From: Rhodocyclales bacterium
GTDB taxonomy: Bacteria; Pseudomonadota; Gammaproteobacteria; Burkholderiales; Rhodocyclaceae
Reading direction: 5' to 3'
Length of the DNA stretch: 64,000 nt
NCBI GenBank assembly: GCA_016235745.1
Contig: JACRJA010000012.1
Location: forward strand, 1-64,000
Part shown: one piece after another, positions 1 through 64,000 of the stretch
Position numbering within the stretch: the stretch's first letter is position 1
Layout of the letters: every line of letters begins with the position of its first letter
Made by a program: the position numbers and the translations under genes
The notes under the pieces: generated by a model
The model's input: the letters and a program-made list of their open reading frames with translations, nothing else
Databases searched by the model: none
Told to the model about the DNA's origin: nothing

Positions 1-64
1 GCCGATTCTCAGGCGGCAACAGCTTGCGCAGGATCGCTTCTCGACGTTCTTCAGCGTACTTCAT
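1..64 (-). mobile_element. 5' end of a second IS transposase ORF (MKYAEERREAILRKLLPPENR..., helix-turn-helix OrfA-like), cut by the window edge
   Basis: Minus-strand ATG at 64..62 opens MKYAEERREAILRKLLPPENR, resembling N-termini of IS3-type OrfA proteins; only 21 aa are visible. Confidence 0.5.
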
Positions 65-100
65 CGGAACCCCTTCTCTGCCCCTTGGTGGTTGAGGATT

Positions 101-1174
101 CTAAACACAGTTCAGGTTCCAACTATTCTGACACTGGGGGATGCGGTTCTCACAATCGGCACGTCCCCGGTACGTGCGCCAGACCTCCACCATAGGCAAC
201 TCCAGCGAGGTCACGAACGCCCCGTAACGCCAGCCCTGGATGTCCGGGTCATCGGCAAACAAGGACAGGGTCTTGCCCGGTGCCGTTTTGCGCTTGATCG
301 ACTGGCGCACCACGATCAAGCGCCGTTCGCTCGTCCAGCCCGCCGCCCGATAGCGCAGTTCGGTCAGTTCGAGCCCACTATCCAGAGCCCACCAGCCCCC
401 TGCCTGGTAGATCGCCCGCTGCAGGGGCTGCGTCAGCCGGGCAGCGATGATGTAGGGGATACACTTGCCTTCCAGGGCGGACAGGATGGCCTCATCGAAG
501 AAGCCGCTGTCGGCGCGTAGCAACCCCACGGCCTTGTCGCCCAGATGGTGCAGCGTCGATTCGAGGAACTGCAGCAAGTTGTTGGCGCTAGCCGTGTTGC
601 CCGGGCGCAGCCAGAAGTTGGCCACCATTCTGGCTTCGGCCACGAAGGCCAGCAGCGGGTGGTGACTGCCCCGCCCCTGGCGATTCGGGTTGTAGCCGCG
701 CGCTGCGCCTTCCTGCAGGCCGTTGCGGGTGATCACCGTGGAGTCCACGTCCAGCGTCACTTGCTTGAGTGCGCTGATCTTGCTGAAGAACCAGCGATAG
801 ACCTGGGCCTGCACCCTTTCGTTGGTGAGCATGTCGAAGCGGCCGAACAGTCGCATGATGGCCTTGTGCCCGGCTGCCCGGCTCCAACCGAACAGTCGCA
901 CCAGGGTGTTGTCCATGCGCACCGTCTCAGCATGTACGAAGCGGCAGGCGCCGCACCAGATTGAGACGATGAATTGCTCGATGAGTTGCAACGGCGCGTA
1001 GCCCCGGTTGGACTTCGGCTGAGGCAATTCCCAGCCCGCTACTGCTGCGCGAAACTCCATGCTGTCCAGCATGTGCTTGAACAGCGCCAGTCCTCCCCAG
1101 GCCGTCACTTCGCGGTTGCTGAAGTTGACCGTAAACCCGTCACCTTGCAGCACTGAGTCTGCCATGTCCTTCAC
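101..1174 (-). mobile_element. IS1380-family transposase, C-terminally truncated
   Basis: 357 aa with IS1380-type features (LDVDSTVITRNG...GYNPNRQGRGSHHPLLAF...LRADSGFF); normal sequence stops at CENRI, then unrelated residues and a stop. Confidence 0.85.
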
Positions 1175-1461
1175 CTATCAAGATGATTTACAATGTCATT
1201 TTATAATGGTATCTATTAGAATCCGCGCCACAGCTCACCACGAAGCGGGGGCTCACGGTTTGCCCTCAACTTCCAAAAAATGACTAATGGACAATCTGGG
1301 TTTAAACAGCTTCTCAGATGCGAAGCTTTCTCAAAACCTGGGGTGGTTCAGGTGCGGCCCACAGCAGGCGGCGACGATCGGGCGCGTATGCAGTGGGCTG
1401 AGATCGAATCGGCAATTGAAGCGATGGGCAAACGCGGCGAGATATCGGGGGCCGCTATAGT

Positions 1462-2340
1462 TCAGGGTTCTTTGCCCTGCGCGATGGGCCGGCGTGCATC
1501 GGCGCACCATTCGCTCCACGAACCGGGATAGAGGCGGGAGCCGCAAAAGCCCGCCCATTCCATCGCCAGCAGGTTGTGGCAGGCGGTGACGCCCGAGCCG
1601 CATTGATGCACCACGTCCGATGGATCGTGGCCGGCGAGGAGCGCCGCGAACTCGGCGCGCAGTGCCTCGGGTGGGCGGAACCGGCCGTGTTCGCCGAGGT
1701 TGAGGCGGTAGAAGCGGTTGACGGCGCCGGGGATGTGCCCCGCGACCGGGTCGAGCGCCTCGTTCTCGCCGCGGTAGCGGTCGGGGCTGCGGGCGTCCAC
1801 GATGAGCAAGCGGCCGCTCCCGAGCTGGGCGAGGAGCTTTTCGGTGGTGACGGTGGGCATGCACGGCTCCTCGGGCGCGGCGGGGTAGCTGCATGGCGCA
1901 GCGTGCCGCACGCTGCGATCGAATGGCAGGTTGTCGCTGCGCCAGGCGTTCCAGCCGCCGTCGAGCACGGCCACGCGCCGATGTCCGATCCAGCGCAGCA
2001 TCCACCAGGCGCGCGCCGCGAACATCCCCCCATCGTCATCGTAGACGACGGCCAGGGTCTCGGGCGTGAGGCCGCACGCCCCTACGAAGCGGACGAAGTC
2101 GCCGTAAGATGGCAAGGGATGGCGTCCGTTGGTGCCGGTGCGCGGGCCGGAGAGGTCTTCGTCCAGATGCCAGAAGATCGCTCCGGGGATATGGTCTTGC
2201 GCCCAAGCCCGGCGCCCGAGCGCCGGATCGCTGAGGTCGTGCCGGCAGTCGATCACCCGCCAGGAAGGATCGTCCTGATGTTCGGCGAGCGTGCGGGTAG
2301 AGACGAGGGGGGTGAAGGATTCATGGGGTGTCGCGTTCAT
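1462..2340 (-). CDS. Tandem-rhodanese sulfurtransferase (thiosulfate/3-mercaptopyruvate type)
   Basis: Two rhodanese-like halves; active-site Cys loop VHQCGSGVTACHNLLAME; ATG at 2340. Confidence 0.88.
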   Translation of the reverse strand: MNATPHESFTPLVSTRTLAEHQDDPSWRVIDCRHDLSDPALGRRAWAQDHIPGAIFWHLDEDLSGPRTGTNGRHPLPSYGDFVRFVGACGLTPETLAVVYDDDGGMFAARAWWMLRWIGHRRVAVLDGGWNAWRSDNLPFDRSVRHAAPCSYPAAPEEPCMPTVTTEKLLAQLGSGRLLIVDARSPDRYRGENEALDPVAGHIPGAVNRFYRLNLGEHGRFRPPEALRAEFAALLAGHDPSDVVHQCGSGVTACHNLLAMEWAGFCGSRLYPGSWSEWCADARRPIAQGKEP

Positions 2341-2689
2341 CTCGCCCTTCCTTGAGCCAGGAAAGCGCCTCTTCCTCGGAATCGAACACCTTGATTTCCG
2401 CCTCGAGAAAGAGGCTCTCGAACCAGGCGAGCAGGGCGAGCCAGTCGTCTTCAGCCACGATGGCGATGCGGCGGAAGTCGCTCGGATGCTGACGGGCGAA
2501 GCGGAATTCCTCCCATGCGGCATCGATCGTAAACCCCAGCATGCCGCGCAGGTCGAGCAAGACGTCTACCGGTCCTCCGACGCGGTTGCGGTACTCGACC
2601 GCGTCTTCGAATTCCTTGAAATCTTCGAGCGTGAATTCGCCGAATACGGCGGCGGAAATGAAGTCGTCGCGAACCTCGATGGTGATCAC
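2321..2689 (-). CDS. STAS/SpoIIAA-like protein
   Basis: 122 aa MITIEVRDDFISAAVFGEFTLEDFKEFE...VDVLLDLRGMLGFT; overlaps the next CDS. Confidence 0.7.
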   Translation of the reverse strand: MITIEVRDDFISAAVFGEFTLEDFKEFEDAVEYRNRVGGPVDVLLDLRGMLGFTIDAAWEEFRFARQHPSDFRRIAIVAEDDWLALLAWFESLFLEAEIKVFDSEEEALSWLKEGRDERDTP

Positions 2690-2727
2690 GGCGGCGGGCT
2701 CCCTGCGGGCGGAAAGGTCGTTTCACA

Positions 2728-4086
2728 CTATAGCGACACTGTGCCGCCGCTGCAAGCCACGGGCGGCCGCAAAGGCAGGCGCAAGACCGCCCGCAGTCCA
2801 TGCGGTTGCGCCGCTTCCAGGGAGAGGCTGCCGTGCAGGGCGCGGGTGAGATTGGCGGCGATCGATAGCCCCAGGCCGGTGCCGCCGGTGTCGGGATTGC
2901 GCGAGGGTTCGAGCCGCACGAAGGGTTCGAGAACCGCCTCGCGCGCTTCGGGCGGAATGCCTGGGCCGTCGTCCTCGACGACGAACTCGCAGGATTGTGC
3001 CGCAACGGCCCGCAGCTGCAGTCTGGCCCGCGTCCCGTAGCGCAGGGCATTGTCGAGCAGGTTGGCGAGGATGCGCCCGAGCGCGGTCGGGTCGAGTCTG
3101 GCCGTCAGAGGGGATGCGGGCAAATCGGCCTCGATCTCGGCGCCGCCGTCGCGGTAGAGGTCGACGAGATCGGCGGTGAATTCGGTCAGGTCCACTTCCT
3201 GATATTCCAGGCGGGGCGTAAGGCTGCGCGCGTAGTCGAGGCTGAGCTCGATGAGGCGCTGCATGTCCGTGAGGTCGCGCTCGATGCCGGCGCGGGTCTC
3301 GTCCTCGGGCAGGGATTCCAGTCGCAGGCGGATGCGCGCCAGCGGCGTGCGCAGGTCGTGGGCGATGCCGGCGAGGAGGGCAGTGCGGGCGGTGAGCAGC
3401 CGCTCCAGCCGCTCCCGCAAGGCGTTGAGGGTGCGGGCGGTGAGCGCGACCTCGTAGGGGCCGTGCTCGGGAAGCGGAGCGGCCGGTGCCTGCGGCGTGG
3501 CGAAGGTCTCCAGAGCCTGGATGAGACGCTCGAGCGGCGCGGTGACGCGTCGTAAGGCCCAGAGGGCGATGATCCAGGTACCGAGCCCGGCGAGCGCGAG
3601 CGCCGTGATGATACGCCACGGCAGCCCCGGGGGGCGGCGCAGTGCCGCGGGCAGCATGGCGCTCAGGGGGCTGCCGTCGTCGAGGATGACGGTGAAGCCG
3701 TGCCGTACTCCGTCCTTGGTGTTGATCGCCCAAAAGGCGACGTCTTCTGGAGCAAGGAAATCGGCGAGCGCTTTGTGCCAGGCGGGCGGCAGGGGCAGGA
3801 GGCGGGCCTGCGGCGGCGGTGTGGCAGGCGCAACGAGCAAAGGGGCGAATTCCCAGCGCTGCGCCGCCTGCAGTCGCTCGCTCCAGGGCAGCGCTTCCAT
3901 CACCGCGACGGCGCGCGCGAGCGCATGGGCCGCGTCGCGCTGTACGCTCGCCTCGGCCGAGAGGCGGCTCTGATGGGCAAGCAATCCCAAGGTGAGGGCG
4001 AAGAGCGCGACGACGGCGGCGCTCACGACCCACGCGAGCCGGGTGCTCAGGCGCCGGCCGAAGGAGAGCAGGGGCAGCAGGCTCAT
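2728..4086 (-). CDS. Sensor histidine kinase (EnvZ/CpxA-like)
   Basis: H-box AGIAHDLRTPLARIRLRLE, N-box LANLLDNALRYG, G-box VEDDGPGIPPEAR, GGTGLGLSIA. Confidence 0.93.
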   Translation of the reverse strand: MSLLPLLSFGRRLSTRLAWVVSAAVVALFALTLGLLAHQSRLSAEASVQRDAAHALARAVAVMEALPWSERLQAAQRWEFAPLLVAPATPPPQARLLPLPPAWHKALADFLAPEDVAFWAINTKDGVRHGFTVILDDGSPLSAMLPAALRRPPGLPWRIITALALAGLGTWIIALWALRRVTAPLERLIQALETFATPQAPAAPLPEHGPYEVALTARTLNALRERLERLLTARTALLAGIAHDLRTPLARIRLRLESLPEDETRAGIERDLTDMQRLIELSLDYARSLTPRLEYQEVDLTEFTADLVDLYRDGGAEIEADLPASPLTARLDPTALGRILANLLDNALRYGTRARLQLRAVAAQSCEFVVEDDGPGIPPEAREAVLEPFVRLEPSRNPDTGGTGLGLSIAANLTRALHGSLSLEAAQPHGLRAVLRLPLRPPVACSGGTVSL

Positions 4087-4811
4087 TCGATCGCTTCGAC
4101 GGGGGCGGCGAGCACGTACCCTTGGCTGCGCACCGAGCGGATGGCGCGCGGCGCCTGCGGGTCGACTTCGAGCTTGGCGCGCAGGCGGCTCACGGCGATG
4201 TCGATGGCGCGGTCGAACACGTCGGCGCTGCGCCCGCGGGTGGCGCGCATGAGGTAGTCGCGCGTGAGCACCTCGTTGGGATGCTGCACGAAGAGTGACA
4301 AGAGGGCGAACTCGCTGCCGGTGAGCGGCTGCATGGTGCCGTCGGGTAAGACGAGGGTGCGCGCCACCGCGTCGAACTCGACCGGGCCGATGCGCCAGCG
4401 GCGCGGCGCGAGTGAGGGCTGCGCACCGCTGCCGCGCGTGCGCCGCAGGATCGCCTTGATGCGCGCTTCCAGCTCGCGCGGCAAGAAAGGCTTGGTGAGG
4501 TAGTCGTCGGCACCCACTTCCAGGCCGAAGACACGGTCGAAGTCGTCGCTGCGCGCGGTGAGCATCAGCACCGGTACCGCCTGGGTGCGGGGGGTGGCCC
4601 GCAGCCGGCGCAGCACGCTGGGGCCATCTTCGCCGGGCAGCATCCAGTCGAGCACGATGAGATCGGGCAGGCGTTGCGCCAGCACCCCGTCGAGCGCCGC
4701 GGCATCGGCCAGCGCCTCGACCGAGAAGCCGCGCCGGCGCAGATCCTCGGCGAGCAGGCGGCGGAATTCGTGATCATCATCCACTAGGACGAGGTGATAA
4801 GGGGTTTCCAT
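4083..4811 (-). CDS. OmpR-family response regulator
   Basis: REC (VDDDHEFRR, LDWMLPGEDG, KPF) plus winged helix; overlaps the kinase start; ATG at 4811. Confidence 0.93.
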   Translation of the reverse strand: METPYHLVLVDDDHEFRRLLAEDLRRRGFSVEALADAAALDGVLAQRLPDLIVLDWMLPGEDGPSVLRRLRATPRTQAVPVLMLTARSDDFDRVFGLEVGADDYLTKPFLPRELEARIKAILRRTRGSGAQPSLAPRRWRIGPVEFDAVARTLVLPDGTMQPLTGSEFALLSLFVQHPNEVLTRDYLMRATRGRSADVFDRAIDIAVSRLRAKLEVDPQAPRAIRSVRSQGYVLAAPVEAIE

Positions 4812-4993
4812 CGGGACGTCCCAGATCCAGGAAATGTCGCTTCCATTATGACTCAGCCCCGGCGAAAGGAAAATGCGCGATCGTCGCCGACAACAAACGT
4901 TACACGCTGCAATGCTCGTGAAGCGCAAGGCAGCCGCATACGTGCTCTAATGAGGATGTCCGCAAAGGGACGCAACGCAATGAGGAGAAAACG

Positions 4994-5533
4994 ATGATGG
5001 ATACATGGATGACGAAGAAAGGCCGCTCCCGCGGCTGGCGGCATGGCCTCGTCGCCCTGGCGCTGGCCGGGGCAGCGGGTGCGGGATTCGCGCAGCAACC
5101 CCCCGGCCCCATGGGGCCCGCTCCGATGGGACCGGGCGCCGGACCCGCGGCGCGCCAGCAGATGACGCCGGAACAATGGCGCGAACGCATGCAGCAGCGC
5201 CACGAGGCCGAGGTGAAACGCGTCGAGGGCCTGCTGCACCTGCGCCCCGAGCAGCGCGCCGCCTGGGAGGAATTCGTTGCGGCCTGGGACAAGCACCGCG
5301 AGCAGTTCTTCTCCTATCGCTGGGACCAGGAGAATCAGCGCACCGTCACGGCCCTTGGGCGTCTGCAGCAGCGCGAAGAAGCGCTCACGGCGCATCTCGA
5401 GGCGGTGCGTGGTCTGCGCGAGGCGGTGCAGAAGTTCTACATCCAGCTCGACGACGCGCAGCGCGACGTGTTCGATCGCGAGTTCCTGCGCTGGGGTAAG
5501 GGGCCGAAAGGCGGCGGGCCGCGTCCCCGCTGA
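4994..5533 (+). CDS. Spy/CpxP-like (LTXXQ-type) periplasmic protein
   Basis: Signal peptide, Met/Pro/Gly-rich N-terminus, QQMTPEQWRERMQQRHEAEVKRVEGLLHLRPEQRAAW; divergent from the two-component pair. Confidence 0.72.
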   Translation: MMDTWMTKKGRSRGWRHGLVALALAGAAGAGFAQQPPGPMGPAPMGPGAGPAARQQMTPEQWRERMQQRHEAEVKRVEGLLHLRPEQRAAWEEFVAAWDKHREQFFSYRWDQENQRTVTALGRLQQREEALTAHLEAVRGLREAVQKFYIQLDDAQRDVFDREFLRWGKGPKGGGPRPR

Positions 5534-5547
5534 GCGGCTTTGCCGAG

Positions 5548-5597
5548 ACGATCGCGGCGCGTGATTGCCTGATCACGTCGTCGCGATCGTTTTTTTC
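5548..5597 (+). terminator. Rho-independent terminator
   Basis: acgatcgcg ... cgcgatcgt followed by ttttttt. Confidence 0.75.
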
Positions 5598-5683
5598 GAT
5601 CAGCTTTCCTCTTGGCGCACGGAACAAACGCCTCTAGAATGGCCTCTGAAGCAGCACGGGAAGTATTTTCAGGAGTCCGCCCC

Positions 5684-7605
<1,922 letters not shown>

Positions 7606-7606
<1 letters not shown>

Positions 7607-8439
7607 TGCGGTGGCTGCAGGCCGGGCGCTTTCGGCTCGATCTCTCCGCGCCGAAAGTGATGGGCATCGTCAACCTCACCGAGGATTCCTTTTCTGGCGA
7701 TGGTCTTGGCGCGCAGCGCGACCGCGCGCTGCGCCAGGCCGAAGCCTTCATCGCGGCGGGAGTCGATCTGCTCGATCTTGGGGCGGAATCGACGCGTCCC
7801 GGGGCCGAACAGGTCCCGGCCGAGCTCGAGCTCGAGCGCTTGCTGCCGGTGCTCGAAGCCCTGCGCGGGGCGCCAGTGCCGCTGTCGGTCGACACCATGA
7901 AGCCCGAGGTGATGCGTGAGGTATTACGCGCCGGGGCCGATCTCATCAACGACGTCAATGGGTTTCGCGCGCCCGGCGCCATCGAGGCGGTGGCCGGAAG
8001 CGGCTGCGCCCTGTGCGTCATGCACATGAAAGGCGAGCCGCGCACCATGCAGCACTCCCCCGTCTATGAAGACGTGGTTGCGGAGGTGGAAGCGTTTCTC
8101 GCGCAGCGCACGGCGGCGCTGTGCGCGGCAGGCGTGGCGCGTGAGCGCATCCTGTGGGATCCTGGTTTCGGCTTCGGCAAGACCCTGGAGCACAACGCGG
8201 CGCTTTTTCGCGCCCTGCCGCGGCTGGCGGCGCATCAGCCGCTGCTGGTCGGCGTGTCGCGCAAAACCATGATCGGGCAGATCACGGGCCGGCCCGTGGG
8301 CGAGCGGCTCGCTGGCAGCCTCGCGGCCGCCGTGCTCGCGTGGACGAACGGCGCGGCCATCGTGCGGGTGCACGACGTGGCGGCCACGGTCGATGCCCGC
8401 GCCATCCTGCGCGCGCTCGGGCCTTCAGGGCCAGTCTGA
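7606..8439 (+). CDS. folP: Dihydropteroate synthase
   Basis: VMGIVNLTEDSFSGDG, DLGAESTRPGA, INDVNGF motifs. Confidence 0.95.
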
Positions 8440-8496
8440 GCCTTTCTCCCTGATTTCGTGCGACAATTCGCACCCTGCGCAGCATAGGGTGTAAGA

Positions 8497-9879
8497 ATGG
8501 GTCGTTATTTCGGTACGGATGGCATCCGCGCCCGCGTCGGCGAGCCGACGATGTCGCCGGATTTCATCTTGAAGTTGGGTCATGCCGCCGGGCGGGTGCT
8601 CGCGCGGCAAGGCGGCGGTGCCAAGCGCCCGGCGGTGCTCATCGGCAAGGATACGCGCATCTCCGGCTACATGATCGAGTCGGCGCTGGAAGCGGGCCTG
8701 TCGGCGGCCGGGGTCGACGTGGTGTTGTGCGGGCCGCTGCCCACGCCCGGCATGGCTTATCTCACCCGCGCCCTGCGGCTGGAAGCCGGCATCGTCGTGA
8801 GCGCCTCGCACAACCCCTATCCCGACAATGGCATCAAGTTTTTCGGCCCCGACGGCGAGAAGCTGCCCGATGCTCTGGAAGCCGAGATCGAGGCGGCGGT
8901 CGAGGCGCCGCTCGTCTGCCGCGAGGCGCACGAGCTGGGGCGGGCCCGGCGGCTGGACGATGCCGCCGGGCGCTACATCGAGTTCTGCAAGAGCACGTTC
9001 CCTTCGTCGATGTCGCTCGATGGGCTGCGGCTGGTGCTCGATTGCGCCCACGGCGCGGCCTATCAGGTGGCTCCGGCGGTGTTCCACGAACTGGGCGCCG
9101 AGGTGCTGGCGCTCGCCAATCAGCCCAACGGGTTCAACATCAACGAGGGCGTGGGGGCGACGCATCCCGAATACCTGCAGGCCATGGTGCGCACGCACGC
9201 GGCGGATCTGGGCATCGCGCTCGATGGCGACGGGGACCGGGTGATCATGGCCGATGCCGAGGGCCGTCTCTATGACGGCGACGCGCTGCTCTACGTGATC
9301 GTGCGCGATCGGGTGCGCTCCGGAGTATCCATCGACGGGGTGGTCGGCACGCTGATGTCGAACCTGGGGCTGGAGCACGCCCTGCAGCGGCTCGGCGTGA
9401 AACTCGTGCGCGCCAAGGTGGGCGATCGCTACGTCGCCGAAGCGCTGCGCGAGCGCGGCTGGACGTATGGCGGCGAGAATTCGGGGCACCTGCTGTGCCG
9501 CGAGGTCCATACCACGGGCGATGGCATCGTCAGCGCCCTGCAGGTGCTCGCCGCCTTGCGCCGCCGGGACGAGACTTTGGCGCAAGCCTGCGCGGATTTC
9601 GTGCGCTACCCTCAGGTCTTGCGCAACGTTCCGGTGCCTCGCGGCTACGACTGGCAGGTGCAGCCGGCGGTGGTGGAGGCTTGCCGCGCCGCCCAGGCCG
9701 ATCTTGCTCAGGAGGGGCGGATTTTGTTGCGGCCCTCCGGCACCGAGCCGCTGTTGCGCGTCATGGTGGAAGGGCGCGACGCCGCGACCGTGCAGCGCTG
9801 GGCCGCGACCCTCGCCGCCGCGGTCGAAGCCTCGCTGGCCGCGGAAAACACATCGATGTCATTGGGGGCCAACCCATGA
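8497..9879 (+). CDS. glmM: Phosphoglucosamine mutase
   Basis: [49 protein letters not shown]. Confidence 0.96.
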
Positions 9880-10637
9880 AGAAGATCGTGCTCGGCAACT
9901 GGAAGTCCCTCGGGGATACGGCCAGCAATGCCGTCTTGCTCGCCGCCCTCGTCGCCCATCCGCCGGCGGCCGGCGTCGAGGTCGGCGTCTGCGTTCCCTT
10001 TCCTTTTCTCGCCCAGGCGCGGGCGGTGCTGGAAGGTACGGCAATCGGCTGGGGGGCGCAGAACGTCAGCCCGTTTGGCGCCGGGGCCTACACGGGGGAG
10101 GTGCACGCCGGGATGCTGGCCGAATTTGGCTGTCGCTATGCCCTCGTGGGGCATTCGGAACGGCGTCAGCATTTCGCCGAGACGGACGAGCGGATTGCTG
10201 ATAAAATCGACCGTTTGTTGGCGGCAAACGTCCGGCCCGTGGTCTGCGTCGGCGAGACGCTCGCCGAGCGTGGGGCAGGCACTTGGCGCGAGACGCTCGG
10301 CCGGCAGGTGGCGGTGCTCGCTGCCCGGCTCGGTTCCGAGAAACTCTCCCGTGCCTGGTTCGCCTATGAGCCGGTCTGGGCGATCGGCACGGGACGCGTG
10401 GCCGCGCCGGCCGACATCGCCGAGGCGCATGCCTTCTTGCGTGAGCGGCTCATTGTGCTTGGGCTGCCGGCCGAAGAGGTCGTGATCCTCTATGGCGGCA
10501 GCGTCAAGGCGGACAACGCCCAAGGGGTTTTCGCCGTGCCGGGATGTGACGGAGCGCTCGTCGGGGCGGCGTCGCGCGCCGTCGAGGAATTCATCGCCAT
10601 CGTTGCGGCGGCCGGCGCCGCGCTGGCCAAGGATTGA
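9876..10637 (+). CDS. tpiA: Triosephosphate isomerase
   Basis: [32 protein letters not shown]. Confidence 0.96.
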
Positions 10638-10648
10638 GGAAACGAATC

Positions 10649-10993
10649 GTGTCTGGACTCTGGTTTTCCGTCGTGTTGACGATCCACGTCATCATCGCCG
10701 TTGCGCTCATCGCGCTGGTGCTGGTACAGCGAGGCAAGGGGGCCGATGCAGGTGCGGCCTTTGGCGGAGGCTCTTCGGCAAGCCTCTTCGGCGCAAGCGG
10801 TGGCGCGAATTTCCTCAGCCGTTCCACGGCGGTGCTTGCCACGCTCTTCTTTCTCACGAGCTTGACGCTCACCTATCTCGCGAGCCACCGCCGCGTCGAA
10901 GGGCAGGAGAGCATCATGCAAAGCGCCCCCGTCGAGCCGGCGCCGCAGCCATCGACCCCCGCGCCTTCCCAGGCGCCCGCCGTGCCGCAGTAA
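10649..10993 (+). CDS. secG: Protein translocase subunit SecG
   Basis: [46 protein letters not shown]; likely GTG start with GAGGA upstream. Confidence 0.93.
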
Positions 10994-11001
10994 AAGAGCG
11001 C

Positions 11002-11029
11002 TTGCAAAAAAGCGGGCTTCCGCTATAAT
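11002..11029 (+). promoter_or_regulatory. Sigma-70-type promoter of tRNA-Leu
   Basis: TTGCAA - 16 bp - TATAAT, 15 bp before the tRNA. Confidence 0.65.
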
Positions 11030-11044
11030 TCGCGAACTACGCAA

Positions 11045-11129
11045 GCCGACGTGGTGGAATTGGTAGACACGCCATCTTGAGGGGGTGGTGGCGAAAGCCG
11101 TGTGAGTTCGAGTCTCACCGTCGGCACCA
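11045..11129 (+). tRNA. tRNA-Leu (anticodon GAG)
   Basis: GCCGACG...CGTCGGC acceptor stem with encoded CCA, CCATC-TTGAGGG-GGTGG anticodon arm, long variable arm, GTTCGAGTC T-arm. Confidence 0.92.
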
Positions 11130-11131
11130 GG

Positions 11132-11160
11132 AAAAGCAGCCAAAAACCGCTGCTTTTTTT
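11132..11160 (+). terminator. Terminator after tRNA-Leu
   Basis: aaaagcagc...gctgctttttttt. Confidence 0.7.
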
Positions 11161-11289
11161 TCGTCGAATCTATGATAAATAAATAACAACGACAACACCG
11201 GGCTTCGTTCGTCCAGCTCATGAAGCGCGGCAGATTTTGCGCTATCATGAGACCGTGTCTCTGGCGCTCGAAGCAGCCGAGAGGTGATC

Positions 11290-11664
11290 ATGATCGAGAA
11301 TTACTTTCCGGTATTCGTGTTTCTCGTCGTTGCCTTGCTCTTCAGCATGGCGCCGGTCTTGCTCGGCTGGTTGCTCGGTCCACGGCGGCCCGATCCGGAA
11401 AAGCTCTCGCCCTATGAGTGCGGCTTCGAGCCGTTTGAGGATGCGCGCATCCGCTTCGACGTGCGCTACTACCTCATCGCCATCCTCTTCATTTTGTTCG
11501 ACCTCGAAATCGCCTTTCTCTTCCCCTGGGCGGTGGTCTTCAAAGAGATGATCGCCGAGGGGGCGCACGCGCTCTATGTGTTCGGTACCGTCATGGTCTT
11601 CCTGGCGGTGCTGGTGATCGGCTACGTCGTCGAGTGGAAGAACGGAGCGCTCGACTGGGAGTGA
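11290..11664 (+). CDS. nuoA: NADH-quinone oxidoreductase subunit A
   Basis: [34 protein letters not shown]. Confidence 0.96.
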
Positions 11665-11668
11665 AACG

Positions 11669-12145
11669 ATGAGCATCGAAGGGGTCATGCGCGAGGGTTT
11701 TCTCACTACCTCGCTCGACACGATCATCAACTGGACCCGTACCGGCTCGCTGTGGCCCATGACTTTCGGTCTGGCCTGCTGCGCCGTCGAAATGATTCAC
11801 GCGGGCTGTGCGCGCTACGATCTCGACCGCTTCGGCGTGGTCTTTCGCCCTAGTCCGCGCCAATCCGACGTGATGATCGTTGCCGGCACCTTGTGCAATA
11901 AGATGGCTCCGGCCCTGCGCAAGGTCTACGACCAGATGCCCGAACCGCGCTGGGTGATCTCCATGGGCTCGTGCGCCAACGGCGGCGGCTATTACCATTA
12001 CTCCTACTCGGTGGTGCGCGGCTGCGACCGCATCGTGCCGGTGGATATCTACGTCCCGGGGTGTCCGCCCACCGCCGAGGCGCTGCTCTACGGCATCATC
12101 CAGCTGCAGAACAAGATCAAGCGCACCTCGACCATCGCGCGCTGA
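11669..12145 (+). CDS. nuoB: NADH-quinone oxidoreductase subunit B
   Basis: [51 protein letters not shown]. Confidence 0.97.
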
Positions 12146-12164
12146 AGTCCCGGAGATCCTGCCC

Positions 12165-12767
12165 ATGAGTCGCATCGAACGTTTGGCGCAAACCCTGCAG
12201 GAGGTACTCGGTGACAGGGCGCTCGAAGTGCTCGTCGATCGCGGGGAAGTGACGCTGCGGGTGGCCGCTGCCGATTATTCCCTGGTGGCCGAGCTGCTGC
12301 GTGATCATCCCGAGCTCGCCTTCGAGCAGCTCATCGACCTCTCCGGTCTCGATTATTCCGGCTACGGCAACCGCCCGTGGCCCGGCCCGCGCTTTGCCGT
12401 GGCCGTGCACCTGCTGTCGCTGCGTCACAACGTGCGCCTGCGCCTCAAGGTCTTCGCCGAGGACGACGAATTTCCCGTGCTTCCTTCGCTGATCGAGGTC
12501 TGGCCCAGCGTCGACTGGTACGAGCGCGAGGCGTTCGACCTCTTCGGCATTCTCTTCGAAGGGCACCCCGACCTGCGGCGCATCCTCACCGACTACGGCT
12601 TCGTGGGGCATCCGCTGCGCAAGGATTTCCCGGTGAGCGGCCACGTCGAAATGCGCTACGACCCCGAGCTGCGCCGGGTGATCTACCAACCCGTCACGAT
12701 CGAGCCGCGCGTCAATGCGCCGCGCATCGTGCGCGAAGCCCAATACGGGGACGTCGACCATGGCTGA
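12165..12767 (+). CDS. nuoC: NADH-quinone oxidoreductase subunit C
   Basis: [39 protein letters not shown]. Confidence 0.96.
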
Positions 12768-14013
12768 GATCCGCAACTACACGATCAACTTCGGTCCGCA
12801 GCATCCTTCCGCCCACGGCGTACTGCGGCTCATCCTCGAGCTCGACGGCGAGGTGGTCGAGCGCGCGGACCCGCACATCGGACTGCTGCACCGCGGCACC
12901 GAGAAACTTGCCGAGACGCGCACCTGGGTGCAATCGGTCCCCTACATGGACCGGCTCGACTACGTCTCGATGATGTGCAACGAGCACGCCTATTGCCTGG
13001 CCATCGAACGGCTGCTCGGCCTCGAGGTGCCGATCCGCGCCCAGTACATCCGGGTGATGTTCGACGAGATCACGCGCATCCTCAACCATCTGCTCAACAT
13101 CGGCACGCACGCGCTCGACATCGGCGCCATGACCATGGTGCTCTACACCTTCCGCGAGCGCGAAGACCTCATGGATGCCTACGAGGCGGTTTCCGGCGCG
13201 CGCATGCACGCAGCCTATTACCGGCCGGGCGGCGTCTACCGCGACCTGCCCGATCAGATGCCGAAATATCAGGTGAGCAAGGTCAAGGACGAAAAGCGGG
13301 TGCGCGAGCTCAACCGCAACCGCGAAGGGTCGCTGCTCGATTTTCTCGAAGATTTCACCGAGCGCTTCCCCAAGTACCTCGACGATTACCATGAGCTGCT
13401 CACCGACAACCGCATCTGGAAGCAGCGCACCGTCGGCGTCGGCGTCGTCTCGCCCGAGCAGGCGCTCGCCTGGGGCTTCACCGGGCCCATGTTGCGCGGC
13501 TCGGGCGTGGCCTGGGACCTGCGCAAGAAGCAGCCCTACGAGGTCTACGACCGGCTCGAATTCGACGTTCCCGTGGGCACCAACGGCGACTGCTACGACC
13601 GCTATCTGGTGCGCATGGAAGAGATGCGCCAGTCGAACCGCATCATCCGGCAGTGCATCGACTGGCTGCGCCAGAACCCCGGCCCGGTGATCACCGACAA
13701 CCACAAGGTCGCTCCGCCGCCGCGGGCCAAGATGAAGGAAGGGATGGAAGAGCTCATCCATCACTTCAAGCTGATGACCGAGGGCATCCATGTTCCGCCG
13801 GGTGAAGTCTATGCCGCGGTCGAGCATCCCAAAGGCGAATTCGGCGTCTATGCCGTCTCCGACGGCGCCAACAAGCCCTACCGCGTCAAGCTGCGCGCGC
13901 CGGGTTTTGCGCATCTGTCGGCGATGGATCGCATGGCGCGGGGCCATCTCGTCGCCGACGTGGTGGCGATCATCGGGACCATGGACATCGTCTTCGGCGA
14001 AATCGACCGCTGA
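12760..14013 (+). CDS. nuoD: NADH-quinone oxidoreductase subunit D
   Basis: [22 protein letters not shown]; terminal DIVFGEIDR. Confidence 0.97.
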
Positions 14014-14033
14014 GACGGGGAGAACGCACGACC

Positions 14034-14509
14034 ATGCTGAGTCAAGAGTCGCTCGCGAGCATCGATCGCGAAATCGCCAAGTATCCCGAAGGGCAGAAGC
14101 GCTCGGCGGTGATGGCGGCGCTGCGCATCGCGCAGGAAGAGAAGGGCTGGCTTTCTCCGGAGACGATCGAATTCGTCGCCAGCTATCTCGAGATCCCGCC
14201 GGTAGCGGCCTATGAGGTCGCGAGCTTCTACAACATGTACGACCTCCAGCCGGTGGGCAAGCACAAGATCACCGTGTGCACCAACCTGCCGTGCGCCCTC
14301 TCGGGCGGGGTCCATGCCGCCGAATACCTCAAGCAGAAGCTCGGCATCGACTTCGGCGAGACCACGCCGGACGGTCTCTTCACCCTCAAGGAAGGCGAGT
14401 GCATGGGGGCCTGCGGCGATGCGCCGGTGATGCTCGTCAACAACCACCACATGTGCAGCTGGATGACCAAGGAAAAGATCGACCAGCTCATCGAGCAGCT
14501 GAGGTCCAA

Positions 14510-14513
<4 letters not shown>
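14034..14513 (+). CDS. nuoE: NADH-quinone oxidoreductase subunit E
   Basis: 2Fe-2S thioredoxin-like; CTNLPCAL...[11 protein letters not shown]. Confidence 0.96.
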
Positions 14514-15822
<1,309 letters not shown>

Positions 15823-15829
<7 letters not shown>

Positions 15830-18135
15830 AACTCGAAATCGACGGGAAGCCGGTCCAGGTCGACGACGGCAGCACCGTGATGGATGCGGCGAAGAAGCTG
15901 GGCATCTACATCCCGCACTTCTGCTATCACAAAAAACTGTCGATCGCCGCCAACTGCCGTATGTGCCTGGTGCAGGTGGAAAAGGCGCCCAAGCCGCTGC
16001 CGGCCTGCGCCACGCCCGCCACCAACGGGATGAAGGTGTATACGCACTCGCCGGCGGCGGTGAAGGCGCAGAAAGGGGTGATGGAGTTCCTCCTCATCAA
16101 CCACCCCCTCGACTGCCCGATCTGCGACCAGGGCGGCGAGTGCCAGCTGCAGGATCTGGCCGTCGGCTATGGTCAGGCCGCCTCGCGCTATCAGGAAGAA
16201 AAGCGCGTCGTGCACGAGAAGGATCTCGGTCCCCTGGTGCAGACGTTCATGACGCGCTGCATCAACTGCACCCGCTGCGTGCGCTTCCTCGACGAGATCG
16301 GCGGCTACCAGGAAATGGGGCAGGCCTTCCGCGGCGAGCGGGCCGAGATCATGCCCTTCCTCGGGCGCACCATCGACTCCGAGCTCTCGGGCAACATCAT
16401 CGACCTTTGCCCGGTCGGGGCCCTCACCTCCAAGCCTTTCCTCTACCGCGCGCGTACCTGGGAACTCACCCGCCGCCGCTCGGTGAGCCCGCACGACGGT
16501 TTTGGCTCCAACCTGATCGTGCAGTCGCGCCACGACGTGGTCAAGCGAGTGTTGCCGCTCGATACCGAAGCGATCAATGAATGCTGGCTCTCCGATCGCG
16601 ACCGGTTTGCCTATCCCGGACTCGAAGCGGCCGACCGGCTCACGACTCCGCTCGTCAAGCGCGACGGCCAATGGGTCGAAGTCGATTGGGCCACGGCGCT
16701 GGAAGTGGCGGTCAACCGCATCAAGAGCGTCATCGACGAGGAGGGGGCGCAGCAGGCGGCTTTCCTCGCTCACCCCATGGCCACCGTTGAAGAGCTTCAT
16801 CTGTTGAAACGCCTGGGCGAGGCCCTGGGAGTGGGGCTGGTCGATGCCCGTCCCGAACGGCTCGATGCCCGGGCCGACGCCGCGCGCGGCGCTGCCGCCT
16901 GGCTGGGCATGGACTACGCCGGCATTGCCGCGCTCGATCGCCTGCTGGTGATCGGCGCTGCCCTGCGTCAGGAATTGCCGCTTCTGGCGCACCGCGTGCG
17001 CCAAGCGGCCAAGCGCGGGCTCAAAGTGGCCGCGCTCGACTTCGTGGCCGATGATTGGCGCCTGCCGGTCGCGCCGCGGCTGGTGGCCAAGCCGAGCGAG
17101 TTCGTTGCCCGGCTCGCCGCCGTCGTGCGCGCCGCGGCCGAGGAAAAAGGCGTGCCCGTGCCGGCCGTGGCCCAGGAAGCCGCAGCGCCCGATGAGACCG
17201 AACGGGCGCTCGCCCGGCAGCTGCGCTCGGGAGAGCGCCGGGCGATCTGGCTCGGGGCGCTCGCTCTGGCGCATCCGGATGCGGCGGCGATCGAAGCGCT
17301 CGCTTCCGAGCTGGCCCAGCTCACGGGGGCGACGCTGGGCTGGCTGCCGGCCGGGGCGAATGCTGTCGGAGCGCAACTCGTGGGGGCGCTCGGCGCCGAG
17401 ACGGCGCTCGCCTCGCTCGCGCAGCCTCGCGCAGCCTATCTGCTGCTGCACCTGGAGCCGGAAGATTTCGCCGATCAAACGGCGGCGCGCACCGCCTTCG
17501 AGCGCGCGCGCACCGTGGTGGCGCTCACCGCCTACGCCGGCGAGGCGCTGCGCGCCTGTGCCGACGTGCTGCTGCCGGTGGCGCCTTTCACCGAGACCTC
17601 CGGCACCTTCGTCAATCTCGCCGGTATGGCCCAGTCCTTCACCGCGGTAGTGCGTCCCAAAGGGGAGACGCGGCCGGGGTGGAAGGTGCTGCGCGCCATC
17701 GGCGCGATGCTCGGATTTGGCGGTTTCGCCCAGCAGAGCTCGGAAGAGGTGCGGGCCGAGGCTCTGCCCGAAGGCTGGCAGGCGCGGCTCGCGCGCAGCG
17801 GCGCTTCCGGGTTCACGGCCGCGGCGCGGCCCAGCGGCGCAGGGCTGGAGCGCATCCCGCTCGCGCATCCTTACGCGCGTGATCCGATCGTGCGTCGCTC
17901 CCCGCCGCTGCAGCAGACGGCCGAGGCGCAGCGTCTGCGTCTGGCGCGGATCCATCCGGATACGGCGCGGGCGCTGAAGGTGAACAATGGGGATCGGATC
18001 GCTTTGGGTGACGGCTGTGTGGCCGAGGCGGCGCTGGACGGGAGCGTGCCGCCGGGCGCCGTGTTGCTGGCCCTGGACGGGGTGTTCGCCCAGGCGGGAC
18101 GGCCGTGGGCGGTGCTGAGCGTGGAGCGTGCATGA
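15823..18135 (+). CDS. nuoG: NADH-quinone oxidoreductase subunit G
   Basis: N-terminal 2Fe-2[29 protein letters not shown]. Confidence 0.96.
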
Positions 18136-19184
18136 TGGAATCGACCTGGCAAACCCTCGCGGCGTGGTTCGGACCGGCCTGGCCGACGATCTGGGTGCTC
18201 CTGAAAATCGTCTTGCTTCTCATCCCCCTGATGCTGTCCGTGGCCTATCTCACTTTTGCCGAGCGCAAGGTCATCGGCTACATGCAGGTGCGCATCGGGC
18301 CCAACCGGGTCGGGCCCAAGGGCTGGCTGCAGCCGATCGCCGATGCCCTGAAGCTCCTCTTCAAGGAAGTGATCTTCCCCACGCAGGCGAACAAGGCGCT
18401 GTACGTGATCGGGCCGATCATGGCGCTCACGCCGGCCCTGCTCGCCTGGGTGGCGATCCCCTACGGCGAAGGGATGTGGATCGCGAACATGAATGCGGGC
18501 GTGCTCTTTCTGCTCGCGGTCACCTCGCTCGAGGTCTACGGCATCATCATCGCCGGCTGGGCCTCGAACTCCAAGTACCCCTTCCTGGGGGCGATGCGCG
18601 CCTCGGCGCAGATGGTCTCTTACGAGGTGGCGATGGGCTTTGCGCTCATCTGTGTGCTGCTCATCGCCGGCAGTCTCAACTTCCAGGACATCGTCCATTC
18701 GCAGGCGCAGGGGCGTTTCGCGGACATGGGGCTGGGATTCCTTTCCTGGAACTGGCTGCCGCTCTTGCCGCTCGCGGTGGTGTACTTCGTCTCGGGCGTG
18801 GCCGAGACCAACCGCGCGCCGTTCGACGTGGTCGAGGGCGAATCCGAGATCGTAGCCGGGCACATGGTGGAGTATTCGGGGATGGCGTTCGCGCTCTTCT
18901 TCCTCGCCGAATACGCCAACATGATCCTCGTCTCTTTCCTCACCTCGATTTTCTTCTTTGGCGGCTGGCTCTCTCCCGTGGGATTCCTGCCCGACGGCCT
19001 GCACTGGCTCGTGCTCAAGGCGGCGGTCTTCCTCTTCCTTTTCCTGTGGTTCCGCGCCACCTTCCCGCGGTTCCGCTACGACCAGATCATGCGCCTGGGC
19101 TGGAAGGTCTTCGTGCCGATCACCTTGATCTGGCTGTTCGTGGTGACGGTGTGGATGTTGTCGCCGCTGTCGATCTGGCGCTGA
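18132..19184 (+). CDS. nuoH: NADH-quinone oxidoreductase subunit H
   Basis: [22 protein letters not shown]. Confidence 0.97.
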
Positions 19185-19197
19185 GGAGAATCATACG

Positions 19198-19683
19198 ATG
19201 GGCGCGCACAACCTGATTGGAACCTTGTTCCTGAAAGAGCTCTTCAAAGGGCTCGCCGTGACCGGGCGGCACTTCTTCGCCCGTAAGATCACGGTGCAAT
19301 ATCCCGAAGAGCGTACGCCGCAGAGCCCGCGTTTCCGCGGCTTGCATGCGCTGCGCCGCTATCCCAACGGCGAAGAGCGCTGCATCGCCTGCAAACTGTG
19401 CGAGGCGATCTGCCCGGCCATGGCCATCACCATCGAGGCCGAGCCGCGCGCCGACGGGTCGCGCCGCACCACGCGCTACGACATCGATCTCACCAAATGC
19501 ATCTTCTGCGGTTTCTGCGAGGAGGCTTGCCCGGTGGATGCCATCGTCGAGACCCGGGTGTTCGAGTACCATGGCGAGCAGCGCGGCGACCTCTATTACA
19601 CCAAGCAGATGCTGCTGGCGGTGGGCGACAAGTACGAAGCACAGATCGCCGCCGACCGTGCGGCCGACGCCAAGTATCGTTGA
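19198..19683 (+). CDS. nuoI: NADH-quinone oxidoreductase subunit I
   Basis: Two 4Fe-4S motifs [12 protein letters not shown] and [12 protein letters not shown]. Confidence 0.97.
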
Positions 19684-19702
19684 GACGGGAAAAGGACAGG
19701 CC

Positions 19703-20299
19703 ATGGAATTCCAAACCGTCGTGTTCTACCTCTTCGGCGCGATCGCGGTGGCCGCGGCCCTGGGCGTGATCCTGGTGCGCAACCCGGTGCATGCCGCGCT
19801 CTTTCTGGTGCTCGCCTTCTTCTCTTCGGCGGCGATCTGGCTTTTGCTCGAGGCGGAATTCCTGGCCATCGCGCTCGTGCTGGTCTATGTGGGCGCGGTG
19901 ATGGTGCTCTTCCTCTTCGTCGTGATGATGCTCGACATCAACATCGACCGCCTGCGCGAGGGCTTCTGGTCCAGCCTGCCGCTGGGTCTGCTGGTGGCGG
20001 CGGTCCTGGTGGTCGAGATGGTGCTGGTGCTCACCGGCGATTTCTTCCGCCAATGGCCGGCGCCAGCGCCCTTGCCGGCGGATGCGAGCAACACGGCCGA
20101 CATCGGCCGGGTGCTCTACACCGTCTACGCCTATCCGTTCGAAATCGCGGCCTTGGTGTTGCTGGTGGCGATGGTCGCCGCGGTGAGCCTGACGCTGCGC
20201 AAGCGCAAGGACGCGCGTTATCTCGATCCGGCCGAGCAGGTGAAGGTGAAGGCGGCCGATCGGTTGCGGGTGATCTCCATGCCCGCGGAAAAAGAGTGA
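19703..20299 (+). CDS. nuoJ: NADH-quinone oxidoreductase subunit J
   Basis: [19 protein letters not shown]. Confidence 0.95.
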
Positions 20300-20309
20300 G
20301 CGGAGCGAC

Positions 20310-20618
20310 ATGATGCTGACCTTGTCCCATTTTCTGGTGTTCGGCGCGATCCTGTTCGCGATCAGCGTGGTCGGGATCTTCCTCAACCGCAAGAACCTGA
20401 TCGTGCTGCTGATGGCCATCGAGCTGATGCTGCTGGCGGTCAATACGAACTTCGTCGCGTTCTCGCACTATCTGCGCGACATCAACGGCCAGATCTTCGT
20501 CTTCTTCATCCTGACGGTGGCGGCGGCCGAGTCCGCCATCGGGCTGGCGATCCTGGTGGTGCTGTTCCGCAACCGCCGCACCATCCACGTCGATGATCTC
20601 GACCAACTGAAGGGCTGA
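20310..20618 (+). CDS. nuoK: NADH-quinone oxidoreductase subunit K
   Basis: [26 protein letters not shown]. Confidence 0.96.
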
Positions 20619-20622
20619 TCCG

Positions 20623-22632
20623 ATGAGCGCGATGAACGAAATGAAAACGCTCTACCCCTTGGTGCCGCTCGCGCCGCTCGTGGGGTCCATCGTCGCGGGG
20701 CTCTTCGGACGCTGGGTGGGACGGCGCGGGGCGCACACGGTGACCATCCTCGGCGTGCTCGTGGCCTTCCTCGCCTCGGTGGCCATCTATTTCGACGTCA
20801 AGGCCGGCAACACCTTCAACGGGCCGCTCTATGTCTGGGGCACGAGCGACGGGCTCTCCTTCCAGGTGGGCTTTCTCATCGATTCCCTCACGGTGATGAT
20901 GATGCTCGTGGTCACCTTCGTGTCGCTGATGGTGCACATCTACACCATCGGCTACATGGCCGACGATCCGGGCTATACGCGCTTTTTCAGCTACATCTCG
21001 CTCTTCACCTTCTCGATGCTGATGCTGGTGATGGCCAACAACTTCCTGCAGCTCTTCTTCGGCTGGGAAGCGGTGGGTTTGGTGTCGTACCTGCTGATCG
21101 GTTTCTGGTACACGCGCCCTAGCGCCATCTACGCCAACCTCAAGGCGTTCCTGGTCAACCGCGTCGGCGACTTCGGCTTCCTCCTGGGCATCGGCTTGGT
21201 GGCGGCCTACGCCGGCTCGCTAGACTATGCCGAGGTGTTCGCCAAGGCCGAACACCTGGCCGGGCTCACCGAGACGGTCACCGGCTGGCCGCTGGTGACG
21301 GCCATCTGCATCGCGCTCTTCGTCGGCGCCATGGGTAAGTCGGCCCAGGTTCCGCTGCACGTGTGGCTGCCCGATTCGATGGAGGGTCCGACGCCGATCT
21401 CGGCGCTCATCCACGCCGCGACCATGGTCACGGCCGGGATCTTCATGGTGGCGCGCATGTCGCCGCTCTTCGAGCTCTCCGACACGGCGCTCTCCTTCGT
21501 GCTCATCATCGGCGCCACTACCGCGCTCTTCATGGGCTTTCTCGGCATCGTGCAGAACGACATCAAGCGCGTGGTGGCCTATTCGACCCTGTCGCAGCTC
21601 GGTTACATGACGGTGGCGCTGGGGGCATCGGCCTATTCGGCGGCGGTGTTCCATCTCATGACGCACGCTTTCTTCAAGGCGCTCCTCTTCCTTGCCGCCG
21701 GTTCGGTCATCATCGGCATGCACCACGACCAGGACATGCGCAACATGGGGGGCTTGCGCAAGTACATGCCCATCACCTGGATCACGGCGCTCATCGGTTC
21801 GCTGGCCCTCATCGGCACGCCTTTCTTCTCCGGTTTCTATTCCAAGGACACCATCATCGAGGCGGTGGCCGAGGCGAACGTCTTCGGTTCGGGGTACGCC
21901 TATTTCTGCGTGCTCGCCGGCGTCTTCGTCACGGCGTTCTACACCTTCCGCATGTACTTCCTCGTCTTCCACGGCAAGGAGCGTTTCGGGAAGGCGCACC
22001 ATGGGCACGAAGCGCATGGGCACGACGAGCACCACGGGCTCGCGCCGGGCGAGAAACCGCACGAGTCGCCCTCGGTGGTGACGGTGCCGCTGGTGCTGCT
22101 GGCCATTCCTTCGGTGGTGATCGGCTACTTCACCATCCAACCCATGCTCTATGGCGACTGGTTCGGCGACGCCATCCGCGTGCTCACCGACAAACATCCG
22201 GCCATGGAGAGGCTCGCCGAGGAGTTCCACGGACCCTTGGCCATGGCGTTGCACGGCTTCACCGCGGCACCGTTTTGGCTCGCGCTCGCCGGCGTGGTGC
22301 TTGCCTGGTTCTGCTACCTGGTGCGGCCGCAGGTGCCGGAATTCTTCGCCCGGACGTTGCGCCCGATCTACGTGCTGCTGGAGAACAAGTACTATTTCGA
22401 CCGCTTCAACGAGGTGGTCTTCGCCGGCGGGGCGCGGCTGCTCGGGCGCTTCCTGTGGCAGATCGGCGATCGCACCATCATCGACGGGGCGGTGGTCAAT
22501 GGCTCGGCGGCGATGGTGGGCGAGATCGCCGGTTCGGCGCGCTCGCTGCAGACGGGACGGCTCTACCATTACGCCTTCGCGATGATCGTCGGCATAGTGG
22601 TGCTGCTCTGGTTCATCTACCGCGGGCATTGA
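20623..22632 (+). CDS. nuoL: NADH-quinone oxidoreductase subunit L
   Basis: FFGWEAVGLVSYLLIGFWY; LPDSMEGPTPISALIHAATMVTAG. Confidence 0.97.
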   Translation: MSAMNEMKTLYPLVPLAPLVGSIVAGLFGRWVGRRGAHTVTILGVLVAFLASVAIYFDVKAGNTFNGPLYVWGTSDGLSFQVGFLIDSLTVMMMLVVTFVSLMVHIYTIGYMADDPGYTRFFSYISLFTFSMLMLVMANNFLQLFFGWEAVGLVSYLLIGFWYTRPSAIYANLKAFLVNRVGDFGFLLGIGLVAAYAGSLDYAEVFAKAEHLAGLTETVTGWPLVTAICIALFVGAMGKSAQVPLHVWLPDSMEGPTPISALIHAATMVTAGIFMVARMSPLFELSDTALSFVLIIGATTALFMGFLGIVQNDIKRVVAYSTLSQLGYMTVALGASAYSAAVFHLMTHAFFKALLFLAAGSVIIGMHHDQDMRNMGGLRKYMPITWITALIGSLALIGTPFFSGFYSKDTIIEAVAEANVFGSGYAYFCVLAGVFVTAFYTFRMYFLVFHGKERFGKAHHGHEAHGHDEHHGLAPGEKPHESPSVVTVPLVLLAIPSVVIGYFTIQPMLYGDWFGDAIRVLTDKHPAMERLAEEFHGPLAMALHGFTAAPFWLALAGVVLAWFCYLVRPQVPEFFARTLRPIYVLLENKYYFDRFNEVVFAGGARLLGRFLWQIGDRTIIDGAVVNGSAAMVGEIAGSARSLQTGRLYHYAFAMIVGIVVLLWFIYRGH

Positions 22633-22690
22633 GGCGGGATCGATTCCCGGTTTTCACGATACAACGACGACGCGCACACGGAAGAGCGAC

Positions 22691-24178
22691 ATGGCGGGAA
22701 TTCCTTTACTGAGCTTGGCGATCTGGATTCCGATCCTCGGAGGGCTGCTGGTGCTCGCGGTGGGCGGCAACGACCGCAACGCGCCGCTGGCGCGGGTGAC
22801 CAGCCTCTTCGCGGCGGCACTCGGCTTTGCCGTGACGCTGCCGCTGTGGTTTCAATTCGATCCGAGCACTTCGGCGCTGCAGTTCGTCGAGATCCGCGAC
22901 TGGATCCCGCGCTACGCGGTGCGCTACCACCTCGGCGTCGATGGCATCTCCATGCCTTTCGTGTTGCTCAATTCCTTCGTCACGCTCATCGTCGTCATCG
23001 CCGGCTGGGAGGTGATCCAGGAGCGCGTGGCGCAGTACATGGCCGCCTTCCTCATCATGTCGGGCATCATCAACGGCATCTTCTCGGCGATGGATGCGGT
23101 GCTCTTCTACGTCTTCTTCGAGGCCTCGCTCATCCCGCTCTATCTCATCATCGGCATCTGGGGCGGACCGAACCGGGTCTATGCGGCGATCAAGTTCTTC
23201 CTCTACACGCTCGCCGGTTCGCTCCTGATGCTGGTGGCGCTGCTCTATCTCTTCTACGCTTCCAACGGCAGCTTCGAGATCCTCGACTGGCACCGCCTGC
23301 CGCTCGATCTGCGCACGCAGCAACTGCTCTTCCTCGCCTTCCTCGTGGCCTTCGCCGTCAAGGTGCCGATGTGGCCGGTGCACACCTGGCTGCCGGATGC
23401 GCACGTCGAGGCGCCTACCGGGGGGTCGGTGGTGCTGGCGGCCATCGCGCTGAAGCTCGGCGCCTACGGCTTCCTGCGCTTTTCGCTGCCGATCGCTCCC
23501 GATGCTTCCATGAGCTTCCAGTGGCTGATGGTGACCCTGTCGCTCATCGCGGTGGTCTACATCGGTTTCGTCGCCCTGGTGCAGGAGGACATGAAGAAGC
23601 TCGTGGCCTATTCTTCGATTGCGCACATGGGCTTCGTCACGCTGGGCTTTTTCGTCTTCAACCGGCTCGGCGTGGAGGGCGCGATCGTGCAGATGGTCTC
23701 GCACGGCTTCGTCTCGGGGGCGATGTTCCTGTGCATCGGCGTGCTCTACGACCGGATGCACTCGCGGCGTATCGCCGACTACGGCGGCGTGGTCAACGTC
23801 ATGCCCAAGTTCGCCGCCTTCTTCCTGCTCTTTGCCATGGCCAACTCGGGGCTGCCGGCGACCAGCGGCTTCGTGGGGGAATTCATGGTGGCGCTCGCCG
23901 CCGTGAAGACCAATTTCTGGATCGGGTTCGTGGCCGCCACCACCCTCATCCTCGGCGCGGCTTATTCTCTTTGGATGTACAAGCGCGTGGTCTTCGGCCC
24001 GGTGGCCAACGAGCGCGTCGCGGCGCTCACGGACATCGGCGCGCGCGAATTCTGGATGCTGGCGCTGCTCGCCTTCTTCGTGCTGCTGCTGGGGGTGTAC
24101 CCTGCGCCGCTCTTGGACGTGATGCACGCCTCCGTCGATGAACTGCTGCGGCACGTGGCCGCCGGCAAACTGCACTGA
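22691..24178 (+). CDS. nuoM: NADH-quinone oxidoreductase subunit M
   Basis: Antiporter-like membrane subunit; FFEASLIPLYLIIGIWGG, LPDAHVEAPTGGSVVLA. Confidence 0.97.
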   Translation: MAGIPLLSLAIWIPILGGLLVLAVGGNDRNAPLARVTSLFAAALGFAVTLPLWFQFDPSTSALQFVEIRDWIPRYAVRYHLGVDGISMPFVLLNSFVTLIVVIAGWEVIQERVAQYMAAFLIMSGIINGIFSAMDAVLFYVFFEASLIPLYLIIGIWGGPNRVYAAIKFFLYTLAGSLLMLVALLYLFYASNGSFEILDWHRLPLDLRTQQLLFLAFLVAFAVKVPMWPVHTWLPDAHVEAPTGGSVVLAAIALKLGAYGFLRFSLPIAPDASMSFQWLMVTLSLIAVVYIGFVALVQEDMKKLVAYSSIAHMGFVTLGFFVFNRLGVEGAIVQMVSHGFVSGAMFLCIGVLYDRMHSRRIADYGGVVNVMPKFAAFFLLFAMANSGLPATSGFVGEFMVALAAVKTNFWIGFVAATTLILGAAYSLWMYKRVVFGPVANERVAALTDIGAREFWMLALLAFFVLLLGVYPAPLLDVMHASVDELLRHVAAGKLH

Positions 24179-24210
24179 GTCAAGCCCTCTACGCTGGGAC
24201 GGGATAGAAC

Positions 24211-25683
24211 ATGGAATTCGAACGACCGGACTTTTCCTTGGCGGCTGCCGAGATCTTCGTGGCGGTGATGGCGCTCGTCGTCATGGTGGCGGGGACTTTC
24301 CTGCGCCGCATCAGCCGGGAGCTCGGCTATGCGCTGGCCCAGATCACCGTCATCGGCGCCGCCTTCATCACGGTCTTCTCGGTGAATGAGCCGACGGTGC
24401 GCTACACCTTCGGCACGATGTACGTCTCGGACTGGCTCGGCCAGGTGCTCAAGCTCTTCATCTACCTGTCGGTGTTCGCCTCGCTCCTCTACGGACGGCT
24501 CTACCTCATCGAGCGGCGGCTGGAGAAGGCCGAATACTACGTGCTGGTGCTCCTGTCGATGCTGGGGGCGATGATCCTGGTGTCGGCGAACAACCTGCTC
24601 GTGCTCTACCTCGGCCTGGAGATGATGACGCTCGCGCTCTACGCCCTGGTCGCCTTCGACCGGGACAACGGCTTGCGCTCCGAGGCGGCGATCAAGTACT
24701 TTGTGCTGGGGGCGATCTCTTCCGGGCTGCTGCTCTACGGTATGTCCATGGTCTATGGCGCCACCGGCTCGCTCGACTTGGGCACGGTGGCCCAGGCGGT
24801 CTATCTCGGGGCGGGCGACGAGACGGTGCTCAAGTTCGGCGTGGCTTTCCTCGTGGCGGGCATCGCCTTCAAGTTCGGCGTGGTGCCTTTCCACATGTGG
24901 GTGCCCGACGTCTATCACGGCGCGCCCACGCCGGTGACGCTGCTCATCGCCTCGGCGCCCAAGCTCGCCGGCTTCGCGCTCGCCCTGCGGCTCCTCGTCG
25001 GCGGATTTTTCGGCCTGGCGCCGACCTGGCAGCCGATGCTGATGCTGCTCGCCGTGGCCTCCATCGTGCTCGGCAACCTCGCGGCCATCGCCCAGAACAA
25101 CATCAAGCGCATGCTCGCTTACTCGGGCATTTCCCACATGGGCTTCGTGCTCCTGGGCCTGCTCGCCGGCGTGACCGACGGCAGCCACCAGCTTGCCTTC
25201 AATGCCTATAGCTCGGCACTCTTCTACGCCGTGTCCTACGCCATCATGAGTCTGGCGAGCTTCGGCATGGTGCTGTTGCTCGCGCGCACCGGCTTCGAGG
25301 CCGAGCACATCGACGATTTCAAAGGGCTCAACCGCCGCAGTCCCTGGTTCGCGGCCATGATGCTCTTCGTCATGTTCTCCATGGCCGGCATCCCCTTCTT
25401 CCTCGGCTTCTTCGCCAAGTTCGCCGTGCTCGAGGCGGTGGTCGCTGCCGGTCACACCTGGCTTGCCGTGCTGGCGGTGATCATGTCGGTGATCGGCGCC
25501 TATTACTACCTGCGGGTGGTCAAGGTGATGTATTTCGATGAACCGAGCGAGCGCACGGCCCTCGTCGCCTCCAGCGAGACGCGCGTGCTGCTGTCGGCCA
25601 ACGCCTTGACCTTGGCGGTGGCCGGTCTCATGCCGCAGGGGCTGATGTCGATCTGCGCCTACGCCATCCTCACTTCCTTCTGA
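24211..25683 (+). CDS. nuoN: NADH-quinone oxidoreductase subunit N
   Basis: YLGLEMMTLALYALVAFDR; WVPDVYHGAPTPVTLLI. Confidence 0.96.
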   Translation: MEFERPDFSLAAAEIFVAVMALVVMVAGTFLRRISRELGYALAQITVIGAAFITVFSVNEPTVRYTFGTMYVSDWLGQVLKLFIYLSVFASLLYGRLYLIERRLEKAEYYVLVLLSMLGAMILVSANNLLVLYLGLEMMTLALYALVAFDRDNGLRSEAAIKYFVLGAISSGLLLYGMSMVYGATGSLDLGTVAQAVYLGAGDETVLKFGVAFLVAGIAFKFGVVPFHMWVPDVYHGAPTPVTLLIASAPKLAGFALALRLLVGGFFGLAPTWQPMLMLLAVASIVLGNLAAIAQNNIKRMLAYSGISHMGFVLLGLLAGVTDGSHQLAFNAYSSALFYAVSYAIMSLASFGMVLLLARTGFEAEHIDDFKGLNRRSPWFAAMMLFVMFSMAGIPFFLGFFAKFAVLEAVVAAGHTWLAVLAVIMSVIGAYYYLRVVKVMYFDEPSERTALVASSETRVLLSANALTLAVAGLMPQGLMSICAYAILTSF

Positions 25684-25695
25684 GGAAAGCGTTCC

Positions 25696-26265
25696 GTGTC
25701 CGCGGCTGACGACCCTCTGCGCGAAGCGACGTTGGCCTCCGACACGGTCTGGGAAGGGGTCTTCCTGCGCGTGCTGCGCGACCGCGTGCGTCTGCCCGAT
25801 GGGCACGAGACGACGCGCGAATACCTGCGCCATCCCGGCGCCGCGGCGATGATCGCGCTCACCGAGGCGGGCGAAGTAGTGCTGGAGCGCCAGTTCCGTT
25901 ATCCTTTGGGATGCAGCATCGTCGAGCTACCGGCAGGCAAACTGGATGCGGGCGAGCCGCCGCTTACCTGCGCCCGCCGCGAGCTGGAAGAAGAGACGGG
26001 TTACACGGCCGAGCACTGGGAAGAGATCGGACGCGTTCATCCTTGCGTCGGCTATTCCGACGAGGTAATCCACGTCTTCCTTGCCCGCGGGCTGCGCACC
26101 GGGCGCCGTTGCCTCGATCACGGCGAATTCCTCGAAGTCGTGCACTGGCCGCTGTCGCGCCTGTGGCAGGCGGTCTTTGCCGGTGAGATCACCGACGGCA
26201 AGACGCTCTCCGCCCTTCTGCTCGCGCTGCCGAAGTTGCGCGCACTCGGGCTGCCTACGCCATGA
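25696..26265 (+). CDS. NUDIX hydrolase (ADP-ribose pyrophosphatase type)
   Basis: NUDIX box GEPPLTCARRELEEETGY. Confidence 0.9.
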   Translation: MSAADDPLREATLASDTVWEGVFLRVLRDRVRLPDGHETTREYLRHPGAAAMIALTEAGEVVLERQFRYPLGCSIVELPAGKLDAGEPPLTCARRELEEETGYTAEHWEEIGRVHPCVGYSDEVIHVFLARGLRTGRRCLDHGEFLEVVHWPLSRLWQAVFAGEITDGKTLSALLLALPKLRALGLPTP

Positions 26266-27509
26266 GCGCGCTCCTCTACGCCCAGTCGGGCGGAATGACG
26301 GCGGTGATCAACGCGAGCGCCGTGGGGGTGATGCGCGCCTGCGCCGCGGCGGGGGTGCCGTTTCTTGCCGCACGGCACGGCATCGTCGGGCTCCTCGAGG
26401 AGGATCTCGTCGCGCCCGGCGCGCTCGAGGCATCCGTGCTCGCGCGCATTTCGCGCACGCCGGGCGGAACCTTCGGCTCCTGCCGCTTCGACCTGCCGCC
26501 GTTCGACGAGGCACCGGCGCTGCACGAGCGCCTCTTCGCCGTGCTCGCGGCGCACGAGGTGCGCTGGCTGCTCTACAACGGTGGCAATGGTTCGATGGAC
26601 ACGGTGCGCCAGCTGCATCTGAGCGCGCAGCGGCTCGGCTATCCTCTCACCGTGGTCGGCATTCCCAAGACGATAGACAACGACCTTCTCGGTACCGATT
26701 TCTCACCCGGCTACCCCTCGGCGGCGAAGTATCTGGCCACGAGCTATCTCGAGGCGAGCCTCGATCTCGCCTCCCTCTACGTGCGCAAACCCCGGCTCTT
26801 CGTCATGGAGACGATGGGGCGCAACGTCGGCTGGCTCGCGGCGAGCACTTCGATCGTGCAGCGGCTTGCTCCCGACGAGGGACCTCATCTGGTGCTGCTG
26901 CCGGAGACGCCCTTTCGCGCCGAGGCGGTTTTCCCTCGCGTGGAGGAGACGCTCGCCCGTCTCGGTTTTTGCTCCATCGTCGTCGCCGAAGGGGTGAAAG
27001 ACGAAGCGGGGCGGCTGCTGTCGATGCGGGGGGTGGAGGAGGGGCGCTACGTCCAGCTCGGCGGGGCGGGGCTGGCACTCGCGCAGCGGCTCGCGCAGGA
27101 ATTCGGCGTGAAGTATCACGTTGCCGTGCCCGACTACCTGCAGCGGGCTGCGGCGCATTGGGCAAGCCCGGTCGATTACGAGGTCGCTGATCGTCTGGGC
27201 GAATTCGCCGTGGAGACGGCGCTTTCGGGCGCCTCGGCAGTGATGGTGGCGGTGGAGCGTCTCGGCGAAGCGCCTTACCGCTATCGCTGCGTGACGGTGC
27301 CGATCGACACGCCAGCCAACCGCGAGCGCGGTTTTCCGCCGCAGTGGATCGATGCCTCAGGCTGTGGCGTAGACGAGGCGTTCCAGCGCTGGCTCGTTCC
27401 TCTCATCGAGGGGGCCTTGCCTACCCCTTGCCGCGGGGGATTGCCGGACGTCCATTTGCCTGCGTGGGAGGTCCTGCCGAAGCGCTGCCCGCCGTGGTCC
27501 GCGCCCTGA
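26262..27509 (+). CDS. 6-phosphofructokinase family, probably diphosphate-dependent
   Basis: LLYNGGNGSMDT, GIPKTIDNDLLGTDFSPGYPSA, METMGRNVGWLAA. Confidence 0.88.
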   Translation: MSALLYAQSGGMTAVINASAVGVMRACAAAGVPFLAARHGIVGLLEEDLVAPGALEASVLARISRTPGGTFGSCRFDLPPFDEAPALHERLFAVLAAHEVRWLLYNGGNGSMDTVRQLHLSAQRLGYPLTVVGIPKTIDNDLLGTDFSPGYPSAAKYLATSYLEASLDLASLYVRKPRLFVMETMGRNVGWLAASTSIVQRLAPDEGPHLVLLPETPFRAEAVFPRVEETLARLGFCSIVVAEGVKDEAGRLLSMRGVEEGRYVQLGGAGLALAQRLAQEFGVKYHVAVPDYLQRAAAHWASPVDYEVADRLGEFAVETALSGASAVMVAVERLGEAPYRYRCVTVPIDTPANRERGFPPQWIDASGCGVDEAFQRWLVPLIEGALPTPCRGGLPDVHLPAWEVLPKRCPPWSAP

Positions 27510-27514
27510 CCATC

Positions 27515-27574
27515 ATGCAGATAGGCGAGCCTGCGAGCACCGCGCAACGCCTGCGGCCGCTCAGTAGGTTGTTC
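27515..27574. repeat. Dispersed intergenic repeat, copy 1
   Basis: catgcagataggcgagcctgcgag...gcgcaacgcc...gcggccgctcagtaggttgtt; closely matches 30099-30162 in the same orientation. Confidence 0.85.
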
Positions 27575-27624
27575 GCCGCGCCCTATTGTCTATAATGGGC
27601 TTCAAGTCGAGTCGGGGGACGAAG

Positions 27625-28122
27625 ATGCGCATGCGGCCGTTGTCTGTCTTTTTCTTCGTCGCGGTGCTTGCCTTGAGCGCATGCACCACGCCGCTCATCC
27701 ATACGCCCATTTTCGAGAGCGAATCGCAGCTCCTCGCCGCCCGCGGCTCGCCCACCCGCGTGTGGGAGAACCCCGATGGCACGCGCACGCTGGAATACGC
27801 CACCCAGCCCTATGGTTGGACCTGCTGGATGTACACGGTGGATCGCGAGGGGCGAATCGTCGAGCAGTACGATGCGCTCGCGCCGGAAAATCTGGCGCGT
27901 ATCAAGCCGGGCATGACCAAGGCCGAAGTCGACCGCTTGCTGGGGGCGCATCGCCGCGAGCATTTCTATTCCCTTTCCGGCGAGGAAGTGTGGGACTGGA
28001 ACATCCGGACTGAATGGCGCGGCGTGCTCTTCACCCTCTTCAACGTGCATTTCCGCAACGGCGTGGTCGAGCGTACCAGCGTGAGCTACGTCTACGGCTG
28101 GCTCGATCCGGATGCGATGTGA
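27625..28122 (+). CDS. Lipoprotein with SmpA/BamE-like fold
   Basis: Lipobox VLALSACTT; IKPGMTKAEVDRLLGAHR; start codon approximate. Confidence 0.7.
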   Translation: MRMRPLSVFFFVAVLALSACTTPLIHTPIFESESQLLAARGSPTRVWENPDGTRTLEYATQPYGWTCWMYTVDREGRIVEQYDALAPENLARIKPGMTKAEVDRLLGAHRREHFYSLSGEEVWDWNIRTEWRGVLFTLFNVHFRNGVVERTSVSYVYGWLDPDAM

Positions 28123-28136
28123 GGCGGCGCCCCTCG

Positions 28137-29687
28137 TCAGGCGCCGTGGCGGCGGAATTCGGCCAGCCTCATTCCGGTAGCGTAGAGGGTGCCGAAATAG
28201 GCGAGCGCGCAGGCGGCAAGGAGCAGGGCGAGCCGGCCGGCGCGCTCGAGGGCAGGAAGGTGCAGCCAGTCGCCGAGGCCGCGGGCGCCCCAGAAGGCCA
28301 CGATGCCGAGCGCGATCGTGGCCGCCGTCACCCGCAGCAGGAACTTTCCCCAGCCCGGCAGCGGGCGGTAGGTGCCGCGCCGCCATAGGCCGTGCAATAA
28401 GAGTCCGGCGTTGAGCCAGGCCGCCAGGCTGATCGACAGCGCCAGCCCAGCGTGCGCGAGCGGCAGGACGAAGACGAAGAGCCCGTTCATCGCCTGGGTG
28501 GCCACGAGCGAGACGAGGGCGATTTTCACCGGCGTGCGCACGTTCTGCTGGGCGTAGAAACCGGGGGCGAGGATCTTCACCGCAATCAAAGCCGTCAGGC
28601 CCACGCTGTAGGCGACGAGGGCGCGGCAGGTGGCGAGCCCATCCTGCGCGCTGAAAGCGCCGTGCTGGAAGAGCGTGCTCACCAGCGGTTGGGCGAGTAG
28701 CGCCATGCCCGCGGCCGCCGGTAGGGTGAGGAGCACCGTCAGGCGTAGTCCCCAGTCGAGCAGGGCTTGGTAGTCTTCGCGGCTTGCGCGCGCGTGCGCC
28801 CGTGACAGACTCGGTAGCAGAATGGTCCCCAGCGCCGCGCCCAGAAGCCCGGAAGGGAATTCCATCAGCCGGTCGGCGTAGTAGAGCCAGGAAACGCTGC
28901 CGCTGGGCAGCAAAGAGGCGAATACGGTGTTGATGAGAAGCGAAATTTGGGCCACCGACACGCCCAGCACCGCCGGGGCCATGAGCCGCAGCACGCGGCT
29001 CACGCCTTCGTCGCGCGGTGCCCAGTCCCAGCGCGGCCAGGTGCCAAGGCGCCGCAGGGCAAGGACGTGCAGCAAGACCTGCGCGAGCCCGCCAACGAGC
29101 ACGGCCCAGGCGAGTGCCGTGACCGGCGGCGAGAAAGCCGGCACGCCGGCGATCACGAGCACGGTGAAGCCGATGAAGGAGAGGTTGAGCGCCACGGGCG
29201 TGGCCGCCGGCAGGGCGAATCGGCCCCAGGTATTGAGGATGGCCGAGGAGAAAGCCACCAGCGCCATGCACAGGATGTAGGGGAAGGTGATGCGCGTCAT
29301 CGACGCGGCAAGTTCGAAGGTCTCGGGTCGGGCGAGGAATCCGGGCGCCGAAATGGCGATGAGCGCGCCGGCGCCGAGGATGCCCGCGAGCGTCACGGCG
29401 CTCACGGCAGTGAAGAGGAGGGTGAAGACGCGGTCGATGAGCCGCTGCGTCGCCTGAGACCCTTCGCGCTCGCGCGTATGCCCCAGCACGGGCACGAAGG
29501 CTTGGGAGAAGGCCCCTTCGGCAAAGAGCCGTCGCAACAGGTTGGGCAAACGGAAAGCGACGAAGAAGGCATCGGTGGCAGGGCCGGCGCCGAAGACGGC
29601 GGCGATCAGCAGGTCGCGCACGAAGCCGAGGATACGGGAGGCCAGCGTGAAACCGCTGACGGTGGCCAGCGCGCGCAACAGGTTCAT
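28137..29687 (-). CDS. murJ: Lipid II flippase MurJ
   Basis: MNLLRALATVSGFTLASRILGFVRDLLIAAVFGAGPATDAFFVAFRLPNLLRRLFAEGAFSQAFVPV. Confidence 0.96.
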   Translation of the reverse strand: MNLLRALATVSGFTLASRILGFVRDLLIAAVFGAGPATDAFFVAFRLPNLLRRLFAEGAFSQAFVPVLGHTREREGSQATQRLIDRVFTLLFTAVSAVTLAGILGAGALIAISAPGFLARPETFELAASMTRITFPYILCMALVAFSSAILNTWGRFALPAATPVALNLSFIGFTVLVIAGVPAFSPPVTALAWAVLVGGLAQVLLHVLALRRLGTWPRWDWAPRDEGVSRVLRLMAPAVLGVSVAQISLLINTVFASLLPSGSVSWLYYADRLMEFPSGLLGAALGTILLPSLSRAHARASREDYQALLDWGLRLTVLLTLPAAAGMALLAQPLVSTLFQHGAFSAQDGLATCRALVAYSVGLTALIAVKILAPGFYAQQNVRTPVKIALVSLVATQAMNGLFVFVLPLAHAGLALSISLAAWLNAGLLLHGLWRRGTYRPLPGWGKFLLRVTAATIALGIVAFWGARGLGDWLHLPALERAGRLALLLAACALAYFGTLYATGMRLAEFRRHGA

Positions 29688-29759
29688 CGTGTCGGTTGCA
29701 TCAAAAGGGCGGAAAGGCTAGAATTATAGTTTCTTCCAAGCATTTCGGGGTTGAAGGAC

Positions 29760-30023
29760 ATGGCCAACACGGCTCAAGCTCGCAAGCGCGCCCGCCAGGC
29801 GCTCAAGCGCCGCACGCACAACCGCAGCCTGCGCTCGCGTCTGCGCACCGCCATCAAATCGGTGCGCCAGGCACTCGCTACCGGCGACAAGCAGCAGGCC
29901 CTTGCTGCTTTCCAGGCGTCACAGGGCGTGATCGATTCGATGGCCGGCAAGGGCATCATCCACAAGAACGCCGCCGCGCGCTATAAGAGCCGGCTGATGG
30001 CGCGGATCAAGGCGCTCGGCTGA
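29760..30023 (+). CDS. rpsT: 30S ribosomal protein S20
   Basis: [33 protein letters not shown]...[19 protein letters not shown]. Confidence 0.97.
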
Positions 30024-30098
30024 GGAAAGGGACGCCGCGAAAAACCGTCGCGAGCGGCTGCAGGGCAAGGCGTCCGCAGCGCAGCAGGCGAGACCTAG

Positions 30099-30162
30099 CA
30101 TGAAGATAGGCGAGCCTGCGAGTATCGCGCAACGCCGCCATGCGGCCGCGCAGTAGGTTGTT
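30099..30162. repeat. Dispersed intergenic repeat, copy 2
   Basis: catgaagataggcgagcctgcgagtatcgcgcaacgccgccatgcggccgcgcagtaggttgtt; see 27515-27574. Confidence 0.85.
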
Positions 30163-30196
30163 GGCAGCGTCCAAAGACCCTTCGCTTTGGCGATGA

Positions 30197-30223
30197 AAAG
30201 GCAGCTCAGTGGCTGCCTTTTTC
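30197..30223 (+). terminator. Rho-independent terminator downstream of rpsT
   Basis: aaggcagc-tcagt-ggctgccttttt. Confidence 0.75.
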
Positions 30224-30238
30224 TTGCCTTGCGTTCTT

Positions 30239-30550
30239 CTATCTGCCTTCGCCGTCGGATGGTGGCGCATCTTCGTCGAGGAAACGCAGCTGGAGGTCGT
30301 TGTCCCTGGCGAAGTTGAGCAAAAAGTGGTAGGCGAGCGGTTCGATGTCGTAGAGCCGGGCGTCGACCCGTACGGTCTTGGCGCCGTTCTCGTCGGGGCC
30401 GGGCTGGACGTAAGGCGAATAGCGCATCTTGTGGTCGGCGCCGAACTGCGACATGATGCCGCACAGGCGCTCGGCCCAGTCGCTGGGACGAAAGCGCTTT
30501 CCTGCGGAAGTGAGCCCGACGATGACGAAATTGCGCACGGTGGGTTTCAT
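30239..30550 (-). CDS. DUF3579-family protein
   Basis: 103 aa MKPTVRNFVIVGLTSAGKRFRPSDWAERLCGIMSQFGADHKMRYSPYVQP. Confidence 0.75.
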   Translation of the reverse strand: MKPTVRNFVIVGLTSAGKRFRPSDWAERLCGIMSQFGADHKMRYSPYVQPGPDENGAKTVRVDARLYDIEPLAYHFLLNFARDNDLQLRFLDEDAPPSDGEGR

Positions 30551-30729
30551 GGGAGGCCCGTCGAGGGTCGATCCGGCGTCACGCGAAAAACCTAATTATA
30601 GCCCAGCCCGCCGTCCGGCCGATGCTGCTGCGCCGTGAGCCGGATGCTTCGGGGAATTTTGATGCGATAATCCTTCGTTTGTTGCGCGGTCGAATCGTTG
30701 CCGTGCCTATCGTGGAGGGAAATCGCCCC

Positions 30730-32319
30730 ATGTTCGAAGTCATCCGCCGTAAGCGACGCATCGCCCAGGGTATCCTGCTGCTCTTGATCCTGCCCTTTGC
30801 CTTCTTCGGGATCGAGCGCTATTTCTCCGGCGGCCCCAGCCATCAGGAGGCAGCCAAGGTGGGCGACGCGGTCGTGACCACGGCCGAGCTGCGCCGGGCC
30901 CTGGAAGAGCGCACGGCGCAATTGCGCCAACGCTTCGGTGAGAATTTCGATGCGCGCATCGTCAGCGATCCCGCTTTCGTGGACATGGTGCTGCGCGAGC
31001 TCATCGAGCGCCGTTTGGTGCAGGTCGAGACGGCTCGCCTAGGAGTGGTGGTGACGCCGGAAGCCTTGCAGCGCGCGATCGCTTCCTTCGAGGTGTTTCA
31101 GCAAGACGGACAGTTTTCCTATTCGCGCTATGAGACGGTGCTGCGGGCGCAGGGGCTCACGCCCAAGGCGTTCGAGGCGATGCTCGCCCAGGATCTGGCG
31201 GTGCAGCGCCTGGTGGAGCCGATCGCGCAGAGGGTCATCGTGCCGCGGGAGCAGACGCTGCAGCTGGTGGCGCAGCAGCTCGAAGAGCGCGAGGTGAGCG
31301 TGGCGGTGCGCGCCGCCACCGACGAGGCCGACCCCGCCGGTTTGACGCCGGAGGCGTTGCGCGCCTACTACGAAGCGAACGCGGCGCGCTACGTCGAGCC
31401 GGCCAAGGTTCGGCTGCAATACCTGCTCGTCGATGAAGAAGAGATCGGCCGGGGACTCACGCCGGGGGAGGCGGACCTGCGCGCCCTCTACGAGCAGGCG
31501 CCGGACCTCTTCCGCGATCCGGCCACCCAGCAGCTGCGCCCCTTCGAGGAAGTGCGCGAGGCCTTGGCCGATTCCTGGCGCGCGCGGCAGGCCAGGCAGC
31601 GCTACGGGGAGCTGCGGGAAGAGTTGGGCAACGCCGTGTTCGAGGCGATCGACCGGCTCGACCCCGTGGCCGAGCGTTTCGGACTGAAAATCCGCGAGAC
31701 CGCGCTCGTGCCGCTGGAGGAAGTCGAGATCGCCGGCGTGAAGAGCGGCCAGCTCATCGCCGCGCTCAGAGAGGCGCAGGCGCACGGCGGGCAGAACCTC
31801 GAACCGATCGAGCTCGCCCCGGGCAAGCTCGCCGCGGTGCGCGTGGCCGAATACCTGCCGCCGCGGCCCCTTCCCTTCGACGAAGCGCGGGCGCGCGTGG
31901 CCCAGGATCTGGCGCGGGAAAAGGGTCGTGAGCGGCTGCGGGAGCTGGCGCCGCAATGGCTGGAGCAGCTGGCTCGAGGCCAGACGCTAGAGGGGCTCTC
32001 GTGGCAGCCCAAGCGTAGCCTTACCCGGGCTTCCAGCGCCCTGCCGCCGGATCTCGTTGACGAGATTTTCAAGGCCACGCCCCCTTGGCCGCGCTACCTC
32101 CACTGGCAGGCGTCCAACGGGGACCTGTGGTTCGTGCGCATCGAGGCTTCACGCCAGCCGCAGCTGCAGGCCGATGATCCGATGGTGCAATTTGCCGGCG
32201 AGCGCATCCGCTCGGTGGTTGGCAATGTGGAATGGCGCGGCTGGCTGAAGACGCTGGAGGCACGCCACCCCGTGGTGATCCGGCGCGAGGCGCTGCAGGA
32301 GCTCACCGCCGCGCCCTGA
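30730..32319 (+). CDS. PpiD/SurA-N-like periplasmic chaperone, apparently without a parvulin domain
   Basis: MFEVIRRKRRIAQGILLLLILPFAFFGIERYF anchor, SurA_N-like region, PpiD-like C-terminus; 529 aa; no recognisable parvulin PPIase segment. Confidence 0.8.
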   Translation: MFEVIRRKRRIAQGILLLLILPFAFFGIERYFSGGPSHQEAAKVGDAVVTTAELRRALEERTAQLRQRFGENFDARIVSDPAFVDMVLRELIERRLVQVETARLGVVVTPEALQRAIASFEVFQQDGQFSYSRYETVLRAQGLTPKAFEAMLAQDLAVQRLVEPIAQRVIVPREQTLQLVAQQLEEREVSVAVRAATDEADPAGLTPEALRAYYEANAARYVEPAKVRLQYLLVDEEEIGRGLTPGEADLRALYEQAPDLFRDPATQQLRPFEEVREALADSWRARQARQRYGELREELGNAVFEAIDRLDPVAERFGLKIRETALVPLEEVEIAGVKSGQLIAALREAQAHGGQNLEPIELAPGKLAAVRVAEYLPPRPLPFDEARARVAQDLAREKGRERLRELAPQWLEQLARGQTLEGLSWQPKRSLTRASSALPPDLVDEIFKATPPWPRYLHWQASNGDLWFVRIEASRQPQLQADDPMVQFAGERIRSVVGNVEWRGWLKTLEARHPVVIRREALQELTAAP

Positions 32320-32335
32320 CCCGGTGCGCAGCAAG

Positions 32336-32403
32336 CCTCGGCCTGCAGGCCGAGGAAGGATGACGCCTCCCCGCCGGGCTGGAAGCCGGCGGGGAGGCGT
32401 CAT
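32336..32403. terminator. Tandem palindromes between convergent genes (probable bidirectional terminator)
   Basis: 20-bp perfect palindrome CCTCGGCCTGCAGGCCGAGG (32336-32355) followed by an 18-bp perfect stem ATGACGCCTCCCCGCCGG-8nt-CCGGCGGGGAGGCGTCAT (32360-32403). Confidence 0.7.
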
Positions 32404-33191
32404 TCCTGTTCGGGATTCCCCAGGGCGGTGGTGTTGAATCCGCCGTCGACGTAGAGAATCTCGCCGGTGATGCCGCTTGCCAGATCCGAGCACAGGAACG
32501 CGGCGGCGTTGCCCACTTCCTCGATCGTAACGTTGCGCCGCAGCGGGGCGTTGTGCTCATTGAAGCGCAGGAGTTTGCCAAAACTGCCGATGCCCGAGGC
32601 GGCCACCGTCTTGATCGGCCCGGCCGAGACGGCATTGACCCGCGTGCCTTCGGGGCCGAGGCAGGCGGCCAGGTAACGCACCGCGGCTTCCAGGCTCGCC
32701 TTGGCCAGACCCATGATGTTGTAGTTGGGCATGGTGCGCACGGCGCCGAGGTACGTGAGGGTGAGGAGCGAGCCATTCCGGCCCTTCATCATCGGCCGGG
32801 CGGCCTTGGCGAGCAAGGGAAAGCTCGCCGCGCTCACTTCCTGTGAGATGCGGAAGGCTTCGCGCGTGAACCCGTCGAGGAAGTCGCCGTCGAGCGCTTC
32901 GGTGGGAGCGTAGGCGATGGAGTGTACCAGGCCATCGAGTCCGTCCCAGTGCTGGCGCAGCGCCGTGAAGAGCCCTTCGATCTGCGCGTCGTCGGTGACG
33001 TCGAGCGGAAAGGCGAGCTCGGAATCGAATTCCGCTGCCATCTTGCGGATGCGCTCTTCGAAGCGCTCGTTCTGGTAAGTGAAGGCGAGCACGGCGCCTT
33101 CGCGATGCATCGCCTTGGCAATGCCGTAGGCGATCGAGCGGTTGCTCATCATTCCGGTGATGAGGATCTTTTTGCCGTCAAGAAAGCCCAT
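32400..33191 (-). CDS. fabI: Enoyl-[acyl-carrier-protein] reductase (NADH)
   Basis: [46 protein letters not shown]. Confidence 0.96.
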
Positions 33192-33257
33192 CGGGTGTGC
33201 TCCATCGTAGTTATCGTGTGGCGGCGATTATACGGCAAGCCCGCGCGGGCTTTCGTA

Positions 33258-33704
33258 TCAGCGCTTCTCGCGCATGAGGCGGGCTTTTTCGCGCAACCAG
33301 TCTCGCTCTTTCTCGGCCTCGCGTTTGTCGTGCTGTTTCTTGCCCTTGGCAAGCCCGATCGTGGCCTTGATGCGGCCACGGGAGAAGTGCAGATCGAGCG
33401 GCACGAGGGTGTAGCCGGCGCGTTCTACCTGGCCGATGAGCCGGTCGATCTCGCGCCGGTGCAGCAGCAGCTTGCGCGTACGCGTGGGGTCGGGGTGGAC
33501 GTGGGTCGAGGCGCTCGCCAGCGGCGTGACGTGCATGCCAAGCAGGAAGAGCTCACCGTTTCTGACGATGACGTAGGCTTCCTTGAGGTTCGCCCGGCCG
33601 GCGCGGATCGCCTTCACTTCCCAGCCCTGCAGCTCGATGCCTGCCTCGAAGGTCTCCTCGATGAAGTAATCGTGGCGCGCCTTGCGGTTTTCGACGATGC
33701 TCAT
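33258..33704 (-). CDS. smpB: SsrA-binding protein SmpB
   Basis: [40 protein letters not shown]. Confidence 0.97.
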
Positions 33705-33773
33705 GGACGGCGTTCCGGTGAAGTGCTGGGGTAGAATCGCCGATTATAGGTGAGCAGCCGGCGAAAGCACACG

Positions 33774-34217
33774 ATGGCCGAGGTCCATAAGCGCGTCTTG
33801 ATCGATTCTCCCGCGGCGGCGATGTTCGAACTCGTCGACCGCTGCGAAGACTATCCGCAATTCCTGCCCTGGTGCGGCGGCGTGACGCTGCACCGGCGCA
33901 CCGACACGGTGACCGAGGCGACGCTGCGCGTGGATTTTCACGGCATCAAAACCCATTTCACCACGATCAACGACAAGGAATTTCCTCATCATATGCGGAT
34001 CCGCCTCAAGGAGGGCCCTTTCCGCCGCCTGGAGGGGGAGTGGCGCTTCGTGCCGCTGGGCGAGGGGGCGTGCCGCGTGGAGTTCGATCTCTATTATGAA
34101 TTTGCCTCCCGCCTGCTGGAGAAGGTCCTCGGGCCGGTGTTCAACCGCATTGCGGCGACCTTCATCGATGCCTTCGTGCAGCGGGCGCGGACGCTGAAGG
34201 GCGCGGGCGGTGCTTGA
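33774..34217 (+). CDS. ratA: RatA-family START-domain protein
   Basis: VLIDSPAAAMFELVDRCEDYPQFLPWCGGV. Confidence 0.93.
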   Translation: MAEVHKRVLIDSPAAAMFELVDRCEDYPQFLPWCGGVTLHRRTDTVTEATLRVDFHGIKTHFTTINDKEFPHHMRIRLKEGPFRRLEGEWRFVPLGEGACRVEFDLYYEFASRLLEKVLGPVFNRIAATFIDAFVQRARTLKGAGGA

Positions 34218-34527
34218 GTTGCGCGTGGAGATCGTCTATGCGCCGGCCCCGGGGGTGATCGAGCGCGCGCCGCTCATCCTGTCCGAAGGGGCGACGGTGC
34301 GCGACGCCGTGCTGCGCTCGGGGATCCTCGAGCGCCATGCGGATTTGCGGCCAAGCTGGGAGCGCGCCTGCAGCCTCTTCGGACGACTCGTGCCGCCGGA
34401 GACGCCGCTTGCCGACGGCGACCGGCTGGAGCTCACCCGGCCGCTCGTCGCCGATCCGAAAGCGGTACGCCGGCGCCGCGCCCGAACGTCGCGCGACAAA
34501 AACCCCGAGGAGCGCAAGGCTCGCTGA
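34210..34527 (+). CDS. RnfH/RatB-family protein
   Basis: [37 protein letters not shown]; overlaps ratA. Confidence 0.85.
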
Positions 34528-36033
<1,506 letters not shown>

Positions 36034-36037
36034 TCCC

Positions 36038-37606
36038 ATGACCCGACACGACAAGATCCTGATCCTGGATTTCGGCTCGCAGCTCACCCAGCTCATCGCC
36101 CGGCGCGTGCGCGAGGCGCAGGTCTACTGCGAAATCCATCCCTTCGACGTGGGCGAGGATTTCATCCGCGCCTTCGCTCCCCAGGGCATCATCCTCTCGG
36201 GCGGGCCGAATTCAGCGTACGCGGCGCTCGATTGGCGCGCGCCCGAGATCGTCTTCACGCTGGGGGTGCCCGTGCTCGGTATCTGCTACGGCATGCAGGC
36301 CATGGCCGAGCAGCTGGGGGGCAAGGTGGCGGCGAGCGGCAAGCGTGAATTCGGCTATGCCCAGGTGAGCGTGGCCGCCCCCAACCGCCTCTTCGGAGCG
36401 CTCGCCGACCGTCGCGACGAAGAAGGGCGCGCGGTGCTGGAAGTATGGATGAGCCATGGCGACAAAGTGGTCGAGTTGCCGCCCGGTTTCGTCGTGATCG
36501 GCAGTAGCGACGCCACCCCCATCGCGGCCATGGCCGACGAGGCGCGCGGTTTCTATGGCGTGCAGTTCCACCCCGAGGTGACGCACACGCTCAAGGGCAA
36601 GGAGATGCTCGAGCGCTTCGTGCACGAGATCTGCGGCTGCGGGCGCGACTGGACCATGCCGGATTTCATCGGCGAGGCCGTCGCCCGCATCCGCGCGCAG
36701 GTCGGCGACGAGGAGGTGATCCTGGGGCTCTCCGGCGGGGTCGATTCGTCGGTCGCCGCGGCGCTCATCCACCGCGCCATCGGCGATCGCCTCACCTGCG
36801 TCTTCGTCGACAACGGCCTGCTGCGCCTCGACGAGGCCGAGCAGGTGATGGCGACTTTCGCCCGCAACCTGGGCGTGAAGGTGATACACGTCGACGCGAG
36901 CGAGCGTTTTCTGTCGGCGCTCGCCGGCGTGGCTGATCCGGAGCAGAAGCGGCGCATCATCGGGCGCGTCTTCGTCGAAGTCTTCCAGGAAGAAGCGGCG
37001 AAGCTGCCGCGGGCGCGCTGGCTCGCCCAGGGAACCATCTACCCCGACGTGATCGAATCGGCCGGCGGCAAGACCAAGAAGGCGGCGAGCATCAAGAGCC
37101 ACCACAACGTGGGGGGGCTACCCGAGACGCTGAACCTGAAGCTTCTCGAACCGCTGCGCGAGCTCTTCAAAGACGAGGTGCGGGAACTGGGCATCGCCCT
37201 GGGGCTGCCGCACGACATGGTCTATCGCCACCCTTTCCCCGGACCGGGTCTGGGAGTGCGCATTCTGGGGGAAGTGAAGCGCGAATACGCCGATATCCTG
37301 CGCCGGGCCGACGCCATCTTCATCGACGAGCTGCGCCGCGCCGACTGGTACGACAAGGTGAGCCAGGCGTTTGCCGTATTCCTGCCGGTGCGCAGCGTCG
37401 GCGTGATGGGGGACGCCCGCACCTACGAATACGTGATCGCCCTGCGCGCGGTGCAAACGCAGGATTTCATGACGGCGCACTGGGCGGAGCTGCCGCACGC
37501 GCTCTTGGCCCAGGTGTCGCACCGCATCATCAACGAGGTGGCCGGCATCAACCGCGTGGTATACGATATTTCCGGCAAGCCGCCGGCGACGATCGAGTGG
37601 GAGTGA
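36038..37606 (+). CDS. guaA: GMP synthase (glutamine-hydrolysing)
   Basis: [26 protein letters not shown], terminal KPPATIEWE. Confidence 0.97.
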
Positions 37607-37618
37607 GCTTCTCCCGGT

Positions 37619-37646
37619 TTTTCGTCTTCCAAGAGAAGACGAAATT
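37619..37646 (+). terminator. Terminator after guaA
   Basis: ttcgtcttc-caaga-gaagacgaa hairpin. Confidence 0.6.
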
Positions 37647-37793
37647 TCGGGGGGCTCATCCGTCTGATCCACCAACTGGATCATGGCGCCAGCGCCACGC
37701 CCAATGCGTAGCGGACCTTCTTTGCCGAGTTTTTGCCACCACGGGCGTGTACGGCGCCTGGGGCAACAGTTGCCCCTTGAACTACACCAGTCC

Positions 37794-37835
37794 TAAACTC
37801 GGATGAAATTTGTCTTGACAGAGGGGGCCAGTCCA
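37794..37835. repeat. IS-end-like repeat, left copy
   Basis: taaactcggatgaaatttgtcttgacagagggggccagtcca; 38/42 identical to 55535-55576, same orientation. Confidence 0.85.
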
Positions 37836-37884
37836 TTCCGCCTTTTGCGTGCGAGGGCCTGATGGACGTCATTTCAGATCCCTC

Positions 37885-38229
37885 TCAATGACTGATCATC
37901 CACGGCCGTTGCGTCGGAAACGCCTTCGTTCCGTCGGCTGCCCTGACCGTCGACTTCGACGGTTGCCCGCTGCAACATCCGCACCCAGGCCCGTGCTTGT
38001 GGCGCGTCGCGTACTCCGCGCTGGTCATTGGTGCATGGGCCGCGCGTTCGTTGGTGGCGTGGGCGTTACGGGTGGCGCTGTCCATCGTGGCGAGGGAGGG
38101 AGCGCTGAGCATGACGCGGTAGGCCTGCGCGCCGCAGTGCGGGCAGGCGCAGGGTTCATTACGGGCGCTCATGGGGCGCAGGACGGAGAAGTCGCCGCAG
38201 CTTTCGCAGAAGTATTCATAGGTTGGCAT
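37885..38229 (-). CDS. fmdB: FmdB-family zinc-ribbon protein
   Basis: MPTYEYFCESCGDFSVLRPMSARNEPCACPHCG; downstream of formamidase. Confidence 0.88.
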   Translation of the reverse strand: MPTYEYFCESCGDFSVLRPMSARNEPCACPHCGAQAYRVMLSAPSLATMDSATRNAHATNERAAHAPMTSAEYATRHKHGPGCGCCSGQPSKSTVRAADGTKAFPTQRPWMISH

Positions 38230-38299
38230 GATGGGTTCCCGGTGGCAGTGCCCGCCGCGCGGAGGGTGGCGGCGGGTGGTGGCTACGGTTGATGCGGGC

Positions 38300-39532
38300 T
38301 CAGCTCTTGTCGTAGGCGATGGGCAGGTCGACGCCGCCACTGATGAACTTGGTGGGCCCTTCGGCAGTGGGATTGATGTCGAAGTCGAAGATCTCAGTGG
38401 GCAGCCACAGCGTGGCGCAGGCGTTGGGGATGTCGACGACGCCGCTGATGTGGCCCTGCACCGGCGCGGTGCCGAGAATGGAGTAGGCCTGAGCGCCAGA
38501 GTAGCCGAACTTCTTCAGGTACTCGATGGCGTTGAGACAGGCCTGGCGGTAGGCGACGTGTACGTCCAGGTAGTGCTGCTTACCCCGTTCGTCGACCGAG
38601 ATGCCTTCGAAGATCACGTAGTCCTTGAACTGCGGAGTGATCGGGCTGGGCTTGAAGATCGGGTTCTTGATCGCGTACTTGGCCATGCCGCCCTTGATCA
38701 GACTGACCTTCATGTGCACCCAGCCGGCCATCTCGATGGCGCCGCAGAAGGTGATTTCACCGTCGCCCTGCGAGAAGTGCAGGTCGCCCACCGAGAGGCC
38801 GGCGCCTTTCACATACACCGGGAAGAACACGCGCGAGCCGCGCGAGAGGTCCTTGATGTCGCAGTTGCCGCCGTGTTCGCGCGGCGGCACGGTGCGGGCG
38901 CCTTCCATCGCAGCCTTGTCGCGCGCTTCACCCTTCATCTTGCCCATGTGCGCGGTGGGGGCGAAGGGCGGGTTGGCCAGTGGCGGCACGCGGTTGGGCT
39001 GGGTGGCGATGAAGTTGATCTCGCGCTCGTTCCACATGTCGAGCATCTTCTGGTCGGGCAAACAGCCGATGAGGCCGGGGTGGATGAGGCCGGGGAAGCG
39101 CACGCCGGGGATGTGGCGGCTCTTCGTGAACATGCCCTCGAAATCCCAAATGGACTTCTGCGCGTGCGGGAAGTGCTCGGTGAGAAAGCCTCCGCCGTTG
39201 TTCTTGGAAAAGAAGCCGTTGAAGCCCCACAGGCTGTCGTCTTTGGCGCCGATGTCGAGCAGGTCGACCACCAGCAAGTCGCCGGGCTCGGCGCCTTCGA
39301 CGCCTACGGGGCCGGACAGGAAGTGCACGGTAGTCAGATCCACGTCGCGCACGTCAGAAGCATCGTCGTCGTTCTTGATGGCGCCGCCAGTCCAGTCGTA
39401 GGTCTCGAGAATGAAGTCATCGCCCGGCTTCACCCAGCACGCCATCGGGATGTCCGGGTGCCAGCGGTTGTGCACCATCTCGTTCTCGTACGGGGACTGC
39501 TTCAAGTCGACCTTGATCAGTGTTTCAGGCAT
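38300..39532 (-). CDS. fmdA: Formamidase (acetamidase/formamidase family)
   Basis: MPETLIKVDLKQSPYENEMVHNRWHPDIPMACWVKPGDDFILETYDWTGGAIKNDDDASDVRDVDLTTVHFLSGPVGVEGAEPGDLLVVDLLDIG. Confidence 0.95.
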   Translation of the reverse strand: MPETLIKVDLKQSPYENEMVHNRWHPDIPMACWVKPGDDFILETYDWTGGAIKNDDDASDVRDVDLTTVHFLSGPVGVEGAEPGDLLVVDLLDIGAKDDSLWGFNGFFSKNNGGGFLTEHFPHAQKSIWDFEGMFTKSRHIPGVRFPGLIHPGLIGCLPDQKMLDMWNEREINFIATQPNRVPPLANPPFAPTAHMGKMKGEARDKAAMEGARTVPPREHGGNCDIKDLSRGSRVFFPVYVKGAGLSVGDLHFSQGDGEITFCGAIEMAGWVHMKVSLIKGGMAKYAIKNPIFKPSPITPQFKDYVIFEGISVDERGKQHYLDVHVAYRQACLNAIEYLKKFGYSGAQAYSILGTAPVQGHISGVVDIPNACATLWLPTEIFDFDINPTAEGPTKFISGGVDLPIAYDKS

Positions 39533-39553
39533 GGCACACCTCTTGTTGGTAGG

Positions 39554-40243
39554 TTACACGGAGAGGAACTGCTTGATGTGGGCTTCGTCAGTGTCGGCGC
39601 GTGCGCTTTCATAGACGAGGCGTCCGCCTTCGATGACGAACAGGCGGTCGGCCACGTCCATCGCGAAGGAAAGGACCTGTTCGGACACGACGATGGTGAT
39701 CTTGCGGATCTTGCGGATCTCGTTGAGCGCCTTCGCGATGTCCTTGATGATCGAGGGCTGAATGCCCTCGGTGGGTTCGTCGAGCAGCAGCACCTTGGGG
39801 TCGGTGACGAGCGCGCGGGCAATCGCGAGCTGCTGCTGCTGGCCGCCAGAGAGGTTGCCTCCCTTGCGCCGGCGCATGTCCCACAGCACCGGGAATAGCG
39901 CGTAGATCTCGTCGGGCACCTTCTTGACCTTGGCGTTCTCCATGCCGGTGAGGATGTTTTCCTCGACGGTGAGGGTGGAGAAAATCATCCGCCCCTGCGG
40001 CACGTAGGCGATGCCCTTGGCCACGCGGCGGAAGCTCTCGTCCTTGCCGACTTCCTGGCCGTCGACCTCGATGCTGCCGGACTTGAGCGGCAGCAGGCCT
40101 ATCAGTGACTTGAACAGGGTAGTCTTGCCCATGCCGTTGCGGCCCATGATGGCGACGGCTTCATTGCGTTCGGCGGTGAACGAGATGCCGTGCAGCGCCT
40201 CGCTCTGGCCGTAGTTCACGACGAGGTTGGATACCTTGAGCAT
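39554..40243 (-). CDS. urtE: Urea/amide ABC transporter ATP-binding protein
   Basis: MGRNGMGKTTLFKSLIGLL, LSGGQQQQLAIARAL; LivF-like. Confidence 0.92.
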   Translation of the reverse strand: MLKVSNLVVNYGQSEALHGISFTAERNEAVAIMGRNGMGKTTLFKSLIGLLPLKSGSIEVDGQEVGKDESFRRVAKGIAYVPQGRMIFSTLTVEENILTGMENAKVKKVPDEIYALFPVLWDMRRRKGGNLSGGQQQQLAIARALVTDPKVLLLDEPTEGIQPSIIKDIAKALNEIRKIRKITIVVSEQVLSFAMDVADRLFVIEGGRLVYESARADTDEAHIKQFLSV

Positions 40244-40261
40244 GGTGTTCTCCGGCGAGCC

Positions 40262-41005
40262 TCAGTGGCCCAGATAGACGTCGATGACCCGGGGATCGGA
40301 CCGGATCTTGTCCATCGAGCCTTCGGCGAGAATTTTTCCTTGGTGCATCACCGTGACCTTGTGGGCGATGCGGGCGACGAAATCCATGTCGTGCTCAATG
40401 ACGATCACCGATCGGTTCTGGCAGATGCGATTGAGCAGGTCGGCGGTGAGCTCGCGCTCGCGCGCGCTCATGCCGGCGATGGGCTCGTCGAGCATCAGCA
40501 GCTCGGGGTCCTGCATCAGCAGCATGCCAATCTCTAGCCACTGCTTCTGGCCGTGGGAGAGCAGTCCAGCTTCGAGGTCGAGGCAGTCGGCGAGGCCGAT
40601 CATGCCGGCGACCTCGTCGACTTTGGCCTGCACAGCGTCGTCGCACTTGAAGCAGAGCGCGCCGAACACGCCGCGGCCGCGCGGATAGGACACTTCCAGG
40701 TTCTTGAACACGGTTAGGTTTTCGTAGATGGACGGGGTCTGGAACTTCCGCCCGATGCCGGCGCGCACGATCATGTGCTCGGGCAGCCGGGTCATTTCCT
40801 GGTTCTTGAACTTGATGCTGCCGGCCGAGGCTTTGGTCTTGCCGCAGATGAGGTCGAGCAGGGTGGTCTTGCCGGCGCCATTGGGTCCGATGATCACGCG
40901 CAGCTCGCCGCGATCGACGTAGAGGTTGAGGTTGTCGATGGCCTTGAAGCCGTCGAAGGAGACCGTCAGGTCTTCCACGGCGAGGACGAAGTCGGTGTTG
41001 CTCAT
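40262..41005 (-). CDS. urtD: Urea/amide ABC transporter ATP-binding protein
   Basis: GPNGAGKTTLLDLICGKTKASAGSI, LSHGQKQWLEIGMLL; LivG-like. Confidence 0.92.
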   Translation of the reverse strand: MSNTDFVLAVEDLTVSFDGFKAIDNLNLYVDRGELRVIIGPNGAGKTTLLDLICGKTKASAGSIKFKNQEMTRLPEHMIVRAGIGRKFQTPSIYENLTVFKNLEVSYPRGRGVFGALCFKCDDAVQAKVDEVAGMIGLADCLDLEAGLLSHGQKQWLEIGMLLMQDPELLMLDEPIAGMSARERELTADLLNRICQNRSVIVIEHDMDFVARIAHKVTVMHQGKILAEGSMDKIRSDPRVIDVYLGH

Positions 41006-41026
41006 GATGTGGGCCTCCCTGTTCCG

Positions 41027-42253
41027 TCAGACCGACTGGCTGCTGATCTTGGTGCCGAGGCTGGGGCTTGTGGCTGAGGCGGCCGTGGTGGCGGTGGCGA
41101 CAGTGGCCGGCTTGTGCGCGGGCTCGGTCGTCGGTGCCGGCGGCTCGCCGCCCGTGCCAGCTGGCGCGGGCGCCTGCTTGCGACGCGCCAGCCAGGGCTT
41201 GACGTGGCTCTCATAGAGGCCGGCTAGACCATTGGGGAAGGCCATCACCACGCCGATGAAGAGCCCCGCCATCAGGAACAGCCACAGGTCGGGGAAAGTC
41301 TCGGAGAAGTAGGTCTTGCCAAAATTGACCAGCAGCGCGCCATACACCGCGCCCACCAGGCTCATGCGCCCGCCCACCGCAGCGAAGATCACCATCTCGA
41401 TCGACGGTACGATGCCGACGAAGGACGGCGACATGAACCCGACCTGCAGCGTAAACATCGCCCCGCCGATGGCCGACAGCGCGGCCGCCAGGCAGAAGGC
41501 GAAGACCTTGAACATCGACACGTCGTAGCCAGAGAAGCGCACGCGGTCTTCTTTGTCGCGCATGGCCAGCAGCAGGGTGCCGAGCTTGCTGAGCTGGATC
41601 CAGCGGCACAGCAGGATGGCCCCGAGCAGCAGGGCGGCGGTGAGGAAGTACAGCAGAGTCTTGGCTTCGTCGGTGCGGATGTCCCAGCCCATCAGGGTCT
41701 TGAGGTCGGTTATGCCGTTGACGCCGCCGGTGTAGCCCTGCTGGCCGATGATGAGGACGGTCAGGATCAGCGCCACCGCCTGGGTGATGATGGCGAAGTA
41801 CACCCCGCCCACGCGGCGCTTGAACATCGCGTAGCTCACGATGAAGGCCAGCAGCACCGGCACCGCAACCACCGCGAACAGCGTGAAGGCGAAGGAGTTG
41901 AACGGCTCCCACCACCACGGCAGTGCGGTGAGCTGGTTCCAGTCCATGAAGTCGGGGATGCCTGGCGTGGATTGGATCTTGGTGCTCACGGGGTCGGACG
42001 CCTCGAGCTTTAGGAACATGGCCATGGCGTAGCCGCCGAGGCCGAAGAACACGCCCTGGCCTAGGCTGAGCACTCCGCCGTAGCCCCACAGCATGACGAG
42101 GCCGATGGCGACGAATCCGTAGGTGAGATACTTGCCCACCAGATTCAGTCGGAAGCTGTCCATCGCCAGCGGGAACACCACCAGCAGCAGGACGGCGAGG
42201 ATCGCGACGCTGGCTAGGCCGCTGCGTCCCAGCCAGGATTTGATTGCATCCAT
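41027..42253 (-). CDS. urtC: Urea/amide ABC transporter permease
   Basis: LivM-like polytopic protein with Pro/Ala-rich C-terminal tail. Confidence 0.9.
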   Translation of the reverse strand: MDAIKSWLGRSGLASVAILAVLLLVVFPLAMDSFRLNLVGKYLTYGFVAIGLVMLWGYGGVLSLGQGVFFGLGGYAMAMFLKLEASDPVSTKIQSTPGIPDFMDWNQLTALPWWWEPFNSFAFTLFAVVAVPVLLAFIVSYAMFKRRVGGVYFAIITQAVALILTVLIIGQQGYTGGVNGITDLKTLMGWDIRTDEAKTLLYFLTAALLLGAILLCRWIQLSKLGTLLLAMRDKEDRVRFSGYDVSMFKVFAFCLAAALSAIGGAMFTLQVGFMSPSFVGIVPSIEMVIFAAVGGRMSLVGAVYGALLVNFGKTYFSETFPDLWLFLMAGLFIGVVMAFPNGLAGLYESHVKPWLARRKQAPAPAGTGGEPPAPTTEPAHKPATVATATTAASATSPSLGTKISSQSV

Positions 42254-42317
42254 GATCAATCTCCGGTCTTTGATTCGAGGTTCGGTCAGGTTCGGGCCGG
42301 TTGTAAATCCATCGGAC

Positions 42318-43232
42318 TCAGCGGCGCACCTTGGAGGCGAACAGACCTTGCGGGCGCAGCATCAGGATGGTCACGATCAGCAGCAGGGTGAGCACCTTGG
42401 CCATCGAGCCGGACAGGAAGAACTCGGAGATCGATTGCATTTGTGCGATGCCGAAGGCCGAGACCACCGTGCCCCACAGGCTGGCTGCGCCGCCGAAGGT
42501 CACCACCAGGAAGGCATCGACGATGTAGAGCGAGCCGCTGGTCGGGCCGGTCGAGCCGATGGTGGTGAAGGCCGCCCCGGCTACGCCGGCGAGGCCGCAG
42601 CCGATGGCAAAGGTGACGCGGTCGGTGCGCGTGGTGTTGATGCCGATGGCGTTGGCCATGCTGCGGTTGGCGACCGTGGCACGCACCCGTAGTCCCCAAC
42701 GCGACTTGTACAGCGCGAGCAGAACGCCGCCGGTAACGACGATGGTCAGCCCGAGCACGAACATACCGTTGATCGGGATGTCGAGGCCTTCGGCCGGCGA
42801 CCACGAGCCCATTAGCCAGTCGGGCAGGATGGGGCTGACTTCCTTCGGCCCGATGATGCTGCGGAATGCCTGCTGCATGGCCAGCGATAGGCCCCAGGTG
42901 GCGAGCAGGGTGTCGAGCGGGCGCTTGTACAGGTGCCGGATCAATGCCCATTCCGTCAGCCAGCCGAAGGCAAAGGCGACGAGGAAGGAGCACACGATGG
43001 CAAACGGGAAGTAGGCCTGGATTAGGCCAGGGGCGTAGCTCTCGGTGAGGCTGGAGAGCAGAAAGATAGTGTAGGCGCCAATGGTCATGAATTCGCCATG
43101 CGCCATGTTGATGACGCCCATCTGACCGAAGATGATCGCCAGGCCGAGCCCCATCAGCAGCAGCACCGCGAACAGGCTAAGGCCGGCAAAACCCTGCATC
43201 AGGGCGATGTTGTAGATTTCGTCGAACGACAT
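42318..43232 (-). CDS. urtB: Urea/amide ABC transporter permease
   Basis: LivH-like; GLGLAIIFGQMGVINMAHGEFMTIGAY. Confidence 0.92.
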   Translation of the reverse strand: MSFDEIYNIALMQGFAGLSLFAVLLLMGLGLAIIFGQMGVINMAHGEFMTIGAYTIFLLSSLTESYAPGLIQAYFPFAIVCSFLVAFAFGWLTEWALIRHLYKRPLDTLLATWGLSLAMQQAFRSIIGPKEVSPILPDWLMGSWSPAEGLDIPINGMFVLGLTIVVTGGVLLALYKSRWGLRVRATVANRSMANAIGINTTRTDRVTFAIGCGLAGVAGAAFTTIGSTGPTSGSLYIVDAFLVVTFGGAASLWGTVVSAFGIAQMQSISEFFLSGSMAKVLTLLLIVTILMLRPQGLFASKVRR

Positions 43233-43311
43233 GACGGGTCTCCGGAGGGGGCGGAAGATCGCGGTTAACAGCCGGAAACCGCTGCGGCGCGTGCCGCGGC
43301 GGATGCCAGTC

Positions 43312-44577
43312 TTACTGGTAGCCCTCGGGGAAGGGGTTCGGTTCGATCAGCTCTGGGGATTCGGCCACAACCTTGAACTGGCCGTCGGCCAGGCCCATGC
43401 CGATGCGGGTTTTGCTCCACAGGTGATGGTTTTCGTGAATCTTCACGTAACCCTCTGGCGCAGTAGTGAGCTCGATGCCGGGGGAGGCCGCGACGACCTT
43501 GTCTACATCGAAGCTACCCGCCTTTTCGACCGCGGCTTTCCACAGCCATGGCCCCAGGTAGGCCGCCTGGGTGACGTCGCCGATGACCGCTTTGGGACCA
43601 TACTTGGCCTTGAAGGCGGCGACGAACTTCTTGTTGTTCTCGTTTTCGAGCGACTGGAAGTATTTCATCGAGGAATAGAAGCCCTCGAAGTTTTCGCCGC
43701 CGATGCCCAGCATCTCGTCCTCGGTCACCGACAGGGTGAGCAGGAACTGCTTGGCGCCGGTGATGCCGGCAGCCTTCAACTGCTTGTAGAAGGCCACGTT
43801 CGAGCCGCCGACCACGGCCGCCAAAATGCAGTCGGGCTTGGCGATTTTGATCTTGTTGATCAGCGAGTTGAAGTTGGTGTTACCGAGCGGGTAGTACTCT
43901 TCGCCAACGACCTTTCCGCCTTGGAAATTCTCGATGTGTTTGCGCGCGATCTTCATCGAGGTACGCGGCCAGATGTAGTCCGAGCCCACCAGGAAGATCT
44001 TTTGCGCGCCCTTCTCCTTCTTCGCCCAGTCGAGGCCGTAGAGGATCTGCTGGGTGGCTTCCTGGCCGGTGTAGATGACGTTCTTCGATTGCTCCAGGCC
44101 CTCGTAAAAGGTGGGGTAATAGAGCAGGCCGTTTTCCTTCTCGAAGATCGGCAGCACCGCCTTGCGCGAGGCGGAGGTCCAGCAGCCGAACACGGTCGCC
44201 ACTCTGTCGTTGACCAGCAGCTTGCGTGATTTCTCGGCGAAGGTCGGCCAGTCGGAGGCGCCGTCTTCCTTGATGACGCGGATCTTACGGCCGAGGATGC
44301 CGCCCATCTCGTTGATCTGGTCGATGGCGAGCTGCTCAGCCTGGATAGAGCCGGTTTCAGAGATGGCCATGGTGCCGGTGGCCGAGTGCAGCTGGCCGAC
44401 CACGACCTCGGTGTCGGTCACAGCGAGGCCAGTGGTGTTGACCTGGGCGGTGGGCAGGGCGGCAGCATGGCCCATGCGGGACATCGCCAGCGCGAGCGGG
44501 AGGGCGGCGGCGCCGAGCATGAACGTGCGACGCGAGGAGGAAGACAGGTGCTCGGGAGGCAAGTGCTTAGCGGACAT
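43312..44577 (-). CDS. urtA: Urea/amide ABC transporter substrate-binding protein (Tat-type signal)
   Basis: SRRTFMLGAAALPLALA; VVVGQLHSATGTMAISETGSIQAEQLAIDQINEMGGI; TSASRKAVLPIFEKENGLLYYPTFYEG. Confidence 0.95.
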   Translation of the reverse strand: MSAKHLPPEHLSSSSRRTFMLGAAALPLALAMSRMGHAAALPTAQVNTTGLAVTDTEVVVGQLHSATGTMAISETGSIQAEQLAIDQINEMGGILGRKIRVIKEDGASDWPTFAEKSRKLLVNDRVATVFGCWTSASRKAVLPIFEKENGLLYYPTFYEGLEQSKNVIYTGQEATQQILYGLDWAKKEKGAQKIFLVGSDYIWPRTSMKIARKHIENFQGGKVVGEEYYPLGNTNFNSLINKIKIAKPDCILAAVVGGSNVAFYKQLKAAGITGAKQFLLTLSVTEDEMLGIGGENFEGFYSSMKYFQSLENENNKKFVAAFKAKYGPKAVIGDVTQAAYLGPWLWKAAVEKAGSFDVDKVVAASPGIELTTAPEGYVKIHENHHLWSKTRIGMGLADGQFKVVAESPELIEPNPFPEGYQ

Positions 44578-44697
44578 GGATCGCTCCTTGATGGGTGGGG
44601 TACAACACGGATCTGGCGAGGCGGCGGGTCGGTCAGGCTGACAAGCGCTGTCGTCTCGTTTCGGTGCACAAGCTATCCATCAGGGGCGAAACCGTGA

Positions 44698-44715
44698 ATA
44701 CGTCAAACGACGTAT
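44698..44715. promoter_or_regulatory. 18-bp inverted-repeat element ATACGTCAAACGACGTAT upstream of urtA
   Basis: ATACGT/ACGTAT arms; 17/18 match to the reverse complement of 59223-59240 upstream of amiE. Confidence 0.65.
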
Positions 44716-44895
44716 GGGGATGCGCAGGGTGGGCGGCTATCGTCTTGTACGGCGCACAAGATGCGCTGTGGGAGGGTCGCGTCTGCTGTTCAGTGGGGTG
44801 CATAAGGTGCAGTACGCGCCCCGATCTGGTGCGCGCGCAGCCGCGGGCTGAGCGCGGATGCCCGTAGGCGCTGGCCGGGCACGCATGGCGAAGAG

Positions 44896-44911
44896 TGGAA
44901 CGCTTCTTGCT
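44896..44911 (+). promoter_or_regulatory. Sigma-54-like promoter upstream of the sensor kinase
   Basis: TGGAACG-CTTC-TTGCT, one mismatch to TGGCACGN4TTGCW, 44 bp before the ATG. Confidence 0.5.
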
Positions 44912-44955
44912 GAAGCACCAGGATCGATCCTAACCCTCCTTCATCGCCCACTGCC

Positions 44956-47900
44956 ATGACCACCCCTGCCAGCCAGCGCATCATCCGTCGGGAGTACAAT
45001 AGTTGGGTCGCTGACGAGACGCTGGAGGACTACGCCTTACGTTACGCCCCTCGTGGCTTCCGCAAGTGGTCATTCTCGCGCATCGCCCACACCGCGCTGG
45101 GCGCGGTATCCTTCCTGGCGATGGAAGCCATCGGCGGCACCATTGCACTGCATTGGGGCTTCACCAATGCGGTATGGGCGATCAGCCTGGTGGCGCTGGT
45201 GATCTTCCTCACCGGCCTGCCAATCAGCTACTACGCTGCGCGTGAGTCGGTGGACATGGACTTACTGACCCGCGGCGCCGGCTTTGGTTACATTGGCTCG
45301 ACCATCACCTCGCTGATCTACGCCTCCTTCACCTTCATCTTCTTCGCCATTGAGGCGGCGATCATGGCGCTGGCACTGGAGCTGTGGTTCGGGCTGCCGC
45401 TGCTGTGGGGCTACCTGCTGAGTTCGCTGGCGGTGATCCCGCTGGTGGCGCACGGCATCACCTGGATCAGCCGGCTGCAGGCGTGGACGCAGCCAGTGTT
45501 CGTCGTGCTGCTGCTGACGCCCTTCCTCGTCGTGCTGCTGCGCGAACCTGAGCTGTATGCCGCCTTCACCGAGTTCGGTGGACGCCACGGCAACGACGTC
45601 GACTGGCTGGCGATAGGCACTGGCTGCACCGTGGCCTTTGCACTGATCGCACAGATTGGCGAACAGGTGGACTTCCTGCGCTTCCTGCCGCCGGCCGACC
45701 GGCGCAACCGTGGACGCTGGTGGATCTCGGTGGTGGCGGCGGGGCCGGGTTGGATCATCCCTGGCGCGCTCAAGATGGTCGGCGGGGCCTTCCTTGTCTT
45801 CCTTGCACTGCAGGCGATGGTGCCGCCGGATAAGGCATTGCAGCCCACGCACATGTACCTGACGGGCTTCCAGCATGTGGTCGACGATCCGCGTGCGGCG
45901 ATCGCGCTCGCCTGCATTTTCGTCATCATCTGCCAGGTCAAGATCAACGTGACCAACGCCTATGCGGGGTCGTTGGCGTGGTCCAACTTTTTCTCGCGCC
46001 TCACGCACAGCCACCCGGGGCGGGTGGTGTGGCTGATTTTCAACGTGCTGATCGCGCTGATGCTGATGCTGCTCGGCGTGTTCGAGGCGCTGGAGCACGT
46101 ACTGAGCGTGTATGCCAACGTGGCGGTGGCTTGGATCGGTGCGGTGGTGGCCGACCTGGTGGTGAACAAGCCGCTTGGCCTGTCGCCGCGCCACATCGAG
46201 TTCAAACGCGCCTACCTCTACGATGTGAATCCGGTGGGAGTAGGTGCGATGCTGGCGGGCTCGGTGCTGGGCATCGTCGCCCTCGGCGGCTACCTGGGGC
46301 CGGTGGCGCAGGCCTTTGCACCCTTCATCTCGCTGCTGAGCGCCTTCGCGCTGGCACCGCTGATCGCCTGGAGCACGCGAGGCCGCTTTTACCTTGCCCG
46401 GCCGCGCGAGACGCAATGGCGCGCGGCCGAGCCGCTGCGCTGCGTGGTGTGCGAGAACCACTTCGAAGCCGAAGACATGGCCCATTGTCCGGTCTACGGC
46501 GGCGCCATATGCTCGCTGTGCTGCACGCTGGAGGCACGCTGCCGCGACCGCTGCAAGCCCGACGCCAGCCTGCTCTCGCGCTTCGCCCCGTTGCTGGCGG
46601 GCTGGATGCCGTCGTCGATATCGGCGCGCATGGCCCGTTGCGTGGGCCAGTTCGTGATGGTGTTTTTCGTCAGCAGCCTGGTGATTGCCTCAGTCGTGGG
46701 CCTGGTGTACCAGCAGGAACTGCTGGCGGAGCAGGCGGGGACGACCGACTTGGGACTGGCCTTCCTGCGCATCTTCGCGGTGCTCGTGCTGCTGGCGGCG
46801 GTGGGGGTGTGGTGGCTGGTGCTGGCCAACGAGAGCCGGCGGGGGGCGCAGGAGGAGTCCGATCTCCAGAACCAGTTGCTACTGCGCGAGATTGAGGCCC
46901 ACCGCGACACCGATGCCAAGCTGCAGCGGGCTAAGGAGGCCGCCGAGGCCGCCAACGTGGCCAAGAGCCGCTACGTGCGCGGCATCAGTCACGAGCTGCG
47001 CACGCCCCTCAACACCATCCTTGGCTACTCGCAGATCATGCTGCGTGACCCCGACCTGCCGCGGCACCGGCGCGAGGCGATTTCCACCATCCAGCGCAGC
47101 GGAGAACATCTGCTGGCGCTGATCGACGGCCTGCTCGATATCGCCAGCATCGAGGCCGGGCGCCTGCAGTTCAACCGCCAGGAGTTTCGCTTCGGCGAGT
47201 TCCTCGCTCACGTCGAAAAGATGATCGCGCTCGAGGCCGAGCGGAAGGGGCTGGTGTTTCGCACCGAGTTCGCCGGGCGCATGCCCGAAGTGGTGCAGGG
47301 CGACACCAGCCGCCTGCGCCAGATCCTGATCAATCTGCTCGCCAACGCGGTGCGCTACACCGAGCGCGGCGAGGTGGTGCTGAAGATCACCTACCAGAGC
47401 GAGATCGCGGTGTTCGAGATCCGCGACACCGGCTGCGGCATTCCCGAGGCGGACCTGGAGCGCATCTTCGAGCCCTTCGAGCGTGGCACAGGCAACCAGC
47501 CGCCGAGCGCGCCGGGCACCGGCCTCGGGCTCACCATCACCCGCCTACTGATTGATCTCGCTGGCGGCCAGCTCACGGTCAGCAGCACCCCGGGGCGCGG
47601 CAGCGTGTTCCGCGTCAAGCTGCATCTGCCGCGGGTGACACATCCGCGGGTGGCGACGCGGCCCGAGCGCGAGATCCGCGGCTACTTTGGCCCGCGGCGT
47701 AAGCTGCTGGTCGTCGACGACCAGCCGGCGCAGAGCCACCTGATCGCCGACATGCTGCGTCCGCGCGGTTTCCTGGTCGAGGAGTGCGAGCGACCGGACG
47801 ATGTGCTGCGCCAGGTGGAGTCCTTCGCGCCGGACATCGTGTTCCTCGACGTGTCGATGCCGGTGACCGATGGCTGGACGCTGAGCCGCCAGCTGCGCGA

Positions 47901-48417
47901 TGTGGGTTACAGCGGGCCGATCGTCATGGTCTCGGCCAACGCCTACGAGAATCTGCCGGACCGGCGTACGGCCGCGGGTTGCGACGACTTTATCGTCAAG
48001 CCGGTGCTGGAGACCGAACTGTTCGCCCGCCTCAGCACCTGGCTGGGACTGGCGTGGATCTATTCCGAGAGTGGCGATACGCCGCGGGTCGATGCGCCGG
48101 CCGCACCTGCAGGTGAGCTTTCGGCGCTGCTGCCGGCTCCGCCCGCCGACGACTCCGCGTCCGTTCGTCCTGCGACACTTGCGCCGGCGGTGCTGTCTGC
48201 CCTGTCCGGACACGTCCGCGCCGAGCTGCGCGAGTTTGCCGACCTCGGCCACCTGCAAGGCCTGGTGCGTCGCCTCGACGAACTCGAAGCCTTGCACCCT
48301 GAACTCCGCGCCCCGCTGGAAACCCTGCGCGCGCTGACCCTGGAGCTGCGCTTTGACACCCTCATCCAAGCCCTAGATGGAGTCGCCGATGACTGCCCCG
48401 ACGTTGTCGCTCCGTGA
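44956..48417 (+). CDS. Transporter-like hybrid sensor kinase: NCS1-type permease - Cys cluster - HisKA/HATPase - receiver
   Basis: NCS1-like N-terminal ~480 aa; CVVCENHFEAEDMAHCPVYGGAICSLCCTLEARCRDRC; H-box ISHELRTPLNTILGYSQIM; N-box LINLLANAVRYTE; REC LVVDDQPAQSHLIADMLRPRGF. Confidence 0.9.
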   Translation: MTTPASQRIIRREYNSWVADETLEDYALRYAPRGFRKWSFSRIAHTALGAVSFLAMEAIGGTIALHWGFTNAVWAISLVALVIFLTGLPISYYAARESVDMDLLTRGAGFGYIGSTITSLIYASFTFIFFAIEAAIMALALELWFGLPLLWGYLLSSLAVIPLVAHGITWISRLQAWTQPVFVVLLLTPFLVVLLREPELYAAFTEFGGRHGNDVDWLAIGTGCTVAFALIAQIGEQVDFLRFLPPADRRNRGRWWISVVAAGPGWIIPGALKMVGGAFLVFLALQAMVPPDKALQPTHMYLTGFQHVVDDPRAAIALACIFVIICQVKINVTNAYAGSLAWSNFFSRLTHSHPGRVVWLIFNVLIALMLMLLGVFEALEHVLSVYANVAVAWIGAVVADLVVNKPLGLSPRHIEFKRAYLYDVNPVGVGAMLAGSVLGIVALGGYLGPVAQAFAPFISLLSAFALAPLIAWSTRGRFYLARPRETQWRAAEPLRCVVCENHFEAEDMAHCPVYGGAICSLCCTLEARCRDRCKPDASLLSRFAPLLAGWMPSSISARMARCVGQFVMVFFVSSLVIASVVGLVYQQELLAEQAGTTDLGLAFLRIFAVLVLLAAVGVWWLVLANESRRGAQEESDLQNQLLLREIEAHRDTDAKLQRAKEAAEAANVAKSRYVRGISHELRTPLNTILGYSQIMLRDPDLPRHRREAISTIQRSGEHLLALIDGLLDIASIEAGRLQFNRQEFRFGEFLAHVEKMIALEAERKGLVFRTEFAGRMPEVVQGDTSRLRQILINLLANAVRYTERGEVVLKITYQSEIAVFEIRDTGCGIPEADLERIFEPFERGTGNQPPSAPGTGLGLTITRLLIDLAGGQLTVSSTPGRGSVFRVKLHLPRVTHPRVATRPEREIRGYFGPRRKLLVVDDQPAQSHLIADMLRPRGFLVEECERPDDVLRQVESFAPDIVFLDVSMPVTDGWTLSRQLRDVGYSGPIVMVSANAYENLPDRRTAAGCDDFIVKPVLETELFARLSTWLGLAWIYSESGDTPRVDAPAAPAGELSALLPAPPADDSASVRPATLAPAVLSALSGHVRAELREFADLGHLQGLVRRLDELEALHPELRAPLETLRALTLELRFDTLIQALDGVADDCPDVVAP

Positions 48418-49042
48418 GCGCGAAGTCATCCTGCTGATCGACGACGCACCGGACACGGTGCGCATGATCGCCGAGGCGCTCGACGAGACCGGCTACACTG
48501 TGCTGGTCGCCACCGACGGTGCCACCGCGCTGAAGCGGCTAGAGCGCATCACCCCCGATGCCGTGCTGCTCGACGCCTGCATGCCGGGCATGGACGGCTT
48601 CGAGACCTGTCGCCGGCTCAAGCAGACGCCGGGGATGCGTACCGTGCCGGTGATCTTTATGACGGGGTTGGCGGAGACCGAGCGCCTGGTCGAAGGCTTG
48701 TCCGCCGGGGGCATCGATTACCTGGTCAAGCCGGTCGTGCCCGACGAGCTGGTGGCGCGCTTGCAGGCGCACCTGCGCGTGGCGCGCGAGATGAATGCGG
48801 TGATGCGTGCGCGCGGAGAGGACGCCGAGCCTGACGCTGCGCTGCTGCCCAATCCGCTGACGCAGCGCGAGATGGACGTGCTGGAGTGGGTTGCGCGCGG
48901 CAAGACCAACCGCGACGTGGCAGACATTCTCGGCATGAGCCCACGCACGGTGAACAAGCACCTCGAGCACATCTACGAGAAGCTTGGGGTGGAGACACGC
49001 ACGGCAGCCGTAGCCCGGCTCGCGCGGCTTGTGCGCATCTGA
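48389..49042 (+). CDS. Response regulator with LuxR-type HTH output
   Basis: REC LIDDAPDTVRMIAEALDETGY...LLDACMPGMDG; HTH LTQREMDVLEWVARGKTNRDVADILGMSPRTVNKHLEHIYEKLGVETRTAA; overlaps the kinase 3' end. Confidence 0.93.
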   Translation: MTAPTLSLREREVILLIDDAPDTVRMIAEALDETGYTVLVATDGATALKRLERITPDAVLLDACMPGMDGFETCRRLKQTPGMRTVPVIFMTGLAETERLVEGLSAGGIDYLVKPVVPDELVARLQAHLRVAREMNAVMRARGEDAEPDAALLPNPLTQREMDVLEWVARGKTNRDVADILGMSPRTVNKHLEHIYEKLGVETRTAAVARLARLVRI

Positions 49043-49257
49043 GGTCTCTGGCTGCGCAGCCTGTCTGGTGTGCAGGGCGTTTGACGTGCGTCTCCTCACA
49101 CAGGTCGTCGGTCGTGCCTACCTGCACTGCCTGTCGTGCGAGGCCCCTTCCGTGTGCTCGCCTGCTGCTTCGGCTGGCAGTGCGAGGTGCCGTGCAAGGA
49201 TGTGGTGCTGTTGCGCAAGCCAGGCGGCTGACCGCCTCCCCTGTCGAGGTGAGCATG

Positions 49258-49307
49258 TGCACTATCTGTGTGCCCCAGAGGACCATTTGGTGCACCGCAA
49301 TGGTGCG
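49258..49307 (+). promoter_or_regulatory. Two NtrC-type binding sites upstream of ureD
   Basis: GCAC-TATCTGT-GTGC (49259-49273) and GCAC-CGCAATG-GTGC (49292-49306), 33 bp centre to centre. Confidence 0.7.
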
Positions 49308-49369
49308 CACGCCAGAGCGCCGTGGCGCCGCGGGCCGCAGTTGCCCAGCAGCCGCACCTTTTCATGGGA

Positions 49370-49385
49370 TGGCACGTTATTTGCT
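49370..49385 (+). promoter_or_regulatory. Sigma-54 (-24/-12) promoter of the ure operon
   Basis: TGGCACGTTATTTGCT, full match to TGGCACGN4TTGCW. Confidence 0.8.
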
Positions 49386-49396
49386 CAGATTGGTGC

Positions 49397-50266
49397 ATGA
49401 ATGCTCCACTCTCTTTCCCCGCCGAGTACGTCATCGCGCCGCTGCGGCAGCAGGGCTGGCATGCGGCCTTGTCGCTGACCTATGCCCGCCGTGGGGATCG
49501 GAGCGTGCTTATCCGTCGCAGCCATGTCGGGCCGCTGGTCGTGCAGCGACCGCTGTATCCGGAGGACGAGGCGGTTTGCCACACCATCGTGGTTCATCCG
49601 CCGGCAGGCATTGCTGGCGGGGACAGTCTGCAGGTAACGGTGCGGGTGGAGGATGGTGCACATGCCTTGCTGACCACGCCGGGGGCGGGCAAGTGGTACC
49701 GCAGTACCGGTGCGCCTGGGATACTGGTGCAGCGCATCGCCGTGGCCGCGGGTGGCGTATGCGAGTGGCTGCCGCAGGAGAGCATCGTCCAGGACGGGGC
49801 GCTGGGTGCGCTGGTGACCGAGGTGAGCCTACAGGGCGACGCCTGTTTTGTCGGCAGCGAGATGTTGTGCTTTGGACGCACCGCCTCTGGCGAGCGTTTC
49901 GGCCGCGGCGAGATGGCGATGCGCACCCGCATCGAGCGTGATGGTCGCCCGCTGTGGCTGGAGCGCGGCGTACTGCAGGGCGGCGATGCCCTGCTGGATG
50001 CGGCCGTGGGCCTGCAGGGGCAGCCGGTCTGCGGCAGTTTCGTCGTCGCCTCGCCGCGCTGCGATGCCGACCTGCTGGCAGCGTGGCGCGACATTGTGCC
50101 CGCGGTCGGCGAAGGCGGCGTGACCCTGTTGCCAGGCCTGCTGGTGGCGCGCTGGCTGGGGCCGGCCTGCGAGCCCGGGCGCGAATGGTTCGCCCGCCTG
50201 TGGGCGAGCGTGCGGCCGGCGGTCGCCGGGCGGGCGGCGCAGACGCCGCGCATCTGGAATACCTAA
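49397..50266 (+). CDS. ureD: Urease accessory protein UreD
   Basis: TYARRGDRSVLIRRSHVGPLVVQRPLYPE...HPPAGIAGGDSLQVTV...TTPGAGKWYRS. Confidence 0.95.
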   Translation: MNAPLSFPAEYVIAPLRQQGWHAALSLTYARRGDRSVLIRRSHVGPLVVQRPLYPEDEAVCHTIVVHPPAGIAGGDSLQVTVRVEDGAHALLTTPGAGKWYRSTGAPGILVQRIAVAAGGVCEWLPQESIVQDGALGALVTEVSLQGDACFVGSEMLCFGRTASGERFGRGEMAMRTRIERDGRPLWLERGVLQGGDALLDAAVGLQGQPVCGSFVVASPRCDADLLAAWRDIVPAVGEGGVTLLPGLLVARWLGPACEPGREWFARLWASVRPAVAGRAAQTPRIWNT

Positions 50267-50305
50267 TCAACCCTTTGGCGGCGCGCTCGCGCTGAGGAGG
50301 ACACG

Positions 50306-50608
50306 ATGGAACTGAGCCCACGCGAGAAGGACAAGCTGCTGATCTTTACCGCCGGTCTGTTGGCCGAGCGTCGCCGCGCGCGCGGCCTGCGCCTCAACTA
50401 TCCCGAGGCGGTCGCCTTCATCACCTGCGCGATCCTCGAAGGCGCGCGCGACGGCCGCACGGTGGCCGAGCTGATGAGCTACGGTGCCACGCTGCTAACG
50501 CGGGACGAGGTGATGGATGGGGTTGCCGAGATGATCCCCGAAATCCAGGTTGAGGCGACCTTTCCGGATGGCACCAAGCTGGTCACAGTGCATAACCCGA
50601 TCGTGTGA
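50306..50608 (+). CDS. ureA: Urease subunit gamma
   Basis: [57 protein letters not shown]. Confidence 0.97.
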
Positions 50609-50630
50609 CTTCAGCCGTGGGAGCAGGAAG

Positions 50631-50939
50631 ATGAGCGAAGCCGAACTCGAGACCGCGCGCCTGCTGGCGCGCTTCAAGCTGATGGTGCGCCGCAGTTTGG
50701 ATCGCAGCGTTAACCTGGCCGCGATGCAGGCCGACCCGGTGCAGGCGGCGGCGGTGCTGGACGAGATCGAGGAACTCGCCGATGACGAGGAACTGCTGAC
50801 GATGGTGGTGCGCCTGCGTGAACGCCTGCTAGCGTCGGCGCCGGAAGCCCCAGGGGAACCGCCCCCCGAAGCCGAGGTGCCGTCCGCTGTCGCGCGTCCG
50901 GCGCTACGCGACTACCGTTTCGGCGCCCGCGGCAGTTGA
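50631..50939 (+). CDS. Small protein (102 aa) encoded between ureA and ureB, function unknown
   Basis: ATG preceded by [60 protein letters not shown]...; same strand, tightly packed. Confidence 0.75.
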
Positions 50940-50967
50940 ACACCCGATGTCTACGCAGGAGAAAAGG

Positions 50968-51272
50968 ATGATTCCCGGAGAACTCATGCCGTGCGACGGC
51001 GACATTGAACTCAATGCTGGCCGCGCCACGCTGACGCTGGTGGTGAGCAACACCGGTGACCGTCCGATCCAGGTCGGTTCGCACTACCACTTTGCCGAGA
51101 CCAACATGGCGCTGGCCTTCGATCGCGCGGCGGCACGAGGCTTCCGGCTGAACATCGCTGCCGGTACCGCGGTGCGCTTTGAGCCGGGACAGTCGCGCAC
51201 CGTCGAGCTGGTGGCGCTGGACGGGGAGCGCAAAGTCTATGGCTTCAACGGTCTCGTGATGGGAGCGCTGGA

Positions 51273-51276
<4 letters not shown>
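50968..51276 (+). CDS. ureB: Urease subunit beta
   Basis: [46 protein letters not shown]. Confidence 0.97.
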
Positions 51277-52979
<1,703 letters not shown>

Positions 52980-52997
52980 CTGAATCCTGGACGCATC

Positions 52998-53546
52998 ATG
53001 CCGATCAACAATGAAATGCTTGAAGACCTAGTTATGCCCGACGCCGCGTCGGCGGTGCTGCTGATCGAGGTCCTCTACGACGGCGACGCGCCGGCGACCG
53101 AAGTACTCGAGCTGGATTTCAGCAGGCGCACAAAGAGCCGCCTGCGCGCACGGCTCGCCTCCGGCACCGATGTTGGCCTGTTCCTGCCGCGCGGCACCAT
53201 CCTGCGCGGCGGCCAGAAGCTGCAATCGCGCGACGGTCGCATCGTCGAGGTGCGCTCGACGCCTGAAGACCTGCTCGAGGTGCGCTGCGCGTCCTCGCTG
53301 GAGCTGGCGCGCGCTGCCTACCATCTCGGCAACCGCCACGTCGCCGTGCAGGTCGGGCGCGACGCCAGCGGCGACTGGCTGCGCATCCAGGCAGATCATG
53401 TGCTTGAGGGCATGCTGCTCGGGCTGGGGGCCTCGGTCAGCAGTCTGCGCGCGCCCTTCGAGCCGGAGGCCGGCGCCTATGCGCATGGCCACCAGCATCC
53501 GGGCGATGGCAGCGGCGCGCGCATCCATCTGATGGCGGGCCATTGA
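52998..53546 (+). CDS. ureE: Urease accessory protein UreE
   Basis: Central [49 protein letters not shown]. Confidence 0.93.
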
Positions 53547-53548
53547 GC

Positions 53549-54268
53549 ATGCCGATCAGCGCCACCCCGTTCGCAGCCGGTACCGGGCTACTGCCACTGG
53601 TGCGCCTGCTGCAACTGGCCAGCCCGGCGCTGCCGGTGGGTGCCTATACCTATTCGCAGGGCTTGGAGTGGGCGGTGGAGAGCGGTGCTGTGCGCACGGA
53701 GGTGGACGCTGCGGTCTGGATCGGCGACTTGCTGCAGTGGAACCTGGCGCGCTTCGAGGCGCCTCTGCTGGCCTGCCAGCTGGCAGCCTGGGCGGTGGGC
53801 AATGACGCCGAGGTGGCGCGCCTGAACGGCGATTTCCTCGCCAGCCGCGAGACCGCCGAACTGCGCGCCGAGACGGTTCAGATGGGCTGGTCCCTGATGA
53901 AGCTGCTGACCCAACTGGACGCCTTCGCCGCCTTGCCCGGCTGGCGCGTGCGCCTGCTGGCGATCGACACGCCGTGCTTTCCCTGCGCCTGGTCGGCGGC
54001 GGCTGCCGCCTGGCAGGTACCGGTTGCTCAGGCGCTGGCGGCCTACCTGTGGGCCTGGGCCGAGAACCAGGTGATGGCGGCGGTGAAGGCGGTGCCGCTG
54101 GGCCAGGGCGCAGGCCAGCGCCTGCTGGCCGCACTCGGTCAGCGCATCCCGCAGCTGGTCGAGGTTGCGCGCAGCCTACCCGAGGCACAGTGGAGCAACT
54201 ACACCCCGGGGCTGGCGATCGCCAGTAGCCGGCACGAAACCCAATACACGAGGCTGTTCAGATCATGA
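53549..54268 (+). CDS. ureF: Urease accessory protein UreF
   Basis: [25 protein letters not shown]. Confidence 0.95.
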
Positions 54269-54903
54269 GCATGAATATGAGCATTTCCGAGCACCGCGGC
54301 CCGCTGCGCGTCGGCATCGGCGGGCCGGTTGGTTCCGGCAAGACCGCGCTGACGCTGGCACTGTGCTTGGCGCTGCGTGACCGGTACAACATCGCCGTCA
54401 TCACCAACGACATCTACACTGCGGAGGACGCCCAGTTCCTAGTGCGCAACGAGGCGCTCGCGCCCGAGCGCATCATTGGCGTCGAGACCGGCGGCTGCCC
54501 TCACACCGCGATCCGCGAGGACGCCTCGATCAACCTCGAGGCGGTCGACCGGCTCAACATGCGCTTTCCCGGACTGGATATCATCTTCATCGAATCCGGC
54601 GGCGACAACCTGGCGGCCACCTTCTCGCCCGAGCTGTCGGACCTGACGATCTACGTCATCGACGTGTCGGCTGGCGACAAGATCCCACGCAAAGGCGGCC
54701 CCGGCATCACCCGTAGCGACCTGCTGGTGATCAACAAGATCGACCTCGCGCCGCTGGTGGGCGCGTCGCTCGAGGTTATGGACCGCGATGCGCGAAGGAT
54801 GCGTGGCACACGCCCCTTCATCTTCTCCAACCAGAAGACGGGGCAGGGGCTCGCCGATATCATCGACTTCATCGAGCGTCAGGGCATGCTGGTTGCCCCC
54901 TGA
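54265..54903 (+). CDS. ureG: Urease accessory GTPase UreG
   Basis: [44 protein letters not shown]. Confidence 0.98.
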
Positions 54904-54941
54904 GTCGTCGCACGCAACATTCATCTGCAGGAGAACATATC

Positions 54942-55547
54942 ATGAAGACCCGCTCCGTGTTCGCCGCTGTCGCCCTCGCCGCCGCATCGGGCGCCGCGCT
55001 CGCCCACCCCGGCCATGAGTCAGCCAGCTTCTTCACCGGCTTCACCCACCCGCTGGGCGGCCTTGACCATCTGCTGGCGATGCTGGCCGTCGGCCTGTAT
55101 GCCGCGCGCCAGCCGGGCGCAACGCGCTGGATGCTGCCCGTCGGCTTCGTGCTGGCGATGCTCGCCGGGGCTGGGCTGGGTGCGCTCGGCGTCGCGCTGC
55201 CGGCGGTGGAGGCGGGCATCGCGGCATCGGTGCTGGTGTTCGGTCTGTTGATCGCGTTTGCCGCGAGCCTGCCGCTGACTGTCAGCCTGCCGCTGATCGC
55301 TGCCTTGGCGCTGTTCCACGGTCATGCCCACCATGCCGAGATGGGTGGCGCCAGCCTCGTGACCTACGCGGCGGGTTTTGCTCTGGCGACGGGATTGCTG
55401 CATGGCGCAGGCTACGTGATTGCACGCTGGATCCCGCAGACGTGCGCCGGCAATGTGATCAAGCGCGTCGCTGGTCTGATGGTGGGGGGCGTAGGCAGCG
55501 CTGTTGCGCTGCGAGTGAAGCGATGGACGCAGCTTAAACTCGAATGA
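54942..55547 (+). CDS. ureJ: HupE/UreJ-family membrane protein (nickel-related)
   Basis: AHPGHESASFFTGFTHPLGGLDHLLAMLAVGLYAAR; ALFHGHAHHAEM. Confidence 0.9.
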   Translation: MKTRSVFAAVALAAASGAALAHPGHESASFFTGFTHPLGGLDHLLAMLAVGLYAARQPGATRWMLPVGFVLAMLAGAGLGALGVALPAVEAGIAASVLVFGLLIAFAASLPLTVSLPLIAALALFHGHAHHAEMGGASLVTYAAGFALATGLLHGAGYVIARWIPQTCAGNVIKRVAGLMVGGVGSAVALRVKRWTQLKLE

Positions 55548-55576
55548 AATCTGTCTTGACAGAGGGGTCCAGTTCA
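55535..55576. repeat. IS-end-like repeat, right copy
   Basis: taaactcgaatgaaatctgtcttgacagaggggtccagttca; overlaps the ureJ 3' end. Confidence 0.85.
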
Positions 55577-55578
55577 CT

Positions 55579-57306
55579 TCAGCCCCCCACCAGTTCGGCG
55601 TAGCTGCGCGCCAGCGTGACGGCGAGTCGGGCCGGATCGTCGACAATCCGGTAGCCGCCGTGTCCAAAAATCCGGCGCACATCCGCCTCGGACGCGCGGT
55701 CCAGACTGAGGCAGAAGCAGCGCACGCCCTTGCGTCGTGCCTCGACCACCGCACGCGCGGCGTCCTCGACTAGATGGCGGGCGTCGAATACGTCGATGTC
55801 CGACGGTGAGCCGTCCGACAGCACCAGCAGCGTGCGTTGCGCGCTCATCTCCTGCGCCAGCCGCGCTGTTGCGTGGCGCATGGCCGCGCCCAGCCGGGTG
55901 GATAGCCCTGGCCGAACAGCGCCCAGCACCATCATCGGGTCGGTCGGCACGGCCTGGCCGAAGTCGAGCAGGCGCAGGTAGTTCACCGCCTGCCGACCGT
56001 CCGAATTGAAACCAGCGACCTCAAGCCTGTCCTCGCGGTTACGCAGCGCATCCATCAGTAGCGCGGCAGCTTCGCATTCCAAATCCAGTACGTTGCGCCC
56101 ACAGGACTGCATGTCGGCAGTGGAAGCGGACAGGTCGAGCAACAGCAGCAGGCTGGTGCGCGGCACGGAACGGCCGTTACGACGGAACAGTCGCGGATCG
56201 GGTACCAGTCCCAGCCGACGGTCGATAAAGACCTCGGTGGCGGCGTCCAGATCCAGCTCGTCGCCTTCCCACTGGCGGCGGATGCGCTGGCTGCGGTCGA
56301 GACGGCAGCTGCGCGCCAGCCGCAGCGGCAGGCGCGCAGGCGGCGTCGGTGTGCTGGCCGAAGTGGGCGGCACGGCGCGCTCGATCACGGTGCACCACTT
56401 GTCGCGGGCGCGGTCGAGGCGGTAGTGCCACTCCGGGTAGTCGTGGCGGGCGAGCTCAGGCAGGGACATCGATTCCGGCGCTTCTTCCGGCGCCTGCGGC
56501 GGTACGGACCGGCGTTCGCCCTGCGGTGGCGGGTGGCACAGCGTAGTTTTGGCCTGCTCGGCGTCAGCACCGTGCGCCCACAGGTGACTGTTATCGTCGT
56601 GCCAGGGCAGAGGAGGGGCGTAGGTCTGCAGGTTCATGCGCACGCGCAACTGACCGAGATCGTTGGCCAGAACCGACACCAATTCACGGAAGGCCTCGGC
56701 CTCATCCAGCCGTTCGGCCTGCGCCTCGAACAGCGCGCGGCCTTTACACACCCAGGCATTGTCGTCTTCGGTCTGTGGGTCGAGCAGCACGCGCTGCAGG
56801 CGCGCAATCATCGCCTCGAAGCCCACTTGAGGCAGTTCCGTCTGGCAGCGCAGCAGGCGGCGGAACAGACGTCCGATGCCGGGGTAGCGGCGGATCATCA
56901 GGCGGTCGACACGCACGTCCTCGATGGCACCGGCCAGCGCCAGGCTCATAGGCTTGCGCTTTCCCGCTTCTTGGCGGCGCGGGGAATGGCGTAGATGGCC
57001 AATAGCGTGCAGCGTGGCGGCGAGGTGGAATTCGTCGGCAGGCAGTGTCCATGCGGGCGGCGCCTCAGGCAGCAGCAGGGTGGCGCCGTGCAGTACCGGG
57101 CGCAGCGCAGGGCCGTCCTGCGGCGGGCGTTCCAGCGCCTGCACATTACCGTCGTCGACGCCGAAGGCGTGCATCACATGGCCGAGTGCGGCCAGACGGG
57201 GGGCGAAGTCTGTTGGCGCCCGGCATCGGCCACCACACCATGCTGCGGGTAACTCAGAAGGCCGATTCAAGGATGGCTCCCAGCGCACGTTGCATGTCTG
57301 GGTCAT
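55579..57306 (-). CDS. VWA-domain protein (NorD/CbbO-like)
   Basis: MIDAS-like LLLLLDLSAS, LVLSDGSPSDID; adjacent to a NorQ/CbbQ-type AAA+. Confidence 0.88.
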   Translation of the reverse strand: MTQTCNVRWEPSLNRPSELPAAWCGGRCRAPTDFAPRLAALGHVMHAFGVDDGNVQALERPPQDGPALRPVLHGATLLLPEAPPAWTLPADEFHLAATLHAIGHLRHSPRRQEAGKRKPMSLALAGAIEDVRVDRLMIRRYPGIGRLFRRLLRCQTELPQVGFEAMIARLQRVLLDPQTEDDNAWVCKGRALFEAQAERLDEAEAFRELVSVLANDLGQLRVRMNLQTYAPPLPWHDDNSHLWAHGADAEQAKTTLCHPPPQGERRSVPPQAPEEAPESMSLPELARHDYPEWHYRLDRARDKWCTVIERAVPPTSASTPTPPARLPLRLARSCRLDRSQRIRRQWEGDELDLDAATEVFIDRRLGLVPDPRLFRRNGRSVPRTSLLLLLDLSASTADMQSCGRNVLDLECEAAALLMDALRNREDRLEVAGFNSDGRQAVNYLRLLDFGQAVPTDPMMVLGAVRPGLSTRLGAAMRHATARLAQEMSAQRTLLVLSDGSPSDIDVFDARHLVEDAARAVVEARRKGVRCFCLSLDRASEADVRRIFGHGGYRIVDDPARLAVTLARSYAELVGG

Positions 57307-58051
57307 CGGTAATTGGGGCGGTCATCGCCATGCGGCAACTGTCGATGGGTGGCAGCCCGTCGCGGATCAGAACGCCGGCGTAGATCAGCATACGGGTGGA
57401 GATGCCCTCATCCAGCCCGCGCTCGCGCAGAAGGCGCGACTGATGGGCGATGTTGACCAGCCGGGCAGCCAGCGCGTGGTCTATGCCTGCTTCGTGGGCG
57501 ACGATATCCGCCTCGGCCTCCGCCGTCGGGTAGTCGAACTCCAGCGCTGCAAAGCGCTGGCGGGTAGATTGCTTGAGGCCCTTGCTATAGTGCTGGTAGC
57601 CGGGGTTGTAGGAGACGACGAGCTGAAAGTCTGGATGTGCGGCTACGATCTCGCCCTTTTTGTCTAGCGGCAGGATGCGGCGACTGTCCGTAAGGGGGTG
57701 AATCACCACCGTGGTGTCCTGCCGCGTCTCGACCACTTCATCCAGGTAGCAGATGGCACCGTGACGCACAGCGGTGGTGAGCGGGCCATCATGCCAGCGC
57801 GTGCCTTCGGCATCGAGCAGATAGCGGCCGACGAGGTCGGCAGCGGTCATGTCCTCGTTGCAGGCCAGAGTGATCAGCGGCTTGCCCAAGCGCCAGGCCA
57901 TGTATTCGACGAAGCGCGTCTTGCCGCAGCCGGTCGGGCCCTTGAGCATCAACGGTAAGCGGTGAGCGTAGGCGTGCTCGTAGAGGGCAATTTCGTGGCC
58001 GGTGGGGCGGTAGTAGGGCTCGGCGGTGAGGCGGTAAGGGGCGAGGTCCAT
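57254..58051 (-). CDS. MoxR-type AAA+ ATPase (CbbQ/NirQ/NorQ family)
   Basis: LMLKGPTGCGKTRFVEYMAWRLGKPLITLACNEDMTAADLVGRYLL; CYLDEVVE; LVVSYNPGYQ. Confidence 0.92.
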   Translation of the reverse strand: MDLAPYRLTAEPYYRPTGHEIALYEHAYAHRLPLMLKGPTGCGKTRFVEYMAWRLGKPLITLACNEDMTAADLVGRYLLDAEGTRWHDGPLTTAVRHGAICYLDEVVETRQDTTVVIHPLTDSRRILPLDKKGEIVAAHPDFQLVVSYNPGYQHYSKGLKQSTRQRFAALEFDYPTAEAEADIVAHEAGIDHALAARLVNIAHQSRLLRERGLDEGISTRMLIYAGVLIRDGLPPIDSCRMAMTAPITDDPDMQRALGAILESAF

Positions 58052-58112
58052 AGCGTTCGTCCGAATGGGCACGCCCGACATCCCGCGGGACATCGGGCGG
58101 CCGAAGGGGCAA

Positions 58113-59150
58113 TCAGCGATGGGCCGATGGCTGGTTGGGGATGCCCTCGATCGGGCATTCCGGCGTGCCCACGGTGGAACGGGTGATTGCCTCCACCTTC
58201 TTGCGCGTGCCTTCCGGATCATTGATCCACTCGCCGTAGAAGCTGTAGGGGCAGGCGGCAACGCCGGTGGGTTCTTCGCCGGAGTTGATCTTGCCGGTGT
58301 AGCCACGGTGCAGCAGCTTGAAGAGGTGGTTCTCCGACTGCGCGTTCTTGCGGAAATCGCGGATCAGGCTGGTAGAGAGTTCGGCGTACTGGATGCCCAT
58401 CTCTTCCTCACCGCATTCGCCCAGCGTACGGCCGTCGAAGCCAATGATGGCCGAGTGGCCGAAGTAGGAATACACACCGTCGAATCCGGTGGCGTTGGCT
58501 ACGGCCACGTAGCAGTTGTTCATCCACGCCATCGCCTTGGCCACCATCACCTGCTGGTCCTTGGCCGGGTACATGTAGCCTTGGCAGCGCACGATCAACT
58601 CGGCGCCCTTCATCGCGCAGTCACGCCAGATCTCGGGGTAGTTGCCGTCATCGCAGATGATGAGACTGATCTTCATGCCCTTAGGGCCATCAGACACATA
58701 GGTGCAGTCGCCCGGATACCAGCCTTCGATTGGCACCCAAGGCATGATCTTGCGGTATTTCTGCACAATCTCGCCACGGTCGTTCATCAGGATCAGCGTG
58801 TTATAGGGCGCCTTGTTAGGGTGGTCTTCATGACGCTCGCCGGTCAGCGAGAACACACCCCACACCTTGGCCTTGCGGCAGGCGGCGGCGAAGATCTCGG
58901 TCTCCTCGCCCGGTACCATGGCCGCGGTGTCGTACATTTCTTGGGGGTCGTACATGATCCCGTGGGTCGAATACTCGGGAAAGATCACCAGATCCATTCC
59001 CGGCAGGCCCTTCTTCATGCCTACCACCATTTCAGCAATCTTGCGCGCATTGTCCAGCACCTCGGCCTTGGTGTGCAGGCGCGGCATCTTGTAGTTGACC
59101 ACCGCAACGCCCACGCAATCGGCGCTGCTCGAAATGTCTCCGTGTCTCAT
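58113..59150 (-). CDS. amiE: Aliphatic amidase
   Basis: [61 protein letters not shown]; nitrilase Glu/Lys/Cys ([26 protein letters not shown]). Confidence 0.96.
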
Positions 59151-59222
59151 GGATTGGGTCTCCTGGTGAGGTGGGTTGCAAAGGATGTGCTCTCATTATC
59201 AGAGGGGCGGTGCGCCGCACAA

Positions 59223-59240
59223 ATACGTTGTTTGACGTAT
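59223..59240. promoter_or_regulatory. 18-bp inverted-repeat element ATACGTTGTTTGACGTAT upstream of amiE
   Basis: Reverse complement ATACGTCAAACAACGTAT, 17/18 match to 44698-44715. Confidence 0.65.
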
Positions 59241-59746
59241 CGGGTTGCTTGAATGATATAATGCGTAATCTGAAATGCATAGATGATTCCGCCGTCGCTG
59301 ATATATCGTTTACGCTCGCTGTGGCGCGCAAGGGGCCGAGCATGACGCAAAATCGGCAGGAGAAGCGGGATGGGTAGAGTACGCATGCTCTACGTTTTGA
59401 GCGATGCGCTGTGGGAGGGGATCGAGCCTTTGATTTCTGTACCGGCACCGGTGCATCCAGGAGAAAAGGGCATGATGTCAAGGTAGTTCGGGTGATCGTT
59501 TTTGCTTACCCGAGCGCCACTTTCGGCAACATTGCTCGGACGGGCTCGGCGGCGGGGCCGAAACCGCTGGCGCGGCGACACCAAGTCAAAGTCTGCGACC
59601 CACGAAGCCCCCGCGACGACGACGCAAGTCGTTAAGCGGTGGGGGAGGTTATGTCGGGTGCTACGTTGCTAATCGATGAGTGAGTGGGCGTGATTCCTCT
59701 TTCCTTATCTCGAGTTTCAGTTATACCTTGATAAACGTATTGACAT

Positions 59747-59767
59747 ATTTCCGCATCGTACGGAAAT
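59747..59767. promoter_or_regulatory. Palindromic operator ATTTCCG-CATCGTA-CGGAAAT
   Basis: Perfect 7-bp arms with 7-bp spacer, ~20 bp before the SDR start. Confidence 0.65.
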
Positions 59768-59786
59768 CCAGGTAAGGAGGAGTGGG

Positions 59787-60677
59787 ATGGCAATCGAGAC
59801 GTATCGTTCGGTGTTCCGGCCTGGCTTGTTCGCCGGCCAGAGCGTCATCGTCACGGGCGGGGGGAGCGGCATCGGGCGCTGCACGGCGCACGAGCTGGCG
59901 AGCCTGGGGGCCAAGGTCGCCTTGGTGGGGCGGCGTCGCGAGAAACTCGCAGCGGTCAAGGCAGAGATCGAGGCCGGTGGCGGAAGTGCCACGATCCACT
60001 CTTGTGATATTCGCGACGAAGAAGCGGTCAAGGCGATGGTAGCCCAAGTGCTCGCCCAGCATGGCCGCATCGATGGTCTCGTCAATAACGCCGGTGGCCA
60101 GTTTCCCGCCCGTGCGCGCGACATCACGCTCAAGGGGTGGGAGGCGGTGGTCAAGAACAACCTTACTGGCGGTTTCCTCGTCTCGCGCGAAGTGTATACG
60201 CAGTGGATGGAGGAACACGGCGGAGCCATCGTAAACATCATCGCCGACATCTGGGGTGGGATGCCGACCATGGCGCACAGTGGCGCAGCGCGCGCTGGTA
60301 TGCTTTCGTTTACCGAGACCGTCGCCTGCGAATGGGCCCATTCGGGAGTGCGCGTCAATGCCGTGGCGCCGGGGTGGATTGCCAGCAGCGGCTTTGACAC
60401 CTACGACGAGGCGATGCAACAGGAATTGCGCCGTCTGCAGACGAAAGTGCCGCTGCAGCGCTACGGCACCGAGGCCGAGGTCTCGGCGGCGATCGTCTTC
60501 CTGCTGTCCGAGGCGGCCGCCTTCATCACGGGTTCCTATATTCGTGTCGATGGTGGCGTGCCCAACGCGCGTCCAACATGGAAACTCATTGCGCACGACC
60601 GCTCGAAACCGTTCAATGGCTTCCTGCTCTATCGACCACCGCGCTGCTTGCAACCCGAAGCGGGAGAACCTTCATGA
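59787..60677 (+). CDS. SDR-family oxidoreductase (peroxisomal-type enoyl-CoA / 2,4-dienoyl-CoA reductase-like)
   Basis: VTGGGSGIGRCTAHELASLGAKVALVGRR; VNNAGGQFPARARDIT; GSYIRVDGG. Confidence 0.85.
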   Translation: MAIETYRSVFRPGLFAGQSVIVTGGGSGIGRCTAHELASLGAKVALVGRRREKLAAVKAEIEAGGGSATIHSCDIRDEEAVKAMVAQVLAQHGRIDGLVNNAGGQFPARARDITLKGWEAVVKNNLTGGFLVSREVYTQWMEEHGGAIVNIIADIWGGMPTMAHSGAARAGMLSFTETVACEWAHSGVRVNAVAPGWIASSGFDTYDEAMQQELRRLQTKVPLQRYGTEAEVSAAIVFLLSEAAAFITGSYIRVDGGVPNARPTWKLIAHDRSKPFNGFLLYRPPRCLQPEAGEPS

Positions 60678-61381
60678 GCCGTACTTTCTTTTCCGATACC
60701 GATATCCTCGCCGATTCCGATCGCTTTGCCCCTTACCTACGCCCTGGGGTCTTCGTCGATAGCGACCATCCTGCCGTGATCGACTTCGCTCGGTCGCGGG
60801 TCGAGGCGTGCGAGAGTGCCCTCGAGGCTGCCGTGCGTCTGTACTACGCCGTGCGCGATGAGTTTCTCTACGACCCTTACGGCATCGATACCTCCGTCGA
60901 GGCCCTCAAGGCGAGTCGGGTGATCGAAGTGGGCCGCGGTTTTTGCGTACCCAAGGCAGCTTTGCTGGCGGCGGCGGCCCGCGCCGTGGGTATTCCGGCT
61001 CGAGTGGGCTATGCCGACGTGCGCAACCACCTTACCAGTCCGCGCCTGCGCGAGGCCATGGGGACGGATCTCTTCGTCTTCCACGGGTATACCGAATTGT
61101 GGCTCGAGGGGAGATGGGTGAAAGCCACCCCGGCCTTCAATCGGACTTTATGCGAAAAGGCTGGAATCAAACCCTTGGAATTCGACGGACGGCAGGATTC
61201 GTTGTTTCACGAGTTCGATGTCGCCGGTCGTCGCCACATGGAGTATGTACGGGATCGTGGCACGTTCGCCGATTTGCCGCGCGAGCAGATGCTGGCGGCC
61301 TGGGCCGAGCATTATCCCGGTTATGAGCGCTGGGCAGGTGCAGTCAAGGGGGATTTTCAGTCCGAGGCACAGGGGCAGTAG
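60674..61381 (+). CDS. Transglutaminase-like cysteine peptidase family protein
   Basis: GRGFCVPKAALLAAAARAVGIPARVGYADVRNH; HGYTELWLEGRWVKATPAFN (Cys-His-Asp-type). Confidence 0.85.
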   Translation: MSRTFFSDTDILADSDRFAPYLRPGVFVDSDHPAVIDFARSRVEACESALEAAVRLYYAVRDEFLYDPYGIDTSVEALKASRVIEVGRGFCVPKAALLAAAARAVGIPARVGYADVRNHLTSPRLREAMGTDLFVFHGYTELWLEGRWVKATPAFNRTLCEKAGIKPLEFDGRQDSLFHEFDVAGRRHMEYVRDRGTFADLPREQMLAAWAEHYPGYERWAGAVKGDFQSEAQGQ

Positions 61382-61390
61382 CGATAAGCG

Positions 61391-62722
61391 CTACTGCGCG
61401 CGGCCGCTGCCGCCCAGCAGCACCGCCACCACCGCTTTCTTGTTCCCGGCGCGGTGCGGAGCCGCTTCCTTTGCTGCGGCAAGCACGGCGTCAGCCTTGG
61501 GTTCGTAGGGGCGGGAGAAGTCGAAGCCGTCGGGGGAGCGCCCGCTGCGTTCGCTGCGGCGGCGGGCGGGTTCGGCGCGCCGTTCACGCGCCGGCGGCTC
61601 CAGCGTCTCGCAAGGGATGGCGCGGCCGAGCATTTTTTCGATGGCTTGGAGCCGCTCTGCTTCGCTCGCATCGACGAGCGAGATTGCCAAGCCTTCGTGC
61701 CCGGCGCGACCGGTGCGCCCGACGCGGTGGATGTAGTCTTCGGGGTTGGAGGGCAGGGCGAAGTTGATGACGAAGGGGAGCTCTTCGATGTCTAGCCCTC
61801 GGGCGGCGACGTCGGTGGCCACGAGCACGCGCAAGCGCCCGCTTTTGAAGGCTTCGAGCACGTCGAAGCGCTGCTGCTGGGATTTGTCGCCGTGGATCGC
61901 TTCGGCCTGGATACCGTGCCGCTGCAGGTGGGAAGCAAGCCGTCCGCAGGCGATCTTGGTGTCGACGAAGACGAGCGCCTGACCGGGGTGGCGCTGCAGC
62001 AGCTCGACGAGCGCCTCGCGCTTATGCGGGGCCTCGCAGCGCACGATGCGGTGCGTGATGGTCTCGCTCACCGTGTTGCGCTGCGCCACTTCGATCGTTT
62101 CCGGCTCGCGCAGCAGCTGCTGCGCGAGTTTCTTGATTTCGGGCGAGAAGGTGGCCGAGAAGAGCACGGTCTGGCGTTGCTGCGGCAAGCGCTCCATGAT
62201 GCGGCGGATGTCGGGCATGAACCCCATGTCGAGCATCCGGTCGGCTTCGTCGAAGACGAGAAATTCGACCTGGTTGAGCTGGATGGTCTTCTGTTCGAGG
62301 TGATCGAGCAGCCGTCCCGGCGTGGCCACGACGATTTCCACGCCGCGGCGCAGTTCCTCGATCTGCGGCTTGATGTCCACGCCGCCATAGATCGCCGCGG
62401 CGCGCAGCGGCAGATGCTTGCCGTACTGACGCACGGATTCATAGACTTGCAGCACCAGCTCGCGCGTGGGGGCGAGGACGAGCGCGCGCACGGGGTGGCG
62501 GGCAGGGCTTGCCGAGGTGTTGGCGTGGGGCGCGAGGCGCTGCAGCAGCGGCAGGGTGAATCCGGCGGTCTTGCCGGTGCCGGTTTGGGCGGCGCCGAGC
62601 AGGTCCTTGCCGGCGAGGATGCGCGGGATGGCTTGGGCCTGGATCGGCGTGGGTTCGGTGTAACCGAGGTCGTTGACGGCGGCAAGCAGTTCCGGCAGAA
62701 GCCCAAGCTCAGAGAAAGTCAT
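61391..62722 (-). CDS. DEAD-box RNA helicase (RhlE-like)
   Basis: AQTGTGKTAGF, VFDEADRMLDMGF, ATDVAARGLDIEELP, HRVGRTGRAG. Confidence 0.95.
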   Translation of the reverse strand: MTFSELGLLPELLAAVNDLGYTEPTPIQAQAIPRILAGKDLLGAAQTGTGKTAGFTLPLLQRLAPHANTSASPARHPVRALVLAPTRELVLQVYESVRQYGKHLPLRAAAIYGGVDIKPQIEELRRGVEIVVATPGRLLDHLEQKTIQLNQVEFLVFDEADRMLDMGFMPDIRRIMERLPQQRQTVLFSATFSPEIKKLAQQLLREPETIEVAQRNTVSETITHRIVRCEAPHKREALVELLQRHPGQALVFVDTKIACGRLASHLQRHGIQAEAIHGDKSQQQRFDVLEAFKSGRLRVLVATDVAARGLDIEELPFVINFALPSNPEDYIHRVGRTGRAGHEGLAISLVDASEAERLQAIEKMLGRAIPCETLEPPARERRAEPARRRSERSGRSPDGFDFSRPYEPKADAVLAAAKEAAPHRAGNKKAVVAVLLGGSGRAQ

Positions 62723-62806
62723 CGGAGGTCGTGCGCTCCAGAAACGGAAGGAAAGGGTCAGGACAAGAAATTATACGCCGGTATCGGGTGATCGACAGCA
62801 GCGCGT

Positions 62807-63871
62807 TCAGGCGAGCGCCCGGGCGAAGAGGGTGACTTCTTCGCGGTCGTGGTAGAGCTGCTTGCAGCGCAACTCGATGCCGCCGGCCTCGCGAGCGAGC
62901 CGCTGGAGCCGCTTGCGCGCGTCTTCCAGGGCTTCGAGGCGTTTTTTCATCGGCAGTTTCAGGTTGAAGAGGGCATGGCGGCACAGGCGCAGGGCGAACC
63001 AGCGGCCGACGAGCTCGGCGATGCGGCTGGGCTGCTCCACCATGTCGCACAGCAGCCAGTCGACGCGACCGCGCGGGCGCCAGGTAAAGCCGTCGGCACG
63101 TTGCCAGTCGACGAGCCCGGAGGCGAGGAGCCGCTCATCCAGCCGGCCGTTGTCGATCGCGCTCACCCGCAAGCCACGCTGCACCATCTGCCAGGTCCAG
63201 CCACCGGGTGCGGCGCCCAGATCGACCGCTTTCATGCCGGGGCGCAGCCAGCGGGCGCGTTCGTCTTCGTCGAGCAGCACGAGAAACGCCTCGGCGAATT
63301 TGAGCGCGGAGCGGCTGGGCGCTTGCGCCGGCAGGCGCAGCCGCGGGATGCCGTTTTCCCAGGGGGAGAGGAGCCCGGAGGGGGCGCTGCCCAAAAAGGC
63401 TTCGCGCGAGGAGGGGAAAAAGACGACGAGGGTCTCACGGGCGCGCTCGGCGAATTTGCCGCGCTCGGCGAGCGCCGTCTCGAGGTGCGGCCGCAGCCGG
63501 CGGGTGAAACCGGAGAGGGGCCGGCCTTCGTCGCTGTCGGGAAAGGCGAGGCGCAGGGCGCCGAAGCGCGTCCGGGGGTGATGGTGCTCGATGTTCTCGA
63601 CCAGGGGACGCACGCGATCGCGTTCGGGCAGCGCCAGCCGGTCGAACCAGGGCAGGCACTCGCGGGCGAACACGAGCTCGCGCCAGGAGGGCAGGGGAAG
63701 GCCGTCCGGCAGCGGTGCATGGGTATCCAGCAGCACGTAGCCGCTGCGCACCGGCAGCGTGACTTCAGCGGCAAGGCCTTGGGTCTCGGCCCAGTGGCGC
63801 AGCTCGGCGGCGGCCTCGGGCTCGAAACCGGGGCGGGTGAGGGCGATCAGCCCTTGCGGCGGGGAATGCAT
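62807..63871 (-). CDS. rlmM: 23S rRNA 2'-O-ribose C2498 methyltransferase
   Basis: GMKAVDLGAAPGGWTWQMVQRGLRVSAIDNG; VDWLLCDMVEQPSRIAELV. Confidence 0.92.
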   Translation of the reverse strand: MHSPPQGLIALTRPGFEPEAAAELRHWAETQGLAAEVTLPVRSGYVLLDTHAPLPDGLPLPSWRELVFARECLPWFDRLALPERDRVRPLVENIEHHHPRTRFGALRLAFPDSDEGRPLSGFTRRLRPHLETALAERGKFAERARETLVVFFPSSREAFLGSAPSGLLSPWENGIPRLRLPAQAPSRSALKFAEAFLVLLDEDERARWLRPGMKAVDLGAAPGGWTWQMVQRGLRVSAIDNGRLDERLLASGLVDWQRADGFTWRPRGRVDWLLCDMVEQPSRIAELVGRWFALRLCRHALFNLKLPMKKRLEALEDARKRLQRLAREAGGIELRCKQLYHDREEVTLFARALA

Positions 63872-63947
63872 GGCGTACACTACGAGCGAAACGGTAATGA
63901 TACCGCGGCGCGCCCGCGGCGACGCGCTTTTCGACGAGGAGAGAACA

Positions 63948-64000
63948 ATGGAGTATCGCACGCTGGGAGATGGCGCCTTGCGGGTGTCGGCGATCTGCAT
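63948..64000 (+). CDS. Aldo/keto reductase, 5' fragment
   Basis: ATG preceded by GAGGAGAG; MEYRTLGDGALRVSAIC; cut by window end. Confidence 0.6.
   Translation, partial: MEYRTLGDGALRVSAIC

Follow-up and report, generated by a model that had tools for sequence, protein, structure and literature searches.

A predicted two-component system with an NCS1-fold hybrid kinase beside amide and urea genes in a Rhodocyclales bacterium

The window analysed here, a 64,000-nucleotide stretch of contig JACRJA010000012.1 from a Rhodocyclales bacterium, encodes an 1153-residue protein in which a membrane domain resembling a transporter is joined to a histidine kinase, and its setting raises the question of which nutrient the protein might sense and which genes it might control. 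We consider it likely that this kinase and the response regulator encoded beside it constitute a two-component system for short-chain amide (possibly urea) nitrogen, which would activate urt, fmdA and amiE genes, for the uptake and breakdown of compounds like formamide and acetamide, through a predicted operator. The coordinates of all features are given in Table 1.

Table 1. Features of the window with positions, strand and basis of assignment
Feature	Position	Strand	Basis
fmdB-like zinc-ribbon protein	37885..38340	-	PF09723; NF053663
fmdA, formamidase	38300..39532	-	NF045496 776 bits, cut-off 500; PF03069
urtB, urtC, urtD, urtE	39554..43232	-	NCBIfam equivalogs above cut-off
urtA, Urt ABC transporter substrate-binding protein	43312..44577	-	TIGR03407 520 bits, cut-off 493
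Predicted operator TACGTCAAACGACGTA, between urtA and kinase	44699..44714	.	Kept at same place in relatives
Hybrid histidine kinase, 1153 aa, ATG start	44956..48417	+	ORF, Pfam, family alignment
Divergent NCS1-fold transporter-like sensor domain (predicted), residues 1-485	44956..46410	+	AlphaFold/Foldseek, hhalign
Cys domain CxxC-x11-CP-x6-CSLCC-x5-CxDxCK, residues 496-534	46441..46557	+	Alignments
Two long predicted helices (564-591, 597-639) before kinase core	46645..46872	+	AlphaFold secondary structure
HisKA (H679), residues 669-735	46960..47160	+	Pfam PF00512, 1.3e-17
HATPase_c, residues 782-892	47299..47631	+	Pfam PF02518, 3.7e-28
Kinase receiver domain (D965), residues 918-1026	47707..48033	+	Pfam PF00072 Response_reg, 1e-21
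Response regulator, REC + LuxR/NarL-type HTH, 221 aa	48377..49042	+	Pfam
ureD, ureA, ureB, ureC, ureE, ureF, ureG, hupE	49268..55547	+	UreD, HupE by Pfam; rest by reading/homology
amiE, aliphatic amidase	58113..59150	-	NF009802 723 bits, cut-off 427; PF00795
Predicted operator TACGTTGTTTGACGTA, 74 bp upstream of amiE	59224..59239	.	Genome scan

Domain architecture of the kinase and its partner regulator

The domain layout and the kinase-regulator pairing were established computationally. From the N to the C terminus the kinase comprises a transporter-like domain, a cysteine domain, two predicted transmembrane helices, HisKA, HATPase, a receiver and a tail of ~120 residues, and the fusion of HisKA, HATPase and receiver in one chain, as anticipated in the original prediction, was borne out by the open reading frame and the Pfam domain search, which recovered nothing in the 1153 residues beyond kinase and receiver domains. 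The gene for a REC-LuxR protein had likewise been correctly placed over the 3' end of the kinase gene, the overlap being 41 bp, and this regulator contains Response_reg (residues 18-129; 3.9e-28) and GerE/LuxR (residues 160-212; 4.1e-21) domains. All parts of a hybrid histidine kinase with a LuxR/NarL-type partner are thus present, namely HisKA, HATPase, a receiver with its phosphoacceptor and an adjacent REC-HTH protein. The phosphoacceptors (H679 and D965 in the kinase, D66 in the regulator) were assigned by reading the sequence; the regulator carries N193 in its recognition helix. Kinase and regulator genes were adjacent, and usually overlapping, in 121 pairs.

The N-terminal domain had been described as a full NCS1-like transporter, a description that held for the fold and failed for the expected Pfam Transp_cyt_pur match. 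No Pfam transporter model matched the domain even at E ≤ 1, PF02133 (Transp_cyt_pur) was above cut-off neither for the window protein nor for any of 32 aligned family members, and no PDB chain matched by sequence. When the AlphaFold model of the domain was searched against the PDB with Foldseek, the best matches were Mhp1 (1e-9) and CodB (TM 0.79 by CodB's length), and the SLC5 member NIS ranked sixth (4.5e-6); profile comparison with hhalign linked the domain at 98.3% to standalone NCS1-like permeases, one of which exceeds Pfam's cut-off. Because the AlphaFold model fits NCS1 structures best, the domain is, as modelled, a divergent NCS1 fold. It shares this fold with Mhp1 and CodB (NCS1, PF02133), to which the standalone permeases provide a remote profile link, but differs from them in escaping PF02133 and in being fused to a kinase and followed by a cysteine domain. 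Weak tblastn matches to proteins of ~1040-1170 residues were on reading RND-type efflux proteins and were set aside as chance similarity.

The parallel that had been drawn with CbrA, although with a different transporter family, stands at the level of architecture. CbrA, CrbS and RpuS are SLC5-STAC histidine kinases with the transporter fused N-terminally, and CbrA has been termed a transceptor (PMC13022988, PMC9100948, PMC5715377). Like these, the window protein combines a transporter domain with HisKA/HATPase in a single chain; unlike them, it fits the NCS1 rather than the SLC5 fold best, has amide genes as neighbours, and has as its linker the cysteine domain and two helices, with no STAC domain found by Pfam (the copy searched may hold no STAC model). 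In the literature searched, no report of this kinase or of any NCS1-kinase fusion was found, and the modelled fold would extend transporter-kinase sensors from SLC5 to NCS1.

The cysteine-rich linker also proved to be as first described. It follows immediately on the final helix of the transporter-like part, and its eight cysteines (C496, C499, C511, C519, C522, C523, C529 and C533) are invariant across the family alignment; a search with the cysteine pattern alone retrieved only proteins of the transporter-Cys-kinase kind. Prok-RING_1 matched weakly (best 0.0084, in 8 of 87 members), Foldseek matches were mostly of RING, PHD and FYVE types with none significant (best E 0.27), and C2H2-finger PDB matches were rejected because they covered only the CxxC knuckle. 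Since these weak similarities are to zinc-binding RING/PHD/FYVE-type folds, a structural role is suggested, and the domain, which bears a slight likeness to zinc cross-brace folds, is most likely a structural zinc module.

Gene neighbourhood of the kinase

Conservation of the neighbourhood was likewise established computationally. The kinase gene lies, as predicted, between a divergent urtA and ureD (49268-50266), and the proposed amide/urea link largely held, the association with amidase being broader than that with urease. Urt-type transporter, formamidase/amidase or urease genes adjoin the kinase at 154 of 170 loci, a result that bears on the possibility, named at the outset as counting against the proposal, that homologues belong to unrelated pathways; at the remaining 16, several of them on short contigs, genes of all three types are missing. 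By gene type, urt-type genes were present at 145 of the 170 loci, a regulator cluster at 124, amidase at 99 and urease at 34. The further suggestion that the cysteine cluster serves as a nickel checkpoint for urease is unsupported, because the cysteines are no less invariant at loci without urease nearby.

Comparable gene sets are known. The Methylophilus fmdCABDEF cluster mediates short-chain amide/urea uptake and is induced by formamide and urea (PMC10781810), and the window shares with it formamidase, FmdB and high-affinity amide/urea uptake genes; only a putative positive regulator is named there (PMC10781810), whereas the window encodes a two-component system for which an operator is predicted. 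Amidase operons are controlled by AmiC/AmiR, a binding protein and an antiterminator (PMC13209695), and the predicted targets of the window system are the same kind of genes, although the system itself consists of a kinase and a DNA-binding regulator. In Pseudomonas, amiC/amiR are reported to be missing from an fmdA-urt cluster, whose control was left open (PMC13209695). For a widespread nitrogen-scavenging gene set of unclear control, the window system offers candidates for the regulator, its operator and a small regulon.

A predicted operator at kinase loci

The probable operator is TACGTCA-NN-TGACGTA, a NarL-type 7-2-7 arrangement of inverted heptamers with a 2-bp spacer. It resembles NarL 7-2-7 operators in its heptamers starting with TAC, its two-base spacer and its length of 16 bp, and differs from the engineered narG site (TACCCCTAAAGGGGTA) in the heptamer, which is TACGTCA as against TACCCCT (PMC4549865). 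The tie of this element to kinase loci is a computational observation. Throughout the organism's own 2.16-Mb genome, sites with ≤2 mismatches occur only twice, before urtA/kinase (44699) and before amiE (59224). Such sites were found in 77 of 111 urtA-kinase intergenic regions, compared with 0.15 per 111 in Markov shuffles, and 3.19 Mb of kinase loci contained 120 operator sites versus 2 for the reversed pattern. Perfect sites numbered nine in 299 Burkholderiales genomes, each of them close to the kinase gene of a genome that has one, and at three plasmid loci outside the set from which the motif was derived the operator was present in the expected place. The operator was absent before urtA both in 13 urt loci from kinase-less genomes, which carry the same enzymes (12 with amidase in view; one urtA 81% identical), and in three second urt clusters of kinase-positive genomes.

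Control of urt, amiE and ure had been proposed together. For urt and amiE the conserved neighbourhood and the shared, near-exclusive operator lend support; for ure they do not, because no operator with ≤3 mismatches precedes ureD in the window, and direct urease control is accordingly not indicated there. Some kinase loci, mainly urease-linked ones, have no recognisable operator, and none was recognised upstream of the kinases paired with urease-linked K193 regulators. Among the other regulators, those with D193 have a purine at half-site position 6 in 36 of 36 cases and those with N193 a pyrimidine in 78 of 84, a covariation underlain by few independent changes, D193 having arisen at least twice; purine sites were also seen with some alphaproteobacterial N193 regulators. 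From these observations we infer that the LuxR-type regulator binds the predicted operator.

Proposed mechanism, alternatives and distribution

In the mechanism that we propose, the NCS1-fold membrane domain would bind a small amide or sense its passage and then change shape, and the change would be relayed through the cysteine domain and the two further membrane helices into the HisKA/HATPase core. Phosphate would pass from H679 to D66 of the regulator, with D965 of the attached receiver probably acting as an intermediate or sink. The phosphorylated regulator dimer would bind the 7-2-7 sites and activate urtABCDE-fmdA(-fmdB), its own operon and amiE, and in relatives may also activate fmdA alone and a porin-like gene.

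The same regulon could instead have urea as its main cue and urease as its principal output. Urease adjoins the kinase in the window and in several relatives, some loci have urease without amidase, and a 43-sequence clade of sensors is urease-linked; yet the window kinase falls outside this clade, among amidase-linked sensors, and the predominance of amidase over urease loci, together with the lack of an operator before ureD, makes this reading unlikely. Short amides are thus favoured over urease control. It is similarly improbable that the NCS1 domain is a mere membrane anchor or interaction partner and that a separate protein, UrtA or the Urt permease for instance, conveys the cue. The near-constant presence of urt genes beside the kinase would suit such an arrangement, but some kinase genes have no urt neighbour, and because many polar residues of the membrane domain are invariant in the family alignment (E236, Q237, D239, K273, K329, N331, T333 and N334), a functional site within it is indicated. 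Sensing could also take place elsewhere, for example in UrtA or through intracellular nitrogen status, and it counts against the proposed mechanism that the kinase-less control loci carry the same enzymes.

That the conserved palindrome belongs to some other regulator of the same operons, as the kinase loci without a site might suggest, appears very unlikely given the confinement of perfect sites to the vicinity of kinase genes, their absence before urtA in kinase-less clusters, a geometry that suits a NarL-type regulator and a half-site that tracks residue 193. The position and invariance of the eight cysteines would be consistent with gating of the kinase by a redox or iron-sulfur/metal checkpoint, a role that we regard as doubtful in view of the zinc-fold likeness, itself weak and non-significant, which suggests a structural role, and of the failure to find a nickel or urease link. 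We also entertain, as a less likely reading, a second class of transporter-kinase transceptors with the NCS1 fold as its base; here an amide permease, whether active or locked, would report substrate to the kinase through an obligate eight-cysteine metal module acting as a true metal/redox gate. The preferred reading remains that of an amide-responsive system acting through the predicted operator.

The kinase family is widespread in Proteobacteria and was found in 49 of 299 Burkholderiales genomes. Congeners of the source organism were without the kinase; contamination was rejected as the cause because guaA, which lies on the contig that carries the kinase, shares 96-98% identity with its counterparts in the congeners. 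The family also occurs on 524 plasmids, 342 of them from Klebsiella. The system is carried on hundreds of plasmids, and the kinase appears in their records simply as 'ATP-binding protein', 'hybrid sensor histidine kinase' or 'ArcB'.

Conservation and modular architecture of the fusion kinase

The fusion kinase and overlapping regulator ORFs named in the original prediction were both confirmed as reading frames with the Pfam domains claimed for them. When the first 500 residues of the kinase were searched against 299 Burkholderiales genomes, 55 gave any match and 49, its own genome counted, gave a strong one (E below 1e-100), the others showing weak similarity to other membrane proteins. Because strong relatives occur in 49 of 299 genomes, the NCS1-Cys-kinase fusion is, judged from sequence, a conserved family and no sequencing accident. 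Output modules differed among relatives: the kinases of loci L229 and L230 were non-hybrid, lacking a receiver, and lay near an OmpR-type regulator and fmdA/fmdB, and two others had an added Hpt domain, one of them also a PAS domain. Thus, the NCS1-Cys part appears to behave as a sensor module whose transmitter is exchangeable and whose association with amide genes can outlast such an exchange.

Features of the kinase locus and its predicted operators
Feature	Position	Size or context	Basis
Hybrid kinase ORF	44956-48417	1153 aa	HisKA, HATPase_c, Response_reg (Pfam)
Regulator ORF	48377-49042	221 aa, overlaps kinase ORF	Response_reg + GerE (Pfam)
Predicted operator	44699-44714	before urtA and kinase	<=2 mismatches
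Predicted operator	59224-59239	74 bp before amiE, 14.5 kb from other site	<=2 mismatches

The description of the membrane domain as a full NCS1-like transporter held for the fold and failed for family membership: Pfam transporter models, PF02133 included, matched neither the window kinase nor other aligned members, and a sequence search of PDB chains with this domain gave no match. An AlphaFold model of residues 1-640 (32 sequences, mean pLDDT 78.5) was closest to Mhp1 (E 1e-9) and then CodB (TM 0.79 by CodB's length), followed by more distant APC-type folds. Profile comparison linked the domain (probability 98.3%) to standalone permeases of ~443-477 aa from the same order, which share 22-24% identity with it; one of these passed the PF02133 cut-off and two more matched below it. 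We conclude that the membrane domain has a divergent NCS1 fold. Two related standalone permeases (L231:6890-8218 and L233:5862-7235) are possible comparison proteins for transport.

Eight cysteines of the cysteine domain were invariant in family alignments, and this segment alone matched 52 of 399 Pseudomonadota genomes; since all 40 new loci fetched from that search also encoded the NCS1-like domain, the two go together. The cysteine domain had no accepted family match, and its weak sequence matches and non-significant fold matches were to RING/PHD/FYVE-like zinc modules. We infer a structural metal site; nothing connects the domain with nickel, the example metal of the proposed checkpoint. 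The kinase is predicted to work in the manner of CbrA, yet it falls outside the CbrA family, because the SLC5 and STAC features that mark this family were looked for by fold comparison and Pfam search and not found.

Gene neighbourhood and ligand class

Neighbourhoods were compared across 170 loci, which had been retrieved in three different ways, with genes grouped by clustering; the counts are lower bounds, the ORF caller being crude and contigs often short. The regulator was present in 124 loci, a urtA-like gene in 123, urtC in 114, fmdA in 97, fmdB in 54, an amiE/amiF-type amidase in 53 and ureC in 27. Altogether, urt genes were found in 145 loci, amidase in 99 and urease genes in 34, and 16 had none of the three. 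UrtA-E, FmdA and AmiE of the window scored above curated cut-offs. In the sensor-domain tree, one clade (n=43) held most urease-linked loci and amidase-linked loci made up most of the remainder. Because the window sensor, like that of Thauera linaloolentis, falls in the amidase-linked part, the tree favours amides as the class of ligand sensed here, although common ancestry by itself could produce the same pattern. A Pseudomonas fmdA-urt cluster was reported to lack amiC/amiR (PMC13209695), a gap in its control that a two-component system would fill.

Genes for a protein with a VWA domain and for an AAA+ ATPase resembling MoxR/GvpN (55579-58054) adjoin amiE, and similar pairs lie beside amiE in L036, L042, L118 and L126; a maturation role is possible.

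A predicted operator and its fit to the regulator

The palindrome TACGTCA-NN-TGACGTA was spotted by reading urtA-kinase intergenic regions. Allowing <=2 mismatches, 77 of the 111 regions had it, where shuffles gave 0.15 per 111, and the kinase loci (3.19 Mb) held 120 sites, compared with 2 for the reversed pattern. These loci were picked for having the kinase and are related to each other, so the comparison with shuffles does not rest on independent observations. Most of the 120 sites lay upstream of urtA/kinase and some upstream of fmdA and ExtI-like genes. Other comparisons are stronger evidence. At the same limit of two mismatches, the window's own genome had sites only at the two tabulated positions. 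All nine perfect sites in the 299 genomes (in eight genomes) were within ~6 kb of a kinase gene; the reversed control gave three sites in three genomes. No operator preceded urtA in 13 urt loci from kinase-less genomes (amidase in view in twelve, one UrtA 81% identical) or in three urt-amidase clusters that kinase-positive genomes carry as second clusters, and it was in place at all three plasmid loci fetched after the motif work (L270, L271, L272).

NarL favours inverted heptamers set 2 bp apart (PMC4549865), and its engineered site TACCCCTAAAGGGGTA (PMC4549865) is identical to the predicted operator in length and outer bases. Residue 193 in the regulator's recognition helix covaried with half-site position 6: D193 went with a purine in 36/36 half-sites and N193 with a pyrimidine in 78/84, the exceptions being regulators of genomes outside the class. 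In the regulator tree D193 has at least two separate origins, one of them within the betaproteobacterial genus g35, whose other members kept N193 and the TACGTCA site. This covariation, with its few independent events, is supporting evidence for the predicted regulator-operator pairing. A regulatory link from kinase and regulator to operator-bearing genes is strongly supported by these sequence patterns, and the system is best described as a putative transceptor kinase of NCS1 type that would respond to amides and signal to a LuxR partner, which in turn would act on 7-2-7 sites.

The L184 regulator has K193, and upstream of urtA at this locus stands the site TACGCCATGTGGCGTA, which may represent a further specificity class. 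Genes with weak similarity to ExtI porins have their own upstream operator (L183:20092-21210, L052:14677-15882, L147:20617-21726) and are a candidate amide porin family. At L251, L254, L255, L259, L261 and L263-L265, urt-amiE clusters without a kinase at the locus, a second UrtA-related gene, possibly AmiC-like, diverges from urtA, hinting at an alternative regulator.

Genomic mobility

The block at ~37607-59674, with all amide/urea genes, is missing at guaA of congener L243, because the sequence after guaA there runs straight into the equivalent of window ~59674. By this comparison the block was gained here or lost in the congener as a unit; no integrase gene was recognised at its edge, and the sensor had no match in four congeners. 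In Burkholderia vietnamiensis G4, transposase genes flank the plasmid-borne copy on both sides. A plasmid survey (PLSDB) found the family in 524 records, 342 of them Klebsiella, with 306 records overall predicted conjugative. Two Klebsiella copies that were read had the arrangement amiF-urtEDCBA, then kinase-regulator, one with an aliphatic amidase as well. The only labels that the kinase bears in these plasmid records are 'ATP-binding protein', 'ArcB' and 'hybrid kinase'.
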